This document shows, piece after piece, positions 1-48,530 of a stretch of DNA of 48,530 nt. Numbering within the stretch: position 1 is the stretch's first letter; every line of letters starts with the position of its first letter. This DNA comes from Aquipuribacter hungaricus (GTDB taxonomy: Bacteria > Actinomycetota > Actinomycetes > Actinomycetales > JBBAYJ01), in the NCBI RefSeq assembly GCF_037860755.1, contig NZ_JBBEOI010000007.1, positions 1-48,530 on the forward strand, read 5' to 3'. A program made the translations under genes and the position numbers. The notes beneath the pieces are model-generated. The model did no database searches and had not been told where the DNA came from. It saw nothing but the letters and a program-made list of their open reading frames with translations.

Positions 1-499
1 GGCCGGGGCTGAGGGGGCGGACGCCGTGGCCGGGGCGGACGGAGTGGCCGGGGCGGACGTGCGGGCGCTGGCTGCCGCGCGGGCGGCGGTCCGCGTGACC
101 GGCGTGGTCCCGGACCTGGCCGGGGCGGTCGTCGTCCGGGTGGTCCAGGGCGCGAACGCCGCGGTGGGGTCGGTGCCGTGGGGCCTGGCCGACGCCCTCG
201 CCGCCGTCGTCCCGGGCGTGACGGCGACGGACGCGGACCCGACCGGCAGCCCGGCCGACGTCCTCGGTCTCGCGCCCGGCCGCCCCCTCGTCGTCGCCGC
301 GCGGGACACCCACCGCTCCGCCGACGTCCGGTCCTGGCTGGACGGGGTGCTGGCCGCGCGGCCCGACGCCGTGCTCGTCGACCTCGGCTGGCCCTCGCCG
401 GGGACGCCGGTCCCCGCCGCCGGCGCGCTGGTCCGGGCGCACGGCGCGTCCCCGGTGTCGGCCGCCGCGGTCGCGGCGGCCTTCGTCGCCGGCGGCTGA
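1..499 (+). CDS. Glycoside hydrolase family 3 protein, C-terminal fragment (5' end outside window)
   Basis: The reading frame is open from the first bases of the window to a TGA at 497-499, so only the last ~165 residues are present. The fragment resembles the C-terminal domain of GH3 beta-N-acetylhexosaminidase-like enzymes: a VPDLAGAVVVRV strand, a VVAARDTHRSADVRSW segment and a PDAVLVDLGWPSP strand, as in the alpha/beta sandwich domain after the TIM barrel. The N-terminal catalytic barrel lies to the left and cannot be examined, so activity and substrate are unknown. Family-level inference from pattern only. Confidence 0.6.
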   Translation, partial: AGAEGADAVAGADGVAGADVRALAAARAAVRVTGVVPDLAGAVVVRVVQGANAAVGSVPWGLADALAAVVPGVTATDADPTGSPADVLGLAPGRPLVVAARDTHRSADVRSWLDGVLAARPDAVLVDLGWPSPGTPVPAAGALVRAHGASPVSAAAVAAAFVAGG

Positions 500-569
500 C
501 GCCACGGCATGCAGGCGTCCGGGCGGGGGTACCGACCGGACAGCCAGCGACGACGACCGAGGAGGCGAC

Positions 570-1001
570 GTGCCCAAGACGACGAAGGCCGGGACGGCCA
601 GGCAGTCGGAGCTGCCGAGCACGCTCCAGCGCAGCGACGACAAGGCCCAGGAGACGTGGGCGAAGACCTACGACTCCGCCGAGGACACCTACGACGGGGA
701 CGACTCCAGGGCCGCCCGCGTCGCGTGGGCCGCGGTCAAGCACACGCACGAGAAGGTCGGCGACCACTGGGAGCCCAAGGAGGGCGGCCGGAAGGGGCCG
801 TCGGACCCGCAGGCGGCCGGCGGCGCAGGCACCGACCGCCCCACCCGCGGCGGTGTCGACGAGAACGCCACCAAGGCCCACCTGCAGGAGCAGGCCAAGC
901 GCCTCGGCGTCCCGGGGAGGTCGCGGATGACCAAGCCCGAGCTCGTCGAGGCGCTGCAGAAGGCCAACGACCGCGAGACCCGCCGGGCGCGCGAGGACTG
1001 A
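570..1001 (+). CDS. ChaB domain / Rho-N domain small protein
   Basis: This 143-residue, very hydrophilic protein starts at GTG 570, preceded by GGAGG about 5 bases upstream, which decides the start. Residues ~13-67 match the ChaB fold (LPSTLQRSDDKAQETWAKTYDSA... AWAAVKHTHEK), named after the E. coli ChaB protein once linked to cation transport. Residues ~99-133 form a Rho N-terminal-like/SAP-like helical domain (ATKAHLQEQAKRLGVPGRSRM...). This ChaB plus Rho-N pairing is common in actinomycetes as a short stand-alone protein, possibly DNA-binding and stress-linked. The function is not established. It ends 40 bp from the convergent GH13 gene. Confidence 0.75.
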   Translation: MPKTTKAGTARQSELPSTLQRSDDKAQETWAKTYDSAEDTYDGDDSRAARVAWAAVKHTHEKVGDHWEPKEGGRKGPSDPQAAGGAGTDRPTRGGVDENATKAHLQEQAKRLGVPGRSRMTKPELVEALQKANDRETRRARED

Positions 1002-1041
1002 GCGCGCACGGCGGGCCGGTGGCCGACGGTCGACCTGGAGG

Positions 1042-2823
1042 TCAGTTGAGCCGGTGGTCCGACGGGGTCACGAGCCGCAGCCAGCGGTAGCCGTACCCCT
1101 CGAGCGGGACCGTCGCGGCCCCGTCGGCGTCGAGCTCGATGCTGCCGGGGGCCAGCAGGTCGACGAGCCGGCCCAGGTGGTCGTCGGAGGCGAAGGAGAC
1201 CGGCACCTCGACGGCCTCGTCCGCGAAGTTGTGCAGCGCGAGCATCGCCGTGCCCTGGTAGCGCATGACGTGGGCGAGCACGTGGTGCTGCGGCACGTCG
1301 AGCACCTCGGCCTCGCCGCGGCCGAGCTCGGGCGACTGCCGGTAGCGCCGCGCCAGGCGCGAGACGAACGTCAGCAGCGAGTCCGGCTGGTCGACCTGCG
1401 AGGCGACGTTGACCGCCTGCGGGCCGAAGGCGCCGGTCGTCACGGGGTTCGGCAGCGCCTCGGGCGGCGCGGTGGAGAAGCCGCCGTTGGGGCCGTCGGA
1501 CCACTGCATCGGCGTGCGGACCGCCTGGCGGGTGTCGGCGGCGAGGTTCTCGCCCATGCCGATCTCCTCGCCGTAGAACAGCACCGGGGTGCCGGGCATG
1601 GCGAACAGCAACGAGTAGACCATCCGGATCCGGCGCTGGTCCCCGTCGAGCATCGGGGGCAGCCGGCGCCGCAGCCCGCGCCCGAACAGCTGGTGCTCCT
1701 CCTCCGGGCCGAAGGCGTCGAACACCTCCTGGCGCTCGTACCGGCCGAGCTTGTCCAGCGTGAGCTCGTCGTGGTTGCGGACGAACGTCGCCCACTGCGA
1801 CCGGTCCGCCAGACCGGGGCGCTCCTTGAGCGCGGTGACGATCGGCTGCGCGTCGCCGCGGGCGAGCGACAGGTACATCCGCTGCATCCCGATGAAGTCG
1901 AACTGCATGTCGAGCTCGTTGCCCTCGGACCCGCCGAAGTACGTCAGCTGGTCCTCGAAGGGCAGGTTGACCTCGCCGAGCAGGATGGCGTCGCCGCGCC
2001 GCGAGGCGACGAACTGGCGCACCTCGCGCAGGAAGTCGTGCGGCTCGGGGAAGCTCTGGAGCTCCTCGGTGCTCAGCCCGTCGGTCTGCAGGAGGAACGG
2101 CACGGCGTCCATCCGGAAGCCCGAGATGCCCAGCTCCAGCCAGAAGCCGACGACCTTGAGGATCTCCGCGCGCACCGCCGGGTTGGCGACGTTGAGGTCG
2201 GGCTGGTGGGCGTAGAACCGGTGCAGGTACCACTGGCCGCTGGGCTCGTCGAGGGTCCAGATCCCGCCCTCCTCGTCGGGGAAGACGACCTCGGAGGAGG
2301 TGTCCGGCGGCGGGTCCGAGCGCCAGACGTAGAAGTCCCGGTACGGGTCGTCCGGCCCCTCGAGCGCCGCCTGGAACCACGGGTGCTCGTTCGAGGTGTG
2401 GTTGACGACGAGGTCGACGATGACGCGCATGCCCCGATCACGGGCGGCGCGGACCAGCTCGACGACGTCGCCGTGGTCCCCGAGCCGGCGGTCGACGCCG
2501 TAGAAGTCGGTGATGTCGTAGCCGTCGTCCTTCTCGGCCGTCGGGTAGAACGGCATGAGCCACAGGCACGTGACGCCGAGGTCGACGAGGTGGTCCAGGC
2601 GCCGGACCAGGCCGACCATGTCGCCCGTGCCGTCGCCGTCGCCGTCCATGAACGTCTCGACGTCCAGGCAGTAGACGACCGCGGTCTTCCACCACAGGTC
2701 GGCGGAGGAGGCCGTGGTCGCGCCCGGGCCGGTACCGGGGACGCGGTGCTGCCCCTGGGCGGCCGCGGAGGACCCGGAGCCCGCGCCCTTCGTGCCCCTG
2801 CCCGCCGTGCCAGCCGGGCTCAC
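1042..2823 (-). CDS. GH13 alpha-amylase family protein (trehalose-synthase-like)
   Basis: A 593-residue GH13 (beta/alpha)8 enzyme. Conserved region I is VDLVVNHTS (~136-144), the nucleophile Asp239 lies in GFRMDAVPF, the acid/base Glu284 in LLGEVN, and the transition-state Asp352 in FVRNHDE, so the active site looks complete. The N-terminal stretch (DGDGDGTGD...GLVRRLDHLVDLGV..WLMPFYP) is typical of trehalose synthase (maltose/trehalose interconversion) and oligo-1,6-glucosidase relatives. It lacks the C-terminal maltokinase domain seen in some TreS fusions. The first ~40 residues are Gly/Ala/Ser-rich. GTG 2823 was chosen because it overlaps the TGA of the upstream oxidoreductase (GTGA), implying translational coupling. 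The exact substrate is not decided by sequence. Confidence 0.85.
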   Translation of the reverse strand: MSPAGTAGRGTKGAGSGSSAAAQGQHRVPGTGPGATTASSADLWWKTAVVYCLDVETFMDGDGDGTGDMVGLVRRLDHLVDLGVTCLWLMPFYPTAEKDDGYDITDFYGVDRRLGDHGDVVELVRAARDRGMRVIVDLVVNHTSNEHPWFQAALEGPDDPYRDFYVWRSDPPPDTSSEVVFPDEEGGIWTLDEPSGQWYLHRFYAHQPDLNVANPAVRAEILKVVGFWLELGISGFRMDAVPFLLQTDGLSTEELQSFPEPHDFLREVRQFVASRRGDAILLGEVNLPFEDQLTYFGGSEGNELDMQFDFIGMQRMYLSLARGDAQPIVTALKERPGLADRSQWATFVRNHDELTLDKLGRYERQEVFDAFGPEEEHQLFGRGLRRRLPPMLDGDQRRIRMVYSLLFAMPGTPVLFYGEEIGMGENLAADTRQAVRTPMQWSDGPNGGFSTAPPEALPNPVTTGAFGPQAVNVASQVDQPDSLLTFVSRLARRYRQSPELGRGEAEVLDVPQHHVLAHVMRYQGTAMLALHNFADEAVEVPVSFASDDHLGRLVDLLAPGSIELDADGAATVPLEGYGYRWLRLVTPSDHRLN

Positions 2824-3854
2824 GCGAGGCGCTCGCGCGAGTCCAGCGGGCCCGTGCCCGACGTGGTGCGCGCGGGGGTGACGGGCTCGGCCGGGGTGAC
2901 GTCGAGCTGCGGGAGGACGTGCTCGCCGTAGGCCTCGAGGAACGGCCGCTGCTCCTGGCCGACGTGGTGCACGGCGATCTCGGCGAACCCGAGGTCGGCG
3001 AAGCCCTGCAGCCAGGCCGCGTGCTGGGCGAGGTCGCTGGAGACGAGGACGACCTCGCGGACCTGCTCGTCGCTCACCTGCTCGCCGACCTCGTCGAAGT
3101 GCTCGACGGTCTCCAGGTCCCAGCACACCGGGGGCTGGAACACGTTGCCGCGCCACTGGTCGTGGGCGAGCGCCATCGCCTCGTCCTCGGTGGGCGCCCA
3201 GGACACGTGGACCTGGAGCCGGACCGGGCCGGCGCCGCCGGCGTCGCGGTAGCTGTCGACCATCGTGCGGAGCTTGTCGTGCGGGGCGTTGGTGGTGACG
3301 AGCCCGTCGGCCCACGACGCCACCCAGGCCGCGGTCTCGGGCGTCACGGCAGGCCCGATGAGCGCCGGCGGCACCTCGGGCCGGGTCCACAGCCGGGCGC
3401 GGTCCACGGTCACCAGGCCGTCGTGGGTGACCTCCTCGCCGGCGAGCAGGGCACGGATGATCTCCACGCACTCCAGCAGCCGGGCGTTGCGGATGCTCTT
3501 GCGGGGCCAGCCCTGGCCGGTGATGTGCTCGTTGGAGTTCTCGCCCGAGCCGAGCGCGACCCACAGCCGCTGCGGGAACATCGACGACAGGGTCGCCATC
3601 GCCTGGGCGACGATCGCCGGGTGGTAGCGCTGGCCGGGCGCGTTGACCACGCCGAAGGGCAGCGACGTGCTGGCCATCGCGGCACCGAGCCACGACCAGG
3701 CGAACCCGGACTGGCCCTGGCGGACGCTCCACGGCGAGAAGTGGTCGGACGACATCCCCCCCGTGAAGCCGACCTGCTCCGCCAGCTGGACGGCGCGCAG
3801 GAGGTCGGAGGGATGGACCTGCTCGTGGGAGGCGTGGAAACCGTAGACAGTCAT
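2820..3854 (-). CDS. LLM-class (luciferase-like) flavin/F420 oxidoreductase
   Basis: A 344-residue luciferase-like monooxygenase-fold protein (TIM barrel binding F420 or FMN). Visible signatures are the N-terminal VYGFHASHEQVHPSDLLRAVQLAEQVGFTG, SSDHFSPW, and the cofactor-binding LWVALGSGENSNEHITGQGWP segment. It best fits the subfamily annotated as probable non-F420 flavinoid oxidoreductase (TIGR03885-like), but which cofactor it uses cannot be seen. ATG 3854 is the only sensible start. It is the first gene of a two-gene unit: its stop overlaps the start of the GH13 enzyme, which suggests a linked role in sugar or trehalose metabolism. That role is inference only. Confidence 0.8.
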   Translation of the reverse strand: MTVYGFHASHEQVHPSDLLRAVQLAEQVGFTGGMSSDHFSPWSVRQGQSGFAWSWLGAAMASTSLPFGVVNAPGQRYHPAIVAQAMATLSSMFPQRLWVALGSGENSNEHITGQGWPRKSIRNARLLECVEIIRALLAGEEVTHDGLVTVDRARLWTRPEVPPALIGPAVTPETAAWVASWADGLVTTNAPHDKLRTMVDSYRDAGGAGPVRLQVHVSWAPTEDEAMALAHDQWRGNVFQPPVCWDLETVEHFDEVGEQVSDEQVREVVLVSSDLAQHAAWLQGFADLGFAEIAVHHVGQEQRPFLEAYGEHVLPQLDVTPAEPVTPARTTSGTGPLDSRERLA

Positions 3855-3925
3855 CGCCAGGGCGGTACCCGGTGCCCCGGCGCCGCGAAACCATGCGCCG
3901 GCGGCACCGGGACCCCCCTGGGCGG

Positions 3926-3948
3926 CCCCTCGCCCGCCAGGCGAGGGG
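3926..3948 (-). terminator. Intrinsic terminator-like hairpin after the methyltransferase
   Basis: Perfect 9-bp inverted repeat CCCCTCGCC / GGCGAGGGG with a 5-nt loop, directly abutting the stop codon of the methyltransferase gene. There is no clear U-tract, as is usual in high-GC actinomycetes. It separates that gene from the LLM/GH13 unit. Confidence 0.65.
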
Positions 3949-4656
3949 TCAGCCGGTCCGGCGGGCGCGCACGACGACGTCGTGGTGGAGCACCTCGGTG
4001 CCGTCCTCGCCCGTGCGGGTCCGGGGCCGCGCCTCGACGACCTCGAGCGACCAGGCCTGCGGGTCCAGGGCGGCGGCGACCTCGGTCTCGGTGGGCATCA
4101 GCTGCGGCGGCCGCGGGCCGTGCCCGGGCAGCGCGAGGTCGAGCGGGGAGTGCGCCACCCACAGCAGCGTGCCGCCCGGGGCGACGGCCGCCGCGAGCCC
4201 GGCGATCGCCGCGGCGCGGGGCTCCGGCGGCAGGTGGAGGAAGGCCGCCGACACCAGGTCGTAGGCGGCGGGCTCCGGCGCCTGGGCCACCGCGTCCAGG
4301 TGGAGGGTGCGGACCCGGTCGCCGACACCGGCCGCCGCGGCGACGGCCTCGACCTTCACCAGGGCGAGCGGCGACAGGTCCGCGGCGGTGACGTCCCAGC
4401 CGCGGCGGGCCAGCCAGACCGCGTCGCCGCCCTCGCCGCAGCCGACGTCCAGCGCCCGGCCCGGCTCCAGGTCGGCCACCTCGGCGACGAGCTGCGGGTT
4501 GGGGTCGCCGCTCCAGGCGAGGCCCTCGCCGGCGTAGCGCGCGTCCCAGAACTCCTGCCGCATCATCTCCGCGACGACGGCGTCCACGTCCTGCACGCCG
4601 TCGGTCCCCGTGCTCCCGCTGCCGTGGTGGTCCTGCCCGTGCGTCTGCGACGTCAT
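3949..4656 (-). CDS. Class I SAM-dependent methyltransferase
   Basis: A 235-residue protein with a Rossmann-fold methyltransferase core. Motif I is ALDVGCGEGGDAVWLARRGW (SAM-binding glycine loop at ~70-77), followed by VTAADLSPLAL (acidic loop) and the post-I strands YDLVSAAFLHLPPE and GGTLLWVAHSP. The first ~25 residues are His/Gly/Ser-rich and probably disordered. ATG 4656 gives the full domain. The sequence resembles small-molecule methyltransferases of the tellurite-resistance TehB/thiopurine type (FWDARY...LAWSGDPNPQLV), but the substrate is unknown. It is a single-gene unit bounded by hairpins at 3926-3948 and 4734-4785. Confidence 0.8.
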   Translation of the reverse strand: MTSQTHGQDHHGSGSTGTDGVQDVDAVVAEMMRQEFWDARYAGEGLAWSGDPNPQLVAEVADLEPGRALDVGCGEGGDAVWLARRGWDVTAADLSPLALVKVEAVAAAAGVGDRVRTLHLDAVAQAPEPAAYDLVSAAFLHLPPEPRAAAIAGLAAAVAPGGTLLWVAHSPLDLALPGHGPRPPQLMPTETEVAAALDPQAWSLEVVEARPRTRTGEDGTEVLHHDVVVRARRTG

Positions 4657-4733
4657 GGCCGCATCACAGCCCCGCCCGGCGGTGGGGTCCAGCGGCCGTG
4701 CTGTTCCGGCAACGGCGCCGGCGGGGGGCGGCA

Positions 4734-4785
4734 GGTGGTGGGACTGGACACCCGTCCAGGCTGGACAGGTGTCCAGCCCACCACC
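4734..4785 (-). terminator. Long terminator hairpin after the GGDEF-EAL gene
   Basis: Inverted repeat with arms 4734-4752 and 4768-4785: GGTGGTGGG-A-CTGGACACC pairs with GGTGTCCAGCCCACCACC, giving 18 bp with one bulged A. A small inner repeat GTCCAG/CTGGAC fills the loop. It lies just past the stop of the cyclic-di-GMP gene on the minus strand. A strong structure with no obvious U-tract. Confidence 0.7.
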
Positions 4786-4789
4786 ACGG

Positions 4790-7327
4790 TCAGGCGCTCG
4801 GGGCGGGGTGCACGTGGGCCACGACCGCGGCGGGCTCGCCGTCCGCGGACGCGACCAGGGACACCTGCACCTCGACGTGGACGGGCCTGCCGTCGTGGCC
4901 GACGTACCGCTTGCGGACGGGGGCCTCGGGCGACTTGCCCTCGCGGTGCTGGCCCAGGTGGACCTCGTCGACCGCGCGGTCCTCGGGCCAGGTGATCTCC
5001 TCGACGCGGAGCCCGACCAGGGTGTGGGCCTCGCGGCCGAGCATCGTGGCGAACGCGGCGTTGACACGCTGGATGGTGCCGTCGAGCCCGGACAGCGCCA
5101 TGCCGGTGGGGGCGCCGTCGAAGACGAGCCGGAACGTCTCCTCGGCCTCCCGGAGCCGGTGCTGCGCCTCGACCACCGTGGTGACGTCACGGCAGCGCAG
5201 CAGCAGGGCGGCGTCCATCCCGGGAGCCCGCTCGGGACCGCCGGCGGGCCGCACCGACACCCAGCGGCGTGCGCCGTCGACGTGCGGCATCCGCACCGTG
5301 CCGCCCGCGTGGGCTGGGCCCATGACGCAGCGGCCGGCGACGGTGACGACGGGTCGGTCGGCCTCGTCGACGAGGTCGCCGAAGGGGCGCCCGACCACGT
5401 CGGAGGGCAGGAACCCCAGCACGTCGAAGGCACGGGTGGACACGTAGACGACCCGCCCCTCGCGGTCGACGGCGACGACGAACTCGTCCGACCCGCGCTC
5501 CTCGGGGTGCGGCGGCCGCGGGCGCAGCGCCCGCAGCGTGCCCGTCGTGGCGTCGGCGCCCACCCCGGCGGCCGGGCGCCCGAAGCACCAGCCCTGGCCG
5601 GTGTCGGCGCCGAGCCCGGTGAGGCGGACCGCCTCGACCTCCTCCTCCACGCCCTCCATGCAGACCCGCAGGCCGAGGCCGTGGCAGACCTCGACGAGCA
5701 GGCGGAGGACGAGCGCGTCGGCGACGGTGCCGGAGGACGCGCTGACGAGCGAGCGGTCGACCTTGACGGTGTCCAGCGGCAGCTCGCGCAGCAGGGTGAG
5801 GGACGACCGGCCGGCGCCGAAGTCGTCGAGCGCCACCCGGATGCCCCGGCCGCGCAGGCTGTGCAGCACGGCGGCGGTGCGGGGAAGGTCGTCGACCCCG
5901 GCGGCCTCGGTGATCTCCAGGACGAGCCGGTCCGCGGGCAGCCCGGCCGCGGTGAGGGCGTCGATGACGTCGGTCTCGAAACCCGGGTCGACCAGCTGCA
6001 GCGGCGACACGTTGACCGACACCGACGGCGCCACCCGGCCGACCGCCGCCCAGGTCGCGGCCTGCACGCACGCCGCCCGCAGCGCCCACCGGCCCAGCTC
6101 GAGGATGAGGCCGCCGGCCTCGGCCACAGGGACGAACCGGTCGGGTGGCACGGTGCCCAGCACCCCGTCGTCCCAGCGCGCCAGCGCCTCGAGCTCGACC
6201 ACGGCGCCGGTGGTGAGGTCGACGATCGGTTGGTAGACCAGGTGGAGCCGGCTGCTGGTGCTGCCGTCCAGCGCCTCGCGCAGCCGCCGCTCGATGGTGT
6301 GCCGGCTGGGCCGGTCGTCGGTGGCGGCCTCGGCGACGCGGCGGGCCTCCTCGAAGGTCCGCACCGTGCCCCGGCCCTGGTCCTTGGCCAGGTACATGGC
6401 GGCGTCGGCCTCGGCGAGCATGGCTGCGAGCGCGTCCTCGCCCCGGCCGGCCGCGCGGTGCGTGACGCCGACCGAGGCGCCGACGTGCACGGTCGCCTCG
6501 CCGGTCTGCGCGCCGTCCGGCCCACGCAGCGGGACGGTGAACGGCGCCGCGGCCGCTGCCACGACGCGCCCGGCCAGGGCCAGCAGCGCCCCGTCGCCGA
6601 CGTCGGTGGGGACGAGCACGGCGAACTCGTCGCCGCCGAGGCGCAGCACCACGTCCTCCGAGCGGCAGCAGCGGCGCATCCGGGCGGCGAACTCGACGAG
6701 GACCGCGTCCCCGGCGCCGTGGCCGTAGCTGTCGTTGACGTCCTTGAAGCGGTCGAGGTCGACGTAGAGCAGGGCGGCCGGGGTCGACGGGGCGCGCCGG
6801 TCGAGCAGGTTCATGAGGTGCAGCCGGTTGGGCAGGCCGGTCAGGGGGTCCAGGACGGACTGCCGCGCGAAGGTGCGCGAGAGGCTCTCGAACAGCCGGC
6901 GCACCGGGACGACCCCGGGCCGGCCGTGGTCGTCGACGCACACCACGGCCTCCAGCGACGCGGTGGCGTCCCGGCCGAGCACGGTCGCCGCGGCCTGGTC
7001 GACCGGCGTGGTGGAGGGCAGGACGACGGACGTCGGCAGCTCGACCTGCGAGAGCAGGGTCCGCCGGTGGAGCCGGAGACCCGGCCACGGCCGCTCGCGC
7101 CGCAGGTGGTCCAGGTGCAGCCGGTCGACCAGGTGGAACGCGTCCCCGGCCTCGAGCACGACGTGGCGCAGCCCCGGGTCGTCGTCGAACAGCCGCTCCA
7201 CCCGCTGCAGCGGGTCCGAGGCGAGCACGACGACGGCCGGCTCCGCCAGGTCGGCCAGCACCTGCACGGGCGTCCGCCAGCTCGCGGGGTCGGCGGCGCC
7301 GCGGCTCGCGTGGTCGGCAGCGACCAC
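4790..7327 (-). CDS. Bifunctional diguanylate cyclase/phosphodiesterase (CBS-like, GGDEF, EAL, PAS, PAS)
   Basis: This 845-residue protein makes and/or degrades cyclic di-GMP. Residues ~100-150 look like part of a CBS domain. GGDEF domain ~155-320 carries an intact RLGGDEF (231-235) and the inhibitory I-site RSED (222-225) exactly five residues upstream. EAL domain ~345-590 has the EAL motif at 380-382 and keeps NVSPLQL, ITEAA, LDDFGAG, KVDRSL and GVE, so both activities look catalytically complete. Two PAS-like domains follow (~600-845), an unusual C-terminal position for sensors. No membrane segment is seen. Start GTG 7327 was chosen because GAGGGGGG lies about 9 bases upstream; GTG 7336 would have no spacing to it. 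Confidence 0.88.
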   Translation of the reverse strand: MVAADHASRGAADPASWRTPVQVLADLAEPAVVVLASDPLQRVERLFDDDPGLRHVVLEAGDAFHLVDRLHLDHLRRERPWPGLRLHRRTLLSQVELPTSVVLPSTTPVDQAAATVLGRDATASLEAVVCVDDHGRPGVVPVRRLFESLSRTFARQSVLDPLTGLPNRLHLMNLLDRRAPSTPAALLYVDLDRFKDVNDSYGHGAGDAVLVEFAARMRRCCRSEDVVLRLGGDEFAVLVPTDVGDGALLALAGRVVAAAAAPFTVPLRGPDGAQTGEATVHVGASVGVTHRAAGRGEDALAAMLAEADAAMYLAKDQGRGTVRTFEEARRVAEAATDDRPSRHTIERRLREALDGSTSSRLHLVYQPIVDLTTGAVVELEALARWDDGVLGTVPPDRFVPVAEAGGLILELGRWALRAACVQAATWAAVGRVAPSVSVNVSPLQLVDPGFETDVIDALTAAGLPADRLVLEITEAAGVDDLPRTAAVLHSLRGRGIRVALDDFGAGRSSLTLLRELPLDTVKVDRSLVSASSGTVADALVLRLLVEVCHGLGLRVCMEGVEEEVEAVRLTGLGADTGQGWCFGRPAAGVGADATTGTLRALRPRPPHPEERGSDEFVVAVDREGRVVYVSTRAFDVLGFLPSDVVGRPFGDLVDEADRPVVTVAGRCVMGPAHAGGTVRMPHVDGARRWVSVRPAGGPERAPGMDAALLLRCRDVTTVVEAQHRLREAEETFRLVFDGAPTGMALSGLDGTIQRVNAAFATMLGREAHTLVGLRVEEITWPEDRAVDEVHLGQHREGKSPEAPVRKRYVGHDGRPVHVEVQVSLVASADGEPAAVVAHVHPAPSA

Positions 7328-7447
7328 TGGCGGCACCCCCCTCGGCGGTCGACCGGTCAGGGGGCAAGGCAACCACGTCCGGGGGCGCCGGGTCACCGTC
7401 TTCAGCGCCCGGCCGCGATGTCGCACCCCGCTCCTACGGTCCTGGCC

Positions 7448-7981
7448 ATGACGACGAGCGAACCGACCACCGCCCAGGAGACCGACCGCGAGCGCGCCGA
7501 CCTGCTGGAGTCGTTGCGGGCGCACCGCGCCTTCCTCCGCCACACCGTGCAGGGGCTGACCGACGAGCAGGCCCGGCTGCGGCCCGTCCCGAGCAGCGAG
7601 CTGTCGCTGGGCGGGCTCGTCAAGCACGTGCTGCTCACGGAGCGCCAGTGGGTCGACTTCGTCCTCGACGGTCCCGCGGTCATGGCGGCCACCCACGAGA
7701 GCTGGGCCGAGCGGGCCGACGGCTTCGTGCTCCGCCGGGACGAGAAGCTCGAGGGCGTCCTCGCCGCCTACGCGGAGGTGGCCCGCCGCACGGACGAGCT
7801 CGTGCTGTCGCTCCCGGACCTCGACGCGGCGCAGCCCCTGCCCGAGGCGCCGTGGTTCGAGACCGGCGCGACGCGGTCCGCCCGACGCGTCCTCGTCCAC
7901 ATCGTCGGCGAGACCGCCCAGCACGCCGGGCACGCGGACATCCTGCGGGAGGCGGTCGACGGGCAGAAGACGATGGGGTGA
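7448..7981 (+). CDS. DinB / DUF664 family protein
   Basis: A 177-residue four-helix-bundle protein of the DinB/YfiT superfamily (DUF664 type). It has an N-terminal LRAHRAFLRHTVQGLTDEQARLRPVPSSELSLGGLVKHV helix pair with its first metal-ligand-like His, and a C-terminal VLVHIVGETAQHAGHADILRE helix carrying the second His cluster. Members of this family include mycothiol- or bacillithiol-dependent metal-binding S-transferases; the substrate here is unknown. Start is ATG 7448. Its stop is only 13 bp from the left attachment repeat, so it was the chromosomal neighbour of the tRNA-Thr gene before the element inserted. Confidence 0.8.
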   Translation: MTTSEPTTAQETDRERADLLESLRAHRAFLRHTVQGLTDEQARLRPVPSSELSLGGLVKHVLLTERQWVDFVLDGPAVMAATHESWAERADGFVLRRDEKLEGVLAAYAEVARRTDELVLSLPDLDAAQPLPEAPWFETGATRSARRVLVHIVGETAQHAGHADILREAVDGQKTMG

Positions 7982-7994
7982 GAACACCGAGGGG

Positions 7995-8036
7995 GCTGGC
8001 GGTGGGACTCGAACCCACAACCGCCCGATTACAAGT
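7995..8036 (-). repeat. attL: 3' half of tRNA-Thr(UGU) (42-bp direct repeat, left copy)
   Basis: Identical to 38041-38082. On the minus strand it covers tRNA positions 31 to 72 (anticodon loop, variable loop, T-arm and acceptor 3' strand). Beyond 8036 the sequence diverges from a tRNA, so this copy is a truncated remnant. Base 7994 would give C at discriminator position 73, whereas the right-hand copy gives U. Confidence 0.92.
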
Positions 8037-8131
8037 GACACGTAGATGTGGCGGGCGTGTGGCTGGTGTTTGACTCCACCCCGGCCGGGGTCAAGTCCAG
8101 TTCACCATCGGGCCGCCTCCGCGCCTGTCTG

Positions 8132-8149
8132 GTTAGCAAGGCGTTAGCA
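8132..8149. repeat. Arm-type direct repeats GTTAGCA x2 (left end)
   Basis: GTTAGCA occurs at 8132-8138 and 8143-8149, 11 bp apart and about 95 bp inside attL. The same pair occurs near attR at 37961-37979 with the second copy in the same context (GGCGTTAGCA). This is the expected layout for integrase or excisionase arm-binding sites. Binding itself is inference. Confidence 0.6.
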
Positions 8150-8676
8150 GTGGGCAGGGCGAGTAAGAGCTCGCGCCTACCCAGGGGCCGAGGGCTGCGA
8201 GAACAGTCGAGGTCGACGCGCCAACTCGCGCGACAGCATCAGAGTCGTCGCCGTCAAGTGCCCCCGGCGGAGGCCAGCAACGCCGAACCTGGTCGGGGAT
8301 GGTCCGTGCCGGGTTACTTCGCCTCCGGGCGGACCGCCAGCGCGGCGCTTGAGACTCCCTGATCAGCGTGCCCGCACGGGAGGAGGCCGGGGGTCGGTCG
8401 ACATCACGATGCCCGAGGCTCCACCGAAGGGGTGGCGGGGAGAGCCGGGGGTTCAAGTCACACAGCCTGCAGCCGATCCCTTCCCCTCAGACGCCGTGGT
8501 CAGACGCGCAGCGCCCTCACCGGGAGGAACCCCTTGATCTTGAAGACTCTGGCGGAGCCGACGTTCCTTCTCCGGGTGACGCTTAGGGGGCCCTTCGTAC
8601 CTGCGGTGGGTAGGACCACTCGCCGTCTTCGCCAAGATCCTTACGTAGGGGACGGCGGGACCACCATGGTCCAGGG
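8150..8676. other. Intergenic stretch without convincing gene
   Basis: No open frame here has actinomycete-like codon structure, a credible ribosome site and a recognisable product. A T-loop-like GGGGGTTCAAGTC occurs near 8449 but no tRNA fold surrounds it. The region presumably carries the promoter for the gene starting at 8677; I could not place one with confidence. Confidence 0.4.
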
Positions 8677-9852
8677 ATGCAGGCCGTGAGCTCGCTGGAT
8701 CAGACCATCATCGGCCTCGTGCCGTCGTTGTCAAGGAGCCTTGCGGCCCAGTTCAACGTGTTTCGCGTCATGCGCCACGGCACCCACGAGAAGCAGTTGT
8801 CGAACGTCTTCGCCTGGCTCCTGGACGCCGACGCGACGCATGAGCTGGGGGACCGCGGCCAGCGCATCTTTCTCGAGTTGGTCAACAACTCCTCACCCAT
8901 CGGAACGGCGCTCCCGACCTCGGGCTACACAGTCACTCAGGAGGTCAACACCCTCGGGCCACAGTTGCCGGGCAAGGACATCGCCGACATCGTGCTGACC
9001 GGTCCGGACGCGTGTGTGGTGATCGAGAACTACGGCACGTCTGACGGCCACGACCACGACTACTACAGCTACCTGGAGCACGGGAGACTTCGTGCTAAGA
9101 ACGCCGTGGTCGTCCTTCTCTGCGCGAGGCACGAACCCCACCTGCAAACGGCGGGCTGGGACGAGGCGACAGTCGTCACCTACGGCGATCTGCTGAGTGG
9201 ACTCCAGAGCGCGGTTCATGATGACCGCGGGTGGAAGCGCAACCATCCGCAGCAGCACTCTTCCCTTGACCAGTTGTTCCAGCACTTCCTGAAAGGGCCC
9301 GCTGCCTTGGACCTCGACGACCGTATCGCCTTCCTCACCACCATGTGCGAGACCGGGGAGTCCGCGCGCTACGGCTATCGGCCGCAGGACGTTGCCGCGC
9401 AGGAGTTCGCGGAGCTCGTAGCACAGCACGCCAGGCGGCAGTTCGACGAGGGGCGCCAGGCCCTCTCGGAACTCAAGCGCTCGTTGAAGACTTTCGCTCA
9501 GACGACCCTCTCCGACCAGCTGAGCGAACGCGTGTCCTCGGGTCGCGTGGTCAAGGTCGAAGCGCGCTTCTCCGGCCAGTGGGAGTGGGGGGTAGCCCTG
9601 CGGCGCGCTGATTCCTCTCCGACCCTTTTCATCGTGTTCGGTCCTACCGTCGTCGCCGAGAACGCGCTCGTCCCCGTGCCCCTGGAGGCGCCGGACTTCA
9701 AGAAGTTGTTCGTCGTTCGGCAGGCACCCACCGGTAGCGGCCTCGACTGCATCCTTCAGACAGAGGTGCTCCTCACCGAGGTCTTTGACGGACTGCCGCG
9801 TGAGGACGTGCGGCTGCGCGACGCGCTCCTCGAGCTCATCGCCCTGGACTGA
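8677..9852 (+). CDS. PD-(D/E)XK nuclease-superfamily-like protein (PDDEXK_4 type)
   Basis: This 391-residue soluble protein shows the layout of PDDEXK_4-type nuclease-fold proteins: an N-terminal THEKQLSNVFAWLLD helix (36-50), an acidic strand VTQEV (Glu89), GKDIADIVL (99-107; Asp101/Asp104 candidate metal ligand) and CVVIEN (113-118). The usual ENKI-type lysine after the Glu is replaced by Tyr-Gly (ENYGTSDGHDHDYYSYLEHG), so the classic E-x-K signature is missing. Either a variant active site is used or the fold is non-catalytic. It stands alone just inside attL, a typical cargo position, and could be a defence or abortive-infection gene. ATG 8677 was chosen; GTG 8689 is an alternative. No strong ribosome site is seen. 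Confidence 0.6.
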   Translation: MQAVSSLDQTIIGLVPSLSRSLAAQFNVFRVMRHGTHEKQLSNVFAWLLDADATHELGDRGQRIFLELVNNSSPIGTALPTSGYTVTQEVNTLGPQLPGKDIADIVLTGPDACVVIENYGTSDGHDHDYYSYLEHGRLRAKNAVVVLLCARHEPHLQTAGWDEATVVTYGDLLSGLQSAVHDDRGWKRNHPQQHSSLDQLFQHFLKGPAALDLDDRIAFLTTMCETGESARYGYRPQDVAAQEFAELVAQHARRQFDEGRQALSELKRSLKTFAQTTLSDQLSERVSSGRVVKVEARFSGQWEWGVALRRADSSPTLFIVFGPTVVAENALVPVPLEAPDFKKLFVVRQAPTGSGLDCILQTEVLLTEVFDGLPREDVRLRDALLELIALD

Positions 9853-9952
9853 GTGGCTCACAGTGGCTGGGGCAAGCTCGACGTCAACGCCACCCCAGTC
9901 ACGGATGACCACGCCCTCGCAGACCGCCCGAACAAGCCCGATGCGAGCGCGC

Positions 9953-9971
9953 TGCGGACCAGGTGCGGACC
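9953..9971. repeat. Second arm-type repeat set, left pair (TGCGGACC x2)
   Basis: TGCGGACC at 9953-9960 and 9964-9971, an 11-bp period. A matching pair lies at 10182-10200 on the other side of the tRNA-Thr(CGU) fragment. Together they look like integrase arm sites flanking a second attachment core. Confidence 0.55.
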
Positions 9972-10040
9972 ACCTCGGCTTGATCGCCCCTTGGACCGAC
10001 CCATACCGTTCCCGAGAGCGAATGAACTGCCGCGTTGCCG

Positions 10041-10085
10041 TGGAGCCACCTAAGGAAGTCGAACCCTTGACCTTCGCATTACGAG
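10041..10085 (-). other. 3' half of a tRNA-Thr(CGU): fossil attachment core
   Basis: Read on the minus strand this is a numbering-perfect tRNA 3' half: anticodon loop CTCGTAA (anticodon CGU, Thr), 3' anticodon stem TGCGA, 5-nt variable loop AGGTC, T-stem AAGGG, T-loop TTCGACT, T-stem TCCTT, acceptor AGGTGGC, discriminator T and encoded CCA. The 5' half is absent, because the bases upstream (10086-10090, GTCAA) do not pair as an anticodon stem. They instead form an inverted repeat TTGACCT/AGGTCAA across the anticodon loop (10067-10090), a typical tyrosine-recombinase core. It is not a functional tRNA; it is best explained as an attachment-site remnant. Confidence 0.75.
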
Positions 10086-10181
10086 GTCAACCCGTTGGTA
10101 TTGATTAGGGCCACCGTTTCATCCTCACCAGTCCGGATACTCGTGGTCCTTCTGGTTCCCGAGTGGGTGCCTCGGTCGCAG

Positions 10182-10200
10182 TGCGGACTCGCTGCGGACC
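10182..10200. repeat. Second arm-type repeat set, right pair (TGCGGAC x2)
   Basis: TGCGGAC at 10182-10188 and TGCGGACC at 10193-10200, again with an 11-bp period, mirroring 9953-9971. The intervening 9853-10300 stretch has no gene and otherwise holds only the tRNA-Thr(CGU) fragment. Confidence 0.5.
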
Positions 10201-10300
10201 ACCGACCTGCTGGCCGGGGACAACGCGACCGGGCTAGGCGTGGCCAATAGGGGCACGGTGGACGACGGCGCCTAGGGCCCCACAGCGGGCGACGTCTTCC

Positions 10301-11926
10301 TCACGCCGGAACCTTGATCGGCAGTGGCGCCTTAGACGCGTCGTCGACCCGGCCCAAGTAGATGTCCGACGATCCAATACGCGTGCAGACGTCCCCGTCG
10401 GCGTCGATCCAGAGTCGTCCCCCCTCAGGTCGAATCCGCAGGAAACTTTCCACCAGCTCCGCTTCGCGCTTTGGACCCACCCGATCGCCGAGCGTGCCTT
10501 CACGCCCCCTGGGCCGGCAGATTTTCTTGCGGAGGGTAGAAAGCACCCATACGTCTTCGCCACGGAGGTAGGGCCACACATCCCCGGGCCGCAGGAGCTC
10601 GTCAGAACCCGAAAACTGATTGCCTGGGACTACAACGTTTCTTCCGTTTCGGATTCTAACGAACTCGTCAATCTGTTGCTGCAGCCACTTCCGCCTCTTT
10701 GCGAAGTTGAGCCATCGCGCACCCAGCGATTGCAGTGCGCTAATCATTTGTTGACTTTCATCATCGAGCCGAGACACCTCGTCCGCATAGGCTTTCGTGC
10801 GGATGAGAGACTTGTACGCGGCCATGTGCCTCTTCAGATCTGCCGCCGACCCTTCGCCATCCACCACGTGGTGCTCTGGGACTCCCAGGCCATCAAACAA
10901 TTCGATGACTTCGGAGGTCATGTCCTCCATCGACGCCGCGGCTTCTCGGGCGGTCTTGACGAGCTCCAACGCATCTGGAGCAAGCCCTCCGTCGATTCCG
11001 TCAAGTTGTGCCTTGAAGTCGCTGGACGTTCCCGCTAGCCCAATTGCGACGGCGTACAGTCGGGCGAAAGTTTCGGCAAGGAGAGGGGTGAGGGTATATC
11101 CACGCGCCTGTTCGACAGCCAATTCTCCGGCCGTCTCATCAAGTATGACCTGGTGCCGCTCACGAATCTCGTTCTCCTGCTGAAGTCGCACGATCGAGGA
11201 CTGGGCGGCCTCAAGTCGTCCGACAAGCACAAGCCGCTCTTGCTCGACGCCCGAGTACGAGGCAAGCTCCGCGTCCAAAGCCGCGGCTCGGTCTTGAACC
11301 CGCTCCAGCTCTTCTTCGGCAGCGATTGCCCGGGCGCGCTCACGATCCTTCTCAGCGTCAAGCGCCCTTTGCCTTTCCACTAGGCGTGCGACCTCTGCCA
11401 CGGATAGTTGGACAATTGCTTCACCAGAGAGCAGAAGTTGCAGTTGCTCACTAGTAGCCTGGACTTCGAGCCGACAGGGGAGGCGAAGCGTGTTCGCCAG
11501 GCGACTGAGGGTTGCCAGGCCCGCAGCACACGACCTAGGCATGGCCTCTTCTGAACCCATGTCATAGTGGGCGAGGCGATTGCGTAAGCTTAGCGCCTCT
11601 CCCAATTTATGCTTGCTCGAGACCTGCCATCCCGGAAACGCCGCTCTAGCCGGCGAAGCAGGATTCAATAGTTCCTTAAGCCAAAAGGCTGGGTCTTGCA
11701 CAACCCCACTCGAAGCTTGCACCCCGTCGGACCACGTCTCGCCGACGGCTCGGTGCATCTGTGGGGCGCATCTGGACGCTAAGTCCTGACCGACAATTCG
11801 CAATATGGCGTCCAGCGCGCCCCGAAGGCTGTCCACGTGTAGATCGCTGGGCACGCGGATCCTGAGCTCGTGCTGCTCTGGTAGTTCGGTCACGTCATCG
11901 TCCGTCGACGCCTCGTCGGAGGCCAT
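10301..11926 (-). CDS. Swt1-type HEPN and coiled-coil protein
   Basis: A 541-residue cytoplasmic protein. The N-terminal ~125 residues resemble a Swt1-like HEPN domain: LRGALDAILRIVGQDLASRCAPQMHRA then ALSLRNRLAHYD, where R115 and H120 form the R-x4-H pair of HEPN RNases. A long charged coiled coil follows (~175-265, repeated E/R/A heptads). The C-terminal half contains a second helical region and a basic tail (LRKKICRPRGREGTLGDR...) with a GGRLWIDADGDVCTRIG beta segment. No family name fits the whole. ATG 11926 is preferred over an in-frame TTG at 11965; GGAGAGGG lies 14 bases upstream. It is convergent with the nuclease-fold gene, and its base composition is lower in GC than the transfer genes. 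Probable defence cargo, by inference. Confidence 0.6.
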   Translation of the reverse strand: MASDEASTDDDVTELPEQHELRIRVPSDLHVDSLRGALDAILRIVGQDLASRCAPQMHRAVGETWSDGVQASSGVVQDPAFWLKELLNPASPARAAFPGWQVSSKHKLGEALSLRNRLAHYDMGSEEAMPRSCAAGLATLSRLANTLRLPCRLEVQATSEQLQLLLSGEAIVQLSVAEVARLVERQRALDAEKDRERARAIAAEEELERVQDRAAALDAELASYSGVEQERLVLVGRLEAAQSSIVRLQQENEIRERHQVILDETAGELAVEQARGYTLTPLLAETFARLYAVAIGLAGTSSDFKAQLDGIDGGLAPDALELVKTAREAAASMEDMTSEVIELFDGLGVPEHHVVDGEGSAADLKRHMAAYKSLIRTKAYADEVSRLDDESQQMISALQSLGARWLNFAKRRKWLQQQIDEFVRIRNGRNVVVPGNQFSGSDELLRPGDVWPYLRGEDVWVLSTLRKKICRPRGREGTLGDRVGPKREAELVESFLRIRPEGGRLWIDADGDVCTRIGSSDIYLGRVDDASKAPLPIKVPA

Positions 11927-12289
11927 TGAGCGTGCACGGCCCTCTCCGCCTACTCGGCCTAGCAACAGACCCGATCAGCCGTACAGGTCGCCTCGGGTTG
12001 GCTCGTCTAGACAGGTGGGCCTGAACCTGGCTACCGTGTAGCAGGGGCGGAGGTCGCGCGGCTGACCTGCCGTCGCCATTCTCTCCCAGGCCATTCGGAT
12101 AACGGGTATGACCGCTGTCCACAGACCGTCGTGTCGCTCACACGGAGAGCGACGTGGTCGCTACCGTCGAACCCGCCCACATGGGTGCAAGTCACGTCGG
12201 TTCGTCTCTGCCATCCCACCCGCCCGGTGGACCAGGGTCGTAGTGGCTCGGGGGATCCACCGGTCTGACCTCGTTTGAGGAGACCTGTC
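11927..12289. other. Divergent intergenic region; leader of the transfer operon
   Basis: 363 bp between the divergent HEPN gene and the pilin-like gene. It holds a 7-bp hairpin GTCGCTC/GAGCGAC (12133-12153) about 137 bp before the pilin start, and a GAGGAG ribosome site at 12276-12283. Promoters for both directions must lie here, but I see no unambiguous -35/-10 pair. Confidence 0.4.
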
Positions 12290-12556
12290 ATGAACTCTGT
12301 ACTTCCCGCTCTGCTCGCCGCGCCAGCCTCGGCCGCTCCGGTCAACGTGGACGGCATCCAGTCGCTGCTGCTGCAGCTGCTCGGCGTCGGCCTCGTGGTG
12401 GTCGCGATCATCGTGCTGTTCGGTGTGAAGCGCTCGAGCATCGGCGACGCGCTCGGCACCTTCGCCATCGTCATCATCGCGCTGCTCATCGCCGGCATCA
12501 GCGTCCCGCTCATCACCGGCACCAGCGACGACGTCCTGAACTGGCTGCTCGCGTGA
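12290..12556 (+). CDS. Small two-TM membrane protein, pilin-like (TrbC/VirB2-like candidate)
   Basis: An 88-residue protein: signal-like N-terminus ending in APASAAP, then two hydrophobic helices (LLLQLLGVGLVVVAIIVLFGV and FAIVIIALLIAGISVPLITG) joined by a short basic loop KRSS. This is the general build of VirB2/TrbC-type pilins and of the small first gene in actinomycete type IV secretion operons. No sequence motif proves it. ATG 12290 follows a GAGGAG site at correct spacing. It is the first gene of a tightly packed operon reaching 19845, and 7 bp separate it from the next gene. Confidence 0.55.
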   Translation: MNSVLPALLAAPASAAPVNVDGIQSLLLQLLGVGLVVVAIIVLFGVKRSSIGDALGTFAIVIIALLIAGISVPLITGTSDDVLNWLLA

Positions 12557-12563
12557 GGCAGCC

Positions 12564-12920
12564 GTGCTGATCAGCAACGACGACGCCATCTGGCGATACC
12601 AGCCACGCCTGATCGACCTGCGCGGCTGGACCGTCATCGGCCAGCCCCGGTACAGCGTCCTGGCCATCGGCGCCGCCGTCACCTTCCTCGTCTCGATCCC
12701 GCTGCTACCCGTCTTCGGCCTGTGGCCGGGAGGGCTCTACGCCTTGGCTACGGGGTTCGTCGTCGGCTACCTGCTCGCCCCGCACTTCACCGCCGAACGC
12801 CCGCTTATCTCGTGGCTCGCCTATGCACGCGGCGAGGTGCGAGCTGCTCGCCACTGGCTCCGCTGCCGCCACACCGCGCGCAGAGCCGCACCGCGCACGC
12901 ACGTCTTCCCGGGGGACTGA
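12564..12920 (+). CDS. Small membrane protein, VirB3/PrgI-like candidate
   Basis: A 118-residue protein starting at GTG 12564. An N-terminal cytoplasmic stretch (ISNDDAIWRYQPRLIDLRGW) is followed by a hydrophobic hairpin (YSVLAIGAAVTFLVSIPLLPVFGLW...GGLYALATGFVVGYLLA), then a basic C-terminus. The two-helix hairpin placed directly before a VirB4-type ATPase matches VirB3/PrgI proteins, which anchor VirB4 at the membrane. Homology is inferred from topology and gene order, not from motifs. The stop at 12918-12920 is one base from the next ATG. Confidence 0.5.
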   Translation: MLISNDDAIWRYQPRLIDLRGWTVIGQPRYSVLAIGAAVTFLVSIPLLPVFGLWPGGLYALATGFVVGYLLAPHFTAERPLISWLAYARGEVRAARHWLRCRHTARRAAPRTHVFPGD

Positions 12921-12921
12921 C

Positions 12922-14976
12922 ATGACCGCAACCACACGGCTGCTCCGCCGCCGCGCTGGCGCCACCCGGCGCCCCAGGCCACAGCCGTTCGCACGGCTCC
13001 TGGGTGCTCCCGTCGCCGGCGGTGGTGTCGACTTCCCGCCGCTGCCGCTCGCACTGCGCGGGATCGAAGGCTGCATCTCGATCACCCGGAACGGGCTGCG
13101 TGCCTGGTACCGGCTAGGACCACAGCAGTGGTCGTGGCAGGGCGACGACCGGCGCGAGAACCTCATCCGGCAGATCGGCGACACGTACTCCGCCCTCGCG
13201 GGCCGAAACCTCCACATCCGGACCGTCCAGCGCCCTTACCCGATCCACCAGTGGGCGAAGGCGCTGGCCGAGGACACCCCCCACCCGTCGAGCCGCGACG
13301 ACTGGGGGCAGCACCTCGTCGACGTGCAGCGCCACCTGCGCGGGTCGACGTTCTCTGACACCGAGACTTACGTCGGCGTCAGCCTCACCCCCGCCCACCG
13401 CGGCGACCGCATCACCGCCCGCACCCGCGCGAAGGTCGACGCCGACCTGGTCCGCGTCGACGCGCTCATGGCCTTCCCCGGCCTTGACGCCGTGCAGGCT
13501 GAGCAGCACGAGGTCGAGTGGCTCGTCCACCGCAGCCTGGGCCTGGGGCTCCCGCAGCCGCACACCGTCGTCGACGGCATGACCGTCCCGGTCGAGACGT
13601 CCGACCTGACCATGTTCACCGGCACCCTCGACGTCGACCCGTCCCCCGGCAAGCCCTACGTCCGCTTAGTCGCCCGCCCCCAGCGCACGGGCGACGCCAT
13701 CCCGCTCGAGCGGTACGCCACCGTCCTCACCGTCGGGCGGATGGAGAACCTGATCATCCCTCAGACCCACCTGCCGTGGATGGCCTACGCCGACTCCCTG
13801 CCCTTCCCCGTCGAGTGGTCCGCTCAGGTTCGGCTGCTCTCCGGCCGCGAGGCCGCGACTGCGATGCAGACCCGGATCGACCAGGTCGTCGATCAGGAGC
13901 AGCAGTACATCGCCAGCAGCTCCGTCGAGGTCCCGCCGGCCCTGCGCCGCACCGGGGAGCAGGCACGCGCGACCGCCGACGAGATCGCCGACGGCGGCGC
14001 CCACGCCGTGGCCCGGGTCGACGGCCGTTTCCACACCGGCGTCACCGCCTCCTCACCCGCCGAGCTCGAGGACCGCGTCAACACCGTCCTCAACCGCTAC
14101 CGCGAGTACCGCATCGAGCTCCACCGCGACCCCGACCAGCACGGCCTGCACCGCGAGTTCGTCCCCGGCGAACCAGCCGCATCCAGCGCCCACCGCCGCC
14201 GCGGCAAGACCGAGCTCCTCGCCGGCGCCCTGCCCCACCTTTCCAGCACGGTCGGCACCCGCGACGGCTCCTACATCGGCTACACCGTCGGCACCTCCCG
14301 CCGCGCGGTCGCGTGGAACCTGCACCACGCGATGGAGGTCCGCGAACGGTCCGGGTTCACCCCCGTCATCGGCGGGCTCGGGTCCGGCAAGTCCGTCGTC
14401 GTCGGCTCGCTGGCCTACGACGCCACCCTCCGCGGGATTAGCACCACCATCTTCGACCCGTCCGGCCCGCTGGCCCGGCTCACCCGTATCCCTCAGATCG
14501 CCGACGTCTCCCAGCACATCGACCTGCTCCGCTCCGCCCCCGGCACCCTCTCGCCGTACACGGCGGTCCCCGAACCAGAACGGGCCAACCTCGTGGACGA
14601 CGAGAGGCTCATCGGCCTCACCGGCGCCGAGTACGAGGCGATGCTCGACGAGGTCTACACCGACGCCCGGCACCTGGCCCAGCGTCGCCGGCTGCAGCTG
14701 GCCACCGACACCCTGCGTCTGCTTCTCCCGCCGGAGATCCGCCGTGCCCCGGGACGCCAGCCTCATCGTCCGCTCCGCGGTCCGCGCCGTCGGCGGCCAA
14801 CACACCGCCTCACTCATGAGCGTGCTGCAGGAGATCAAGCGCGACCCCCGCGACGCGGACCACGAGATCTACGACGTCCTCACCGACATGTCCGAGTTCC
14901 CCTCAGCCCGACTGTTCTTCGAGGTCGGCTACCTCGCCGAGAACCGCGCCGCCCGCGCTGCCCACGGCGCACCTGA
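12922..14976 (+). CDS. VirB4-type conjugation ATPase, N-terminal part (frameshifted)
   Basis: This frame starts at ATG 12922 and carries the membrane-proximal domain and the first half of the motor. Walker A GGLGSGKS is at residues 484-491, in PVIGGLGSGKSVVVGSLAYDA, followed by STTIFDPSGPLARL. The protein reads sensibly to about residue 607 (LRLLLPPEIRRA), after which this frame turns into Arg/Pro-rich nonsense to a stop at 14976. The proper continuation is one base ahead, in the frame of 14744-15721. The break coincides with a CCCC run at 14747-14750. Whole gene 12922-15721 would encode a ~930-residue VirB4-like protein energising the secretion channel. Confidence 0.75.
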   Translation: MTATTRLLRRRAGATRRPRPQPFARLLGAPVAGGGVDFPPLPLALRGIEGCISITRNGLRAWYRLGPQQWSWQGDDRRENLIRQIGDTYSALAGRNLHIRTVQRPYPIHQWAKALAEDTPHPSSRDDWGQHLVDVQRHLRGSTFSDTETYVGVSLTPAHRGDRITARTRAKVDADLVRVDALMAFPGLDAVQAEQHEVEWLVHRSLGLGLPQPHTVVDGMTVPVETSDLTMFTGTLDVDPSPGKPYVRLVARPQRTGDAIPLERYATVLTVGRMENLIIPQTHLPWMAYADSLPFPVEWSAQVRLLSGREAATAMQTRIDQVVDQEQQYIASSSVEVPPALRRTGEQARATADEIADGGAHAVARVDGRFHTGVTASSPAELEDRVNTVLNRYREYRIELHRDPDQHGLHREFVPGEPAASSAHRRRGKTELLAGALPHLSSTVGTRDGSYIGYTVGTSRRAVAWNLHHAMEVRERSGFTPVIGGLGSGKSVVVGSLAYDATLRGISTTIFDPSGPLARLTRIPQIADVSQHIDLLRSAPGTLSPYTAVPEPERANLVDDERLIGLTGAEYEAMLDEVYTDARHLAQRRRLQLATDTLRLLLPPEIRRAPGRQPHRPLRGPRRRRPTHRLTHERAAGDQARPPRRGPRDLRRPHRHVRVPLSPTVLRGRLPRREPRRPRCPRRT

Positions 14977-15721
14977 GCCGACGCTGCTGGTTTTCACCCT
15001 CGGCGGGCTCACCCTCCCGGAGCCGGACGCGGAGGAGACGAACTGGAGCGAGGACGAACGGATCAGCGTCCCCCTGCTCAGCCTCGCCGCCAACTACGCC
15101 TCCCGACGGGTCTACGGCCGACGCATGGGCGAACGGAAGGTCGTCGTCATCGACGAGGCCCACGCCCTGCGCCGCACCCCCGCCGGCCGCGCCCTGGTCG
15201 AACGATTTGCCCGCGACTCGCGCAAGTGGAACACCCGCGTCCTCGCCGCCTCCCAGAAGCCCAGCGACCTGCTCAGCCTCGAGGCCGGCGGCCTCATCGA
15301 CGAGTGCGTCATCGGCGGCATCGAAGACCCCGCCGGAGCCGCCGGCGCGCTCCAGCTCGCCCGCATCCCCACCGGCCTCGGCTACGAACGCGCCGTCGCC
15401 ACCCTCGCCCTCGGCGGACTCCGCCCGAACGTCGGCCGCGGCCGCACCGGGGCGCGTGACTTCATCCTGCGTGACGCCGACGGCTACACCGAACGTGTCC
15501 GCTGGGACCTCGGCCACCTCCAGCACGTCCTCGACGCCCTCGACACCACCGCCGTCGGCAACCCCACCACCGCACCCACAGAAGCCCAGCTCGTCGAGCA
15601 GCGCACCGGCAGGCGGGCCCTGCACACCGTCGAGGCCGCGCCCACCGTGGACCTGCGCCCTGCCGTCGCCGTTACGGAGTTGGACGCCGACGCCGACGCC
15701 GTGGACTGGAGCATCGCGTGA
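14744..15721 (+). CDS. VirB4-type conjugation ATPase, C-terminal part (frameshifted)
   Basis: The C-terminal half of the ATPase starts sensibly at RDASLIVRSAVRAV. It contains Walker B KVVVIDEAHAL (near 15140-15165), the downstream VLAASQKPSDLL sensor segment typical of VirB4/TraC proteins, and a C-terminal domain ending just before the VirB6-like gene. GTG 14744 could start a separate polypeptide, but no ribosome site precedes it. Re-joining requires a single +1 shift at the CCCC run. Three readings remain: a disabling mutation, a base-call error, or slippage on the proline codon. Its stop overlaps the next start (GTGA at 15718-15721). Confidence 0.75.
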   Translation: MPRDASLIVRSAVRAVGGQHTASLMSVLQEIKRDPRDADHEIYDVLTDMSEFPSARLFFEVGYLAENRAARAAHGAPEPTLLVFTLGGLTLPEPDAEETNWSEDERISVPLLSLAANYASRRVYGRRMGERKVVVIDEAHALRRTPAGRALVERFARDSRKWNTRVLAASQKPSDLLSLEAGGLIDECVIGGIEDPAGAAGALQLARIPTGLGYERAVATLALGGLRPNVGRGRTGARDFILRDADGYTERVRWDLGHLQHVLDALDTTAVGNPTTAPTEAQLVEQRTGRRALHTVEAAPTVDLRPAVAVTELDADADAVDWSIA

Positions 15722-17682
15722 GCCACCGGCCGGTCGTGTCCCGGGTGCTCGCAGTCCTGGGGATGCTCGTCGTCGCAATCCTCTTTGGGGCAGCGCCAGC
15801 GTCCGCCGCGGTCCCCATGCTTCCCATCCCCGGGCTGCCGTCGTGCCAGAACCCGCCCGTACCGCAGTCCCCCGACCGCGGGTTCAGCGGCTTCATCACC
15901 CCCCGCCCGACCGACCCGCCACCGCTCGAGGCCGACCCGTTCGCCGAAGGCGCCACGACCGGTGTCTACGAGACGACCGGCCTCGCCGGCTACCGCTGGT
16001 CGATGTACGTCGACTCCTGCGTCCCCGGCCCCGGCCAGGCCACCAACTCCGCCCTCACCTCGACCGCCAACAGCATCATGGCCTGGCCCGTCCTGGCCGT
16101 CGGGTTCGTCGCCACCCTCGCCGACGTCGTCTACAACCAGACCTGGCTCGACCAGCTCGACGCCCCCGTCGGCTACGTCTCCAACGCCCTGTACGAGGGC
16201 TTCACGCAGCCGTTCTTCCCCGTCCTCGCCGTCGCCGTCGGCGTGGTCATGATCGTCAGCATCCGCCGGGCACGGCTGTCCGCCGCCATCAGCACCGGCA
16301 CCCTCGTCCTCGTCGCCGCCACGCTGGCCGCGTTCGCCGCCAACTACCCCACCCGGGTCGCCGACCTCACCGACTCCGTAACCTCGGGGGCCATCACGTC
16401 GGTGAACCGCGCCATCGTCGGGACCGAGGGCGCCGACCCGAGCGCCGCCACCGTCCGGCCGCTCGTCGACGCAATCCTTTACGACCGCTGGGTCGCCGGG
16501 ACGTTGGGCGACACCACCTCTTCCACCGCCCGCGAGTACGGCCCCGTCCTCTTCACCGCCTCCACCCTGACCTGGGCCGAGACCGACGTCGTCCGCACCG
16601 ACCCCAACGGCGCTGGCGCCGAGCTCATCGAGGCCAAGCAGGACCAGTGGCGCGAGGCCGCCGAGGCGATCAAGGCCAGCGACCCCGACGCCTACGAGTA
16701 CCTCACCGGCGCCCGCAGCCTGGACCGGATCGGGCACGCCATCGTCGCTTTCGCCCTCATGGGCATCCTGCCCATCCTCGTCATGAGCCTCGTCCTCGTG
16801 GCCATGAGCTACCTGATCATCCGGCTCGTCGTCATGTTCCTGCCCCTCGTCGCGCTCATCGCCCTGCTGCTGCGCGGCACCCTGCGCGGGGTCCTCAGCC
16901 TCTGCGCCGCTGCGCTGATCAACAGCATCGTGTTCGCCGTCGGCGCCGCGGTCACCGCTTACCTCTACGGGGTCTTCTTGTCCCCGGACACGGGCCTGCC
17001 TGCCCTGCTCGGCATCCTGCTCGCGTTCCTCGTCGGCATCGCGATGTGGATCATCCTCAGCCCCTACCGGCGCCTGACGACCATGGTCCGCGGCACCGAC
17101 GCCGTGAAGACCACCCGCGCCGAGTACGCCCGCACCAAGCGCGGCGCCACCAGCTTCGTCAGCCGCGCCGGCACCGTCGCCCTCGGCGTCTTCGCCGGCA
17201 ACCGCGCCACCGCAGCCGCCGAACAAGCCACCACGCCCGGCAACACGCCCACCGTCCCCTTCGAGCCCTACCGCTACGGGCCCGGCGAGATCCGACCCGA
17301 GCACGTCGCCGCGCCCGCGTACGACGAGCGAGCCGTCGACCGCAGCGGTCCCCCGGCCGAGCTCCCCGGTCCGGCTCCGGCACCCGCTCTGACAGGCCCA
17401 CGCTCCGCTATGCCCCGGCCGCTGCCCGGCCCCCGCCGCGCCGTCGTCCCCGAATCGGCCTCAAGGTCTGCTCGAGGTCCTGCCGAGCCTGACGACGTCG
17501 ACCCCCGGACATCGGACCGGCGGCCTGAGATGGCACCGCTGCTGGACTTCGATCCGGTGGTCGTGGACGGCCGTAGCGTCGCCGTCATCCACACCCTCGA
17601 CGGCCCCGTCGTCGACCTTGCCGACACCGACCGTGCGGTCGTCGCCGGCGAGGTCACCTCCGCCACCTCCCAGGCACGTTGA
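15718..17682 (+). CDS. Polytopic membrane protein, VirB6/TrbL-like
   Basis: A 654-residue protein with a cleavable-looking signal (VLGMLVVAILFGAAPASAA), an extracytoplasmic Pro/Gly-rich region, then six to seven hydrophobic helices (~120-445, for example IMAWPVLAVGFVATLADVV, FFPVLAVAVGVVMIVS, LVLVAMSYLIIRLVVMFLPLVALIALLL). The C-terminal ~200 residues are hydrophilic and Pro-rich. The build and the place right after VirB4 fit the VirB6/TrbL inner-membrane channel component of type IV secretion systems. Starts at GTG 15718, overlapping the VirB4 stop by 4 bp, and its own stop overlaps the next ATG. Confidence 0.68.
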   Translation: MSHRPVVSRVLAVLGMLVVAILFGAAPASAAVPMLPIPGLPSCQNPPVPQSPDRGFSGFITPRPTDPPPLEADPFAEGATTGVYETTGLAGYRWSMYVDSCVPGPGQATNSALTSTANSIMAWPVLAVGFVATLADVVYNQTWLDQLDAPVGYVSNALYEGFTQPFFPVLAVAVGVVMIVSIRRARLSAAISTGTLVLVAATLAAFAANYPTRVADLTDSVTSGAITSVNRAIVGTEGADPSAATVRPLVDAILYDRWVAGTLGDTTSSTAREYGPVLFTASTLTWAETDVVRTDPNGAGAELIEAKQDQWREAAEAIKASDPDAYEYLTGARSLDRIGHAIVAFALMGILPILVMSLVLVAMSYLIIRLVVMFLPLVALIALLLRGTLRGVLSLCAAALINSIVFAVGAAVTAYLYGVFLSPDTGLPALLGILLAFLVGIAMWIILSPYRRLTTMVRGTDAVKTTRAEYARTKRGATSFVSRAGTVALGVFAGNRATAAAEQATTPGNTPTVPFEPYRYGPGEIRPEHVAAPAYDERAVDRSGPPAELPGPAPAPALTGPRSAMPRPLPGPRRAVVPESASRSARGPAEPDDVDPRTSDRRPEMAPLLDFDPVVVDGRSVAVIHTLDGPVVDLADTDRAVVAGEVTSATSQAR

Positions 17683-18212
17683 TGCTTGCCGCACGGGGAC
17701 CGCGCCTCGCCGCAGCCGTCGTCTTGGGCGCTGGTGCCCTCACGGCAGTCCTGCTCGGCAGATCAACCAACGACCCCCAGGCAGTGCCAGCGCTCCCACC
17801 GGCCGCCCCCAGCGACGCCCCGCTCGCGACGCCTGAGTCCGAGACTGATCCCGCACCTAACCCAAGCGCGTCCACCGGTGCAGGTAGCCCCGAAGCCACC
17901 GAGCCGGAGATCGTCGCGGCCGACGCCGTGGTCGCCTGGCAGCAACAAGACCTGGCCGCCCGGTCGAACGGCCTGGCCACGACAGCCACACCTGCCTATC
18001 AGCAGGCAGCAGCGGACATCGAACCTTCCCGAGTTCCCACCTCGCCCCTCACGGAGACCAGCCTCCGCGTCGAGGCCGACGGCCAGGCCCTCGTCGACGT
18101 CCAGCTTGAGGACGGCACCGCGCTAGTCGCCCTCCTTGTGCAGGACGAGACGGGCTGGCTGCTCGACGACCTGCAGCCCGTCGACGGGCCCGACGCCGCC
18201 GGAGCCCCCTGA
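17682..18212 (+). CDS. Membrane-anchored VirB8/TcpC-like small protein
   Basis: A 176-residue protein: one N-terminal hydrophobic anchor (LAAAVVLGAGALTAVLLG), a Pro/Ser/Thr-rich linker (~30-75), and a compact C-terminal domain (AADAVVAWQQQDLAARSNGLATTATPAY... LVDVQLEDGTALVALLVQDETGWLLDDLQPVD) resembling the NTF2-like fold of VirB8/TcpC components. The fold call is inference from pattern. ATG 17682 overlaps the VirB6-like stop (ATGA), and the gene's own stop overlaps the next start by one base, so it is fully within the transfer operon. Confidence 0.5.
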   Translation: MLAARGPRLAAAVVLGAGALTAVLLGRSTNDPQAVPALPPAAPSDAPLATPESETDPAPNPSASTGAGSPEATEPEIVAADAVVAWQQQDLAARSNGLATTATPAYQQAAADIEPSRVPTSPLTETSLRVEADGQALVDVQLEDGTALVALLVQDETGWLLDDLQPVDGPDAAGAP

Positions 18213-19483
18213 TGTGGGAAGCCCTCGCGCTTCGCGCCGCCGGTGCCGTGCCGTGGAAGAAGCTCGTCGCGGTGGCCCTGGCCGTCCCGCTGCTGCTCGG
18301 CCTTAGCGTCGGCTCCGCGCTCATGAGCTCCACGCTCGAGGAAGAGGCCACCGACGTCCGAGGCGAATGCACTGTCACCATCAACCCGACCGGGCTCTCC
18401 ATCGCCGGCCTCGACCAGACCCAGCTCCAGCACGCCGCCACAATCGTGGAGGTCGGCCGGCAGAAGGGCATACCCGAGCAGGGCATCCGCGTCGCCTTGG
18501 CTGTCGCCGCGCAGGAGTCCAAGTTCCGTAACTACGCCAACGACGGCACCGGCCAGCTCCGCCCCGACCAGCGCGACGTCTCGCGCTCCCTGAACTACCC
18601 TCACGACGCCGTCGGCCGCGACCACGGCAGCGTCAACGTCTTTCAGCAGCAGTACCCCTGGTGGGGCACCCTCGACGAGCTGATGGACCCCAGCTACGCC
18701 GCCGGCAAGTTCTACGACACCCTCGTCCAGGTCCCCGGCTGGCAGCAGATGCCCCTCACCATCGCCGCGCAGAAGGTGCAGCGCTCCGCCTTCCCCAACG
18801 CCTACGCCCGCTGGGAGCCGCTGGCGGGCGAGATCTTCACCGCGCTGAGCAGTACCACCGTCCCGGCCGCGCAGCCTCCCAGCCCGGCTGCGTCTCCGGA
18901 CCCGGAGCCCCGCGGTGTCCAGCCAGCTGCTGGCGCTGCCGTGGACCCGTGTGCGACTCGCGCCATCCCGGCCGACTTCGCCGCGCTACCCGGGGAGGAC
19001 GTCGGTCAGGTGGCCGTCAACGCGGCTGCGCAGTGGATCGGCACGCCCTACTCCTGGGGAGGGGGCACGATCTCCGGTCCCTCGGAGGGCTTCGCCCAGG
19101 GCGCAGGGATCGTCGGCTTCGACTGCTCCGGACTCATCCTGCACGCCTGGTATCAGGCCGCCGGCATTCGTCTGCCGCACAGCTCCGTCGCCATCGAGGC
19201 CATGGGCACGCGCGTCGACCCGTCCCAGGCTCAAGCGGGTGACGTGCTGTCCTTCGCCATCGGGGGCAGCCGGGTCAGCCACGACGGCCTCTTCGACGGC
19301 CGCGGCGGCATGGTCCACGCACCTCGCACCGGCAAGACCGTCGAGTACGTACCCGACGTGCTCAACCACCCGTACTGGTCAACCGTCCTTGTCAGCGTCA
19401 CGCGCCCACCGCTCCCCGCCGACGACGGTGCATCAGCCGGGGCTTCGCGACTGCCCGCCGAGCGTCCTACGGTCGCCTCATGA
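18212..19483 (+). CDS. Conjugative cell-wall hydrolase: lysozyme-like plus NlpC/P60 endopeptidase
   Basis: A 423-residue protein with an N-terminal membrane anchor (LVAVALAVPLLLGLSVGSAL). A lytic-transglycosylase/lysozyme-like domain follows (~70-205; GIRVALAVAAQESKF with the candidate catalytic Glu, later GSVNVFQQQY). After a Pro/Ala linker comes an NlpC/P60 domain (~265-395) with Cys305 in GFDCSGLI and His357 in VSHDGLF. Such two-domain enzymes (as in Tn916 or pIP501 systems) open the peptidoglycan locally for the secretion channel. Both active sites look intact. ATG 18212 overlaps the previous stop, and its stop overlaps the next ATG. Confidence 0.85.
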   Translation: MWEALALRAAGAVPWKKLVAVALAVPLLLGLSVGSALMSSTLEEEATDVRGECTVTINPTGLSIAGLDQTQLQHAATIVEVGRQKGIPEQGIRVALAVAAQESKFRNYANDGTGQLRPDQRDVSRSLNYPHDAVGRDHGSVNVFQQQYPWWGTLDELMDPSYAAGKFYDTLVQVPGWQQMPLTIAAQKVQRSAFPNAYARWEPLAGEIFTALSSTTVPAAQPPSPAASPDPEPRGVQPAAGAAVDPCATRAIPADFAALPGEDVGQVAVNAAAQWIGTPYSWGGGTISGPSEGFAQGAGIVGFDCSGLILHAWYQAAGIRLPHSSVAIEAMGTRVDPSQAQAGDVLSFAIGGSRVSHDGLFDGRGGMVHAPRTGKTVEYVPDVLNHPYWSTVLVSVTRPPLPADDGASAGASRLPAERPTVAS

Positions 19484-19845
19484 CCACCGAACCGGTCTAC
19501 CCGGACGTCGCATCGAACGGAGACCTGGTCGTGCCCGTCCGCCCACCTGAGGCACGCGAGGCCGTGGCGGTGAGAGGCTACGACGGACGCGTCCTTGGAC
19601 AGCGAGTAGTGGTATTGCAACCCACTGCGTGGGTATTCGACCTGCGGGCGACCAGTGAACGCTACGAGGACCCATCCGGTCGCCAAGTGGTCGACGTCGC
19701 CCAGGAAGCCGACTACTACCTGAACGGCATCCAGGCGGTACACACAACCCTTAACGCCTCACTTGTCTTCGTCGAACGCCCTGCTTCGAGTGCGGGCAGC
19801 GGGTCTGAAAGCAGGGCGCGAAGCGGCGGACACAATGATGGGTGA
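19480..19845 (+). CDS. Transfer-operon protein of unknown function
   Basis: A 121-residue soluble protein beginning at ATG 19480, overlapping the NlpC/P60 stop by 4 bp, which places it as the last gene of the transfer operon. It has no signal peptide or hydrophobic helix. The middle (GYDGRVLGQRVVVLQPTAWVFDLRATSERYEDPSGRQVVDV) is beta-rich, and the tail is Ser/Gly/Arg-rich. I recognise no family. Confidence 0.55.
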   Translation: MTTEPVYPDVASNGDLVVPVRPPEAREAVAVRGYDGRVLGQRVVVLQPTAWVFDLRATSERYEDPSGRQVVDVAQEADYYLNGIQAVHTTLNASLVFVERPASSAGSGSESRARSGGHNDG

Positions 19846-19933
19846 CCTCCCGGCGCCACGGCACAGGGTTAACCTCAGTGAATAAGCCTAGCGACTGGGG
19901 TCTCCTGGCCCTCGACTTGAACGAGAGCCGGTC

Positions 19934-21070
19934 GTGAAGTTTCGAGGTCGACGTCGCCTACTCCAGCGGCACCGCCGTGACGCTGCTTACGGGGACAACC
20001 TCACCAGTCCCGCTCAGGGATTCTTCCGGGACGCCCGCAATTGGAATGGCTTGGAGCCCGTTGAGCTAGCGAAAGCATACATAACCAACTACGTCGACAG
20101 TGGCCTACTCGACAGAGTGGGCAGTGAACGCGTGAGAGGTGGGGACGGCGCCTTTCACCTTTCGGTCATTTCCGATCAAGCCTCCATAGAGCTGCTGGCG
20201 AAACGCGGACCGCTGGTATCCGACCGCCTTGTAATCTCTCACTCCGCGCCTAGCGACGGATCTCCGTCTCTTGCAGACCGGGTTAGCCGGCGCGAGCATC
20301 CGCCCCGACTGGTCTCACAGTGGCGGGACGGCGCCCTATTCGGCACGACGGAAGAGGTCTACGCCTATTGTGGTGGTCTAGCGAATCTAGGTATCTTCTT
20401 GAAGGACGCCGCGCCCATCTTGGAAGCCGGCCTCGTCACATACCTCCCCCGCGTTGAGAGGCACGTCGCGCGCTCCGAGCCAGGCAGTTCTATATGGCCC
20501 TCGCCTCCTGACGTGCTTAGTGAGACGGATCTTCTTGCAGATCTTGTGGTTACCAATGGCAGAGTCGTTGACATTGTTCAAGACGCCTATAAGGCTCGTT
20601 TGCTGCAGCCGCTGTTAATGCTGGACCTTCCGTGCATCGAGGGGACCAGCCTTCGCGATTATTGCACGATCCTGGTCCAGGAGGCTAACGCGCTCGACTC
20701 GCTGCAGCATTACTTACGTCCGAAACTGATGGCAGTCACAGCGAGCGGTGATCCGAACGAATACAACGCGCAACTCGCCCTATTGTCGAATGAGATCTCC
20801 GATGGAGTCCGTCTACTCCAGAGCGAGCTGCGTAAAGCCTCCCGCGTCAACGCCGTGCAAGCGTCGGGCGGAAGCCTGGCTGTGTGCACAGCGGCACTCG
20901 TAGCTCTGGATGTAGCCGCCTTGGCGGACGCGGCGAGTGTGGTCGGTGTCGGTGGCGGAATCTGGGCGCTGGTGACTGCTGTACAAAACCGCTTGGAGGG
21001 GCGAGCGGACGTTCGCGAGCGACCGCACTACTTGTTTTGGCTTTTGGACAAGCAAGCGCGACCCGCATAA
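19934..21070 (+). CDS. Unknown cargo protein with C-terminal hydrophobic hairpin
   Basis: A 378-residue protein starting at GTG 19934. The N-terminus is very basic (KFRGRRRLLQRHRRD), the centre is helical without recognisable motifs, and residues ~325-355 form one or two membrane-like helices (GGSLAVCTAALVALDVAALADAASVVGVGGGIWALV). Codon use is clearly less GC-biased than in the transfer operon just upstream (codons such as ATA, TTA and CTA occur), suggesting separate acquisition. It is the first gene of the cargo block, 88 bp after the transfer operon and convergent with the HEPN gene. A membrane-associated effector in a defence or exclusion role is possible; nothing in the sequence proves this. 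Confidence 0.5.
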   Translation: MKFRGRRRLLQRHRRDAAYGDNLTSPAQGFFRDARNWNGLEPVELAKAYITNYVDSGLLDRVGSERVRGGDGAFHLSVISDQASIELLAKRGPLVSDRLVISHSAPSDGSPSLADRVSRREHPPRLVSQWRDGALFGTTEEVYAYCGGLANLGIFLKDAAPILEAGLVTYLPRVERHVARSEPGSSIWPSPPDVLSETDLLADLVVTNGRVVDIVQDAYKARLLQPLLMLDLPCIEGTSLRDYCTILVQEANALDSLQHYLRPKLMAVTASGDPNEYNAQLALLSNEISDGVRLLQSELRKASRVNAVQASGGSLAVCTAALVALDVAALADAASVVGVGGGIWALVTAVQNRLEGRADVRERPHYLFWLLDKQARPA

Positions 21071-21894
21071 CTCACTGTCGGTGCTGCTGTCCTGCTCCTG
21101 GCAACGTGCTGCTGTGGCCGATCTGCCCGAACGGACGAGTCGTTCGTCGTCTCCCGTCGCCTCACTGCGCAGAGCGAGGCGGTTGCCCTCGGCCGAGTCG
21201 GGCGGCCCTGTGGAGCATCCGTGCCTACCGCACCGCCGCATCCCCGCTCCACCGTGCCGTCCTCGAAGAGGCGAACGCCCCTTCGCTGCGGTGTGAGCGA
21301 ACCGCCAGACTGCAAGCCTGAGAGGGAGGCGAGTGAAGCGGCTACGGGGAACCTGTTGCACAGGTGAGGCACCGTGCTTCGGTTCTGGTGCACTTTCGGC
21401 TTGCCACGGCAAGTTCCCGGAGTCTGCACACTCACCCCCCTCGTTGCGAACGTAGGCACACCGGCCGGGTACATCCCTCGACCAAGCAATGAATGACGTC
21501 TTGTGACGTCGCGGTGGGGGGCGTGGCGCCGGTCCCGCTGACTCTCCGCTGACGCTGAATGGCTCGCGGGGCTTGGGGTTGCCCCCAATTCAGGTGGTGT
21601 GGGTGGTGATCCCGTCGCGTCGGCCAGGTGGGTCGTTAGCCGACCCGGTACCGACCTGTCCGGGATGACGGAGTCACCGCGTAGCGGCCGCAGGTCCTGA
21701 ACAGGTCGGTACCGGGGCGGCTGACCTGTGGCTGGCCGGCGCGACGGGATCACCGCCCTGGCGCCTTCCCGCATCCCGGAGCCGAGGCCGGGTTTGGGGG
21801 CGCACCCCCGGCTCACTCTCACAGCACCACGTCAAGGATTGGGCGCTTGTCGAGAGATCGGGCAGACACGACTGCGTCGTTCGTCCACGTTCAC
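21071..21894. other. Non-coding stretch with inverted repeats
   Basis: 824 bp between convergent genes. Long open frames here translate to low-complexity Arg/Ser/Pro-rich products with no domain and are rejected. The notable structure is the hairpin plus 15-bp inverted repeat at 21630-21715. Confidence 0.45.
21630..21715. repeat. Nested inverted repeats (oriT or replication-origin candidate)
   Basis: A 15-bp perfect inverted repeat CCGGTACCGACCTGT (21645-21659) and ACAGGTCGGTACCGG (21701-21715) is separated by 41 bp. A short hairpin GGGTCG-TTAGC-CGACCC (21630-21646) sits directly before the left arm. Origins of transfer and rolling-circle origins often look like this, but no nick sequence can be assigned. 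Confidence 0.4.
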
Positions 21895-23331
21895 TCAGGC
21901 GGTGGACTCTCGAGTGCCGGAGTCGCCGGAGCTGCCGGTGTCGCCGTCTTCTACTACAGCCAAATCTGTTGGAGCCGCGGTCGACCCCACGATCAAGTCT
22001 TCCCAGGCAACGGGCTGCAACGGAGTGGAAGCTTGGTGCAGTCTTCGCACCTCCTTCTGCAGAGCGGCCGTGAGAACCGCGTCGGTTGCTTCGATGAAGT
22101 CGTGAAGGCTCACCACGCTGCCACGGACTTGCATATCGTTCGCCTTCGCAGTACCCCCGTGTGCCACCTTGCTGCGTACGTCGTACGCCTTGAGGAACAG
22201 GTCAAATACTTCTCGCCGGCTCCAGCCCGGCAGCTCGTTCCAGTAGGCCGCGCGCAATGAGAGCCTGAACCTTAGTTCGGTGCTATTCCCGGATAGATAG
22301 AAGGCTTCTGACGCGATGAGGAGGTCGAGGATGATGTCTTCATCACGCTCTCTCTGGTGTGCGAAACTGAGCCTACGGGAGGCGAGCGCGAGTGACTTAT
22401 GGCTGTCGCTTGCCGCACTCGCGAGGACAACCCAGGTGTCCTCGAACTGTGAGACCTGCGCCGCGCGTATGGGCACGCTGGGGCCTAAGCGAAGCGGGCC
22501 CGTGAAGGCTTGGTAGGTGACGCTCCGGCCAAGCACCGGGGCCTCTGTGAAGCCGTAGCGTCCCGCGAGCTTTACCGCACCCAAGCCCACGAGAGCCAGA
22601 CTCTGGCGGAGAAGGTCGACTTTGCTAGCGAGTTCCGACTCGTTCTCTCGCGCATACTGGAACATGGCGTCGGCGGGCCACTCGCCTACTACCTTGGGCA
22701 GTGACTGCTCGATCACCAGGCCTGCGATGCTGCTCCCCAAGACGGTGAAAACGCCAGAGTCGTAGTGTGCGCTGCGGAGGACCCCGACCCTGAGGCCAGC
22801 AACCACCTCATTATCGGTCAACGGTCGCACTGCGGTGTTTGCATCCCAGTTGAGGGTGGCGCCTTCGAGGTCCAGCCCCAAGAGAGGAATCACGGTCTTC
22901 TGCGCGACTACGTCCTCGGTGAATACCTCGACCCATGCCGTCCACGCCACGTCGAAGTTGTAGCCATCCAGTTGAGTCGGTCCCGGAAGCAGAGCCATGG
23001 CGAACCTCTCGGGTTCCATGCGCGCCGACCCCATCGGACTACCCACCAGTTGGCCCAACTGCCCATTGATAACGGCCGACTCCCGCGCCCTCTGCAGGAG
23101 TGAATCATGCTCCGGTAGCGCTGCCGCCTCGTCGTACAGACGCGGATGCCATGTAGCTGTGGCACGCCGCTTGGCGAAGGTGTTCTCGTCGGTACGTACC
23201 CACGATGTGAAGACATCGTCGTCGATCAGGAACGAGCTGGGATCGGCAAGCAGCACGTTGATCACCGCTTCGACCCACACCTGGGCGGCAGATCGAACTG
23301 AACCCAGCGCGGCCTCTGTCTCGTCAGTCAT
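21895..23331 (-). CDS. ApeA-type HEPN domain protein
   Basis: A 478-residue soluble protein. Its C-terminal third matches ApeA-like HEPN proteins: helix DIILDLLIASEAFYLSGNSTELRFRLSLRAAYW (~325-360), then REVFDLFLKAYDVRSKVAHGG with R386 and H391 forming the HEPN R-x4-H catalytic pair. The N-terminal two-thirds is a beta-rich sensor-like region with no named motif. HEPN proteins of this type usually act as RNases triggered during phage infection. ATG 23331 is the start. It lies downstream of the methyltransferase gene on the same strand with a 195-bp gap containing two hairpins, so it may be a third member of the restriction locus or a separate module. Confidence 0.62.
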   Translation of the reverse strand: MTDETEAALGSVRSAAQVWVEAVINVLLADPSSFLIDDDVFTSWVRTDENTFAKRRATATWHPRLYDEAAALPEHDSLLQRARESAVINGQLGQLVGSPMGSARMEPERFAMALLPGPTQLDGYNFDVAWTAWVEVFTEDVVAQKTVIPLLGLDLEGATLNWDANTAVRPLTDNEVVAGLRVGVLRSAHYDSGVFTVLGSSIAGLVIEQSLPKVVGEWPADAMFQYARENESELASKVDLLRQSLALVGLGAVKLAGRYGFTEAPVLGRSVTYQAFTGPLRLGPSVPIRAAQVSQFEDTWVVLASAASDSHKSLALASRRLSFAHQRERDEDIILDLLIASEAFYLSGNSTELRFRLSLRAAYWNELPGWSRREVFDLFLKAYDVRSKVAHGGTAKANDMQVRGSVVSLHDFIEATDAVLTAALQKEVRRLHQASTPLQPVAWEDLIVGSTAAPTDLAVVEDGDTGSSGDSGTRESTA

Positions 23332-23399
23332 GCGCTCAACTTAGAGCTGCTGACGCAGTACCCAGAGGCTTGCAGCCGGCCGAGGGCGGCGCGAACGGC

Positions 23400-23448
23400 G
23401 CTTGCGCCGCACGCGCAAGCCGCCCGAGCGCCGCGCGCAGCGCGGCGC
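23400..23448 (-). promoter_or_regulatory. Two tandem hairpins between methyltransferase and HEPN genes
   Basis: GCTTGCGC/GCGCAAGC (23400-23420, loop CGCAC) and GCGCCGCGC/GCGCGGCGC (23428-23448, loop GCA), both perfect. They lie in the 195-bp gap downstream of the methyltransferase stop and upstream of the HEPN start on the minus strand. They may terminate the upstream transcript or control the HEPN gene. Confidence 0.5.
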
Positions 23449-23526
23449 CTTGATCTCATACAGGTCGACTCGGCAGTCGGCCCGTACACGGCGGGCCCCC
23501 AAAAGCGCGCGCCGGGCGGGCCGGCG

Positions 23527-26500
23527 TTAAGCCTCGTCGTCGAAGGACAACTCGTCTTGGCCCGTGTCCGCCCCGCCCGACTTCGGTGGTTGGCGAAGTG
23601 CGTCGGGCACGGCCGGGAGGTCGTCGGCGGATACGAGCGGACTAGCGATGATCTCATCGAGCAGCGCGACGCCGTCCGCGATGAGCGCCAGCGTCCTCCG
23701 GATCACCGCAACAATCTGAGTGAGCTCCGTGCTCCACTCGGGTGCCCACGTCGTCGGGCGGATGCGGTCAAGCGGGGACTCGCTAGACGCCGCCCGACCG
23801 ACCGCCTTGGCCATCCGGTAGCCGAGCCACTTAGGAACCACGTCCATGCCACTGACTTCGAAGTTCCAGACGGCCTCCGTCACGCCAGTGAGAGCTCCGT
23901 CGGCGACGTGCAAGGTCTCTGTAGCTGGGTCGAACGCGATATCGAATTTCGCTGTGGGGAGACGCGTGGGTTCTGGCCCCCACTCAACCCCGGCGGTCGG
24001 CACTTCGCCCGTGCCGAAGCGCTCCCCGAAGGTCTGGAGCCAGATCAGCTCTTGGCCGAGGGAAACCATGCGAGCGAACAGGCCAGCGTCGGCCGTTAGA
24101 GGCACTCGGGGTCCTGGAGTCTCTAGGGCGTCGCGGAACCGCTCGGTGTAGTCCGCGCCTGCGAGCACGGCAAAGACGTAGGCGAAGAGGTGCTCGCCGG
24201 TCACTGCAGTCCCCAGCGTCGCACTGAGCGCCTTGATCGTGGCCGGGGACGTGTTGGGCGTGCCCACGGTGTCGCGGTAGAGCGGGATAGCGTCCTTACC
24301 ACCGCGCCCGCAGAAGAAGTGTTTGTCGGGCACCGCCGTCGTAAGCGTGGCCGCGGGCCCAGCGCCGAGGCGGGTGGTGGTCATCGTCGTCAAGAAGACC
24401 TGCCTGTCGGACAAAGACGCCCACAAGGAAGGGCTTTCGGTTTTGGCGACACGCGGATCACGGAAGGTCCATTGCCGGTCGAAGGAGCGCATTCCGAAAG
24501 GCACGATGGGCTGGTGGGGCGCTCCGGGCTTGAGTTCAGCGAGGGGCACCATGCCTGAGACCTTGGTCGTGATGGTTCGCCCGGTCTTCGAAGGCGCGAA
24601 ATTTTTCAGGCGCTCTTCCGGAACGCTGGTCGCCACGAAGGCTCGCCACCGCTCCTCCAACATGCTCACGGACGGTGCTACTGGCCAGGTACGGCTAACC
24701 ATGGCGCCTGGCTGCTGCCACGGAAAGAGGTCGATCAATCTGGGGTAGGCCGCCCAGTCGAGACCACCGGAGGCAGGGATGAAAGGAGCGTGCCAGTCCG
24801 CCCGGGCTTCGGCGGTCTCCAGGTTCGTCTTGCCAGCGGCCATGTCTGTGAGCGCTTGGAGCTTCTTGGCGCGCGTGCCCCTGTAGCTGGCGTAATGAAC
24901 TCGGCCGGGCTGGCTACGGTCACCATTGCCGCGCCGGATGAGGGTGACGATCGCAACGGGGGACTCGATGTCGAACACGTTCTCGTCCTTGCGGGTGCCC
25001 TTGTTGTCGCCGTGAAGGTCCACGACGACGATGTCGTCGGCCACCTCACGAGCGAGGCGGCGCAGCCCGAGGAAGCCGGGGCCGTCGAGCCAGGACGACG
25101 CGGTGATCATCGAGATCACAGCGGGGCCGCTGTTCTCCTCGAAGACTTTCCAGATGGCCCAGCGCCAAAAGTAGACGTAGAGGTTATAGAGGCTCGCATG
25201 GGCACTAAAAATGACGTGCCTTCTGGCGTCGTCGAAAATGTCGTCAAAGAGCGAGCGTGACGCGCCTTCCTGAAGGGACGTGACGAAGCCGCCGGTGCCC
25301 ATGCTCTCGACACGGTCGTAGGGGGGATTCCCGATAAGCACGTTGTGGTTCCACTCGTACTTCACCTCGTCGGCGCGCGCGCCTTCGGTACTGATTGGAT
25401 CGCCGAGCCCCTCAATGACATGCGGGTGCCTCGCGCCAAGCGTATCGCCTAGGTAGATCGGCAAACGCGTCTTCTCTCGCAGTTCGTCGGAGATGTCGAG
25501 CGAAACCTTGAGGTGGCTCACAGCGTACGAGGCGAGCGAGATTTCGCATGCCGACGCGTGGGAAAGCCCCGCCGCTTCACCTCTCTTCTCGTCGTTGCGC
25601 TTCGCTTGGCGCAGCCACTCGACGAGAAAGGTTCCCGTCCCGTTGGCGGGGTCGAACATTGAAACGACGGCGTCGTCCGGCATTGCTCGATTCGGAACCT
25701 TGATCTCGGGGTGGTCGGCGACGTACTTGGCCCAGGTCGTTGAGTCGGCCACGCCAAGCGGAAGTCCGAATGACTTGAGAGCGTCGTCAACTGTTTTTAC
25801 TATGAAGCGCACCACCGGTAGCGGAGTGTAGAAGGCGCCAAGGTTCCTGCGCTGCTCGGGGTCGTACTGGGCCAGGAACTCTTCGTAGAAGTAGACGACT
25901 GGGTCGTCACGCTGGTTGTCCGCGCCGAAGTCCGCGAGGAGTTCATCGACGTCGGTGCTTGCGAGCTGCTCCGCCAGCTCGTTGAGGCCGAGCTCGTCGA
26001 CGTCGATCACGCCGTCGGAGTCGTCGCGAAAGCGCGAATAGATTGCGTCGAGGAAGTCGTTGTCGAAAGTGAGTGCCGAAATCGATCGGTCAGCCTTGAA
26101 CTCCTCGGGGTGCGCAATGCGGGCGGTGAGTAGCCCATAAACCATCGTTTGGGCGTAAACGTCGGCGAAGCGTTCCGGTGTGAGGTCGCCGAGGAGTCGC
26201 TCGCGGACGTCGGTGAAGAGGGCGCGGATGGGGCCGCCCTCGATCTCAATCTCATGTAGCACGCGGACTTCATCGCGGACGTCCTGGGCTACCTGGGCCA
26301 TACGAGCTGAGAGCGCCTTGGCAGACTTGATGCCCTCACGGTAGCCGTGGAATCCCTTCCCGAACTCCGGGCTAAGCACGATCCTCGGTCCGCCCGGCGG
26401 AGTCCACACCAGGTCCGGGACCCCGCGCTGAACGAGCAGGTCGATTCGGGCTTGTGTGGGTTCGTTGCTCCAGGACAGCACGCTGAGGACGCGCTTGCCG

Positions 26501-26931
26501 TCCTTCTCGCGGAAGTTCACGACGTGAAGCAGATGCTCCTCGCCCTCTGACAGGCAGAAGAAGAGCAGGTCCGGAAGCGCCCACTGGGCGTGGGTACCGC
26601 TGCCCTTACGTGCGCGCTCGTTCTTGACGAGGCGCTGCACCAGGCGCCGGATTGCCCCGACCGGGAGGCGGCCCCCGTCAAACTCCAGAACCCAAACGCC
26701 GAAGTCCTGATCTTTCTTGAGCTGAGGAATCTGGGAGATGTGCCTGAGCTTCGCAACCTTCTCCGGGTCAAGGTGAAGTTCCTCAGGCTCCCATTCGAGC
26801 TGTAGGTCGTCCCATGTGAGGCCGTCTGGTATCGGCCAGTCCAGACCGTCGAGGAGCAGGGTGAGCAGGTGCTCGGTCGATTGCGGTGCTGCCCTGAGCA
26901 ACTGACGGAGTCGGGTCTCGTTGGCGGTCAT
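23527..26931 (-). CDS. N6-adenine DNA methyltransferase with ISP-like specificity domain
   Basis: An 1134-residue protein. The ~350-residue N-terminal region has no named domain. The catalytic domain has SAM motif I MFDPANGTGTFLVEWL (from residue 425) and motif IV NPPY (535-538, in IGNPPYDR), so an Eco57I-like gamma-class adenine methyltransferase. The C-terminal part (...VVPKWLGYRMAKAVG... TTW... ELTQIVAVIRRTLAL) resembles the specificity domain of type ISP enzymes such as LlaBIII. Unlike those single-chain enzymes it carries no helicase or evident nuclease; these are in the overlapping partner gene (26928-30014, ATGA overlap). Together they likely form a restriction-modification system. ATG 26931 is fixed by the overlap. 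Confidence 0.8.
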   Translation of the reverse strand: MTANETRLRQLLRAAPQSTEHLLTLLLDGLDWPIPDGLTWDDLQLEWEPEELHLDPEKVAKLRHISQIPQLKKDQDFGVWVLEFDGGRLPVGAIRRLVQRLVKNERARKGSGTHAQWALPDLLFFCLSEGEEHLLHVVNFREKDGKRVLSVLSWSNEPTQARIDLLVQRGVPDLVWTPPGGPRIVLSPEFGKGFHGYREGIKSAKALSARMAQVAQDVRDEVRVLHEIEIEGGPIRALFTDVRERLLGDLTPERFADVYAQTMVYGLLTARIAHPEEFKADRSISALTFDNDFLDAIYSRFRDDSDGVIDVDELGLNELAEQLASTDVDELLADFGADNQRDDPVVYFYEEFLAQYDPEQRRNLGAFYTPLPVVRFIVKTVDDALKSFGLPLGVADSTTWAKYVADHPEIKVPNRAMPDDAVVSMFDPANGTGTFLVEWLRQAKRNDEKRGEAAGLSHASACEISLASYAVSHLKVSLDISDELREKTRLPIYLGDTLGARHPHVIEGLGDPISTEGARADEVKYEWNHNVLIGNPPYDRVESMGTGGFVTSLQEGASRSLFDDIFDDARRHVIFSAHASLYNLYVYFWRWAIWKVFEENSGPAVISMITASSWLDGPGFLGLRRLAREVADDIVVVDLHGDNKGTRKDENVFDIESPVAIVTLIRRGNGDRSQPGRVHYASYRGTRAKKLQALTDMAAGKTNLETAEARADWHAPFIPASGGLDWAAYPRLIDLFPWQQPGAMVSRTWPVAPSVSMLEERWRAFVATSVPEERLKNFAPSKTGRTITTKVSGMVPLAELKPGAPHQPIVPFGMRSFDRQWTFRDPRVAKTESPSLWASLSDRQVFLTTMTTTRLGAGPAATLTTAVPDKHFFCGRGGKDAIPLYRDTVGTPNTSPATIKALSATLGTAVTGEHLFAYVFAVLAGADYTERFRDALETPGPRVPLTADAGLFARMVSLGQELIWLQTFGERFGTGEVPTAGVEWGPEPTRLPTAKFDIAFDPATETLHVADGALTGVTEAVWNFEVSGMDVVPKWLGYRMAKAVGRAASSESPLDRIRPTTWAPEWSTELTQIVAVIRRTLALIADGVALLDEIIASPLVSADDLPAVPDALRQPPKSGGADTGQDELSFDDEA

Positions 26932-29900
26932 TGCACTTCCATCCAGCAGATCGTCTTTGGGGTCGGAGCATCCATCGGCAACTGGGTCTCCTTGCGCAGT
27001 CGCTTGGTCTCGTCCCGTTCTAGCCCGCGTAGTGACGCCTGGACTTTGGTGCGGTCGCTGAACGATGCAGTCGGGGTGGTCGGTCCGGCGGTGATCGCGG
27101 AGTCGATCGAGTGAAGGGATCGCTCAACGCGGTCCGTCGTCCGCAGGGACCATTCGACCTGGCCCCGATCAATGGTCCACTCGGGCTCCGCGTCGTCATC
27201 GGCAGCCTTGGTGAGCACCGGAATTCGTCGGCACACGAAGACGCCGGCGGGATCGCCTTCCTTGGCCGTGGAGATGCCTTCGGGCAGCCGCGCGACACGG
27301 TCTTCGAGGTCAGGATGGTGTTTGACGAGGTTGAGCCACTGGAGGCGAAGCTCCTCGATGGGGGCAATCTCGCCGTTGTACTCGTCCTTGAAGGCTTGGA
27401 AGACCTTCACGTCGTCGTACATGTCCGACTCATCAATTAATTTGCCGCCGGGGATGCCGAGCGTGCTCGAGATCATGAGCGTCTTGCTCTGCACGCGGCT
27501 ATAGAGGGTGAGGAGAGTCTCGATGTCGGCGGGTGGCAAGAAGTTGCGGACCTGAATGTGTCCACGTGACCTCTCCGACGCTGGTCTCGCCTTGACCAGC
27601 TCCCTCTCGATGGCTGGGTTCATCCGACGATCGACTCGACCGATGCGCTGCATCAGGCGGACCGGGTTCCAGTGAATGTCGTAGTTCACGATGAGGCCAC
27701 TATCCTGGAGGTTCACTCCCTCGCTGAGCACGTCGGTGGAAACTAGGACGCGGAGCGCTTCAGGCTTCTTGCGGTCAGTTGCAGACACCTTGTTGTAAAA
27801 GGGCGCAAACCGCTTGATCATTTCGTAGCGGTCGTTGCGGCGCGTACCATCAATCCTGTCGACGTTCGCGAGGCCGTCCTGTCGCAGCTGTTCTTCAATG
27901 TAGCGCGCAGTGTCGGCGAACTCGGTGAAAACGATCACCGGCTCATTGCGAAACTCTGGGGTGAAGACGTCCTTGTCCAGCTTCTCGGTTGAGCGCTTCG
28001 CCTGGCCGATAAGCAAGTCGCGTAGCCGCAGATACTTGTTGTCGACCCCAGCGCCATCGAGGATCAGTTCCATGAAGCGTTGGAGCTGGTCGAGGTCCTC
28101 GAAGGCCGCGTCGATCATGTCCTGTAGCCGGTACTCGCCTCCAACAAGGTTGTAGTCGAGTTCATTAAGCTCCTCTTCAGTAAGGTCTTCTTCGTGCCAA
28201 ACCTCTTCCAAAGTTGAGCGATATCGATCGTGGATCGCCTGCAATGTCGGTTCGTTGACGGCGCGCCAGTCGGTGAGGCGCCTCTCCTGTTCAGAGTGAA
28301 TCTTGGTGTTGACATCGAGCCAGTCCAGCACCTTGGCCGACAGATCAAGGCACGAACCCGCAAACGCAGCCAGGCTCGACTCGAACCGCTTGAGGAAGAT
28401 GGTGCGGATCAGGGCCACCACCTGGCGCTGACGGTTCTCCGCGCGGGTGTCGATATTGCCATCGGTCGAGAAGGCCAGCGGGTAATACATTGGCAGCACG
28501 AACAGGGGAGTTGCTCGACTGAAGGCGTTCTGCAACTCGGTGAACAGGGGGGTGTAGAGGGTGCCGAAGTCATAGGGGACCACGCGGGGCACCTGAGTTT
28601 CGGGGAACACGACCGCGGCGCCGCCAGCGACCTTCGCGCTCTCCACGGCGTACTTTCGACTGTTCTGGTGAATGACCGACTGGAACAGCCTGTCCTTCGA
28701 CATGAGGTCCGCGATCACCAGGGCGTCGGGAACTGCGGACTTGAAGGGCTTTTCCAGAGTCACGACATACTTGCGTAGGCTGGTGATGCCAATGCTTGCG
28801 AAGTGGCTGTCCGCGTCGACACCGGTGAAGAGCTCCGCCTGGTGCACAAGGTCGAAGAGCGAGTTGTTGATGGGTGTGGCCGTGAGAAGAAAGACGGTCT
28901 TCCCCTTGCAGATTTCGTGCATCCGCCACCACCGGGAGCCCCAGGGGTTCTCTTCGGTCGGGTTCTTGCCGTGGTTCCGGAAGTTGTGGGCCTCGTCGAT
29001 GATTATGACGTCGGCCCGCTTAGCCAGGTGCTCGATCTCGTCGGCGCCTTTTTGGGTTGTCAGATCAGTGTGCGCGCGGACAAGCACGTTAGAAAATTGG
29101 CCGAACAGCTCGGGAAGCCGCTCCTTCAGCTCAGGGTTCCAAACCGCGTCTTGGCCGGTCTTGGTCGCCATAATGAGGACATTTTTCCGGTGCCTCACCG
29201 CGTAATACTCAGTCAGCATCAAGCCGACGAACGTCTTGCCCAATCCGACGCCATCGGTCAGAAATCCCCCGTTCCACTGGCGCGACATCTCGATGAGCGA
29301 ATGAAAACCTTCCTGCTGGTAGGGCGCGAGCATCGGATAGATGACAGACTCGGAGTCCTCCCAGGTCTTGTCCGTCGGGTCGACGTTCGCGGTGAGTGCG
29401 TGCAGCGCCTTTGCATACACCTCGAAGGGTGTGAACTCGCGGGCGTTGTGCTCCAGAACCGCGAGCAACTCCGTGTTGACCCGGGTCGCTTCGTCCCAAT
29501 GGTTGTCGTACCACTCCTGGAGGTCAGCCACCTCGGGACCCTGAAACTTCACGTTCAACTCGACGTTTTGCGTGAGCCCGGGGCGAGTGAAGTTGGATGA
29601 GCCGACCAGGGCGGCCGAGCCGACGACCTTCAGCTTGCTGTGGGTGATGTAGGCCTTAGCGTGAAACTTCTTAGGCTTGTAGACTCTGATCTCGATTTTG
29701 CCGGTACGGATGCTCTCGACCACTGCGTCAACGCCGGTCAGAAAGGCGTCACCGGTCTGGCGTTCGAGAACGATTGATGTGTCCAGGGCGGCCGCGATAG
29801 CGTCGGCGGTCGTGCGACTGGTTTCGCCGCCAATTAGCAGCCGGATCTTCTCCACTTTCTGCCATGCGCCATCCAGGGCGAGGAAGGCGCCGATCTCAAA

Positions 29901-30014
29901 GTGGCCAGTGGCGATGTCGATCGACGAACTAATGTCGCACCACTCGCGGACGTACTGAAGCGCCTTCCAGTCCTCAGCGGTGTTGTCAACGATGAACTGG
30001 TCTGGTGTCGCCAC
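26928..30014 (-). CDS. PLD-nuclease / SF2 helicase fusion (restriction subunit)
   Basis: A 1028-residue protein. The N-terminal phospholipase-D-type nuclease domain has H118-x-K120 (KKFHAKAYI) and GSSNFT with N141, with an E following in QNVELN: one HKN half-site, so a dimer would be needed for catalysis. An SF2 helicase/translocase follows: Walker A DGVGLGKT (K260), DEAH (340-343, VIIIDEAHNF), LLTATPINNS, LVSTDVLSEGVNLQ and QRIGRVDRRMNP. All motifs look intact. GTG 30014 follows a GAGGAG site about 7-9 bases upstream. It is translated just before, and overlaps, the methyltransferase gene. Predicted to translocate on and cut unmethylated DNA; this assignment is inference from domains and neighbours. 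Confidence 0.82.
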   Translation of the reverse strand: MATPDQFIVDNTAEDWKALQYVREWCDISSSIDIATGHFEIGAFLALDGAWQKVEKIRLLIGGETSRTTADAIAAALDTSIVLERQTGDAFLTGVDAVVESIRTGKIEIRVYKPKKFHAKAYITHSKLKVVGSAALVGSSNFTRPGLTQNVELNVKFQGPEVADLQEWYDNHWDEATRVNTELLAVLEHNAREFTPFEVYAKALHALTANVDPTDKTWEDSESVIYPMLAPYQQEGFHSLIEMSRQWNGGFLTDGVGLGKTFVGLMLTEYYAVRHRKNVLIMATKTGQDAVWNPELKERLPELFGQFSNVLVRAHTDLTTQKGADEIEHLAKRADVIIIDEAHNFRNHGKNPTEENPWGSRWWRMHEICKGKTVFLLTATPINNSLFDLVHQAELFTGVDADSHFASIGITSLRKYVVTLEKPFKSAVPDALVIADLMSKDRLFQSVIHQNSRKYAVESAKVAGGAAVVFPETQVPRVVPYDFGTLYTPLFTELQNAFSRATPLFVLPMYYPLAFSTDGNIDTRAENRQRQVVALIRTIFLKRFESSLAAFAGSCLDLSAKVLDWLDVNTKIHSEQERRLTDWRAVNEPTLQAIHDRYRSTLEEVWHEEDLTEEELNELDYNLVGGEYRLQDMIDAAFEDLDQLQRFMELILDGAGVDNKYLRLRDLLIGQAKRSTEKLDKDVFTPEFRNEPVIVFTEFADTARYIEEQLRQDGLANVDRIDGTRRNDRYEMIKRFAPFYNKVSATDRKKPEALRVLVSTDVLSEGVNLQDSGLIVNYDIHWNPVRLMQRIGRVDRRMNPAIERELVKARPASERSRGHIQVRNFLPPADIETLLTLYSRVQSKTLMISSTLGIPGGKLIDESDMYDDVKVFQAFKDEYNGEIAPIEELRLQWLNLVKHHPDLEDRVARLPEGISTAKEGDPAGVFVCRRIPVLTKAADDDAEPEWTIDRGQVEWSLRTTDRVERSLHSIDSAITAGPTTPTASFSDRTKVQASLRGLERDETKRLRKETQLPMDAPTPKTICWMEVQ

Positions 30015-30208
30015 GCGGCATACTCCTCATCCTGGTCTGGCGTGCACTGTATTGGCTGGCTACGGCGGCGTAGGGAGAACCCGCCGTTGCCGGGGGCGTC
30101 GCAGCGTGACCATCATCAAGTGAGCGTCGACGGCCGCCTTACTGCGCGGACCGTCAAGAGCCCCGGGCAGCCGACCTTCCGCCTTGACGTTTGACAGCGC
30201 CAGCGCGG

Positions 30209-30685
30209 CTATAAGGCTCGGAGCTCCGCCCCAGGGGGGCCCAGGAGCGGGTCCGGCTCGGCAGGCAGCAAGTCCACACCATCGTGCGCCCGCGCATGCG
30301 TGGTACCGGACAGCGCATCCAGCACGCGTACCGCGTAGGCCTCCGACATGAGCTCCGACACTTCCCTCGCCGAGAGCCAGCGGCACTGCACGGCCTCGTT
30401 GGTCGACGGGGACGGCGCGGTGAGGGGGCGGCAGCGGAAGACGAGGGCCACGATTCCTCGGTTCATGTTCTTGTAGGCCCCGGTGAGGGTCCCTACTTCA
30501 ACGGCGAGGCCGGTCTCCTCTAGCACCTCTCGGGCGACGCCGTCCTCGAATGACTCCCCCAACTCGAGGACTCCGCCGGGCGGCTCCCACGCCAGGTTGT
30601 CGCGCCGCTGGATGGCCAGGGTGCGTCCAGCGTCGTCAACGACCACGCCGGCGACGCTGACGGAGTGCTTCGGGGTGTCGGTCAT
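30209..30685 (-). CDS. Nudix hydrolase (Pif-like)
   Basis: A 158-residue protein with a complete Nudix box from residue 38: G-x5-E-x7-REVLEETGL, i.e. E44 and R52-E53...E56-E57 for metal binding. It would hydrolyse a nucleoside-diphosphate-linked compound; the substrate is unknown. In pSAM2 the Nudix protein Pif gives immunity to redundant transfer, and Nudix genes beside a GntR/KorSA gene are common in actinomycete ICEs. The position here, divergent from the GntR gene with an operator-like site between them, supports the same role. ATG 30685 is the start. Immunity function is inference. Confidence 0.8.
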   Translation of the reverse strand: MTDTPKHSVSVAGVVVDDAGRTLAIQRRDNLAWEPPGGVLELGESFEDGVAREVLEETGLAVEVGTLTGAYKNMNRGIVALVFRCRPLTAPSPSTNEAVQCRWLSAREVSELMSEAYAVRVLDALSGTTHARAHDGVDLLPAEPDPLLGPPGAELRAL

Positions 30686-30718
30686 GAGGATCCCTCCTGT
30701 GTGTCAGGCTACAGAGTC

Positions 30719-30730
30719 GACTAGACAAGT
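30719..30730 (+). promoter_or_regulatory. GntR (KorSA-like) operator in the nudix-gntR intergenic region
   Basis: GACTAGACAAGT, nearly identical to the two sites before pra (31553-31598). It sits 13 bp upstream of the GntR start and between the divergent Nudix and GntR genes, so it could mediate autoregulation and repression of both. Confidence 0.6.
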
Positions 30731-30743
30731 GGCGGAGGTTGTT

Positions 30744-31514
30744 GTGGCGTTGCGGGCTGTGGACGCGTCGGCGCCGGAGCCCGGCTTCCTACAGATCGCC
30801 CGGCAACTCCGTCACGAGATCCGTTCGGGCGCCTACCCACCAGGCAGCAAGCTCCCGTCCGAGACCGAGCTGACCCGGGCGTTCGGCGTCGCCCGCATGA
30901 CCGTCCGCGGAGGGATCGCCGAACTGCGCAGCGAGGGCCTGATTGTCTCTGAGCAGGGCAAGGGGGTGTTCGTCCGACCGCGGCCGCCCGTACGGCGCCT
31001 GGCGTCCGACCGGTTCGCGCGCCGGCACCGAGATGCGGGTCAGGCAGCGTTCTTGGCCGAGGCGAGCCAGGTGGGAGCAACGCCCGCTGTCGACCAGGTG
31101 CAGGTCACCTCGGGGCGCCCGCCCGACAGCGTGGCGGGGCTGCTCGGTGGGGTGACTGACGTCGTGGTGCGTTCGCGCAGGTACCTGCTGGACGGCCAGC
31201 CCGTCGAGACGGCAGTGTCCTACATCCCAAAGGCCATCGCGGCCGGCACCAAGATCGCCGACGACGACACCGGACCGGGCGGCATCTACGCCCGCCTCGA
31301 GGAGCTTGGACACCGGCTCGACCACTTTGTCGAGGAGGTCGCGGCCCGGATGCCGACCCAGGAGGAACGGTTTCGGCTGCAGCTGCCGGCGGGCGTGCCC
31401 GTCGTCACCGTCCTGCGCACGGCCTACGACGTCCACGACGTCCCCGTCGAGGTCTGCGACACCGTGAAGTCTTCGCAGAGTTACATCTTGGAGTACCGGG
31501 TGGACGCCACCTGA
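30744..31514 (+). CDS. GntR-family repressor, KorSA-like (HutC/UTRA type)
   Basis: A 256-residue regulator. N-terminal winged helix: FLQIARQLRHEIRSGAYPPGSKLPSETELTRAFGVARMTVRGGIAELRSEGLIVSEQGKGVFV. The C-terminal UTRA-like ligand-binding domain follows (YLLDGQPVETAVSYIPK... YDVHDVPVEVCDTV). GTG 30744 is chosen because GGAGG lies 5 bases upstream; an earlier in-frame GTG at 30729 would overlap the operator. By position (between Nudix and pra genes) it matches KorSA of pSAM2, the repressor of pra that keeps the element quiescent. Matching TCTAGACAAG-type sites lie before its own gene and before pra. Confidence 0.85.
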   Translation: MALRAVDASAPEPGFLQIARQLRHEIRSGAYPPGSKLPSETELTRAFGVARMTVRGGIAELRSEGLIVSEQGKGVFVRPRPPVRRLASDRFARRHRDAGQAAFLAEASQVGATPAVDQVQVTSGRPPDSVAGLLGGVTDVVVRSRRYLLDGQPVETAVSYIPKAIAAGTKIADDDTGPGGIYARLEELGHRLDHFVEEVAARMPTQEERFRLQLPAGVPVVTVLRTAYDVHDVPVEVCDTVKSSQSYILEYRVDAT

Positions 31515-31552
31515 CTCCCCTGTCGTGCACAGATCGCGTTTCAACTCTTGCT

Positions 31553-31598
31553 ACTTGTCTAGATGGGTGTAGCGTCGCCCTTGCCCGTCTAGACAAGT
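31553..31598. promoter_or_regulatory. Pair of inverted GntR operator sites upstream of pra
   Basis: ACTTGTCTAGA (31553-31563) and GTCTAGACAAGT (31587-31598) face each other; each is one arm plus the centre of the ideal palindrome ACTTGTCTAGACAAGT. They bracket the likely promoter of the pra gene, whose ribosome site AGAGGAG follows at once. Expected effect: repression of pra by the GntR protein. Confidence 0.7.
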
Positions 31599-31612
31599 GA
31601 GAGGAGCAGGTC

Positions 31613-32089
31613 ATGGCGATGCCGAGTGGTATCCCGATCGAGCACGGGGTGGCGTTCCCCAACGGGGCGTTCGTCATCGGTGAGGTCACGCCGGTGGAGG
31701 ACTTCGACCTCGTGCAGGCAGCACGCGAGTCCGGCCGGTCTGCTGACGTGCAGACGCGCGACAAGAACACCGGCAAGCGGATGTGGGCGGTGCGCGTCGT
31801 CGACGCCGACGACCTCGTCCGCAAGGGCCAGGCGGAGGTGACCGTCAAGGTCGTCGCCGACGTGCAGCCCGTCCCACCCGAGGCGCTGCCCGGCGTCCCG
31901 TTCCGGCCCGTCGTCTTCGAGGGCCTCACCGCCACCGCGTGGGTCGACACCAACCGCGCCCGGCCCCGGCTCGCCTGGTCCTTCAAGGCAGCCAGCATGC
32001 GCGCACCGGCCAAGAGCGACCCCGCTCCGGTCAGCCAGCGCCCCAGCACCCAGCCCAGCCCGGGCACCGGCGGCAACCAGGCCGCCTGA
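31613..32089 (+). CDS. pra: Pra-like activator of replication, integration and excision
   Basis: A 158-residue protein matching the family annotated in actinomycete elements as plasmid replication, integration and excision activator (Pra of pSAM2). Shared features are the N-terminal IPIEHGVAFPNGAFVIGEVTPVEDFD, the central QTRDKNTGKRMWAVRVVDAD and the closing PFRPVVFEGLTATAWVDTNRARPRLAWSFKA. The C-terminal ~35 residues are Pro/Ser/Gln-rich and disordered. ATG 31613 follows AGAGGAG. In pSAM2, Pra switches on rep, xis and int and is repressed by KorSA; the operator pair upstream predicts the same circuit here. Confidence 0.82.
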   Translation: MAMPSGIPIEHGVAFPNGAFVIGEVTPVEDFDLVQAARESGRSADVQTRDKNTGKRMWAVRVVDADDLVRKGQAEVTVKVVADVQPVPPEALPGVPFRPVVFEGLTATAWVDTNRARPRLAWSFKAASMRAPAKSDPAPVSQRPSTQPSPGTGGNQAA

Positions 32090-32161
32090 GCGTCCCGACA
32101 CACAGGGACGCCAGCACGTCACCGGCGCCCGTCGTCGAGCCGAGGCCACGACGGGCGCCGG
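32090..32161 (+). terminator. Tandem hairpins directly after pra (terminator/attenuator)
   Basis: A first hairpin GCGTCCC/GGGACGC (32090-32111) overlaps the pra stop. A second, strong one has 14-bp arms CCGGCGCCCGTCGT (32122-32135) and ACGACGGGCGCCGG (32148-32161). Placed between pra and the coupled tra/rep/int genes, it could limit read-through. Confidence 0.65.
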
Positions 32162-32233
32162 ACCCACCCCCCAGCAATCACCCCACGCACAGACGCGCGC
32201 CGCCCACCGGCGGCCCAGGTGAGGGAGTGGATC

Positions 32234-32560
32234 ATGACCGGACGCACCACCGACTACCACCGCCCCGTGCAGGTCAGCCGGCACACGAGGTACGAGGACC
32301 ACCCTTGGCGGGAGACCCGCGAGGCACAGGAGTGGGCCGAGGCTCTCGGGTGCAGCCTCGACGAGCTGCCCGACGAGCTGCTCAAGCTCTGGAAGCAGGT
32401 CGACGCCCTCGGTTCCGAGCTGTGGCGGTTCCACAGCTTCGTCGCTGATCTGCCGGACGACGACATCCCGCGGGCCGTGTCCGACGCCGCCGCGCGGCTC
32501 AGCGACCCGCTCCTGACGGTCGAGGCCGTCATGCGCCGCGCCGGAGCCCACATTGGCTGA
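32234..32560 (+). CDS. Small conserved-position ICE protein, unknown
   Basis: A 108-residue hydrophilic, mostly helical protein (YEDHPWRETREAQEWAEALGCSLDELPDELLKLWKQVDAL). ATG 32234 follows GAGGGAG; an in-frame GTG at 32219 is less likely. It opens a run of overlapping genes leading to the FtsK-type translocase. No family is recognised. Its place between pra and the translocase gene is where pSAM2-type elements carry small accessory/spread genes. Confidence 0.6.
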   Translation: MTGRTTDYHRPVQVSRHTRYEDHPWRETREAQEWAEALGCSLDELPDELLKLWKQVDALGSELWRFHSFVADLPDDDIPRAVSDAAARLSDPLLTVEAVMRRAGAHIG

Positions 32561-32810
32561 CATCGACCGTGTCCTGTCCTGGTCCGTCGAGATCACCGGC
32601 GTGGGCACCGCAGAGGCCGCCTACCGCGAGACCCGCCGGCTGCTGACCGTCACCCAGAGCCTCGTCGAGGACTTCAAGGGCTGCTCGCGAAAGATCCTCG
32701 AGTACCCCGACGCCGACGTCCGTGCCGCCGCGCGCCGCGTCGCCGGCGCTCTGGCCGACTGCGAGGACACGCTCTACGAGGCGCTGCGCGACATCGAGCG
32801 TCATCAATGA
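32553..32810 (+). CDS. Small helical ICE protein, unknown
   Basis: An 85-residue all-helical protein (AAYRETRRLLTVTQSLVEDFKGCSRKILEYPDADVRAAARRVAGAL). TTG 32553 is taken as start because GGAG lies six bases upstream and the frame overlaps the previous stop by 8 bp, a coupled arrangement. No domain is recognised. Confidence 0.55.
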   Translation: MADIDRVLSWSVEITGVGTAEAAYRETRRLLTVTQSLVEDFKGCSRKILEYPDADVRAAARRVAGALADCEDTLYEALRDIERHQ

Positions 32811-33067
32811 GCGACCAGCCAGCGGCGTCCACCACCGGCTGGGAAGCGGCGTTCGACGTCGAGACGTCGGAACAAGCCCTGGCCGTCCTCAACCGCCTCA
32901 TCGGCCAGGTCGACCAGTGGCGCTGGGATCTCCTCGACCTGTCCAAGCAGGTCACAGACGTCCCGCAGGCCGGGCTCGCCGAGCACGCCCGCACGGTGGC
33001 CAACCAGTGCGACGCCCTGTACTGGCACCTCGTCATCGCCGCGGCCGTGGTCCGGGACGCACCGTGA
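32807..33067 (+). CDS. Small helical ICE protein, unknown
   Basis: An 86-residue helical protein (SEQALAVLNRLIGQVDQWRWDLLDLSKQV...), possibly distantly related to the preceding small protein in size and helical pattern. ATG 32807 overlaps the previous stop (ATGA), and its stop overlaps the GTG of the translocase gene. Function unknown; co-expression with the translocase is implied. Confidence 0.58.
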   Translation: MSDQPAASTTGWEAAFDVETSEQALAVLNRLIGQVDQWRWDLLDLSKQVTDVPQAGLAEHARTVANQCDALYWHLVIAAAVVRDAP

Positions 33068-34470
33068 GCGGCCTGGTCTCCGAGCTGGCCACCTGGTCCC
33101 TCGTCTGCGTCGGCGTCCTCGTCACCTCGCTCACCTTGTGGCGCGTCGTGCACCCGGCATCGTTCCGCCGGGGACCCGCCCGGGCCTCCGCGTCGTGGTG
33201 GGCATATCGCGTGGTCTACGGACCGAGGTGGCCGGCACTGGCCAGGCGGCACGGGCTCGCCGCCACTGACAAGACGCCCGAGCGTGCCCCGCAGCGCAAC
33301 GCCGACAGACGAGTCGACGTCGCCCCGCCGGCACCGGAGCTCGTGCGGCTACGCCGGGTCGTCCGCCTGGGCGGGGTCGACCGGCTCGGGCTCGACCTGC
33401 CACCAGGACTCACGCCGGACGACGTCAGGGCGGCGTGCGACTCCCTTAGCCATGCCCTGCGTGCCACCAGCTGCCGGGTCCGCAGCGACCGACCCGGACG
33501 GATCTGGCTCGACGTCCGCCGACGGGACGACCTGGCCCAAACCGTGATCGCAGCCCGTCCGACGGTCGTAGCCGGCACCGAGGACGTCATGTCGCTCCTG
33601 GCCGGCGTCCCCGTCGGACGGGATGAGGACGGGGCACCGTGGCGGACACCGGTTCGGGGCAGCCACACCCTCATCGCCGGCACCACCGGCTCCGGCAAGA
33701 GCAGCCTCCTGTGGGCCTTGGTCTGCCAGCTGCTGCCCACCGTGCGTGCCGGCTACGTCCGCCTGACCTGGCTCGACCCCAAGGGCGGCATGGAAGCCGA
33801 CGCCGCCCGCCCCGTCGCGGACGTCGTCGACCGGGTGGACGATATGGCCGACCACCTCGAGCGGCTTGTCACCGACCTCGACGCACGAGCCGCCGAGCTC
33901 TCCGGCACCTCACGCACCCACTCCCCCACCATGGCCAGCCCGCACCACGTCGTGATTATCGACGAGCTGGCGACCATTACGGCCTTGGCCGACGCCAAGA
34001 CCGCACGACGGGTCGAGGCCGCTCTCGGTGCCCTGCTGTCCCGCGGGCGTGCCGTCGGTTTCACCGTCATCACGACCACCGTCGACCCCGGCAAGGACGT
34101 CGTCCGCTGGCGCGGCCTGCATGCGGTCCGCATCGCCTTCCGGCTCGACGAACCCATCCAGGTCGACATGATTCTCGGCGACGGGGCACGCCAGCGCGGC
34201 GGTAGGTGCGACGAGATCAGCCTCCAGCAAGCCGGCGTCGGCCACGTCCGCATCGACGGGCAACCAGACCTCGTCAAGGTCCGTGCCGCCTACCTCGACG
34301 ACGCCGAGATCCGCGGCCGCATCGATGCCGCTCGACCGCAGGAGTACCCAGCCGGAGAACGGCCCGAGCAGGACCCGACCGACCTCGATCCGGCAGCCTC
34401 TGGCGGTGGCGAGCTCGAGATCACCGAATCTCGACCGACTCCGATGACGGACGCGGGTGAAGCGGCATGA
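33064..34470 (+). CDS. FtsK/SpoIIIE-type DNA translocase (TraSA/TraB-like)
   Basis: A 468-residue protein. One N-terminal membrane helix (LATWSLVCVGVLVTSLTLWRVV) is followed by an FtsK-type motor with Walker A GTTGSGKS (206-213) and Walker B HHVVIIDEL (D300, E301). In pSAM2-like elements this single protein moves double-stranded DNA between hyphae. In Tn916-like elements a related FtsK-type ATPase is the coupling protein of a type IV system. Both contexts are present here. No FtsK-gamma domain is evident. GTG 33064 overlaps the previous stop, and the stop overlaps the Rep start. Confidence 0.85.
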   Translation: MSGLVSELATWSLVCVGVLVTSLTLWRVVHPASFRRGPARASASWWAYRVVYGPRWPALARRHGLAATDKTPERAPQRNADRRVDVAPPAPELVRLRRVVRLGGVDRLGLDLPPGLTPDDVRAACDSLSHALRATSCRVRSDRPGRIWLDVRRRDDLAQTVIAARPTVVAGTEDVMSLLAGVPVGRDEDGAPWRTPVRGSHTLIAGTTGSGKSSLLWALVCQLLPTVRAGYVRLTWLDPKGGMEADAARPVADVVDRVDDMADHLERLVTDLDARAAELSGTSRTHSPTMASPHHVVIIDELATITALADAKTARRVEAALGALLSRGRAVGFTVITTTVDPGKDVVRWRGLHAVRIAFRLDEPIQVDMILGDGARQRGGRCDEISLQQAGVGHVRIDGQPDLVKVRAAYLDDAEIRGRIDAARPQEYPAGERPEQDPTDLDPAASGGGELEITESRPTPMTDAGEAA

Positions 34471-36329
34471 GCACCGTCATGAACGACGGCGTCCGGGTCC
34501 CGGCACCGGGTTCCGGCAGCCGTGCCGACCGGATGAGCCAGCCCACAGCGGCCGACCTGCTCCGCGACGTGGCCGCCAGCAACGGGGTCTGCATCCGACC
34601 GGTCACCCTTAAGGTCCTCGACGAGACCACCGGTGGCGTCCACTACGTCGACGTCCCGTGCGGGTCCACCCGGGAGGCGGTCTGTCCTGCCTGCTCGGCG
34701 AAGGCCAAGGCGCTGCGGGTCACTCAGTGCCGCGAGGGCTGGCACCGCGACACCGAGCCCTGGGACGAACGCGACGCCGAGCCGGTCGAGCGGGACCTCG
34801 TGCTCGTGCGCGCCGACGTCACCGCCGAGCGCGACCGCAGCCGGTCCGCCGACGACCCGGACGAGGCAGACGCCGCCACCGCCGCCCTGAACGCTCTCGA
34901 CAACGACCTTGCTGCCGGCGGCGTCCGGGGAACCCTCGAGCCGTCCACAATGCGACGTCGGACGCGCTCCACCCGCCGCCGGGAGGACGCACCGGACCTG
35001 CCCCGCCGGGCCTCCAACGGGTCCACACTCGGGCGGGCGTTCATCGCCAAGGGCGACCGTGTCTACCGGCCCAGCATGTTCATCACCGTGACGCTGCCCT
35101 CCTACGGCGCCGTCCACGCCGACGGCACCCCACGACGGCCGAGCACGTACGACTACGGCGCCCAGGCCCGCGACAACCTGCACTTCGCCCGCCTGCTCGA
35201 CCGGCTGTTCCAGAACCTGCGCCGGGTGGCCGGCTACGACGTGCAGTACTTCGCCACCATCGAGCCCCAGCGCCGCGGCGCCCTCCACGCGCACATAGCC
35301 GTCCGCGGCACCATCGCCCGCTCCCTCGTCCGGCAGCTTCTCGACGCCACCTACCACCAGGTCTGGTGGCCCTCCACCAGCACCGTCCACCACGACGACG
35401 ACCACCCCCCGGTGTGGGTGCCCGATGACCCCGACGCCGAGCAGGCCGGGCCCGGCGGCGGTCACTACGTCGACCCGGCCACCGGTGGGCAGCTCACCGC
35501 GTTTGATGACGCGGTGGACAACGTCGAGGACCCCCTGCACGTCATCCGGTTCGGGTCTGTCGCCGACATGCAGGGCATCCTCACCGGCACCCCAGAAGCC
35601 GATCGCCGGATCGGCTACCTGTGCAAGTACCTCACCAAGAGCATTGACGCTGCCATGGACCACGGCCGCCCACCGGGCCACAGCGACGACGGAGAGCCGG
35701 ACGCCCGGACCGCCGCGCCTCACGATGCACGTCGAGCTACTCACGTTGACCGGCTCGTCGATGCGCTGCGGTACGAGCCCTGCTCCCCGACGTGTGCGAA
35801 CTGGCTGCGTTACGGCGTCGAACCCCGTCACGCCCGCCCGCGGATGCGCGCCGGCGCGTGCCGGTCGAAGGCGCACGCCCGCACCCACCTCGGGCACGCT
35901 GGCCGACGAGTGCTGGTCTCCCGACGCTGGAGCGGCAAGACCCTCACCGACCACCGCGCCGAGCGATCAGCGTTCGTCCGGGCGGTCTTGCTCGAGGCCG
36001 CTGACCGGGAGGTCGAGGAGCAGCTTCGGCAGGGTCTGCAGGCCGTGGATGACGCCGACGGGGCAACCGACGCCCCGGATACCGTCGACAGGGACGAGCG
36101 TCCCCCCGACGTCCGGCAGGGCGGCTGGTCGGTGCGACCGCCCGACGTCCTGGACGCCGAGGGGCAACCACGCCGGCTCGTGTGGGAGGTGGCCAAACGC
36201 GGTGACCCCATCCCGCCCCTGGCCACACGCCTGCTTCACGCCGTCGCCAACCGTCGCGTCTGGCGGCGCCAGTACGAGGAAGCCATGACTCGCGCCCGCC
36301 TCGACACGGAGGTCCCTGATGTCGCTTGA
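34467..36329 (+). CDS. RepSA-like rolling-circle replication initiator (HUH family)
   Basis: A 620-residue protein. It has a Zn-finger-like cysteine cluster (CPACSAKAKALRVTQC), the initiator strand FITVTLPSYG, the HUH motif H274-A-H276 in RRGALHAHIAV, and tyrosine motif RIGYLCKYLTKS with Y384 (Y388 alternative nucleophile). This is the layout of RepSA/pSAM2-type initiators found in actinomycete ICEs. A ~75-residue acidic/Arg insert (100-190) is low complexity. No separate relaxase is found in the element, so this protein might also nick at transfer. ATG 34467 overlaps the translocase stop by 4 bp. Confidence 0.88.
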   Translation: MSTVMNDGVRVPAPGSGSRADRMSQPTAADLLRDVAASNGVCIRPVTLKVLDETTGGVHYVDVPCGSTREAVCPACSAKAKALRVTQCREGWHRDTEPWDERDAEPVERDLVLVRADVTAERDRSRSADDPDEADAATAALNALDNDLAAGGVRGTLEPSTMRRRTRSTRRREDAPDLPRRASNGSTLGRAFIAKGDRVYRPSMFITVTLPSYGAVHADGTPRRPSTYDYGAQARDNLHFARLLDRLFQNLRRVAGYDVQYFATIEPQRRGALHAHIAVRGTIARSLVRQLLDATYHQVWWPSTSTVHHDDDHPPVWVPDDPDAEQAGPGGGHYVDPATGGQLTAFDDAVDNVEDPLHVIRFGSVADMQGILTGTPEADRRIGYLCKYLTKSIDAAMDHGRPPGHSDDGEPDARTAAPHDARRATHVDRLVDALRYEPCSPTCANWLRYGVEPRHARPRMRAGACRSKAHARTHLGHAGRRVLVSRRWSGKTLTDHRAERSAFVRAVLLEAADREVEEQLRQGLQAVDDADGATDAPDTVDRDERPPDVRQGGWSVRPPDVLDAEGQPRRLVWEVAKRGDPIPPLATRLLHAVANRRVWRRQYEEAMTRARLDTEVPDVA

Positions 36330-36609
36330 GGAGCCAGCACCGCTCTGGTCGACCGAGCAGCTCGCCGACTACCTCGGTGTCGCCGTCCCGACGGTCCACG
36401 CCCTCCGCCGCCGCGGCGAGGCACCACCTGCCTACCGGGTCGGCAGGGTCCTCCGGTTCGTGCCAGCCGAAGTCGACACCTGGCTCCACCAGCTGCAGGA
36501 CGACATGACGGACGGGGGGCCCGCAGTCGAGGGAACCCAGGTGCCGACCTGCTCGGGGGAAATAAATCGGGGCACTGGCCGGCTCGACAACGAGGAGAGG
36601 CAGGATTGA
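36319..36609 (+). CDS. Excisionase-like helix-turn-helix protein 1
   Basis: A 96-residue protein with a MerR/HTH_17-type DNA-binding domain at 9-58 (LWSTEQLADYLGVAVPTVHALRRRGEAP...RVGRVLRF...VDTWL) and a disordered acidic tail. ATG 36319 follows GGAGG and overlaps the rep stop by 11 bp. Xis proteins of actinomycete elements have this fold. A second, shorter HTH gene follows at once, so which one directs excision is open. Confidence 0.78.
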   Translation: MSLEEPAPLWSTEQLADYLGVAVPTVHALRRRGEAPPAYRVGRVLRFVPAEVDTWLHQLQDDMTDGGPAVEGTQVPTCSGEINRGTGRLDNEERQD

Positions 36610-36785
36610 TGGACGACCGGATGCTCTACCGGGTGGGAGAGGTGGCCGAGCTCCTGAGCCTCAGCAAGTCGAAGGTGTACGAGCTCATCCGTTCCGGGGC
36701 ACTGCGCTCCATCCGGATCGACGGGTGCCGGCGCATCCGTGGAGTCGACCTCAGGGCCTTCGTCGACGAGCGCTGCGTGACCTGA
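36609..36785 (+). CDS. xis: Excisionase-like helix-turn-helix protein 2
   Basis: A 58-residue protein consisting only of an HTH_17/Xis-type domain (YRVGEVAELLSLSKSKVYELIRSGALRSIRIDGCRRIRGVDL). It overlaps the preceding gene by one base, and its stop overlaps the integrase ATG by one base (TGATG). This is the classic xis-int arrangement, so it is the better Xis candidate. Confidence 0.78.
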   Translation: MDDRMLYRVGEVAELLSLSKSKVYELIRSGALRSIRIDGCRRIRGVDLRAFVDERCVT

Positions 36786-37984
36786 TGGCACGGGTGCGCG
36801 ACGGCATTATCCGGCGGGGCCGCACCTGGTCCTACGTCATCCGCGTCACGGACCTGGAGAGCGGCCGGTCCAAGCCGAAATGGGTCGGCGGGTTCGTATC
36901 CGAGGCCGAGGCGAAGGCAGCACGAGATCTTGCCCGGGTGGCGGTGCGCCGGAAGGAGTACGTCGACCGGAGCCCCGTCACGGTCGCGCAGTACCTGGAC
37001 CGATGGCTCGAGGCGCACCGCGTGGAGCTCAAGCCCAATACGTACAGGGGGTACCGCGACAACCTGGCCTCCTACGTACACCCTCGGATCGGCTCGCTCC
37101 GGCTGCAGGCGCTTACATCTGGTGCGCTGAGCGCGCTCTACCGAGACCTGTCGCAGAGCGGAGGCCGGGGCGGGGCTCCGCTGTCGCCCACGACGATCGA
37201 CTACGTGCACGCGGTGCTCCGCAAGGCGCTGAACGATGCGGTCGAGGTCGACGGCCTTATCCCCAAAAACCCGGCTCTGCGGGCAAAGAAGCCGCGGCGC
37301 GACCAGACCCGGGTGGCCGTCCTCTGGACCGCAGACGACCTCCGCCGCTTCCTCGACCATGCCGCTGGCCACCGACTCGGCGCGTTCTACCGACTCGCCG
37401 CCTACACGGGTGCGCGCCGGGGCGAGCTCCTGAACGTCCGCTGGTCGGACCTCGATCTGGACGGGTGTCGGCTTCGCGTGGTCGGCAGCACCGACGTGGT
37501 CGACGGGGTACGGGTCGACGGCACGACCAAGGGCGGCCGCGAGCGAACCGTCAGCCTCGACAGCGGGACCGTCGAGATCCTTCGGCAACACAAGCGGCGC
37601 CAGGAAGAGGACAGAGAGTTCGCCGGCACGTCGTGGGTGGTCGGCGACCTGGTCTTCAGGCGCCAGCTCGGTGATCCGCTGTACCCGGACACGGTGTCGG
37701 CGCTGATGCGGAAGATCACCGATGAGTACAACGTCGCGACGTCGAGCAGCCCCCTGCCGGCCATCCGTCTTCACGACCTGCGCCACCTGCACGCGACGTT
37801 CCTGCTCCGAGCTGCGGTGCCGGTCCACGTCGTCGCCGCCCGGCTCGGCCACCGCGATCCGGCCATCACGTTGCGCGTCTACGCCCACGTGATCGAGCAG
37901 CAAGCAACCGAGGTCGCCGGCGTCTTTGCGTCCCTCGTCGAGGCCTCGGAACGCCTCGCTGTTAGCAGCGGCGTTAGCAACTGA
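36785..37984 (+). CDS. int: Tyrosine-family site-specific integrase
   Basis: A 399-residue recombinase. It has an N-terminal arm-binding domain (~1-60), a SAM-like core-binding domain (VTVAQYLDRWLEAHR... ~62-165) and a C-terminal catalytic domain with R211 (TGARRGELL), H330-x-x-R333 (HDLRHLHATF), H356 (LGHRDP) and nucleophile Y366 (RVYAHV). All catalytic residues are present. ATG 36785 overlaps the xis stop. The gene ends 56 bp before attR, and the last codons contain the GTTAGCA arm repeats. It should recombine the 42-bp tRNA-Thr core. Confidence 0.93.
   Translation: MARVRDGIIRRGRTWSYVIRVTDLESGRSKPKWVGGFVSEAEAKAARDLARVAVRRKEYVDRSPVTVAQYLDRWLEAHRVELKPNTYRGYRDNLASYVHPRIGSLRLQALTSGALSALYRDLSQSGGRGGAPLSPTTIDYVHAVLRKALNDAVEVDGLIPKNPALRAKKPRRDQTRVAVLWTADDLRRFLDHAAGHRLGAFYRLAAYTGARRGELLNVRWSDLDLDGCRLRVVGSTDVVDGVRVDGTTKGGRERTVSLDSGTVEILRQHKRRQEEDREFAGTSWVVGDLVFRRQLGDPLYPDTVSALMRKITDEYNVATSSSPLPAIRLHDLRHLHATFLLRAAVPVHVVAARLGHRDPAITLRVYAHVIEQQATEVAGVFASLVEASERLAVSSGVSN
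37961..37979. repeat. Arm-type direct repeats GTTAGCA x2 (right end)
   Basis: GTTAGCA at 37961-37967 and 37973-37979, a 12-bp period, inside the last codons of the integrase and about 62 bp from attR. They match the pair near attL in sequence and orientation. Confidence 0.6.
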
Positions 37985-38039
37985 CGCTCTTCCCGCAGCT
38001 CGCTCCAACGAGGGTGGACGAAGCCGCAGGTCACGGGGG

Positions 38040-38112
38040 AGCTGGCGGTGGGACTCGAACCCACAACCGCCCGATTACAAGTCGGGTGCGCTACCAGTTG
38101 CGCCACGCCAGC
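38040..38112 (-). tRNA. tRNA-Thr (anticodon UGU)
   Basis: A cloverleaf on the minus strand: acceptor GCTGGCG/CGCCAGC, anticodon stem CCCGA/TCGGG with loop CTTGTAA (anticodon TGT), T-loop TTCGAGT. Discriminator is T at 38040. CCA is not encoded. A -10-like TAGCAT lies about 30 bp upstream on the minus strand. The 3' half is the right attachment repeat of the element. Confidence 0.95.
38041..38082 (-). repeat. attR: 42-bp direct repeat (right copy)
   Basis: Identical to 7995-8036. It forms the 3' part of the intact tRNA-Thr gene, so the element supplies nucleotides 31-72 of the working tRNA. Confidence 0.92.
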
Positions 38113-38180
38113 GTCGGGACGGGGGCGCCCCGAGGTCGATGCTAGCGGGGCACCCGGGCCGTCCCGGCGGCACGCACGAG

Positions 38181-38215
38181 GCCCCGGCCGCACGCGCGTC
38201 GCGTGCGGCCGGGGC
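38181..38215 (-). terminator. Strong terminator hairpin after the surface-protein gene
   Basis: A perfect 15-bp inverted repeat GCCCCGGCCGCACGC/GCGTGCGGCCGGGGC with a 5-nt loop, 15 bp past the stop of the fibronectin-III protein gene on the minus strand. Confidence 0.8.
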
Positions 38216-38229
38216 CCGGGTGGTGCAGG

Positions 38230-40353
38230 TCAGACGGAGCGACGTCCGCGACGGGTGGCGGCCATCAGGGCACCGCCGAGCCCGAGGAGCATCGTGCCGC
38301 CGGCGGCGAGGACGCCTGCCTCGACGCCGGTCTGCGCGAGCTGGGCACGCACAGGGGCAGCCGCCGGGGCGGGGCGGCCCTGGACGGCCGGGGTCACCGG
38401 GGAGACGACGACGGGGGTCACGCCGGGGCGGCCGGTCCCGGGAGCGCCGGTACCCGGAGCGCCGGTACCCGGTGCCCGCCAGTCCGCACGCACGACGACG
38501 GAGAGGTCGACGCGCTCGCCGTCCCCCTCCTCGTTGAGGGCGGTGACGCTGACCTCGTAGGTCATCGGGTCGAGGTCGTCGATGACGACCTCGCGGGTGT
38601 CGGCCGGGAACTCCTCGTAGCCCGCGGCCTCGTCGCTGGACAGCGCGACGACGTAGCCGGTGACGGGCGAGCTGCCCTCGTCCGCCGGGGCGGAGAAGCG
38701 CAGGGTGATCTGGCGGGGACCGGTCTGCTCGAGCGTGACGCCCTGGACGGCCGACGGCACGCGCCACTCGTCCGTCGTCGTGGTGTCGCTGCCGCTGGGG
38801 CCGGCACCCGCTGCCGTGACGGGAGCGACGGTGAAGGTGTACACCTGGCCGTCCTGCAGCCCGGTGAGCTCGGTCTCGCGGACCTCCGCACCGACGTCCT
38901 TGGTGACGGGGGCGGGGGTCGCGGCGAGCACCCCGCGGTCGGGGTCCAGCGAGCCGAGGGCGGACGGCGATGCCGTGACGCGGTAGCCGGTGATGCGCTC
39001 GTCGCCGGAGGTGTCGACCCACGTGACGGTGACCGTGCCGGGTCCGCTCTGCTCGGCCGTGACGGCGGTCGGCGCGAGGACCGGGACCTCGTCCACCTCG
39101 AACGTGAGGGAGGCGCCCTCGCTGGAGACGTCCTCGCTCGAGACCGCCGTGACGACGACGGTGTGCTCGCCGACCTCGAGGTCCTCCAGCAGGGACGTGA
39201 GGGTGCTGGCGTCCACCTGGACGACCGGCCGGTCGTCCAGCTCGATCTCGTAGGAGCTGACCTCGGGGTAGCCGAGCGACTGGGGAGCCGCCCAGGAGAC
39301 CTTCGCGCTGGCGTCCGCGTCGTCGACGGCGACCGCGAGCTCGCGGACCGGTGACGGGTCCGCGAGGACCTCGACCGTCGCCGTCGCGGCCTGGCTCGGC
39401 CCGGCGGCGTTCGTGGCGGTCACCGCGACGGTGTGCTGGCCACCCACGAGGCCTGTCAGCGTCGTCGACAGCGTGCCGGCCGGGACCGAGCGGACCAGCG
39501 CGCCGTCCACGGACACCGCGTACGACAGCACCTCGCCGCCGCCGTCGTCCATGGGCTCGTCCCACGTGACGGTCACTGCCCCGTCGCTGCCGGGGACCGC
39601 GGTCAGGGACATGGGGGGCGAGGGTGCCTCAGGGGGGACCACCACGCCGACCGTGACGTCCGTCAGCTGGTAGTCGCCGCCGACATAGGAGTCGGCGACG
39701 AAGACCTGGTACTGCCCCGGGGGGAGGGTGAGCGCGAAGGAGCACGTCCCTGCGGCGGGCGAGGCGTCGCAGTTGCCGCCCTCGTTCCAGACCCCGGCGC
39801 GGAACCGGGTGGGTGCGTCCGACGGGTCCCAGTACGCCGTGAACACGCCGTTGTCCCAGGTCGCCCGGACACCCGTGGGCATGGCGGCGGCGACCTCGTC
39901 CTCGGGGGCTGCGGGCGCCCCGTCGACCGACGTGGCCGGCTCCTCGACGGGCACCGTGCCCGTCTCGGCGGCGGGCGCGTCGACGGGCCGCGCGACGGGG
40001 GCGGGCGCCTCCTCGGGCTCCACCGGCTCCGGCTCGGTCCCGGTCTCCGGCTCGACCTCCAGCTCGGGCGCGGGCTCCGCCTCGACCTCGGGCTCCGGCT
40101 CCCGCTCCGGCTCCGGCGTGACCTCCGGCTCGGGCGAGACCGAGACCCCGACCTCGGGCTCGGGCTCGGGCGCCTCCTCGGCGGGGGCCTGGGCGACCTC
40201 GGCGGACGCGTCCTGCACCACCGGGTCGGGAGCACCGTCGGAGGCCGACGCGGCGGCGATACCGGTGGTGCCGGCGACGAGGACGGCGGCCAGGGCGGCG
40301 ACGGACCGGACCCCCTTGGCGTGGTGCGTCGGGCGGGTCGTGCGGGGCTTCAT
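38230..40353 (-). CDS. LAxTG-anchored surface protein with fibronectin type III domains
   Basis: A 707-residue secreted protein. It has a basic N-terminus and signal peptide (VRSVAALAAVLVAGTTGIAAASA), a Pro/Glu-rich stalk (~50-120), an N-terminal beta domain with a Cys pair, then about four fibronectin-III repeats (~245-650; e.g. PPMSLTAVPGSDGAVTVTWDEP, PTAVTAEQSGPGTVTVTW, VPSAVQGVTLEQTGPRQITL). A short APGTG repeat spacer precedes the sorting signal LAQTG (672-676), a hydrophobic helix and an RRGRRS tail. LAxTG is the class E sortase signal of actinomycetes, so wall anchoring is expected. ATG 40353 gives the complete signal peptide. Ligand and role are unknown; adhesion is plausible. Confidence 0.85.
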   Translation of the reverse strand: MKPRTTRPTHHAKGVRSVAALAAVLVAGTTGIAAASASDGAPDPVVQDASAEVAQAPAEEAPEPEPEVGVSVSPEPEVTPEPEREPEPEVEAEPAPELEVEPETGTEPEPVEPEEAPAPVARPVDAPAAETGTVPVEEPATSVDGAPAAPEDEVAAAMPTGVRATWDNGVFTAYWDPSDAPTRFRAGVWNEGGNCDASPAAGTCSFALTLPPGQYQVFVADSYVGGDYQLTDVTVGVVVPPEAPSPPMSLTAVPGSDGAVTVTWDEPMDDGGGEVLSYAVSVDGALVRSVPAGTLSTTLTGLVGGQHTVAVTATNAAGPSQAATATVEVLADPSPVRELAVAVDDADASAKVSWAAPQSLGYPEVSSYEIELDDRPVVQVDASTLTSLLEDLEVGEHTVVVTAVSSEDVSSEGASLTFEVDEVPVLAPTAVTAEQSGPGTVTVTWVDTSGDERITGYRVTASPSALGSLDPDRGVLAATPAPVTKDVGAEVRETELTGLQDGQVYTFTVAPVTAAGAGPSGSDTTTTDEWRVPSAVQGVTLEQTGPRQITLRFSAPADEGSSPVTGYVVALSSDEAAGYEEFPADTREVVIDDLDPMTYEVSVTALNEEGDGERVDLSVVVRADWRAPGTGAPGTGAPGTGRPGVTPVVVSPVTPAVQGRPAPAAAPVRAQLAQTGVEAGVLAAGGTMLLGLGGALMAATRRGRRSV

Positions 40354-40547
40354 GTCGAGGCGCTCCCAGGATGGGTGCCGGGGCTCGGGACCACGGCTCC
40401 CCCTCCCCTCGGCCCGGACCCCCTCCGACTTGAGCAACGAGGCTGCGGAACGTGCACGACGAGTAGCGCTGCTCGTCGCCCGCCCCACCCGGGCGGCCCA
40501 GCGCCGGACCCGCGGGTGGCGGCCGCCGGCTCCCGGGGCAGGGCCGC

Positions 40548-41033
40548 TCAGGTCGCCGGGTCCGCCGTGACCGTCCCCGGCGTCAGCACCACCACCGCGG
40601 TCGGCGTCGCCCGCGCCGCGGCCAGCGGCCCGAGCGTCGCGTCGACCGCGACCCACCGCGCCCACAGCCGGTCCCGCTCGTCCCCCTCGGCCGCACGGGC
40701 CACCACTGCGCGGGGCTCCTGCCCGGCCAGCCGGGCGACCGCGTGCGGGTGCGCCCGGAGGTTGAGCCACCAGGCGGGCTCGCCCTCGTCCCAGCCGTTC
40801 ATGGCCAGCAGGACCAGCCGGTCGCCGTCCTCGAGGTAGCCGAGGATGACGTCGCGCTGCTGCCCCGAGCGGCGCCCTGTCGTGGTCAGCCGAAGGGCTC
40901 CCCAGCCGCGCCGGTCGGCGGTCGTCCACAGGAACCGCCCGCCGCTCAGGCGGTGCAGCAGGCGGTGGACCCGCCAGGCGGTGTGGACGAACCAGGGCGG
41001 CGGTGTCCGCGGTCGGACGACGTCGGTGCTCAC
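40548..41033 (-). CDS. Deazaflavin (F420)-dependent nitroreductase/oxidoreductase family (Ddn-like)
   Basis: A 161-residue split-beta-barrel protein of the Ddn/DUF385 type: WFVHTAWRVHRLLHRLSGGRFLW, ALRLTTTGRRSGQQRDVILGYLEDGDRLVLLAMNGWDEGEPAWWLNLRAHPHA. These are family signatures of cofactor-binding strands. GTG 41033 is the start. It is a single gene between the surface-protein and kinase genes. Substrate unknown; F420 use is a family-level expectation. Confidence 0.82.
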   Translation of the reverse strand: MSTDVVRPRTPPPWFVHTAWRVHRLLHRLSGGRFLWTTADRRGWGALRLTTTGRRSGQQRDVILGYLEDGDRLVLLAMNGWDEGEPAWWLNLRAHPHAVARLAGQEPRAVVARAAEGDERDRLWARWVAVDATLGPLAAARATPTAVVVLTPGTVTADPAT

Positions 41034-41183
41034 GGGGCCAGCGCACCAGGACCGGGACGGCCGTCACCAGGGGGCGGGCCCCACGGCGGGGACCCGGGTG
41101 TCCCCAGGGCCGCGCGTCGCGGTCGGCCCACAGGACCCGCCCGTCGGGCCGCGTCCCGACGGCCGAGGCGCAAGACTCCTCGC

Positions 41184-41870
41184 GTGACCGTCGCCCACGC
41201 CGACCACCCCGCCGTCGTCTCGCTCGCCCTGGAGCTGCGCGCGGTCCTGGCCGAGCGCTACCGCATCGTCGTCGGCCTCGTCGGACCGCCCGGCACCGGC
41301 AAGTCGACCGTCGCCGCGGCCCTGGTCGCCCGGCTGCGGGTGCACGGTACGTCCGCCGCCCTGGTCCCCATGGACGGCTTCCACCTGGACCAGCGCGAGC
41401 TCGAGCGGCTCGGCCGCGCGGACCGCAAGGGCGCGCCGGACACCTTCGACGTCGGCGGCTACGTCGCCCTGCTGCGCCGGCTGCGCACGGCGGACGAGCC
41501 GGTCGTCCTCGCACCCCGGTTCGACCGGGACCTCGAGCAGTCCATCGGCAGCGCCCTCCCGATCACCCCCGCCACCCGGGTCGTGGTCACCGAGGGCAAC
41601 TACCTGCTGCTGCGGCACGCGGACCTGCCGCGCCCGCTGTCGGACGACATGAGCATGACCGGGTGGAAGAACGTCCGCGAGCAGCTGGACGCCTGCTGGT
41701 ACGTCGACGTCGACCCCGCCACCCGGGTCGAGCGGCTCGTCGCCCGGCACGTCGCGCACGGCCGGACGCCCGAGGCCGCCCTGGACTGGGTGCAGCGCAC
41801 CGACGAGGTCAACGCCCGCCTGGTCGAGGGGACCCGCGGACGCGCCGACGGGGTCGTCGCCTGGGCCTGA
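41184..41870 (+). CDS. P-loop sugar/nucleoside kinase (YggC/FrcK-like)
   Basis: A 228-residue kinase of the uridine kinase/phosphoribulokinase/pantothenate kinase superfamily. P-loop GPPGTGKST (34-42), acceptor-side motif VPMDGFHLDQ, then RKGAPDTFDV, VVTEGNYLLL and a lid with R residues (ATRVERLVARHVAHGRTPEAALDWV). This is the YggC/FrcK type; frcK in rhizobia accompanies a fructose ABC importer. Here the gene ends 62 bp from the convergent end of the ytf-like importer operon, so phosphorylation of an imported sugar is possible, though co-transcription is not. GTG 41184 fits the domain start. Confidence 0.75.
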   Translation: MTVAHADHPAVVSLALELRAVLAERYRIVVGLVGPPGTGKSTVAAALVARLRVHGTSAALVPMDGFHLDQRELERLGRADRKGAPDTFDVGGYVALLRRLRTADEPVVLAPRFDRDLEQSIGSALPITPATRVVVTEGNYLLLRHADLPRPLSDDMSMTGWKNVREQLDACWYVDVDPATRVERLVARHVAHGRTPEAALDWVQRTDEVNARLVEGTRGRADGVVAWA

Positions 41871-41931
41871 GCCCGGGCCACGACCCCGTCGACGTCCTCC
41901 CTGGCGGACCGACCGCCGGGGACGGGCACGG

Positions 41932-42969
41932 CTAGCGCCGGCGCAGCACCAGCACGCGCTGCAGCACCACGAAGGCGAGCAGCAGGACACCGATGACGAT
42001 GCGGGTCCACCACGAGCTCAGGGTGCCCTCGAAGGTGATGATTGTCTGGATGAGACCGAGCTCGAGGACACCGAGCACGGACCCCAGCACGAAGCCGAAG
42101 CCGCCGGTCAGCAGCGTGCCGCCGATGACGACCGCGGCGATCGCGTCCAGCTCCATGCCGACGCCGGTGAGGGAGTAGCCCGAGCGCGAGTACACCGAGA
42201 ACAGGAACCCGCCGAGCCCGGCGCAGCTGCCGCTGATGACGTACACGAGCACCTTGGTGCGCGCGACGGGCAGGCCCATGAGCTGCGCGGAGTGCTCGCC
42301 GCCGCCGATGGCGTACACGGTGCGGCCGAACCGGGTCAGGTGCAGCACGTACACCGCGACCGCGACCACGGCGAGCGCGATGAGCACGCTCGGCGTCAGC
42401 GTCCAGCCGTCCCCGAACACCCACCGCGTGCCGGACAGCGCCACGACGGTCGGGTCGGCGATCGGGATGGAGCTGAGGCTGATGACGTAGCAGAGCCCCC
42501 GGGCCAGGAACATCGCCGCGAGCGTCGCGATGAACGGCTGGATCTCGAAGTAGTGGATCATCAGCCCGACGACGAGGCCGAGCAGCGAGCCGACGAGGAT
42601 CGACAGCGGGATGACGATCCCCGCGGGCCAGCCGGCCTGGAAGAGCGCCGCCGCCATGACGCCGGACAGCGCCGCGACCGCCCCGACCGACAGGTCGATG
42701 CCGCCGGTGAGGATGACGAAGGTCATGCCCACCGCGATGACGATGAGGAAGCTGTTGTTGATGAACAGGTTCGAGATGACCGCGCCGGACAGGAAGTTCT
42801 CGTAGCGCAGGCCGCCGATGACGAACATGGCGATGAGGACGACGAAGGTCCCCAGCATCGGCGTGAACCGCTGGTCGAGCTTCGGCAGGCGCCGGCGGTC
42901 CCGGGCGGGGGCCGCGACGACGGCACCCGAGGCGGGCTTGAGGGCAGGGTCGGTCCGGTCGGTCAGCAT
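41932..42969 (-). CDS. yjfF: Sugar ABC transporter permease (YjfF-like)
   Basis: A 345-residue BPD_transp_2-type permease with about nine to ten hydrophobic helices and the diagnostic GMTFVILTGGIDLSVGAVAALSG segment, plus the GGEHSAQLMGLPVARTK cytoplasmic loop that contacts the ATPase. It is the last gene of the importer operon. ATG 42969 overlaps the stop of the preceding permease by one base. By order and sequence it is equivalent to YjfF of the E. coli galactofuranose importer; the actual substrate could be another furanose or pentose. Confidence 0.83.
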   Translation of the reverse strand: MLTDRTDPALKPASGAVVAAPARDRRRLPKLDQRFTPMLGTFVVLIAMFVIGGLRYENFLSGAVISNLFINNSFLIVIAVGMTFVILTGGIDLSVGAVAALSGVMAAALFQAGWPAGIVIPLSILVGSLLGLVVGLMIHYFEIQPFIATLAAMFLARGLCYVISLSSIPIADPTVVALSGTRWVFGDGWTLTPSVLIALAVVAVAVYVLHLTRFGRTVYAIGGGEHSAQLMGLPVARTKVLVYVISGSCAGLGGFLFSVYSRSGYSLTGVGMELDAIAAVVIGGTLLTGGFGFVLGSVLGVLELGLIQTIITFEGTLSSWWTRIVIGVLLLAFVVLQRVLVLRRR

Positions 42970-44006
42970 CAGACGGTCGCCTCCACCGCAGCGGGGACCG
43001 CGGCACGGCGCCGGGCCCTGAGCTGTCGCTGCACCACCGGCGCCTGGAGCAGGCACACGGCGATGACCACGACGGCCTTGAACAGCGGCGTCACCGACGG
43101 CGGCACGCCGAGCACGGTCACCGTGAGGGTGAGCGTGGTGATGACGAGGACACCGACGAGCGTCCCCGACAGCGAGAACTTGCCGCCCGCGAGCGACGTC
43201 CCGCCGATGACGACCGCGAGGATCGCGTCGAGCTCGATGAACAGGCCGGCGTTGTTGGCGTCCGCGGCCATGACGTTGGAGCTGATGAGCAGGCCGGCGA
43301 TCCCGGCGAAGGTCCCGCTGAGCGCGTAGACGAGGAAGATGATGCCCCGCGAGCGCAGGCCGGCCAGGCGGCTGGCGGCCGGGTTGATGCCGACGGCCTC
43401 GATGAGCATCCCGAGCGCCGTGCGCCGGGTGAGCACCGTGACCAGGGCGAAGATCCCGCCCGCGATGAGGACCGCGACCGGCAGGCCCAGCAGGAAGCCC
43501 GAGCCGAGCGTGCGGAACGGCGCGCTGGTGATCGTCGTGATCTGCCCGCCGGTGATGAGCATGGCGATGCCGCGACCGGCCGTCATGAGGACGAGCGTGG
43601 CGATGATCGGCTGGATCCCGACGACGGAGACGAGGAACCCGTTCCACGAGCCGAGGACGAACGACAGCACGACCGCGATGACGACGGCGACCAGCACGGT
43701 GCCGACCGAGCCCGGGTCCGACGAGGACGCGATGAACGACAGCGCCACCGCCCCGGAGATCGCGACCACGGCGCCGACCGACAGGTCGATGCCGCGCGTG
43801 GCGATGACCAGGGTCATCCCCAGCGCGACGAGCAGCAGCGGCGAGGAGTTGCGGAGGATGTCGATCGGGGCGCCGAACAGGTGCCCGTCGCGCACCTCGA
43901 TCGCCAGGAACGTCGGGGCGCGCAGGGTGTTGAGCAGCAGCAGGACGAGCAGGGCCATGACGGGCCAGAACAGGCGGTGCCTGCTCACCCCCATGACGGC
44001 GCTCAT
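42969..44006 (-). CDS. ytfT: Sugar ABC transporter permease (YtfT-like)
   Basis: A 345-residue permease paralogous to the next one: multiple hydrophobic helices with GMTLVIATRGIDLSVGAVVAISGA and the coupling-loop sequence LGMLIEAVGINPAASRLAGLRSR. ATG 44006 overlaps the ATPase stop (ATGA). With the following permease it forms the heterodimeric membrane channel of the importer. Confidence 0.84.
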   Translation of the reverse strand: MSAVMGVSRHRLFWPVMALLVLLLLNTLRAPTFLAIEVRDGHLFGAPIDILRNSSPLLLVALGMTLVIATRGIDLSVGAVVAISGAVALSFIASSSDPGSVGTVLVAVVIAVVLSFVLGSWNGFLVSVVGIQPIIATLVLMTAGRGIAMLITGGQITTITSAPFRTLGSGFLLGLPVAVLIAGGIFALVTVLTRRTALGMLIEAVGINPAASRLAGLRSRGIIFLVYALSGTFAGIAGLLISSNVMAADANNAGLFIELDAILAVVIGGTSLAGGKFSLSGTLVGVLVITTLTLTVTVLGVPPSVTPLFKAVVVIAVCLLQAPVVQRQLRARRRAAVPAAVEATV

Positions 44007-45583
44007 GCGTGCACGTCCGAGGGGTGCACGTCGGAGCCGGCGATGAGCGACACGACGTCGGGGACGGTGACGTGCTCGGAGTTGTCGATCTCGGCCACCT
44101 TCTCGCGGTCCCGCATGACGGCGATGCGGTGGCTGAGCCGCACCACCTCCTCCAGCTCGGCGGAGATGAACACCACCGACATCCCCTCCTCCGCCAGGCC
44201 TGCGACCAGGCGCTGGATCTCGGCCTTGGCGCCGACGTCGATGCCCCGGGTCGGCTCGTCCAGGATGAGGAGCTTGGGCGCGGTGGCCAGCCAGCGCGCC
44301 AGCAGGACCTTCTGCTGGTTGCCGCCGGACAGGTTGCGCACGAGCGCCTCGGGCTGCGGCGGGCGGATGCCCAGCGCGTCGATGTACTTGGCGACGACCT
44401 CGTCGGCCTGCCTGCGCGGGATGCGCCGGGCCCAGCCGCGCTCGGCCTGCATGGCCAGCACGATGTTCTCGCGGACGGTGAGGTCGCCGACGATGCCCTC
44501 GGTCTTGCGGCTCTCGGAGGAGAACGCGATGTCGTGCCCGAGCGCGGTGCGCGGCGTGCGCAGCCGGACCGGGCGGCCCTCGACCTTGACCTCGCCCGCG
44601 TCGGGGCGGTCGGCGCCGGCGAGCAGGCGCGCGAGCTCCGTGCGGCCGGAGCCGAGCAGGCCCGCGAGCCCGACGACCTCGCCGGGGTAGACGTCGAGGT
44701 CGAAGGGCTGGACCGAGCCGCGCCGGCCGAGGCCGATCGCCTGCAGGTAGGGGGTGGCACCCTCGCGGGTCGCCGCGCTGCGGCGCGGGTTCTCCTCGAG
44801 CTCCTCGAGGACCTCCAGCGAGGTGCCGATCATCTTGGACACCAGCTGCATGCGGGGCAGCTCGGCGGTCCGGTACTCCCCGACCAGCTTGCCGTTGCGC
44901 AGGATCGTCATGCGGTCGCTGACGGCGTAGACCTGCTCGAGGAAGTGCGAGACGAAGAGGATGGCGACGCCGCGGTCGCGCAGGGTCCGCATGACGGCGA
45001 ACAGCTGGGCGACCTCCTCGGCGTCGAGGCTCGAGGTCGGCTCGTCGAGGATGAGCAGGCGCGCGTCGACGGTCATGGCGCGGGCGATGGCCACCAGCTG
45101 CTGGACCGCGAGCGAGTGCGACGACAGCGTCGAGGCCGGGTCGATGTCGAGGTTGAGCGCGGCGAGGTGCTCGCGCGAGCGGGCCCGCGTGGCGCGCCAG
45201 TCGATGACCGGGCCGCGGCGGACCTCGTGCCCGAGCATGATGTTCTCGGCGACGCTGAGGTTCTCGCAGAGGTTGACCTCCTGGTACACCGTGCTGATGC
45301 CGGCGGCCTGGGCCTGCGCGGGGCCCTTGAAGGTCATCTCCTGGCCGTGCACGCGGATGCTGCCCGAGTCCACCTGGTAGACGCCGGTCAGCGCCTTGAT
45401 CATCGTGGACTTGCCGGCGCCGTTCTCCCCCATGAGGGAGTGGATCTCGCCGGCGCGCAGCGTGAGCGCCACGTCCTCCAGGGCCTTGACCCCGGGGAAC
45501 GAGATCGTGATCCCGCTCATCTGCACCACGGGCACCGGGTCGGCCGCGGGGGCCGCGAGCGGTGCGTCGGACGTCGTCGTCAT
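44003..45583 (-). CDS. ytfR: Sugar ABC transporter ATP-binding protein, two NBDs (YtfR-like)
   Basis: A 526-residue protein with two fused nucleotide-binding domains as in ribose/galactofuranose importers. The first has canonical Walker A GENGAGKST and Walker B LLILDEPTSSL. The second has a degenerate P-loop GLLGSGRTEL but a good signature NLSGGNQQK and LLILDEPTRGI, the usual asymmetry of this family. ATG 45583 follows 100 bp after the binding-protein stop, with a hairpin between. It powers uptake through the YtfT/YjfF-like pair. Confidence 0.88.
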   Translation of the reverse strand: MTTTSDAPLAAPAADPVPVVQMSGITISFPGVKALEDVALTLRAGEIHSLMGENGAGKSTMIKALTGVYQVDSGSIRVHGQEMTFKGPAQAQAAGISTVYQEVNLCENLSVAENIMLGHEVRRGPVIDWRATRARSREHLAALNLDIDPASTLSSHSLAVQQLVAIARAMTVDARLLILDEPTSSLDAEEVAQLFAVMRTLRDRGVAILFVSHFLEQVYAVSDRMTILRNGKLVGEYRTAELPRMQLVSKMIGTSLEVLEELEENPRRSAATREGATPYLQAIGLGRRGSVQPFDLDVYPGEVVGLAGLLGSGRTELARLLAGADRPDAGEVKVEGRPVRLRTPRTALGHDIAFSSESRKTEGIVGDLTVRENIVLAMQAERGWARRIPRRQADEVVAKYIDALGIRPPQPEALVRNLSGGNQQKVLLARWLATAPKLLILDEPTRGIDVGAKAEIQRLVAGLAEEGMSVVFISAELEEVVRLSHRIAVMRDREKVAEIDNSEHVTVPDVVSLIAGSDVHPSDVHA

Positions 45584-45634
45584 GTCTGCCTCCCGAGCGC
45601 CTGCTCCCAGGCCTCGTGATGTGGGACGGGGTGA

Positions 45635-45669
45635 CCCCGGGGGCGGCAGCGCGGCCGCCGCCCCCGGGG
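45635..45669 (-). terminator. Intercistronic hairpin between binding protein and ATPase genes
   Basis: A 13-bp perfect stem: CCCCGGGGGCGGC (45635-45647) and GCCGCCCCCGGGG (45657-45669), 9-nt loop, 15 bp past the ytfQ-like stop. Such hairpins act as partial terminators or 3'-end protectors, making the binding protein more abundant than the membrane components. Confidence 0.7.
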
Positions 45670-45683
45670 TGATCAGGTCGGGC

Positions 45684-46709
45684 TCAGTACTCCCGGGTGG
45701 GGAGGGCCTCGATGGCGGCCTCCTGGTCGAACTCCTGGTCCTCGACCACGATGCGCTTCTCGACCTCCTCGCCGGCGACGACCGACTTGATGATCTCGGC
45801 CAGGTCCGGCCCGAGGAGCGGGTTGCACTCGACGATGTAGCTGATCTTGCCGTCGGCGAGCGCCTGCATGCCGTCCTTGACCGCGTCGATCGTCACGATC
45901 TTGATGTCCTCGCCCGGCACGAGACCGGCGGCCTCGATGGCCTCGATGGCGCCGAGGCCCATGTCGTCGTTGTGCGCGTACACGACGTCGATGTCGTCCT
46001 GGCTCTGGAGGAAGCCCTCCATGACCGTGCGGCCCTCGGAGCGGGTGAAGTTGCCCGTCTGGGAGGCGACGACCGTGACGTTGGGGTTGTCGGCGATCGC
46101 GCTCTCGAAGCCGGACTTCCGGTCGTTGGCCGGGGCCGAGCCCGTGGTGCCCTGCAGCTCCACGACGTTGATCGGCTCGGTGCCGAGCGTCTCGGAGACC
46201 CAGGTGCCGGCGCGCTCGCCCTCGAGGACGAAGTCGGAGCCGATGAACGAGACGTAGAGCGACTCGTCCGCCGTGTCGACCGCGCGGTCGGTGAGGACGA
46301 CGGGGATCTCGGCGGCCTTGGCCTCCTCGAGCACGGCGTCCCAGCCGGTCTCGACGACCGGGGAGAAGGCGATGACGTCCACGCCCTGCGCGATGTAGCT
46401 GCGCAGCGCCTGGATCTGGTTCTCCTGCTTCTGCTGCGCGTCGGAGAAGCTGAGCTGGAAGCCGTTCTCCTCCGTCAGCGTGTCCTGGATGGACTTGGTG
46501 TTGGCCGCGCGCCAGCCGCTCTCGGCGCCGACCTGGGAGAAGCCGACGGTGATGGTGTCGCCGCCGCCCCCGCCCGCCGCGGCAGAGCCGCCGCCGGCCG
46601 CGGGCTCGGTGCTGCCACCGCCGCAGGCTGCCAGCGCGGTGGCCAGGGCCAGGACAGACGCGCCCGCCAGGACGGTCCGGCGGGTACGAGCACCCGTGAT
46701 GCGTTCCAT
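45684..46709 (-). CDS. ytfQ: Sugar-binding lipoprotein of ABC importer (YtfQ-like)
   Basis: A 341-residue periplasmic-binding-protein-fold lipoprotein: twin-Arg-like start (RTRRTVLAGASVLALATALAAC) with lipobox ALAAC, a Gly/Ala linker, then TVGFSQVGAESGWRAANTKS, SDAQQKQENQIQALRSYIAQGVD, NVVELQGTTGSAPANDRKSGF, FTRSEGRTVMEGFLQ and VVYAHNDDMGLGAIEAI. These segments track E. coli YtfQ closely, so furanose-type sugar binding (galactofuranose or similar) is the best call. ATG 46709 is the start of a four-gene operon. A LacI-type palindrome lies 83 bp upstream. Confidence 0.88.
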   Translation of the reverse strand: MERITGARTRRTVLAGASVLALATALAACGGGSTEPAAGGGSAAAGGGGGDTITVGFSQVGAESGWRAANTKSIQDTLTEENGFQLSFSDAQQKQENQIQALRSYIAQGVDVIAFSPVVETGWDAVLEEAKAAEIPVVLTDRAVDTADESLYVSFIGSDFVLEGERAGTWVSETLGTEPINVVELQGTTGSAPANDRKSGFESAIADNPNVTVVASQTGNFTRSEGRTVMEGFLQSQDDIDVVYAHNDDMGLGAIEAIEAAGLVPGEDIKIVTIDAVKDGMQALADGKISYIVECNPLLGPDLAEIIKSVVAGEEVEKRIVVEDQEFDQEAAIEALPTREY

Positions 46710-46791
46710 GCACTCCTCCTCGAGATGCGTCCCGGCGTCTGTGCCGGGTGCGCGGCCTGCTCAGGGCGAGCGGTCCGCGGGTCGTAGCGTG

Positions 46792-46807
46792 ATGTTAGGG
46801 CTAACAT
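46792..46807. promoter_or_regulatory. LacI-type operator upstream of ytfQ-like gene
   Basis: Palindrome ATGTTAG-GG-CTAACAT, 83-98 bp before the ytfQ-like start. It is very close to the TGTTAGCGCTAACA type used by LacI-family sugar regulators in actinomycetes. No LacI gene is in the window, so the regulator would act from elsewhere. Confidence 0.65.
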
Positions 46808-47056
46808 TTGGTCTGTCGCCACCGTCTCGGGTAACGAAGCCGTAACGAGGACAGCTCGTCGACGAGAGGTCCGCGGGGGTGAGCGTACGACTCCGCAGCG
46901 CGTCCGCGGCAGGGCGCGCGGGGCGCTCCGCCGCCGTCTGGCGAGCCGGCTCCGAGCGTGTCCCGGACCGGCCCGCGCGAGGTCCCGGCGGACCTTCCGC
47001 CGACCGCGGGGCCGTGCAGCCCACGGGCGAGCCCGTGAGACCGGCCCCCACGGCAA

Positions 47057-47354
47057 CCCGACCAGCACACGGCTGGGCGGTCGGCGTTGCGCTGGCGATG
47101 GAACAGCGGTGACGTGTGCTGCTGGGGTCGCCGCCCCCGGGCGCGGCGCCCGGGCCACTGGCAAGGACCGAACGGTCGTCGGACCTGTCCGCACGCAGCC
47201 GTTCGATCCCGGTCGGGAGCCCGGACCGGCGACCCGACCAGCACACGGCTGGGCGTCTGGGTCCGTTCTGGCGGTCGGACGACGGTGGCTTGTGCAGCCG
47301 GGGTGGCTGCCGGGCGCGTAGCCCCGGCCCCGATTGGGACCGAACGGTCGTCGG
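47057..47354. repeat. Imperfect tandem repeat, period ~172-176 bp
   Basis: CCCGACCAGCACACGGCTGG occurs at 47057 and 47233 (176 bp apart). GGACCGAACGGTCGTCGG occurs at 47165 and 47337 (172 bp apart), in each case followed by a CCTGTCC...AGCCGTTC...TCCCGGTCG block. The ACCG/CGGT and GAACGG/CCGTTC elements can pair as hairpins. Confidence 0.6.
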
Positions 47355-47518
47355 GCCTGTCCCACGGAGCCGTTCAGTCCCGGTCGCGGGCCGTCTCCCC
47401 ACCCGGTGCCAGGCGCGGCGGGCGTCCGGCTCGGCTGGCATCCGGCTCGGCGGGCTCCCGGCTCGGCGGGTGTCAGGCCCGGCTCGCCGCCGGTGCTGCC
47501 GGGACACGTTGCAGGTCG

Positions 47519-47551
47519 CTGAACACCTGTTCAGGCTGCACACCTGTTCAG
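47519..47551. promoter_or_regulatory. Paired ACACCTGTTCAG sites
   Basis: CTGAACA-CC-TGTTCAG (47519-47534) is a 7-bp-arm palindrome, and its right half ACACCTGTTCAG repeats at 47540-47551, 17 bp on. This looks like a regulator-binding pair; the regulator and target are unknown. Confidence 0.45.
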
Positions 47552-47621
47552 CATCAGTAGTTCGTCCCCGTGAGGGTCTGACGGGGCGCGGTGGGCGCCC
47601 GCGCGACCGCCGCCCCCGGGG

Positions 47622-48530
47622 TCAGAGGCCGGAGGTCACCACGAGCACCGCCGCGACGACGACGAGGCCCGTGAGACCCGCGAGCACGAGGCGGCCGTCG
47701 CGGTGGCGGGCGACGGGCTCGCTGAGCGCGCGGGAGCCGTGCCGGACGGCCCTCCCACCCGGACCCACCCGGGCCAGCACGGCCGCGAGCACGACGAGGG
47801 CGCTCTGCACGGGCGGCTGCCAGACCGCGGCCCGCGCCACCTCCCACGAGCCGGGGACCTGCAGGTCGAGCAGCACCCACGCGCCGGCCAGCAGCACGGG
47901 TGACACGAGGACCGCCGACACGAGCAGGTAGCCAAGGCTGGCCAGCAGCGCGCCGACCGCCCGGAAGGGGTAGGCGAGCGCGAGCCCCGTACGCGCCCCC
48001 GCGCCGAGCCGGCCCCCCGAGCGGGCGCGGCCCATGGCGGCGGCGACACGGGTCCACTGCACCGACCGGGCGAGCGTCACCCAGGCGAGCAGGAGGACGG
48101 CGCCCCCGAGAGGCGTGACCGCGGCCACCGAGGCGGCGACCAGCAGGCCGAGGACGGCGGTCCACGCCCGTCGGGGCAGGGAGCGGACCGGCGCGTCGCC
48201 CGGGCGACCGCCCTGGTCCGGCCGCCCGCCCTGGTCCGGTCGTCCGCCGTGGAACGGTCGCCCGCCCTGGTCCGGCCGCCCGCCCTGGTCCGTGCGGCCG
48301 CCCTGGTCCGTGCGGCCGACGACCGGGGTGGACCCGGCGCCGGCGCAGCCGCCCCGGTACGGCTCCGGGGTGCGGTGGCCTTGGGGGGCGATGGGCGCGT
48401 ACGAGGCGGGCGCGAGGGGCGGTCGGGTGTCCCAGCCGCCGTAGGGCTGCTGCACCGTCGGGACGACGGCCGTCGGCGCCTCGGCCCGGGCGGCCGGGGG
48501 ACGAGCCGGCGCAGCGGCCGCGCGCGCCTG
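47622..48530 (-). CDS. Membrane protein C-terminal part (possible Ser/Thr kinase tail; 5' end outside window)
   Basis: The frame is open through the right edge of the window, so only the last ~302 residues are seen. The fragment begins in an Ala/Pro-rich linker (EAPTAVVPTVQQPYGGWDTRPPLAP), continues with a hexapeptide repeat GGRPDQ, and ends in about four hydrophobic helices (AWTAVLGLLVAASVAAVTPLGGAVLLLAWVTLA, ALLASLGYLLVSAVLVSPVLLAGAWVLL, SALVVLAAVLA, LVLAGLTGLVVVAAVLVVTSGL). Linkers with PTAVVP and PYGGWDTRP are typical behind actinomycete Ser/Thr kinase domains, but no kinase motif lies in the window. A GTG at 48455 would give a 277-residue protein if the frame did not extend further. Confidence 0.55.
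   Translation of the reverse strand, partial: QARAAAAPARPPAARAEAPTAVVPTVQQPYGGWDTRPPLAPASYAPIAPQGHRTPEPYRGGCAGAGSTPVVGRTDQGGRTDQGGRPDQGGRPFHGGRPDQGGRPDQGGRPGDAPVRSLPRRAWTAVLGLLVAASVAAVTPLGGAVLLLAWVTLARSVQWTRVAAAMGRARSGGRLGAGARTGLALAYPFRAVGALLASLGYLLVSAVLVSPVLLAGAWVLLDLQVPGSWEVARAAVWQPPVQSALVVLAAVLARVGPGGRAVRHGSRALSEPVARHRDGRLVLAGLTGLVVVAAVLVVTSGL
48205..48320. repeat. 18-bp coding tandem repeat (GGRPDQ hexapeptide)
   Basis: Seven imperfect copies of an 18-bp unit (core CGCCCGCCCTGGTCCGGC) encode a DQGGR(P/T)-type hexapeptide linker in the membrane protein. One copy reads FHGGRP. Likely length-variable through slippage. Confidence 0.75.

Follow-up and report, generated by a model that had tools for sequence, protein, structure and literature searches.

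A stranded TGCGGAC-arm attachment site with a tRNA-Thr(CGU) core, probably left by a lost integrase, inside an actinomycete integrative element

When an ICE changes its target, this is usually deduced from integrase trees that do not match, and the exchange of integration modules is frequent in these elements (PMC4701971). Actinomycete ICEs (AICEs) combine RepSA, FtsK, Xis and Int with a tRNA target, and tandem AICEs of Frankia excise together (PMC3218068), while the tripartite ICEs of Mesorhizobium form one circle with more than one attP (PMC5882170). An att site that was left behind with readable arms would record a change of target, or a fusion, inside one element. Here, we describe a candidate of this kind at positions 9953–10200 of the window, i.e., the whole 48,530-nucleotide stretch of Aquipuribacter hungaricus contig NZ_JBBEOI010000007.1 that was analyzed.

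The first-pass annotation placed the site inside an element, and this was borne out: the surrounding element (about 30 kb) extends between a 47-bp repeat (7991–8036) and the tRNA-Thr(TGT) gene (38038–38112). In two same-genus genomes compared for an empty tRNA-Thr(UGU) site, the tRNA is present and its flanks are not clearly syntenic; therefore, the element ends rest on the direct repeat. The main features of the element, apart from the internal site, are as follows.

7991–8036, minus strand: attL core of the present element, tRNA-Thr(UGU) 3' half (47-bp repeat, 98%, with 38036–38082)
8132–8149, plus strand: GTTAGCA x2 arm pair of the present integrase, left end (P')
10301–11965, minus strand: orphan 554-aa protein on the P' side of the internal site
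12823–19483, plus strand: Gram-positive-type conjugation cluster with a VirB4/TcpF-like ATPase, a CD3337/EF1877-like membrane protein (weak profile hits for these two) and NlpC/P60
32722–34470, plus strand: FtsK/SpoIIIE-type DNA translocase
34467–36329, plus strand: RepSA-type replication initiator (PF20199, 3.2e-85)
36319–36609, plus strand: excisionase-like HTH_17 protein
36725–37984, plus strand: present tyrosine integrase (PF00589, 4.8e-25; ~31% identical to the TGCGGAC-arm integrase of host contig C10)
37961–37979, plus strand: GTTAGCA x2 arm pair of the present integrase, right end (P)
38038–38112, minus strand: tRNA-Thr(TGT) gene, attR of the present element

The right part of the element is an AICE module (FtsK-like, RepSA, HTH_17 excisionase and tyrosine integrase genes), and the left and middle parts hold a PD-(D/E)XK nuclease gene, the orphan protein (no relatives in 393 other genomes of the class, plasmids and viral contigs), the conjugation cluster, and genes for a type IIG restriction enzyme and a PLD/SNF2 helicase. 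The RepSA, FtsK-type translocase, Xis, tyrosine Int and tRNA 3' end of an AICE are all in place, and in addition to the FtsK-type translocase there are T4SS-type genes (VirB4/TcpF-like and CD3337/EF1877-like, both weak profile hits, and NlpC/P60); no relaxase was identified among the proteins scanned. The type IIG restriction-methyltransferase and the neighboring PLD/SNF2 helicase (23527–30014; DrmD-like hits) form a defence-like pair, and an 80-aa stretch in 21028–21822 is 75% identical to one in the AICE on contig C10 of the same host (L130:17809–18048). Because the present integrase has its own arms at both ends (GTTAGCA copies at 8132/8143 lie 123/134 bp from TCGAACC, those at 37961/37973 lie 94/82 bp from it), there is a full modern att system in the element, and it is not the one at 9953–10200. 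The parts of the 9953–10200 site are listed below.

9953–9970, plus strand: left (P) arm pair TGCGGACCAGGTGCGGAC (motif and spacing recur in at least 119 loci)
10041–10085, minus strand: core, tRNA-Thr(CGU) 3' half, positions 32–76 with CCA (similarity to the host gene)
10067–10090, no strand assigned: TTGACCT/AGGTCAA inverted repeat across the core, possible core-type site (the L216 attP is without the repeat)
10182–10199, plus strand: right (P') arm pair TGCGGACTCGCTGCGGAC (pattern search with shuffle control)

The arms are four TGCGGAC heptamers that form two perfect TGCGGAC-N4-TGCGGAC pairs with an 11-bp period, one on each side of the core. The pairing, the two-sidedness and the period had been described correctly in the first-pass annotation, which overstated the motif by a small amount: three of the four copies read TGCGGACC, whereas the copy at 10182 reads TGCGGACT. 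Chance repeats were ruled out by shuffle, Markov and reversed-pattern controls. The window has two copies of the 18-bp pair pattern, compared to none in 100 shuffles; not one of 3000 Markov sequences of window length contained a 7-mer that formed two pairs with an 11-bp period, and the arm plus T-arm pattern gave 4 matches in 149 genomes (the host's own and its relatives), compared to 0 for the reversed control. From arm start to TCGAACC, the distances are 106/95 bp on the left and 123/134 bp on the right.

On the minus strand, 10041–10085 reads CTCGTAATGCGAAGGTCAAGGGTTCGACTTCCTTAGGTGGCTCCA, a gapless 45-nt tRNA-Thr(CGU) 3' half, and the first reading of a numbering-perfect half (32–76 with CCA) was right in coordinates and content. 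The host gene against which its identity was to be checked was found intact on another contig (G000:C159, L002:1501–1575, minus strand, anticodon CGT) and is identical at 41/45 positions (93% over 44 bp, E 9.5e-12), with four differences at positions 43, 61, 69 and 76; the CCA is not encoded by the host gene, and no TGCGGAC arm pair was found at its sides. Position 61 of the core is U, compared to C61 in 195/195 tRNAs scored in the loci examined; U61 occurs in 0/35 distinct tRNA-Thr(CGU) genes and A43 in 0/12 of the closest. A tRNA rebuilt with the core half would be expected to contain a G53-U61 pair. One tRNA-Thr(CGU) core match was obtained in the window, with no second CGU-type end found in the element, and no other RNA family matched the site at E<=1. 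The inverted repeat that had been reported across the core is present (halves 10067–10073/10084–10090); however, it was dropped as an att-site diagnostic because the homologous L216 attP lacks it.

Using a contig scan for TGCGGACNNNNTGCGGACN{73,103}TCGAACCC (i.e., the arm pair, 73–103 bp, and TCGAACCC), we found the arm pair at a matching distance from a tRNA T-arm in at least 119 genome loci. Most of these are actinobacterial, and most lie at tRNA genes, which are of many kinds. This pattern reveals a large tyrosine-integrase group that uses many tRNAs. Among the loci listed, pattern lengths cluster near 103, 114–116 and 126 bp, about one helical turn apart. A profile built from the integrases of these loci identified an adjacent integrase in 74 of the at least 119 loci, some of the others being truncated at the edge of the stretch examined. 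The last codons of the integrase contain the arms in most of these 74 loci and read ..ADxLRT... Genes intervene between integrase and arm pair in L005 (a ParA-like ATPase), L060 and L120 (an M78/capP-like peptidase); thus, overlap between the arm and the integrase gene is not required.

Sites with TGCGGAC arms and no integrase exist elsewhere among the loci examined. An Acidimicrobiia MAG contig (G395:C68; L062/L205/L210/L213/L235–L237; 35118, 53523 and 87632) has a tandem array at tRNA-Ala(TGC). The array includes one attR and two TGCGGAC sites with arms on both sides, at 35118 and 53523, which lie at the ends of tandem att-bounded segments. No PF00589 integrase was found on this 101-kb contig, and the array possibly comprises integrase-less elements that are served in trans. 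In Mycolicibacterium bacteremicum, an element at tRNA-Pro(CGG) does have an integrase (G394:C32 6248–19773; L013, L061), and its left end is a double-armed junction (6248–6505), the end of a tandem att-bounded segment, with ars-like genes (an SBF symporter and a low-molecular-weight phosphatase); no integrase was found in the 6 kb beyond that junction.

The first-pass annotation had staked its reading on an integrase with these arms at tRNA-Thr(CGU), and two of the loci listed provide one: L069, a Nocardioidaceae MAG contig, and L216. Other integrated elements at tRNA-Thr(CGU) are common in the class, mostly with other arms. The window site had no match in phage or plasmid records, and of the three viral contigs with an arm and T-arm, none has a Thr(CGU) core. 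In L216, a two-sided attP lies after the integrase (PF00589, 7.1e-16); its core is that of tRNA-Thr(CGU), and it aligns with the window site at arms and core (arm start to TCGAACC, 108/97 and 135/146 bp). The L089/L216 contig is filed under a Mucilaginibacter MAG, yet its integrase and attP are of actinobacterial type, and it is probably misbinned. The host itself has a 14.4-kb AICE at tRNA-Arg(UCU) on contig C10, with TGCGGAC arms at both ends and arm distances (107 bp left, 124 bp right) that differ by no more than 1 bp from the 106 and 123 bp at the window site. The present integrase is about 30% identical to the integrase of this AICE, and of the six further integrase matches in the host, not one was found next to tRNA-Thr(CGU). 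Given its two-sided 11-bp-period pairs and a tRNA 3'-half core at the distance typical of the group, the window site is well supported as an att site of this foreign integrase group.

There is no integrase beside the internal site or ending in its left arm. A working module would require such a gene, whereas the site itself does not, and it was therefore classed as a site without its module. Two features precede the left arm.

8677–9852, plus strand: PD-(D/E)XK_4 nuclease gene, at the expected place of the old integrase (weak PDC-S26 match)
9899–9971, plus strand: possible frameshifted 3' end of a lost integrase gene, ..DDxxALADR..ADQVRTTSA* (blastn to the L216 integrase)

Between the end of the nuclease gene and the left arm there are 100 bp, of which the last 50 bp are similar to the 3' end of the L216 integrase gene (blastn, 76% over 63 bp, E 2.4e-4, arms included), and an arm-anchored alignment to L216 with the arms excluded gave p of about 7e-4, the best among the integrases tested. 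Neither a nucleotide profile search nor a family-sum test (rank 101 of 1500) was significant for an integrase remnant; therefore, we grade the 3'-end remnant upstream of the left arm as possible. An unanchored alignment to the C10 integrase was not informative as remnant evidence.

In tyrosine recombinases, the arms bind the N-terminus of the integrase, and strand exchange within the core takes place at the anticodon loop. We interpret the window site as the stranded att site of a lost TGCGGAC-arm tyrosine integrase that used tRNA-Thr(CGU), with a probability of roughly 70%. The N-terminal domain of this integrase would have bound the two arm pairs and its catalytic domain would have carried out strand exchange where the core corresponds to the anticodon loop; a circle with the site would thereby join the tRNA-Thr(CGU) gene and restore its 3' half. 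The element, or a fusion partner, would once have been integrated at tRNA-Thr(CGU); the TGCGGAC-arm integrase may have been removed by a deletion that nearly reached the arm pair, and its role may have passed to the GTTAGCA-arm integrase, which has a separate attP (tRNA-Thr(UGU)), so that the old site came to lie about 2 kb within the element. Either module exchange or the fusion of two elements could have been the route, and the presence of both AICE and T4SS-type genes agrees with fusion without proving it. No sister element that shares the flanks, has the integrase in place and could thus order the events was found among the relatives searched. The first-pass proposal that the element once used tRNA-Thr(CGU) and later switched gains from the existence of the TGCGGAC integrase group, its members at this tRNA, the two-sided architecture, and a present integrase and target that differ. 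The switch itself, however, is one of two histories, and the site could equally have come with a fused element, as that annotation allowed.

The missing integrase, U61 and the possible frameshifted integrase tail indicate that the site is probably a relic, with decay modestly supported, and the four intact arm heptamers argue that the relic is not very old. A long-dead site need not keep such heptamers, and the integrase-less TGCGGAC-arm sites elsewhere leave room for use in trans. A live second attP of this kind, by which a circle with two attP would enter tRNA-Thr(CGU) through the TGCGGAC-arm integrase of another element, is also favored by the resident TGCGGAC-arm AICE, by integrase-less sites that include an array without a PF00589 match on its contig, and by the known circles with several attP in tripartite ICEs (PMC5882170). 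However, a tRNA rebuilt with U61 and A43 would probably be impaired, the integrase of the resident C10 AICE is located at tRNA-Arg, and a tRNA-Thr(CGU) integrase was not found in the host genome, which together make this use improbable. We regard as somewhat more doubtful still the extended proposal that the element has two keys, its own integrase for tRNA-Thr(UGU) and a second complete attP that borrows foreign TGCGGAC-arm integrases for tRNA-Thr(CGU), as part of a wider integrase-less habit.

Within the preferred reading of a stranded att site, a tentative variant is that the site is the junction of two elements that stood in tandem at tRNA-Thr(CGU), were excised together and were later recruited to tRNA-Thr(UGU). 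Two-sided arms at G394:C32 6248–6505 and at G395:C68 35118 and 53523, the joint excision of Frankia tandem AICEs (PMC3218068), and the combination of AICE genes with a T4SS-type cluster are consistent with this variant, whereas the single core match, with no second CGU-type end in the element, speaks against it. Such a junction and an attP would look the same, so the window site may have been either; because tandem junctions look alike at these three places, the first-pass inference that two-sided arms mean an attP and not attL or attR was too strong, although the complete two-sided architecture stands. Plain tRNA debris or chance repeats, for which nothing speaks beyond the tRNA half itself, are refuted by the arm-pattern controls and by two-sided arms at group-typical spacing, and we consider them hardly credible.

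The arm motifs are searchable across genomes, which may reveal more such sites, and TGCGGAC sites without an integrase make hitch-hiking in trans testable. Compared to the TGCGGAC-arm attPs of L216 and the C10 AICE, the window site has the same paired heptamers, 11-bp period, two-sided arrangement and tRNA 3'-half core, at arm distances that are equal or shifted by about one helical turn; it differs in having no adjacent integrase, in its U61 core, and in being embedded in an element with another att system. The element shares RepSA, FtsK, Xis, Int and a tRNA target with other actinomycete ICEs, including tandem AICEs, and differs from them by its T4SS-type cluster and by the additional att site for a second tRNA (PMC3218068). 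As in ICE module exchange, a new integrase and target are found on an old element; such exchange is inferred from integrase incongruence, whereas here the old att site itself may remain (PMC4701971). Like the tripartite Mesorhizobium ICEs, it would place more than one attP on one circle, but in those ICEs every attP is functional and paired with an integrase of its own, whereas here one site is without an integrase (PMC5882170). For an AICE to contain a second, still readable att site for a different tRNA is unusual, although each ingredient is known: the mechanism is ordinary, and the evidence is unusually well preserved.

Follow-up and report, generated by a model that had tools for sequence, protein, structure and literature searches.

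A two-gene locus on an integrative element that probably encodes an ATP-dependent restriction-modification system with a Type IIG-like methyltransferase chain and a PLD-SNF2 motor

ATP-dependent restriction with a PLD nuclease and an SF2 ATPase is known from CglI and NgoAVII (PMC4267653, PMC5737866). A PLD-SF2 fusion acts alone in SauUSI, which is dimeric, as is BfiI (PMC7913695), and BREX-related Type-2 systems include HKD-Snf2 helicases (PMC12839542). The Type ISP enzymes that served as our controls hold all their domains in one chain of about 1,605 aa. A search of open literature and libraries, with REBASE, subscription papers and most preprints outside its scope, returned no published system that joins an ISP_C methyltransferase to a PLD-SNF2 helicase. 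Plasmid records annotate such a pair as 'type ISP restriction/modification enzyme' and 'helicase-related protein', which hides the pairing.

The locus analysed here lies in a window (the whole stretch of DNA under analysis) of 48,530 nucleotides from Aquipuribacter hungaricus. It consists of two open reading frames, named HEL and MT below, with these features:

26928..30014, minus strand: HEL, PLD-SNF2 nuclease-translocase, 1028 aa, GTG start
29400..30014, minus strand: HEL residues 1-205, PLD nuclease domain with one half-site, H118-x-K120 ... S139-S-N141 ... E152
27465..29399, minus strand: HEL residues 206-850, SWI2/SNF2 motor with Walker A K260, DEAH 340-343 and QRIGRVDR 789-796
26931..27464, minus strand: HEL residues 851-1028, C-terminal region, conserved throughout the paired relatives
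23527..26931, minus strand: MT, gamma-class N6-adenine methyltransferase with Type_ISP_C recognition domain, 1134 aa, ATG start
26332..26931, minus strand: MT residues 1-200, N-domain, predicted HEL docking domain, standing where single-chain relatives have their PD-(D/E)XK nuclease
25897..26331, minus strand: MT residues 201-345, helical coupler, aligning with LlaBIII from 716 and DrdV from 152
24772..25896, minus strand: MT residues 346-720, N6-MTase domain with D427PAxGTGT and N535PPY; fold match to LlaBIII, LlaGI and DrdV
23632..24771, minus strand: MT residues 721-1100, Type ISP C-terminal target-recognition domain (PF18135, 2.7e-67)

The original prediction described a methyltransferase with an ISP-like C-terminal domain and an SF2 motor with an N-terminal PLD nuclease, coupled by a 4-bp overlap. 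The reading frames lie exactly at the predicted coordinates, Pfam agrees with this two-gene make-up, and the letters of the overlap are ATGA. Both genes are intact and so are all motifs, as had been claimed for the latter, and the residues then named are all present and invariant in the family alignments.

HEL matches PLDc_2 (6.7e-12), SNF2-rel_dom (1.3e-7), Helicase_C (5.5e-17) and the RE_NgoFVII PLD family (7.6e-6) in Pfam. PADLOC assigns it to C3a139 'HKD+Snf2' (2.1e-57), an entry with candidate status only. In an alignment with 21 relatives the half-site residues of the PLD domain do not vary, and H118, K120, S139-S140-N141, G257-x-G259-K260-T261, the DEAH box and QRIGRVDR are all invariant. 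Against the PDB, the PLD domain finds BfiI (2c1l, 4.7e-4) and, weakly, SauUSI (7clg, 0.04). HEL has a single HxK...SxN half-site, as predicted and as in these two enzymes, and by homology to them the proposed PLD dimer is likely and the proposed metal-independent cutting chemistry plausible. The motor is SNF2/RapA-like; its model, from a predicted structure of low confidence (mean pLDDT just 60.6), matches the folds of ALC1 (7enn, Z 19.4 over 407 residues, rmsd 3.7) and ZorD (Z 17.1). The C-terminal region may be a contact surface. Its 180 aa have no assigned fold, and Pfam gave no match to SRA or another recognition-domain family in HEL.

In addition to its recognition domain, MT matches N6_Mtase (7.4e-7) in Pfam. 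Its two methyltransferase motifs are invariant in an alignment of 19 relatives, and the recognition domain is the least conserved segment among orthologues. We consider it likely that HEL and MT form a two-subunit ATP-dependent restriction-modification system, which would work much like Type I and Type ISP enzymes and be assembled from other parts. The recognition domain of MT would bind an asymmetric site, and MT would methylate one adenine on one strand, as expected from the ISP and IIG families. The N-terminal 200 or so residues would dock the SNF2 motor HEL and recruit it. At an unmethylated site, HEL would then be engaged, hydrolyse ATP and translocate along duplex DNA. Two HEL PLD domains could form a dimeric active site of the BfiI/SauUSI type and cut, probably when complexes from head-to-head sites converge, and phage DNA would be restricted in this manner. 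Two sites would be required because daughter sites, after methylation of a single strand, would have no protection from an enzyme for which one site sufficed; we infer both features by analogy with characterised ISP enzymes. The PLD chemistry would have no need of a metal, while ATP hydrolysis would require one.

MT adjoins HEL in all 29 testable loci, the window included, a testable locus being one in which a full-length HEL relative is followed by sufficient sequence. These loci span Actinobacteria, Acidimicrobiia, Gammaproteobacteria, Holophagae, Pirellula, an archaeal MAG and 7 IMG/VR contigs. The genes mostly overlap by 1-4 nt, in many cases with an ATGA-type overlap, or are separated by a gap of a few nucleotides; spacing is looser in loci L020 (70 nt), L015 (24 nt) and L009 (about 0.8 kb). 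The MT frame is broken in L009 and frameshifted in L001. Because every testable HEL relative has MT beside it, the pairing is not due to chance. MT overlaps a third gene, HEPN_Swt1-DUF3320, in several relatives, and the complete system may therefore at times comprise more than HEL and MT.

The N-domain of MT was found only beside HEL. Across the order it was found in 3 of 396 genomes, compared with 65 for ISP_C, and HEL lies upstream at all three loci. It has no nuclease motif and no PDB sequence match, the structural comparison having covered MT 202-1098. We also considered a decayed PD-(D/E)XK nuclease; this idea is unsupported because the two profiles align only at the shared start of the coupler and the N-domain has no conserved D..ExK. 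Identity of the N-domain tracks identity of HEL (rho 0.82, jackknife 0.81-0.84), more closely than that of the coupler (0.43), the MTase domain (0.49) or the recognition domain (0.30). Exclusivity and co-variation together suggest that the N-domain docks HEL. Physical linkage is another possible source of the co-variation, the coding sequence of the N-domain being adjacent to HEL.

These data bear on the possibility that the operon merely holds two independent defence genes: a methyltransferase that is solitary or protective, and a PLD-helicase that, like SauUSI, finds a modified or structural target of its own without MT. The autonomy of SauUSI is consistent with it, and PLD-SF2 fusions also sit beside quite different partners. 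However, neither the constant pairing, with coupling that is mostly tight, nor an N-domain confined to the neighbourhood of HEL and varying with it would be expected of independent genes, and HEL has no recognition domain recognisable by Pfam. We therefore regard this arrangement as unlikely. Slightly less probable still is a BREX-like or signalling role, with MT marking self DNA and HEL stopping phage replication or setting off abortive infection instead of cutting in a distance-specific manner. MT resembles BrxX/PglX over residues 202-1099 (Z 23.1), HKD-SNF2 helicases are found in BREX-related Type-2 systems as cited above, and HEPN genes accompany several relatives. Yet the PLD active site is intact in all relatives, DUF499 is absent from the whole genome (99.6% complete; one control genome gives a match), and the operon neighbours scanned contain neither PglZ nor any other BREX gene. 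Stand-alone DUF3780 has no match in the genome, where the control genomes gave none either, and DUF3780 has none in those neighbours.

Closest to MT are single-chain proteins of about 1,050-1,150 aa with the order PD-(D/E)XK-MTase-Type_ISP_C, 32-40% identical to it over about 900 aa; examples come from Thermus aquaticus, Oceanithermus, Streptomyces and Corynebacterium plasmids, and DrdV is a structurally characterised IIG relative. The N-terminal nuclease motif D..ExK..Q is kept in 17 of 17 aligned single-chain relatives. The HEL-paired proteins lack it, and by profile comparison their N-domain is unrelated to the PD-(D/E)XK domain. In a quick tree with SH-aLRT support only, the MT core nests among these Type IIG-like proteins, and the LlaBIII-like chains form a remote clade. 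The best PADLOC match of MT is likewise a Type IIG family (668 bits, versus 59.6 bits for the ISP-sized model).

The label 'split ISP' in the original prediction thus holds in part. MT does have the C-terminal ISP-like domain and fold: the model of residues 202-1098 superposes on LlaBIII 716-1577 (Z 31.8, 772 residues, rmsd 9.7) and also matches LlaGI (Z 31.1) and DrdV (Z 30.8), and the system does consist of two genes. On the other hand, the core groups with Type IIG-like chains, Pfam ISP_coupler is not detected in MT at E 0.1 (ISP controls give 5e-48 and 5e-50), and no ISP chain, LlaBIII and LlaGI included, was among the PDB matches of the HEL profile. A genuine split Type ISP enzyme, produced by fission of a LlaBIII-like chain and replacement of its nuclease, is therefore very improbable despite the Type_ISP_C domain and full-length fold match, as both that tree position and the SNF2/RapA-like motor speak against it. 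A better description of MT is a Type IIG-like modification and recognition chain whose nuclease was swapped for a motor-associated N-domain, and which is paired with a PLD-SNF2 motor. Apparently MT no longer has a cutting domain of its own and has instead acquired a new domain at its front, which evolves together with HEL.

At locus L002 the core groups with Acidimicrobiia cores, yet HEL there shares 75-84% identity with actinobacterial HELs. On well-supported branches of the tree, no fewer than 3 label changes are required among the paired cores. Judged by these comparisons, methyltransferase/recognition cores have been exchanged beneath conserved motors.

The pair is also carried on an integrative element, bounded as follows:

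7995..8036, no strand assigned: distal attachment repeat, matching the 3' part of tRNA-Thr exactly over 42 bp
38041..38082, no strand assigned: proximal attachment repeat in tRNA-Thr, beside the integrase gene 36725-37984

No relatives of the gene downstream of MT (21895-23331) turned up on plasmids or among the order's other 197 genomes. No match to the N-domain was found on plasmids, and the search for phage-borne MT gave only two weak matches to Listeria-phage MTases.

These observations may suggest a route by which a self-contained cut-and-mark enzyme became a two-part ATP-powered enzyme through a single domain exchange. A bolder reading, which we judge to have about equal chances of being right or wrong, is that the pair represents a distinct restriction-modification class, mobile and modular. 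An adapter N-domain would have replaced the IIG nuclease, turning fixed-distance cutting into ATP-dependent long-range PLD-SNF2 restriction, and one motor lineage would repeatedly have taken over new cores by recombination behind the adapter, a naturally re-targetable platform. The matched families, one with the nuclease and one with the adapter, are material for testing this domain change. Should the N-domain prove to be a docking adapter, its transfer to further IIG-type recognition chains would open a way to programmable ATP-dependent restriction.

In comparison with known systems, DISARM class 1 (DrmMI with DrmD-DrmA-DrmB-DrmC), with which a comparison had been proposed, can be rejected: MT has no DrmMI match at E 0.1, and DrmD matches HEL only in the helicase core (133.5 bits, NCBIfam cut-off 610). 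The broader C3a139 HKD-SNF2 pairs with Eco57I/TaqI_C methyltransferases have helicases 25-30% identical to HEL, usually followed by a large N6-MTase gene, but with other MTase and recognition domains and neither ISP_C nor the N-domain. BREX-related Type-2 systems (DUF499, HKD-Snf2 helicase, N6-MTase and DUF3780) share the logic of an HKD-Snf2 effector with an N6-MTase, whereas MT carries a C-terminal ISP_C domain and has no DUF1156 match. In CglI and NgoAVII, R combines PLD with B3, H/N is a separate, Z1-type helicase, the MTase is separate and recognition resides on the PLD protein; in HEL-MT, PLD is fused to the motor (Pfam finds no B3 in HEL) and recognition lies within the N6-MTase subunit. 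In SauUSI (Type IV, PLD-SF2-coupler-SRA), as in HEL, one chain holds a PLD with a single half-site at its N-terminus and then an SF2 motor, but SauUSI reads 5mC with its own SRA, while HEL-MT places recognition and modification in a separate MT. LlaBIII and LlaGI share the coupler-MTase-recognition fold of their C-terminal half, the Type_ISP_C domain and gamma N6-MTase, and the combination of nuclease, SF2 motor and modification; they are single chains with an Mrr nuclease (Mrr_cat_2 about 1e-46 in ISP controls, no Mrr_cat match in HEL or MT by Pfam), whereas HEL-MT has two chains, PLD and an SNF2 motor of another family. Finally, the single-chain Type IIG-like proteins have the same coupler, gamma MTase and recognition domain as MT but their own PD-(D/E)XK, which is absent from MT and replaced by the unrelated N-domain; HEL-MT has a separate ATP-dependent motor-nuclease in addition. 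HEL-MT would thus fill a gap among Type I/ISP, Type IIG, SauUSI and CglI, with a motor-fused PLD that receives its specificity in trans from a methyltransferase.

The open reading frames confirmed both genes where the original prediction had placed them. In the window, HEL stop and MT start overlap as ATGA:

30014..26928, minus strand: HEL, the PLD-SNF2 nuclease-translocase, 1028 aa, GTG start
26931..23527, minus strand: MT, the partner methyltransferase, 1134 aa, ATG start

In Pfam, HEL begins with a PLD domain (PLDc_2, 6.7e-12; RE_NgoFVII, 7.6e-6), its SF2 motor (SNF2-rel_dom, ResIII, Helicase_C) coming next, and MT matches N6_Mtase and Type_ISP_C (2.7e-67). The catalytic residues named earlier are invariant in the family alignments: H118-x-K120, S139-S-N141 and E152 in the HEL PLD domain; GxGKT with K260, DEAH and QRIGRVDR in its motor; DPAxGTGT and NPPY in MT.

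A HEL scan of genome contigs found full-length relatives at 20 loci (39-88% identity) and remote ones at a further 60 (25-30%). By tblastn, an MT homologue follows HEL in 20/20 of the former and in 0 of 60 of the latter. The same arrangement recurs in another genome of the taxonomic order (L133) and in all seven IMG/VR contigs that reach far enough downstream, an eighth that ends too early being left out; with the window, the total is 29/29. The 20 loci include Actinobacteria, Acidimicrobiia, Gammaproteobacteria, Holophagae, Pirellula and a Euryarchaeota MAG, a spread that is indicative because several MAG or viral-contig entries may be wrongly binned. At most loci the two genes share 1-4 nt or have a gap of a few nt; the main exception is the locus L009, with ~0.8 kb between them and a broken frame. 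MT is frameshifted in the locus L001.

In its AlphaFold2 model (mean pLDDT 77.7), MT 202-1098 aligns with LlaBIII 716-1577 (Z 31.8, 772 residues, rmsd 9.7), followed by LlaGI (Z 31.1), the IIG enzyme DrdV (Z 30.8) and, next in rank, BrxX (Z 23.1). This part comprises the coupler, methyltransferase and recognition domain. In PADLOC, MT scores best against a Type IIG family (668 bits), with 59.6 bits for the ISP-sized model. Single-chain Type IIG-like relatives (~1,050-1,150 aa) from plasmids and genomes share 32-40% identity with MT from about residue 200 on. Within their first 200 residues, 17 of 17 aligned carry D..ExK..Q, the four named residues being invariant; this motif was not found in the aligned paired MTs, and when profiles of the two N-terminal regions are compared, only the coupler start aligns. 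In full-length ISP proteins of this order, the match to LlaBIII spans the entire chain (1336 bits), and Mrr_cat_2 and ISP_coupler are present, neither of which has a Pfam match in MT. In a core-region tree (quick search, SH-aLRT support only, some rows of odd composition), these proteins make up a single clade set off by a long branch, and paired cores are interspersed with PD-(D/E)XK cores, which requires at least 3 label changes on well-supported branches.

The N-domain, MT residues 1-200, has no match in Pfam (E 0.1) or among PDB sequences. Of 396 genomes from the order, 65 contain ISP_C and 3 the N-domain, one of these being the L001 contig, with HEL directly upstream in all three; the N-domain is absent from all remote HEL loci. 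Over 23 pairs, N-domain identity tracks HEL identity (Spearman 0.82, jackknife 0.81-0.84) more closely than the rest of that chain does (coupler 0.43, MTase 0.49, TRD 0.30), and a sliding window falls from ~0.8 near residues 141-240 to ~0.3 in the TRD. The actinobacterial locus L002 has a HEL 75-84% identical to other actinobacterial HELs; despite this closeness, the identities are 0.40-0.43 for its MTase and 0.33-0.37 for its TRD, and the tree places its core among Acidimicrobiia cores. The simplest reading of these sequence comparisons is that the N-domain serves for docking and remains linked to one motor as methyltransferase and recognition cores are exchanged. Part of the co-variation would also come from physical linkage, since the N-domain coding sequence adjoins HEL; docking of HEL is thus something we infer.

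The HEL model is weaker than that of MT (pLDDT 60.6). Its motor superposes on SNF2 translocases (ALC1, 7enn: Z 19.4, 407 residues, rmsd 3.7; ZorD: Z 17.1), and RapA is the first match of HEL when its profile is run against the PDB. For the PLD domain, the matches are BfiI (4.7e-4) and a weak one to SauUSI (0.04), all sharing the pattern HxK...SxN...NxE. SauUSI dimerises via its PLD domains; BfiI is likewise a dimer, metal-independent and with a single catalytic centre (PMC7913695 and references there). Since both are dimers, HEL can reasonably be expected to cut as a dimer, as originally predicted; the metal independence also suggested there would plausibly hold for the PLD step alone.

In ISP and Type III enzymes, one-strand methylation goes with cleavage needing two inversely oriented sites (discussed in PMC5737866), and the scheme expected for HEL-MT follows from this. 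MT would methylate a single adenine in an asymmetric site. At an unmethylated site, HEL would be engaged via the MT N-domain and translocate as an SNF2 motor, the cut presumably being made when two HEL PLD domains meet.

The pair is carried by an element with a tyrosine integrase, RepSA, FtsK-like, GntR/UTRA, NUDIX and conjugation-type genes:

7988-38082: integrative conjugative element of actinobacterial type, ~30 kb
7995-8036: left attachment repeat, 42 bp, exact copy of the right
38041-38082: right attachment repeat, 42 bp, exact, inside tRNA-Thr, integrase adjoining

G+C is 0.59-0.64 in the pair versus 0.70-0.83 in the flanks. Genes near the pair have no DUF499, DUF3780 or Drm match, and DUF499 was not found in the whole genome. 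A PDDEXK_4 nuclease-superfamily gene (8677-9852, plus strand, 3.3e-7) lies just inside the left repeat.

Most close actinobacterial relatives have a HEPN_Swt1-DUF3320 fusion as third gene, a candidate RNase back-up effector that is absent from the window:

L002:16446-17573, L003:14578-15750, L006:16560-17657 (touching or overlapping the MT end in these three), L001:9729-10826
L017:8319-9683, upstream

In the window, an orphan gene (21895-23331, minus strand, 478 aa) lies 195 bp downstream of MT on the same strand. It has no Pfam or PADLOC match, and neither plasmids nor 197 further genomes of the order yielded a relative. It contains a HEPN-like RSKVAHGG stretch (RX4H) and, speculatively, could stand in functionally for the HEPN_Swt1 gene. 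Immediately 3' of MT in another locus is a GHKL ATPase gene (HATPase_c_3; L007:17063-19210), which recalls the MORC-type ATPases reported from restriction-modification operons.

Remote HEL relatives often precede Eco57I/TaqI_C methyltransferases (three identified by Pfam). The HKD-SNF2 helicases at L021-L080, which PADLOC lists as candidate C3a139, are a large sister group. A large N6-methyltransferase comes after many of them, of the Eco57I/TaqI_C kind in those three, and they apparently represent a widespread two-gene class in their own right. On Synechocystis pSYLA (L089:5803-13911), an ISP_C methyltransferase without PD-(D/E)XK precedes nucleotidyltransferase and DUF86 genes and then a helicase of 1404 aa whose PLD and SNF2 matches are weak, possibly an independent case of the same nuclease replacement. 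One gene run on an Enterococcus plasmid (L082:8971-17887), comprising a remote PLD-SNF2 helicase, DUF4391, a site-specific DNA-methyltransferase and a DEAD/DEAH helicase, looks like a Type III-like system plus an extra motor.

In the open papers searched, no system was described that combines an ISP_C-type core, a motor-associated N-domain and a PLD-SNF2 partner. HKD/PLD-SF2 fusions themselves are known as a widely reused effector, present in SauUSI and the PbeA/CxC-ABC systems (PMC10853773) and also in BREX-related Type-2 (PMC12839542).
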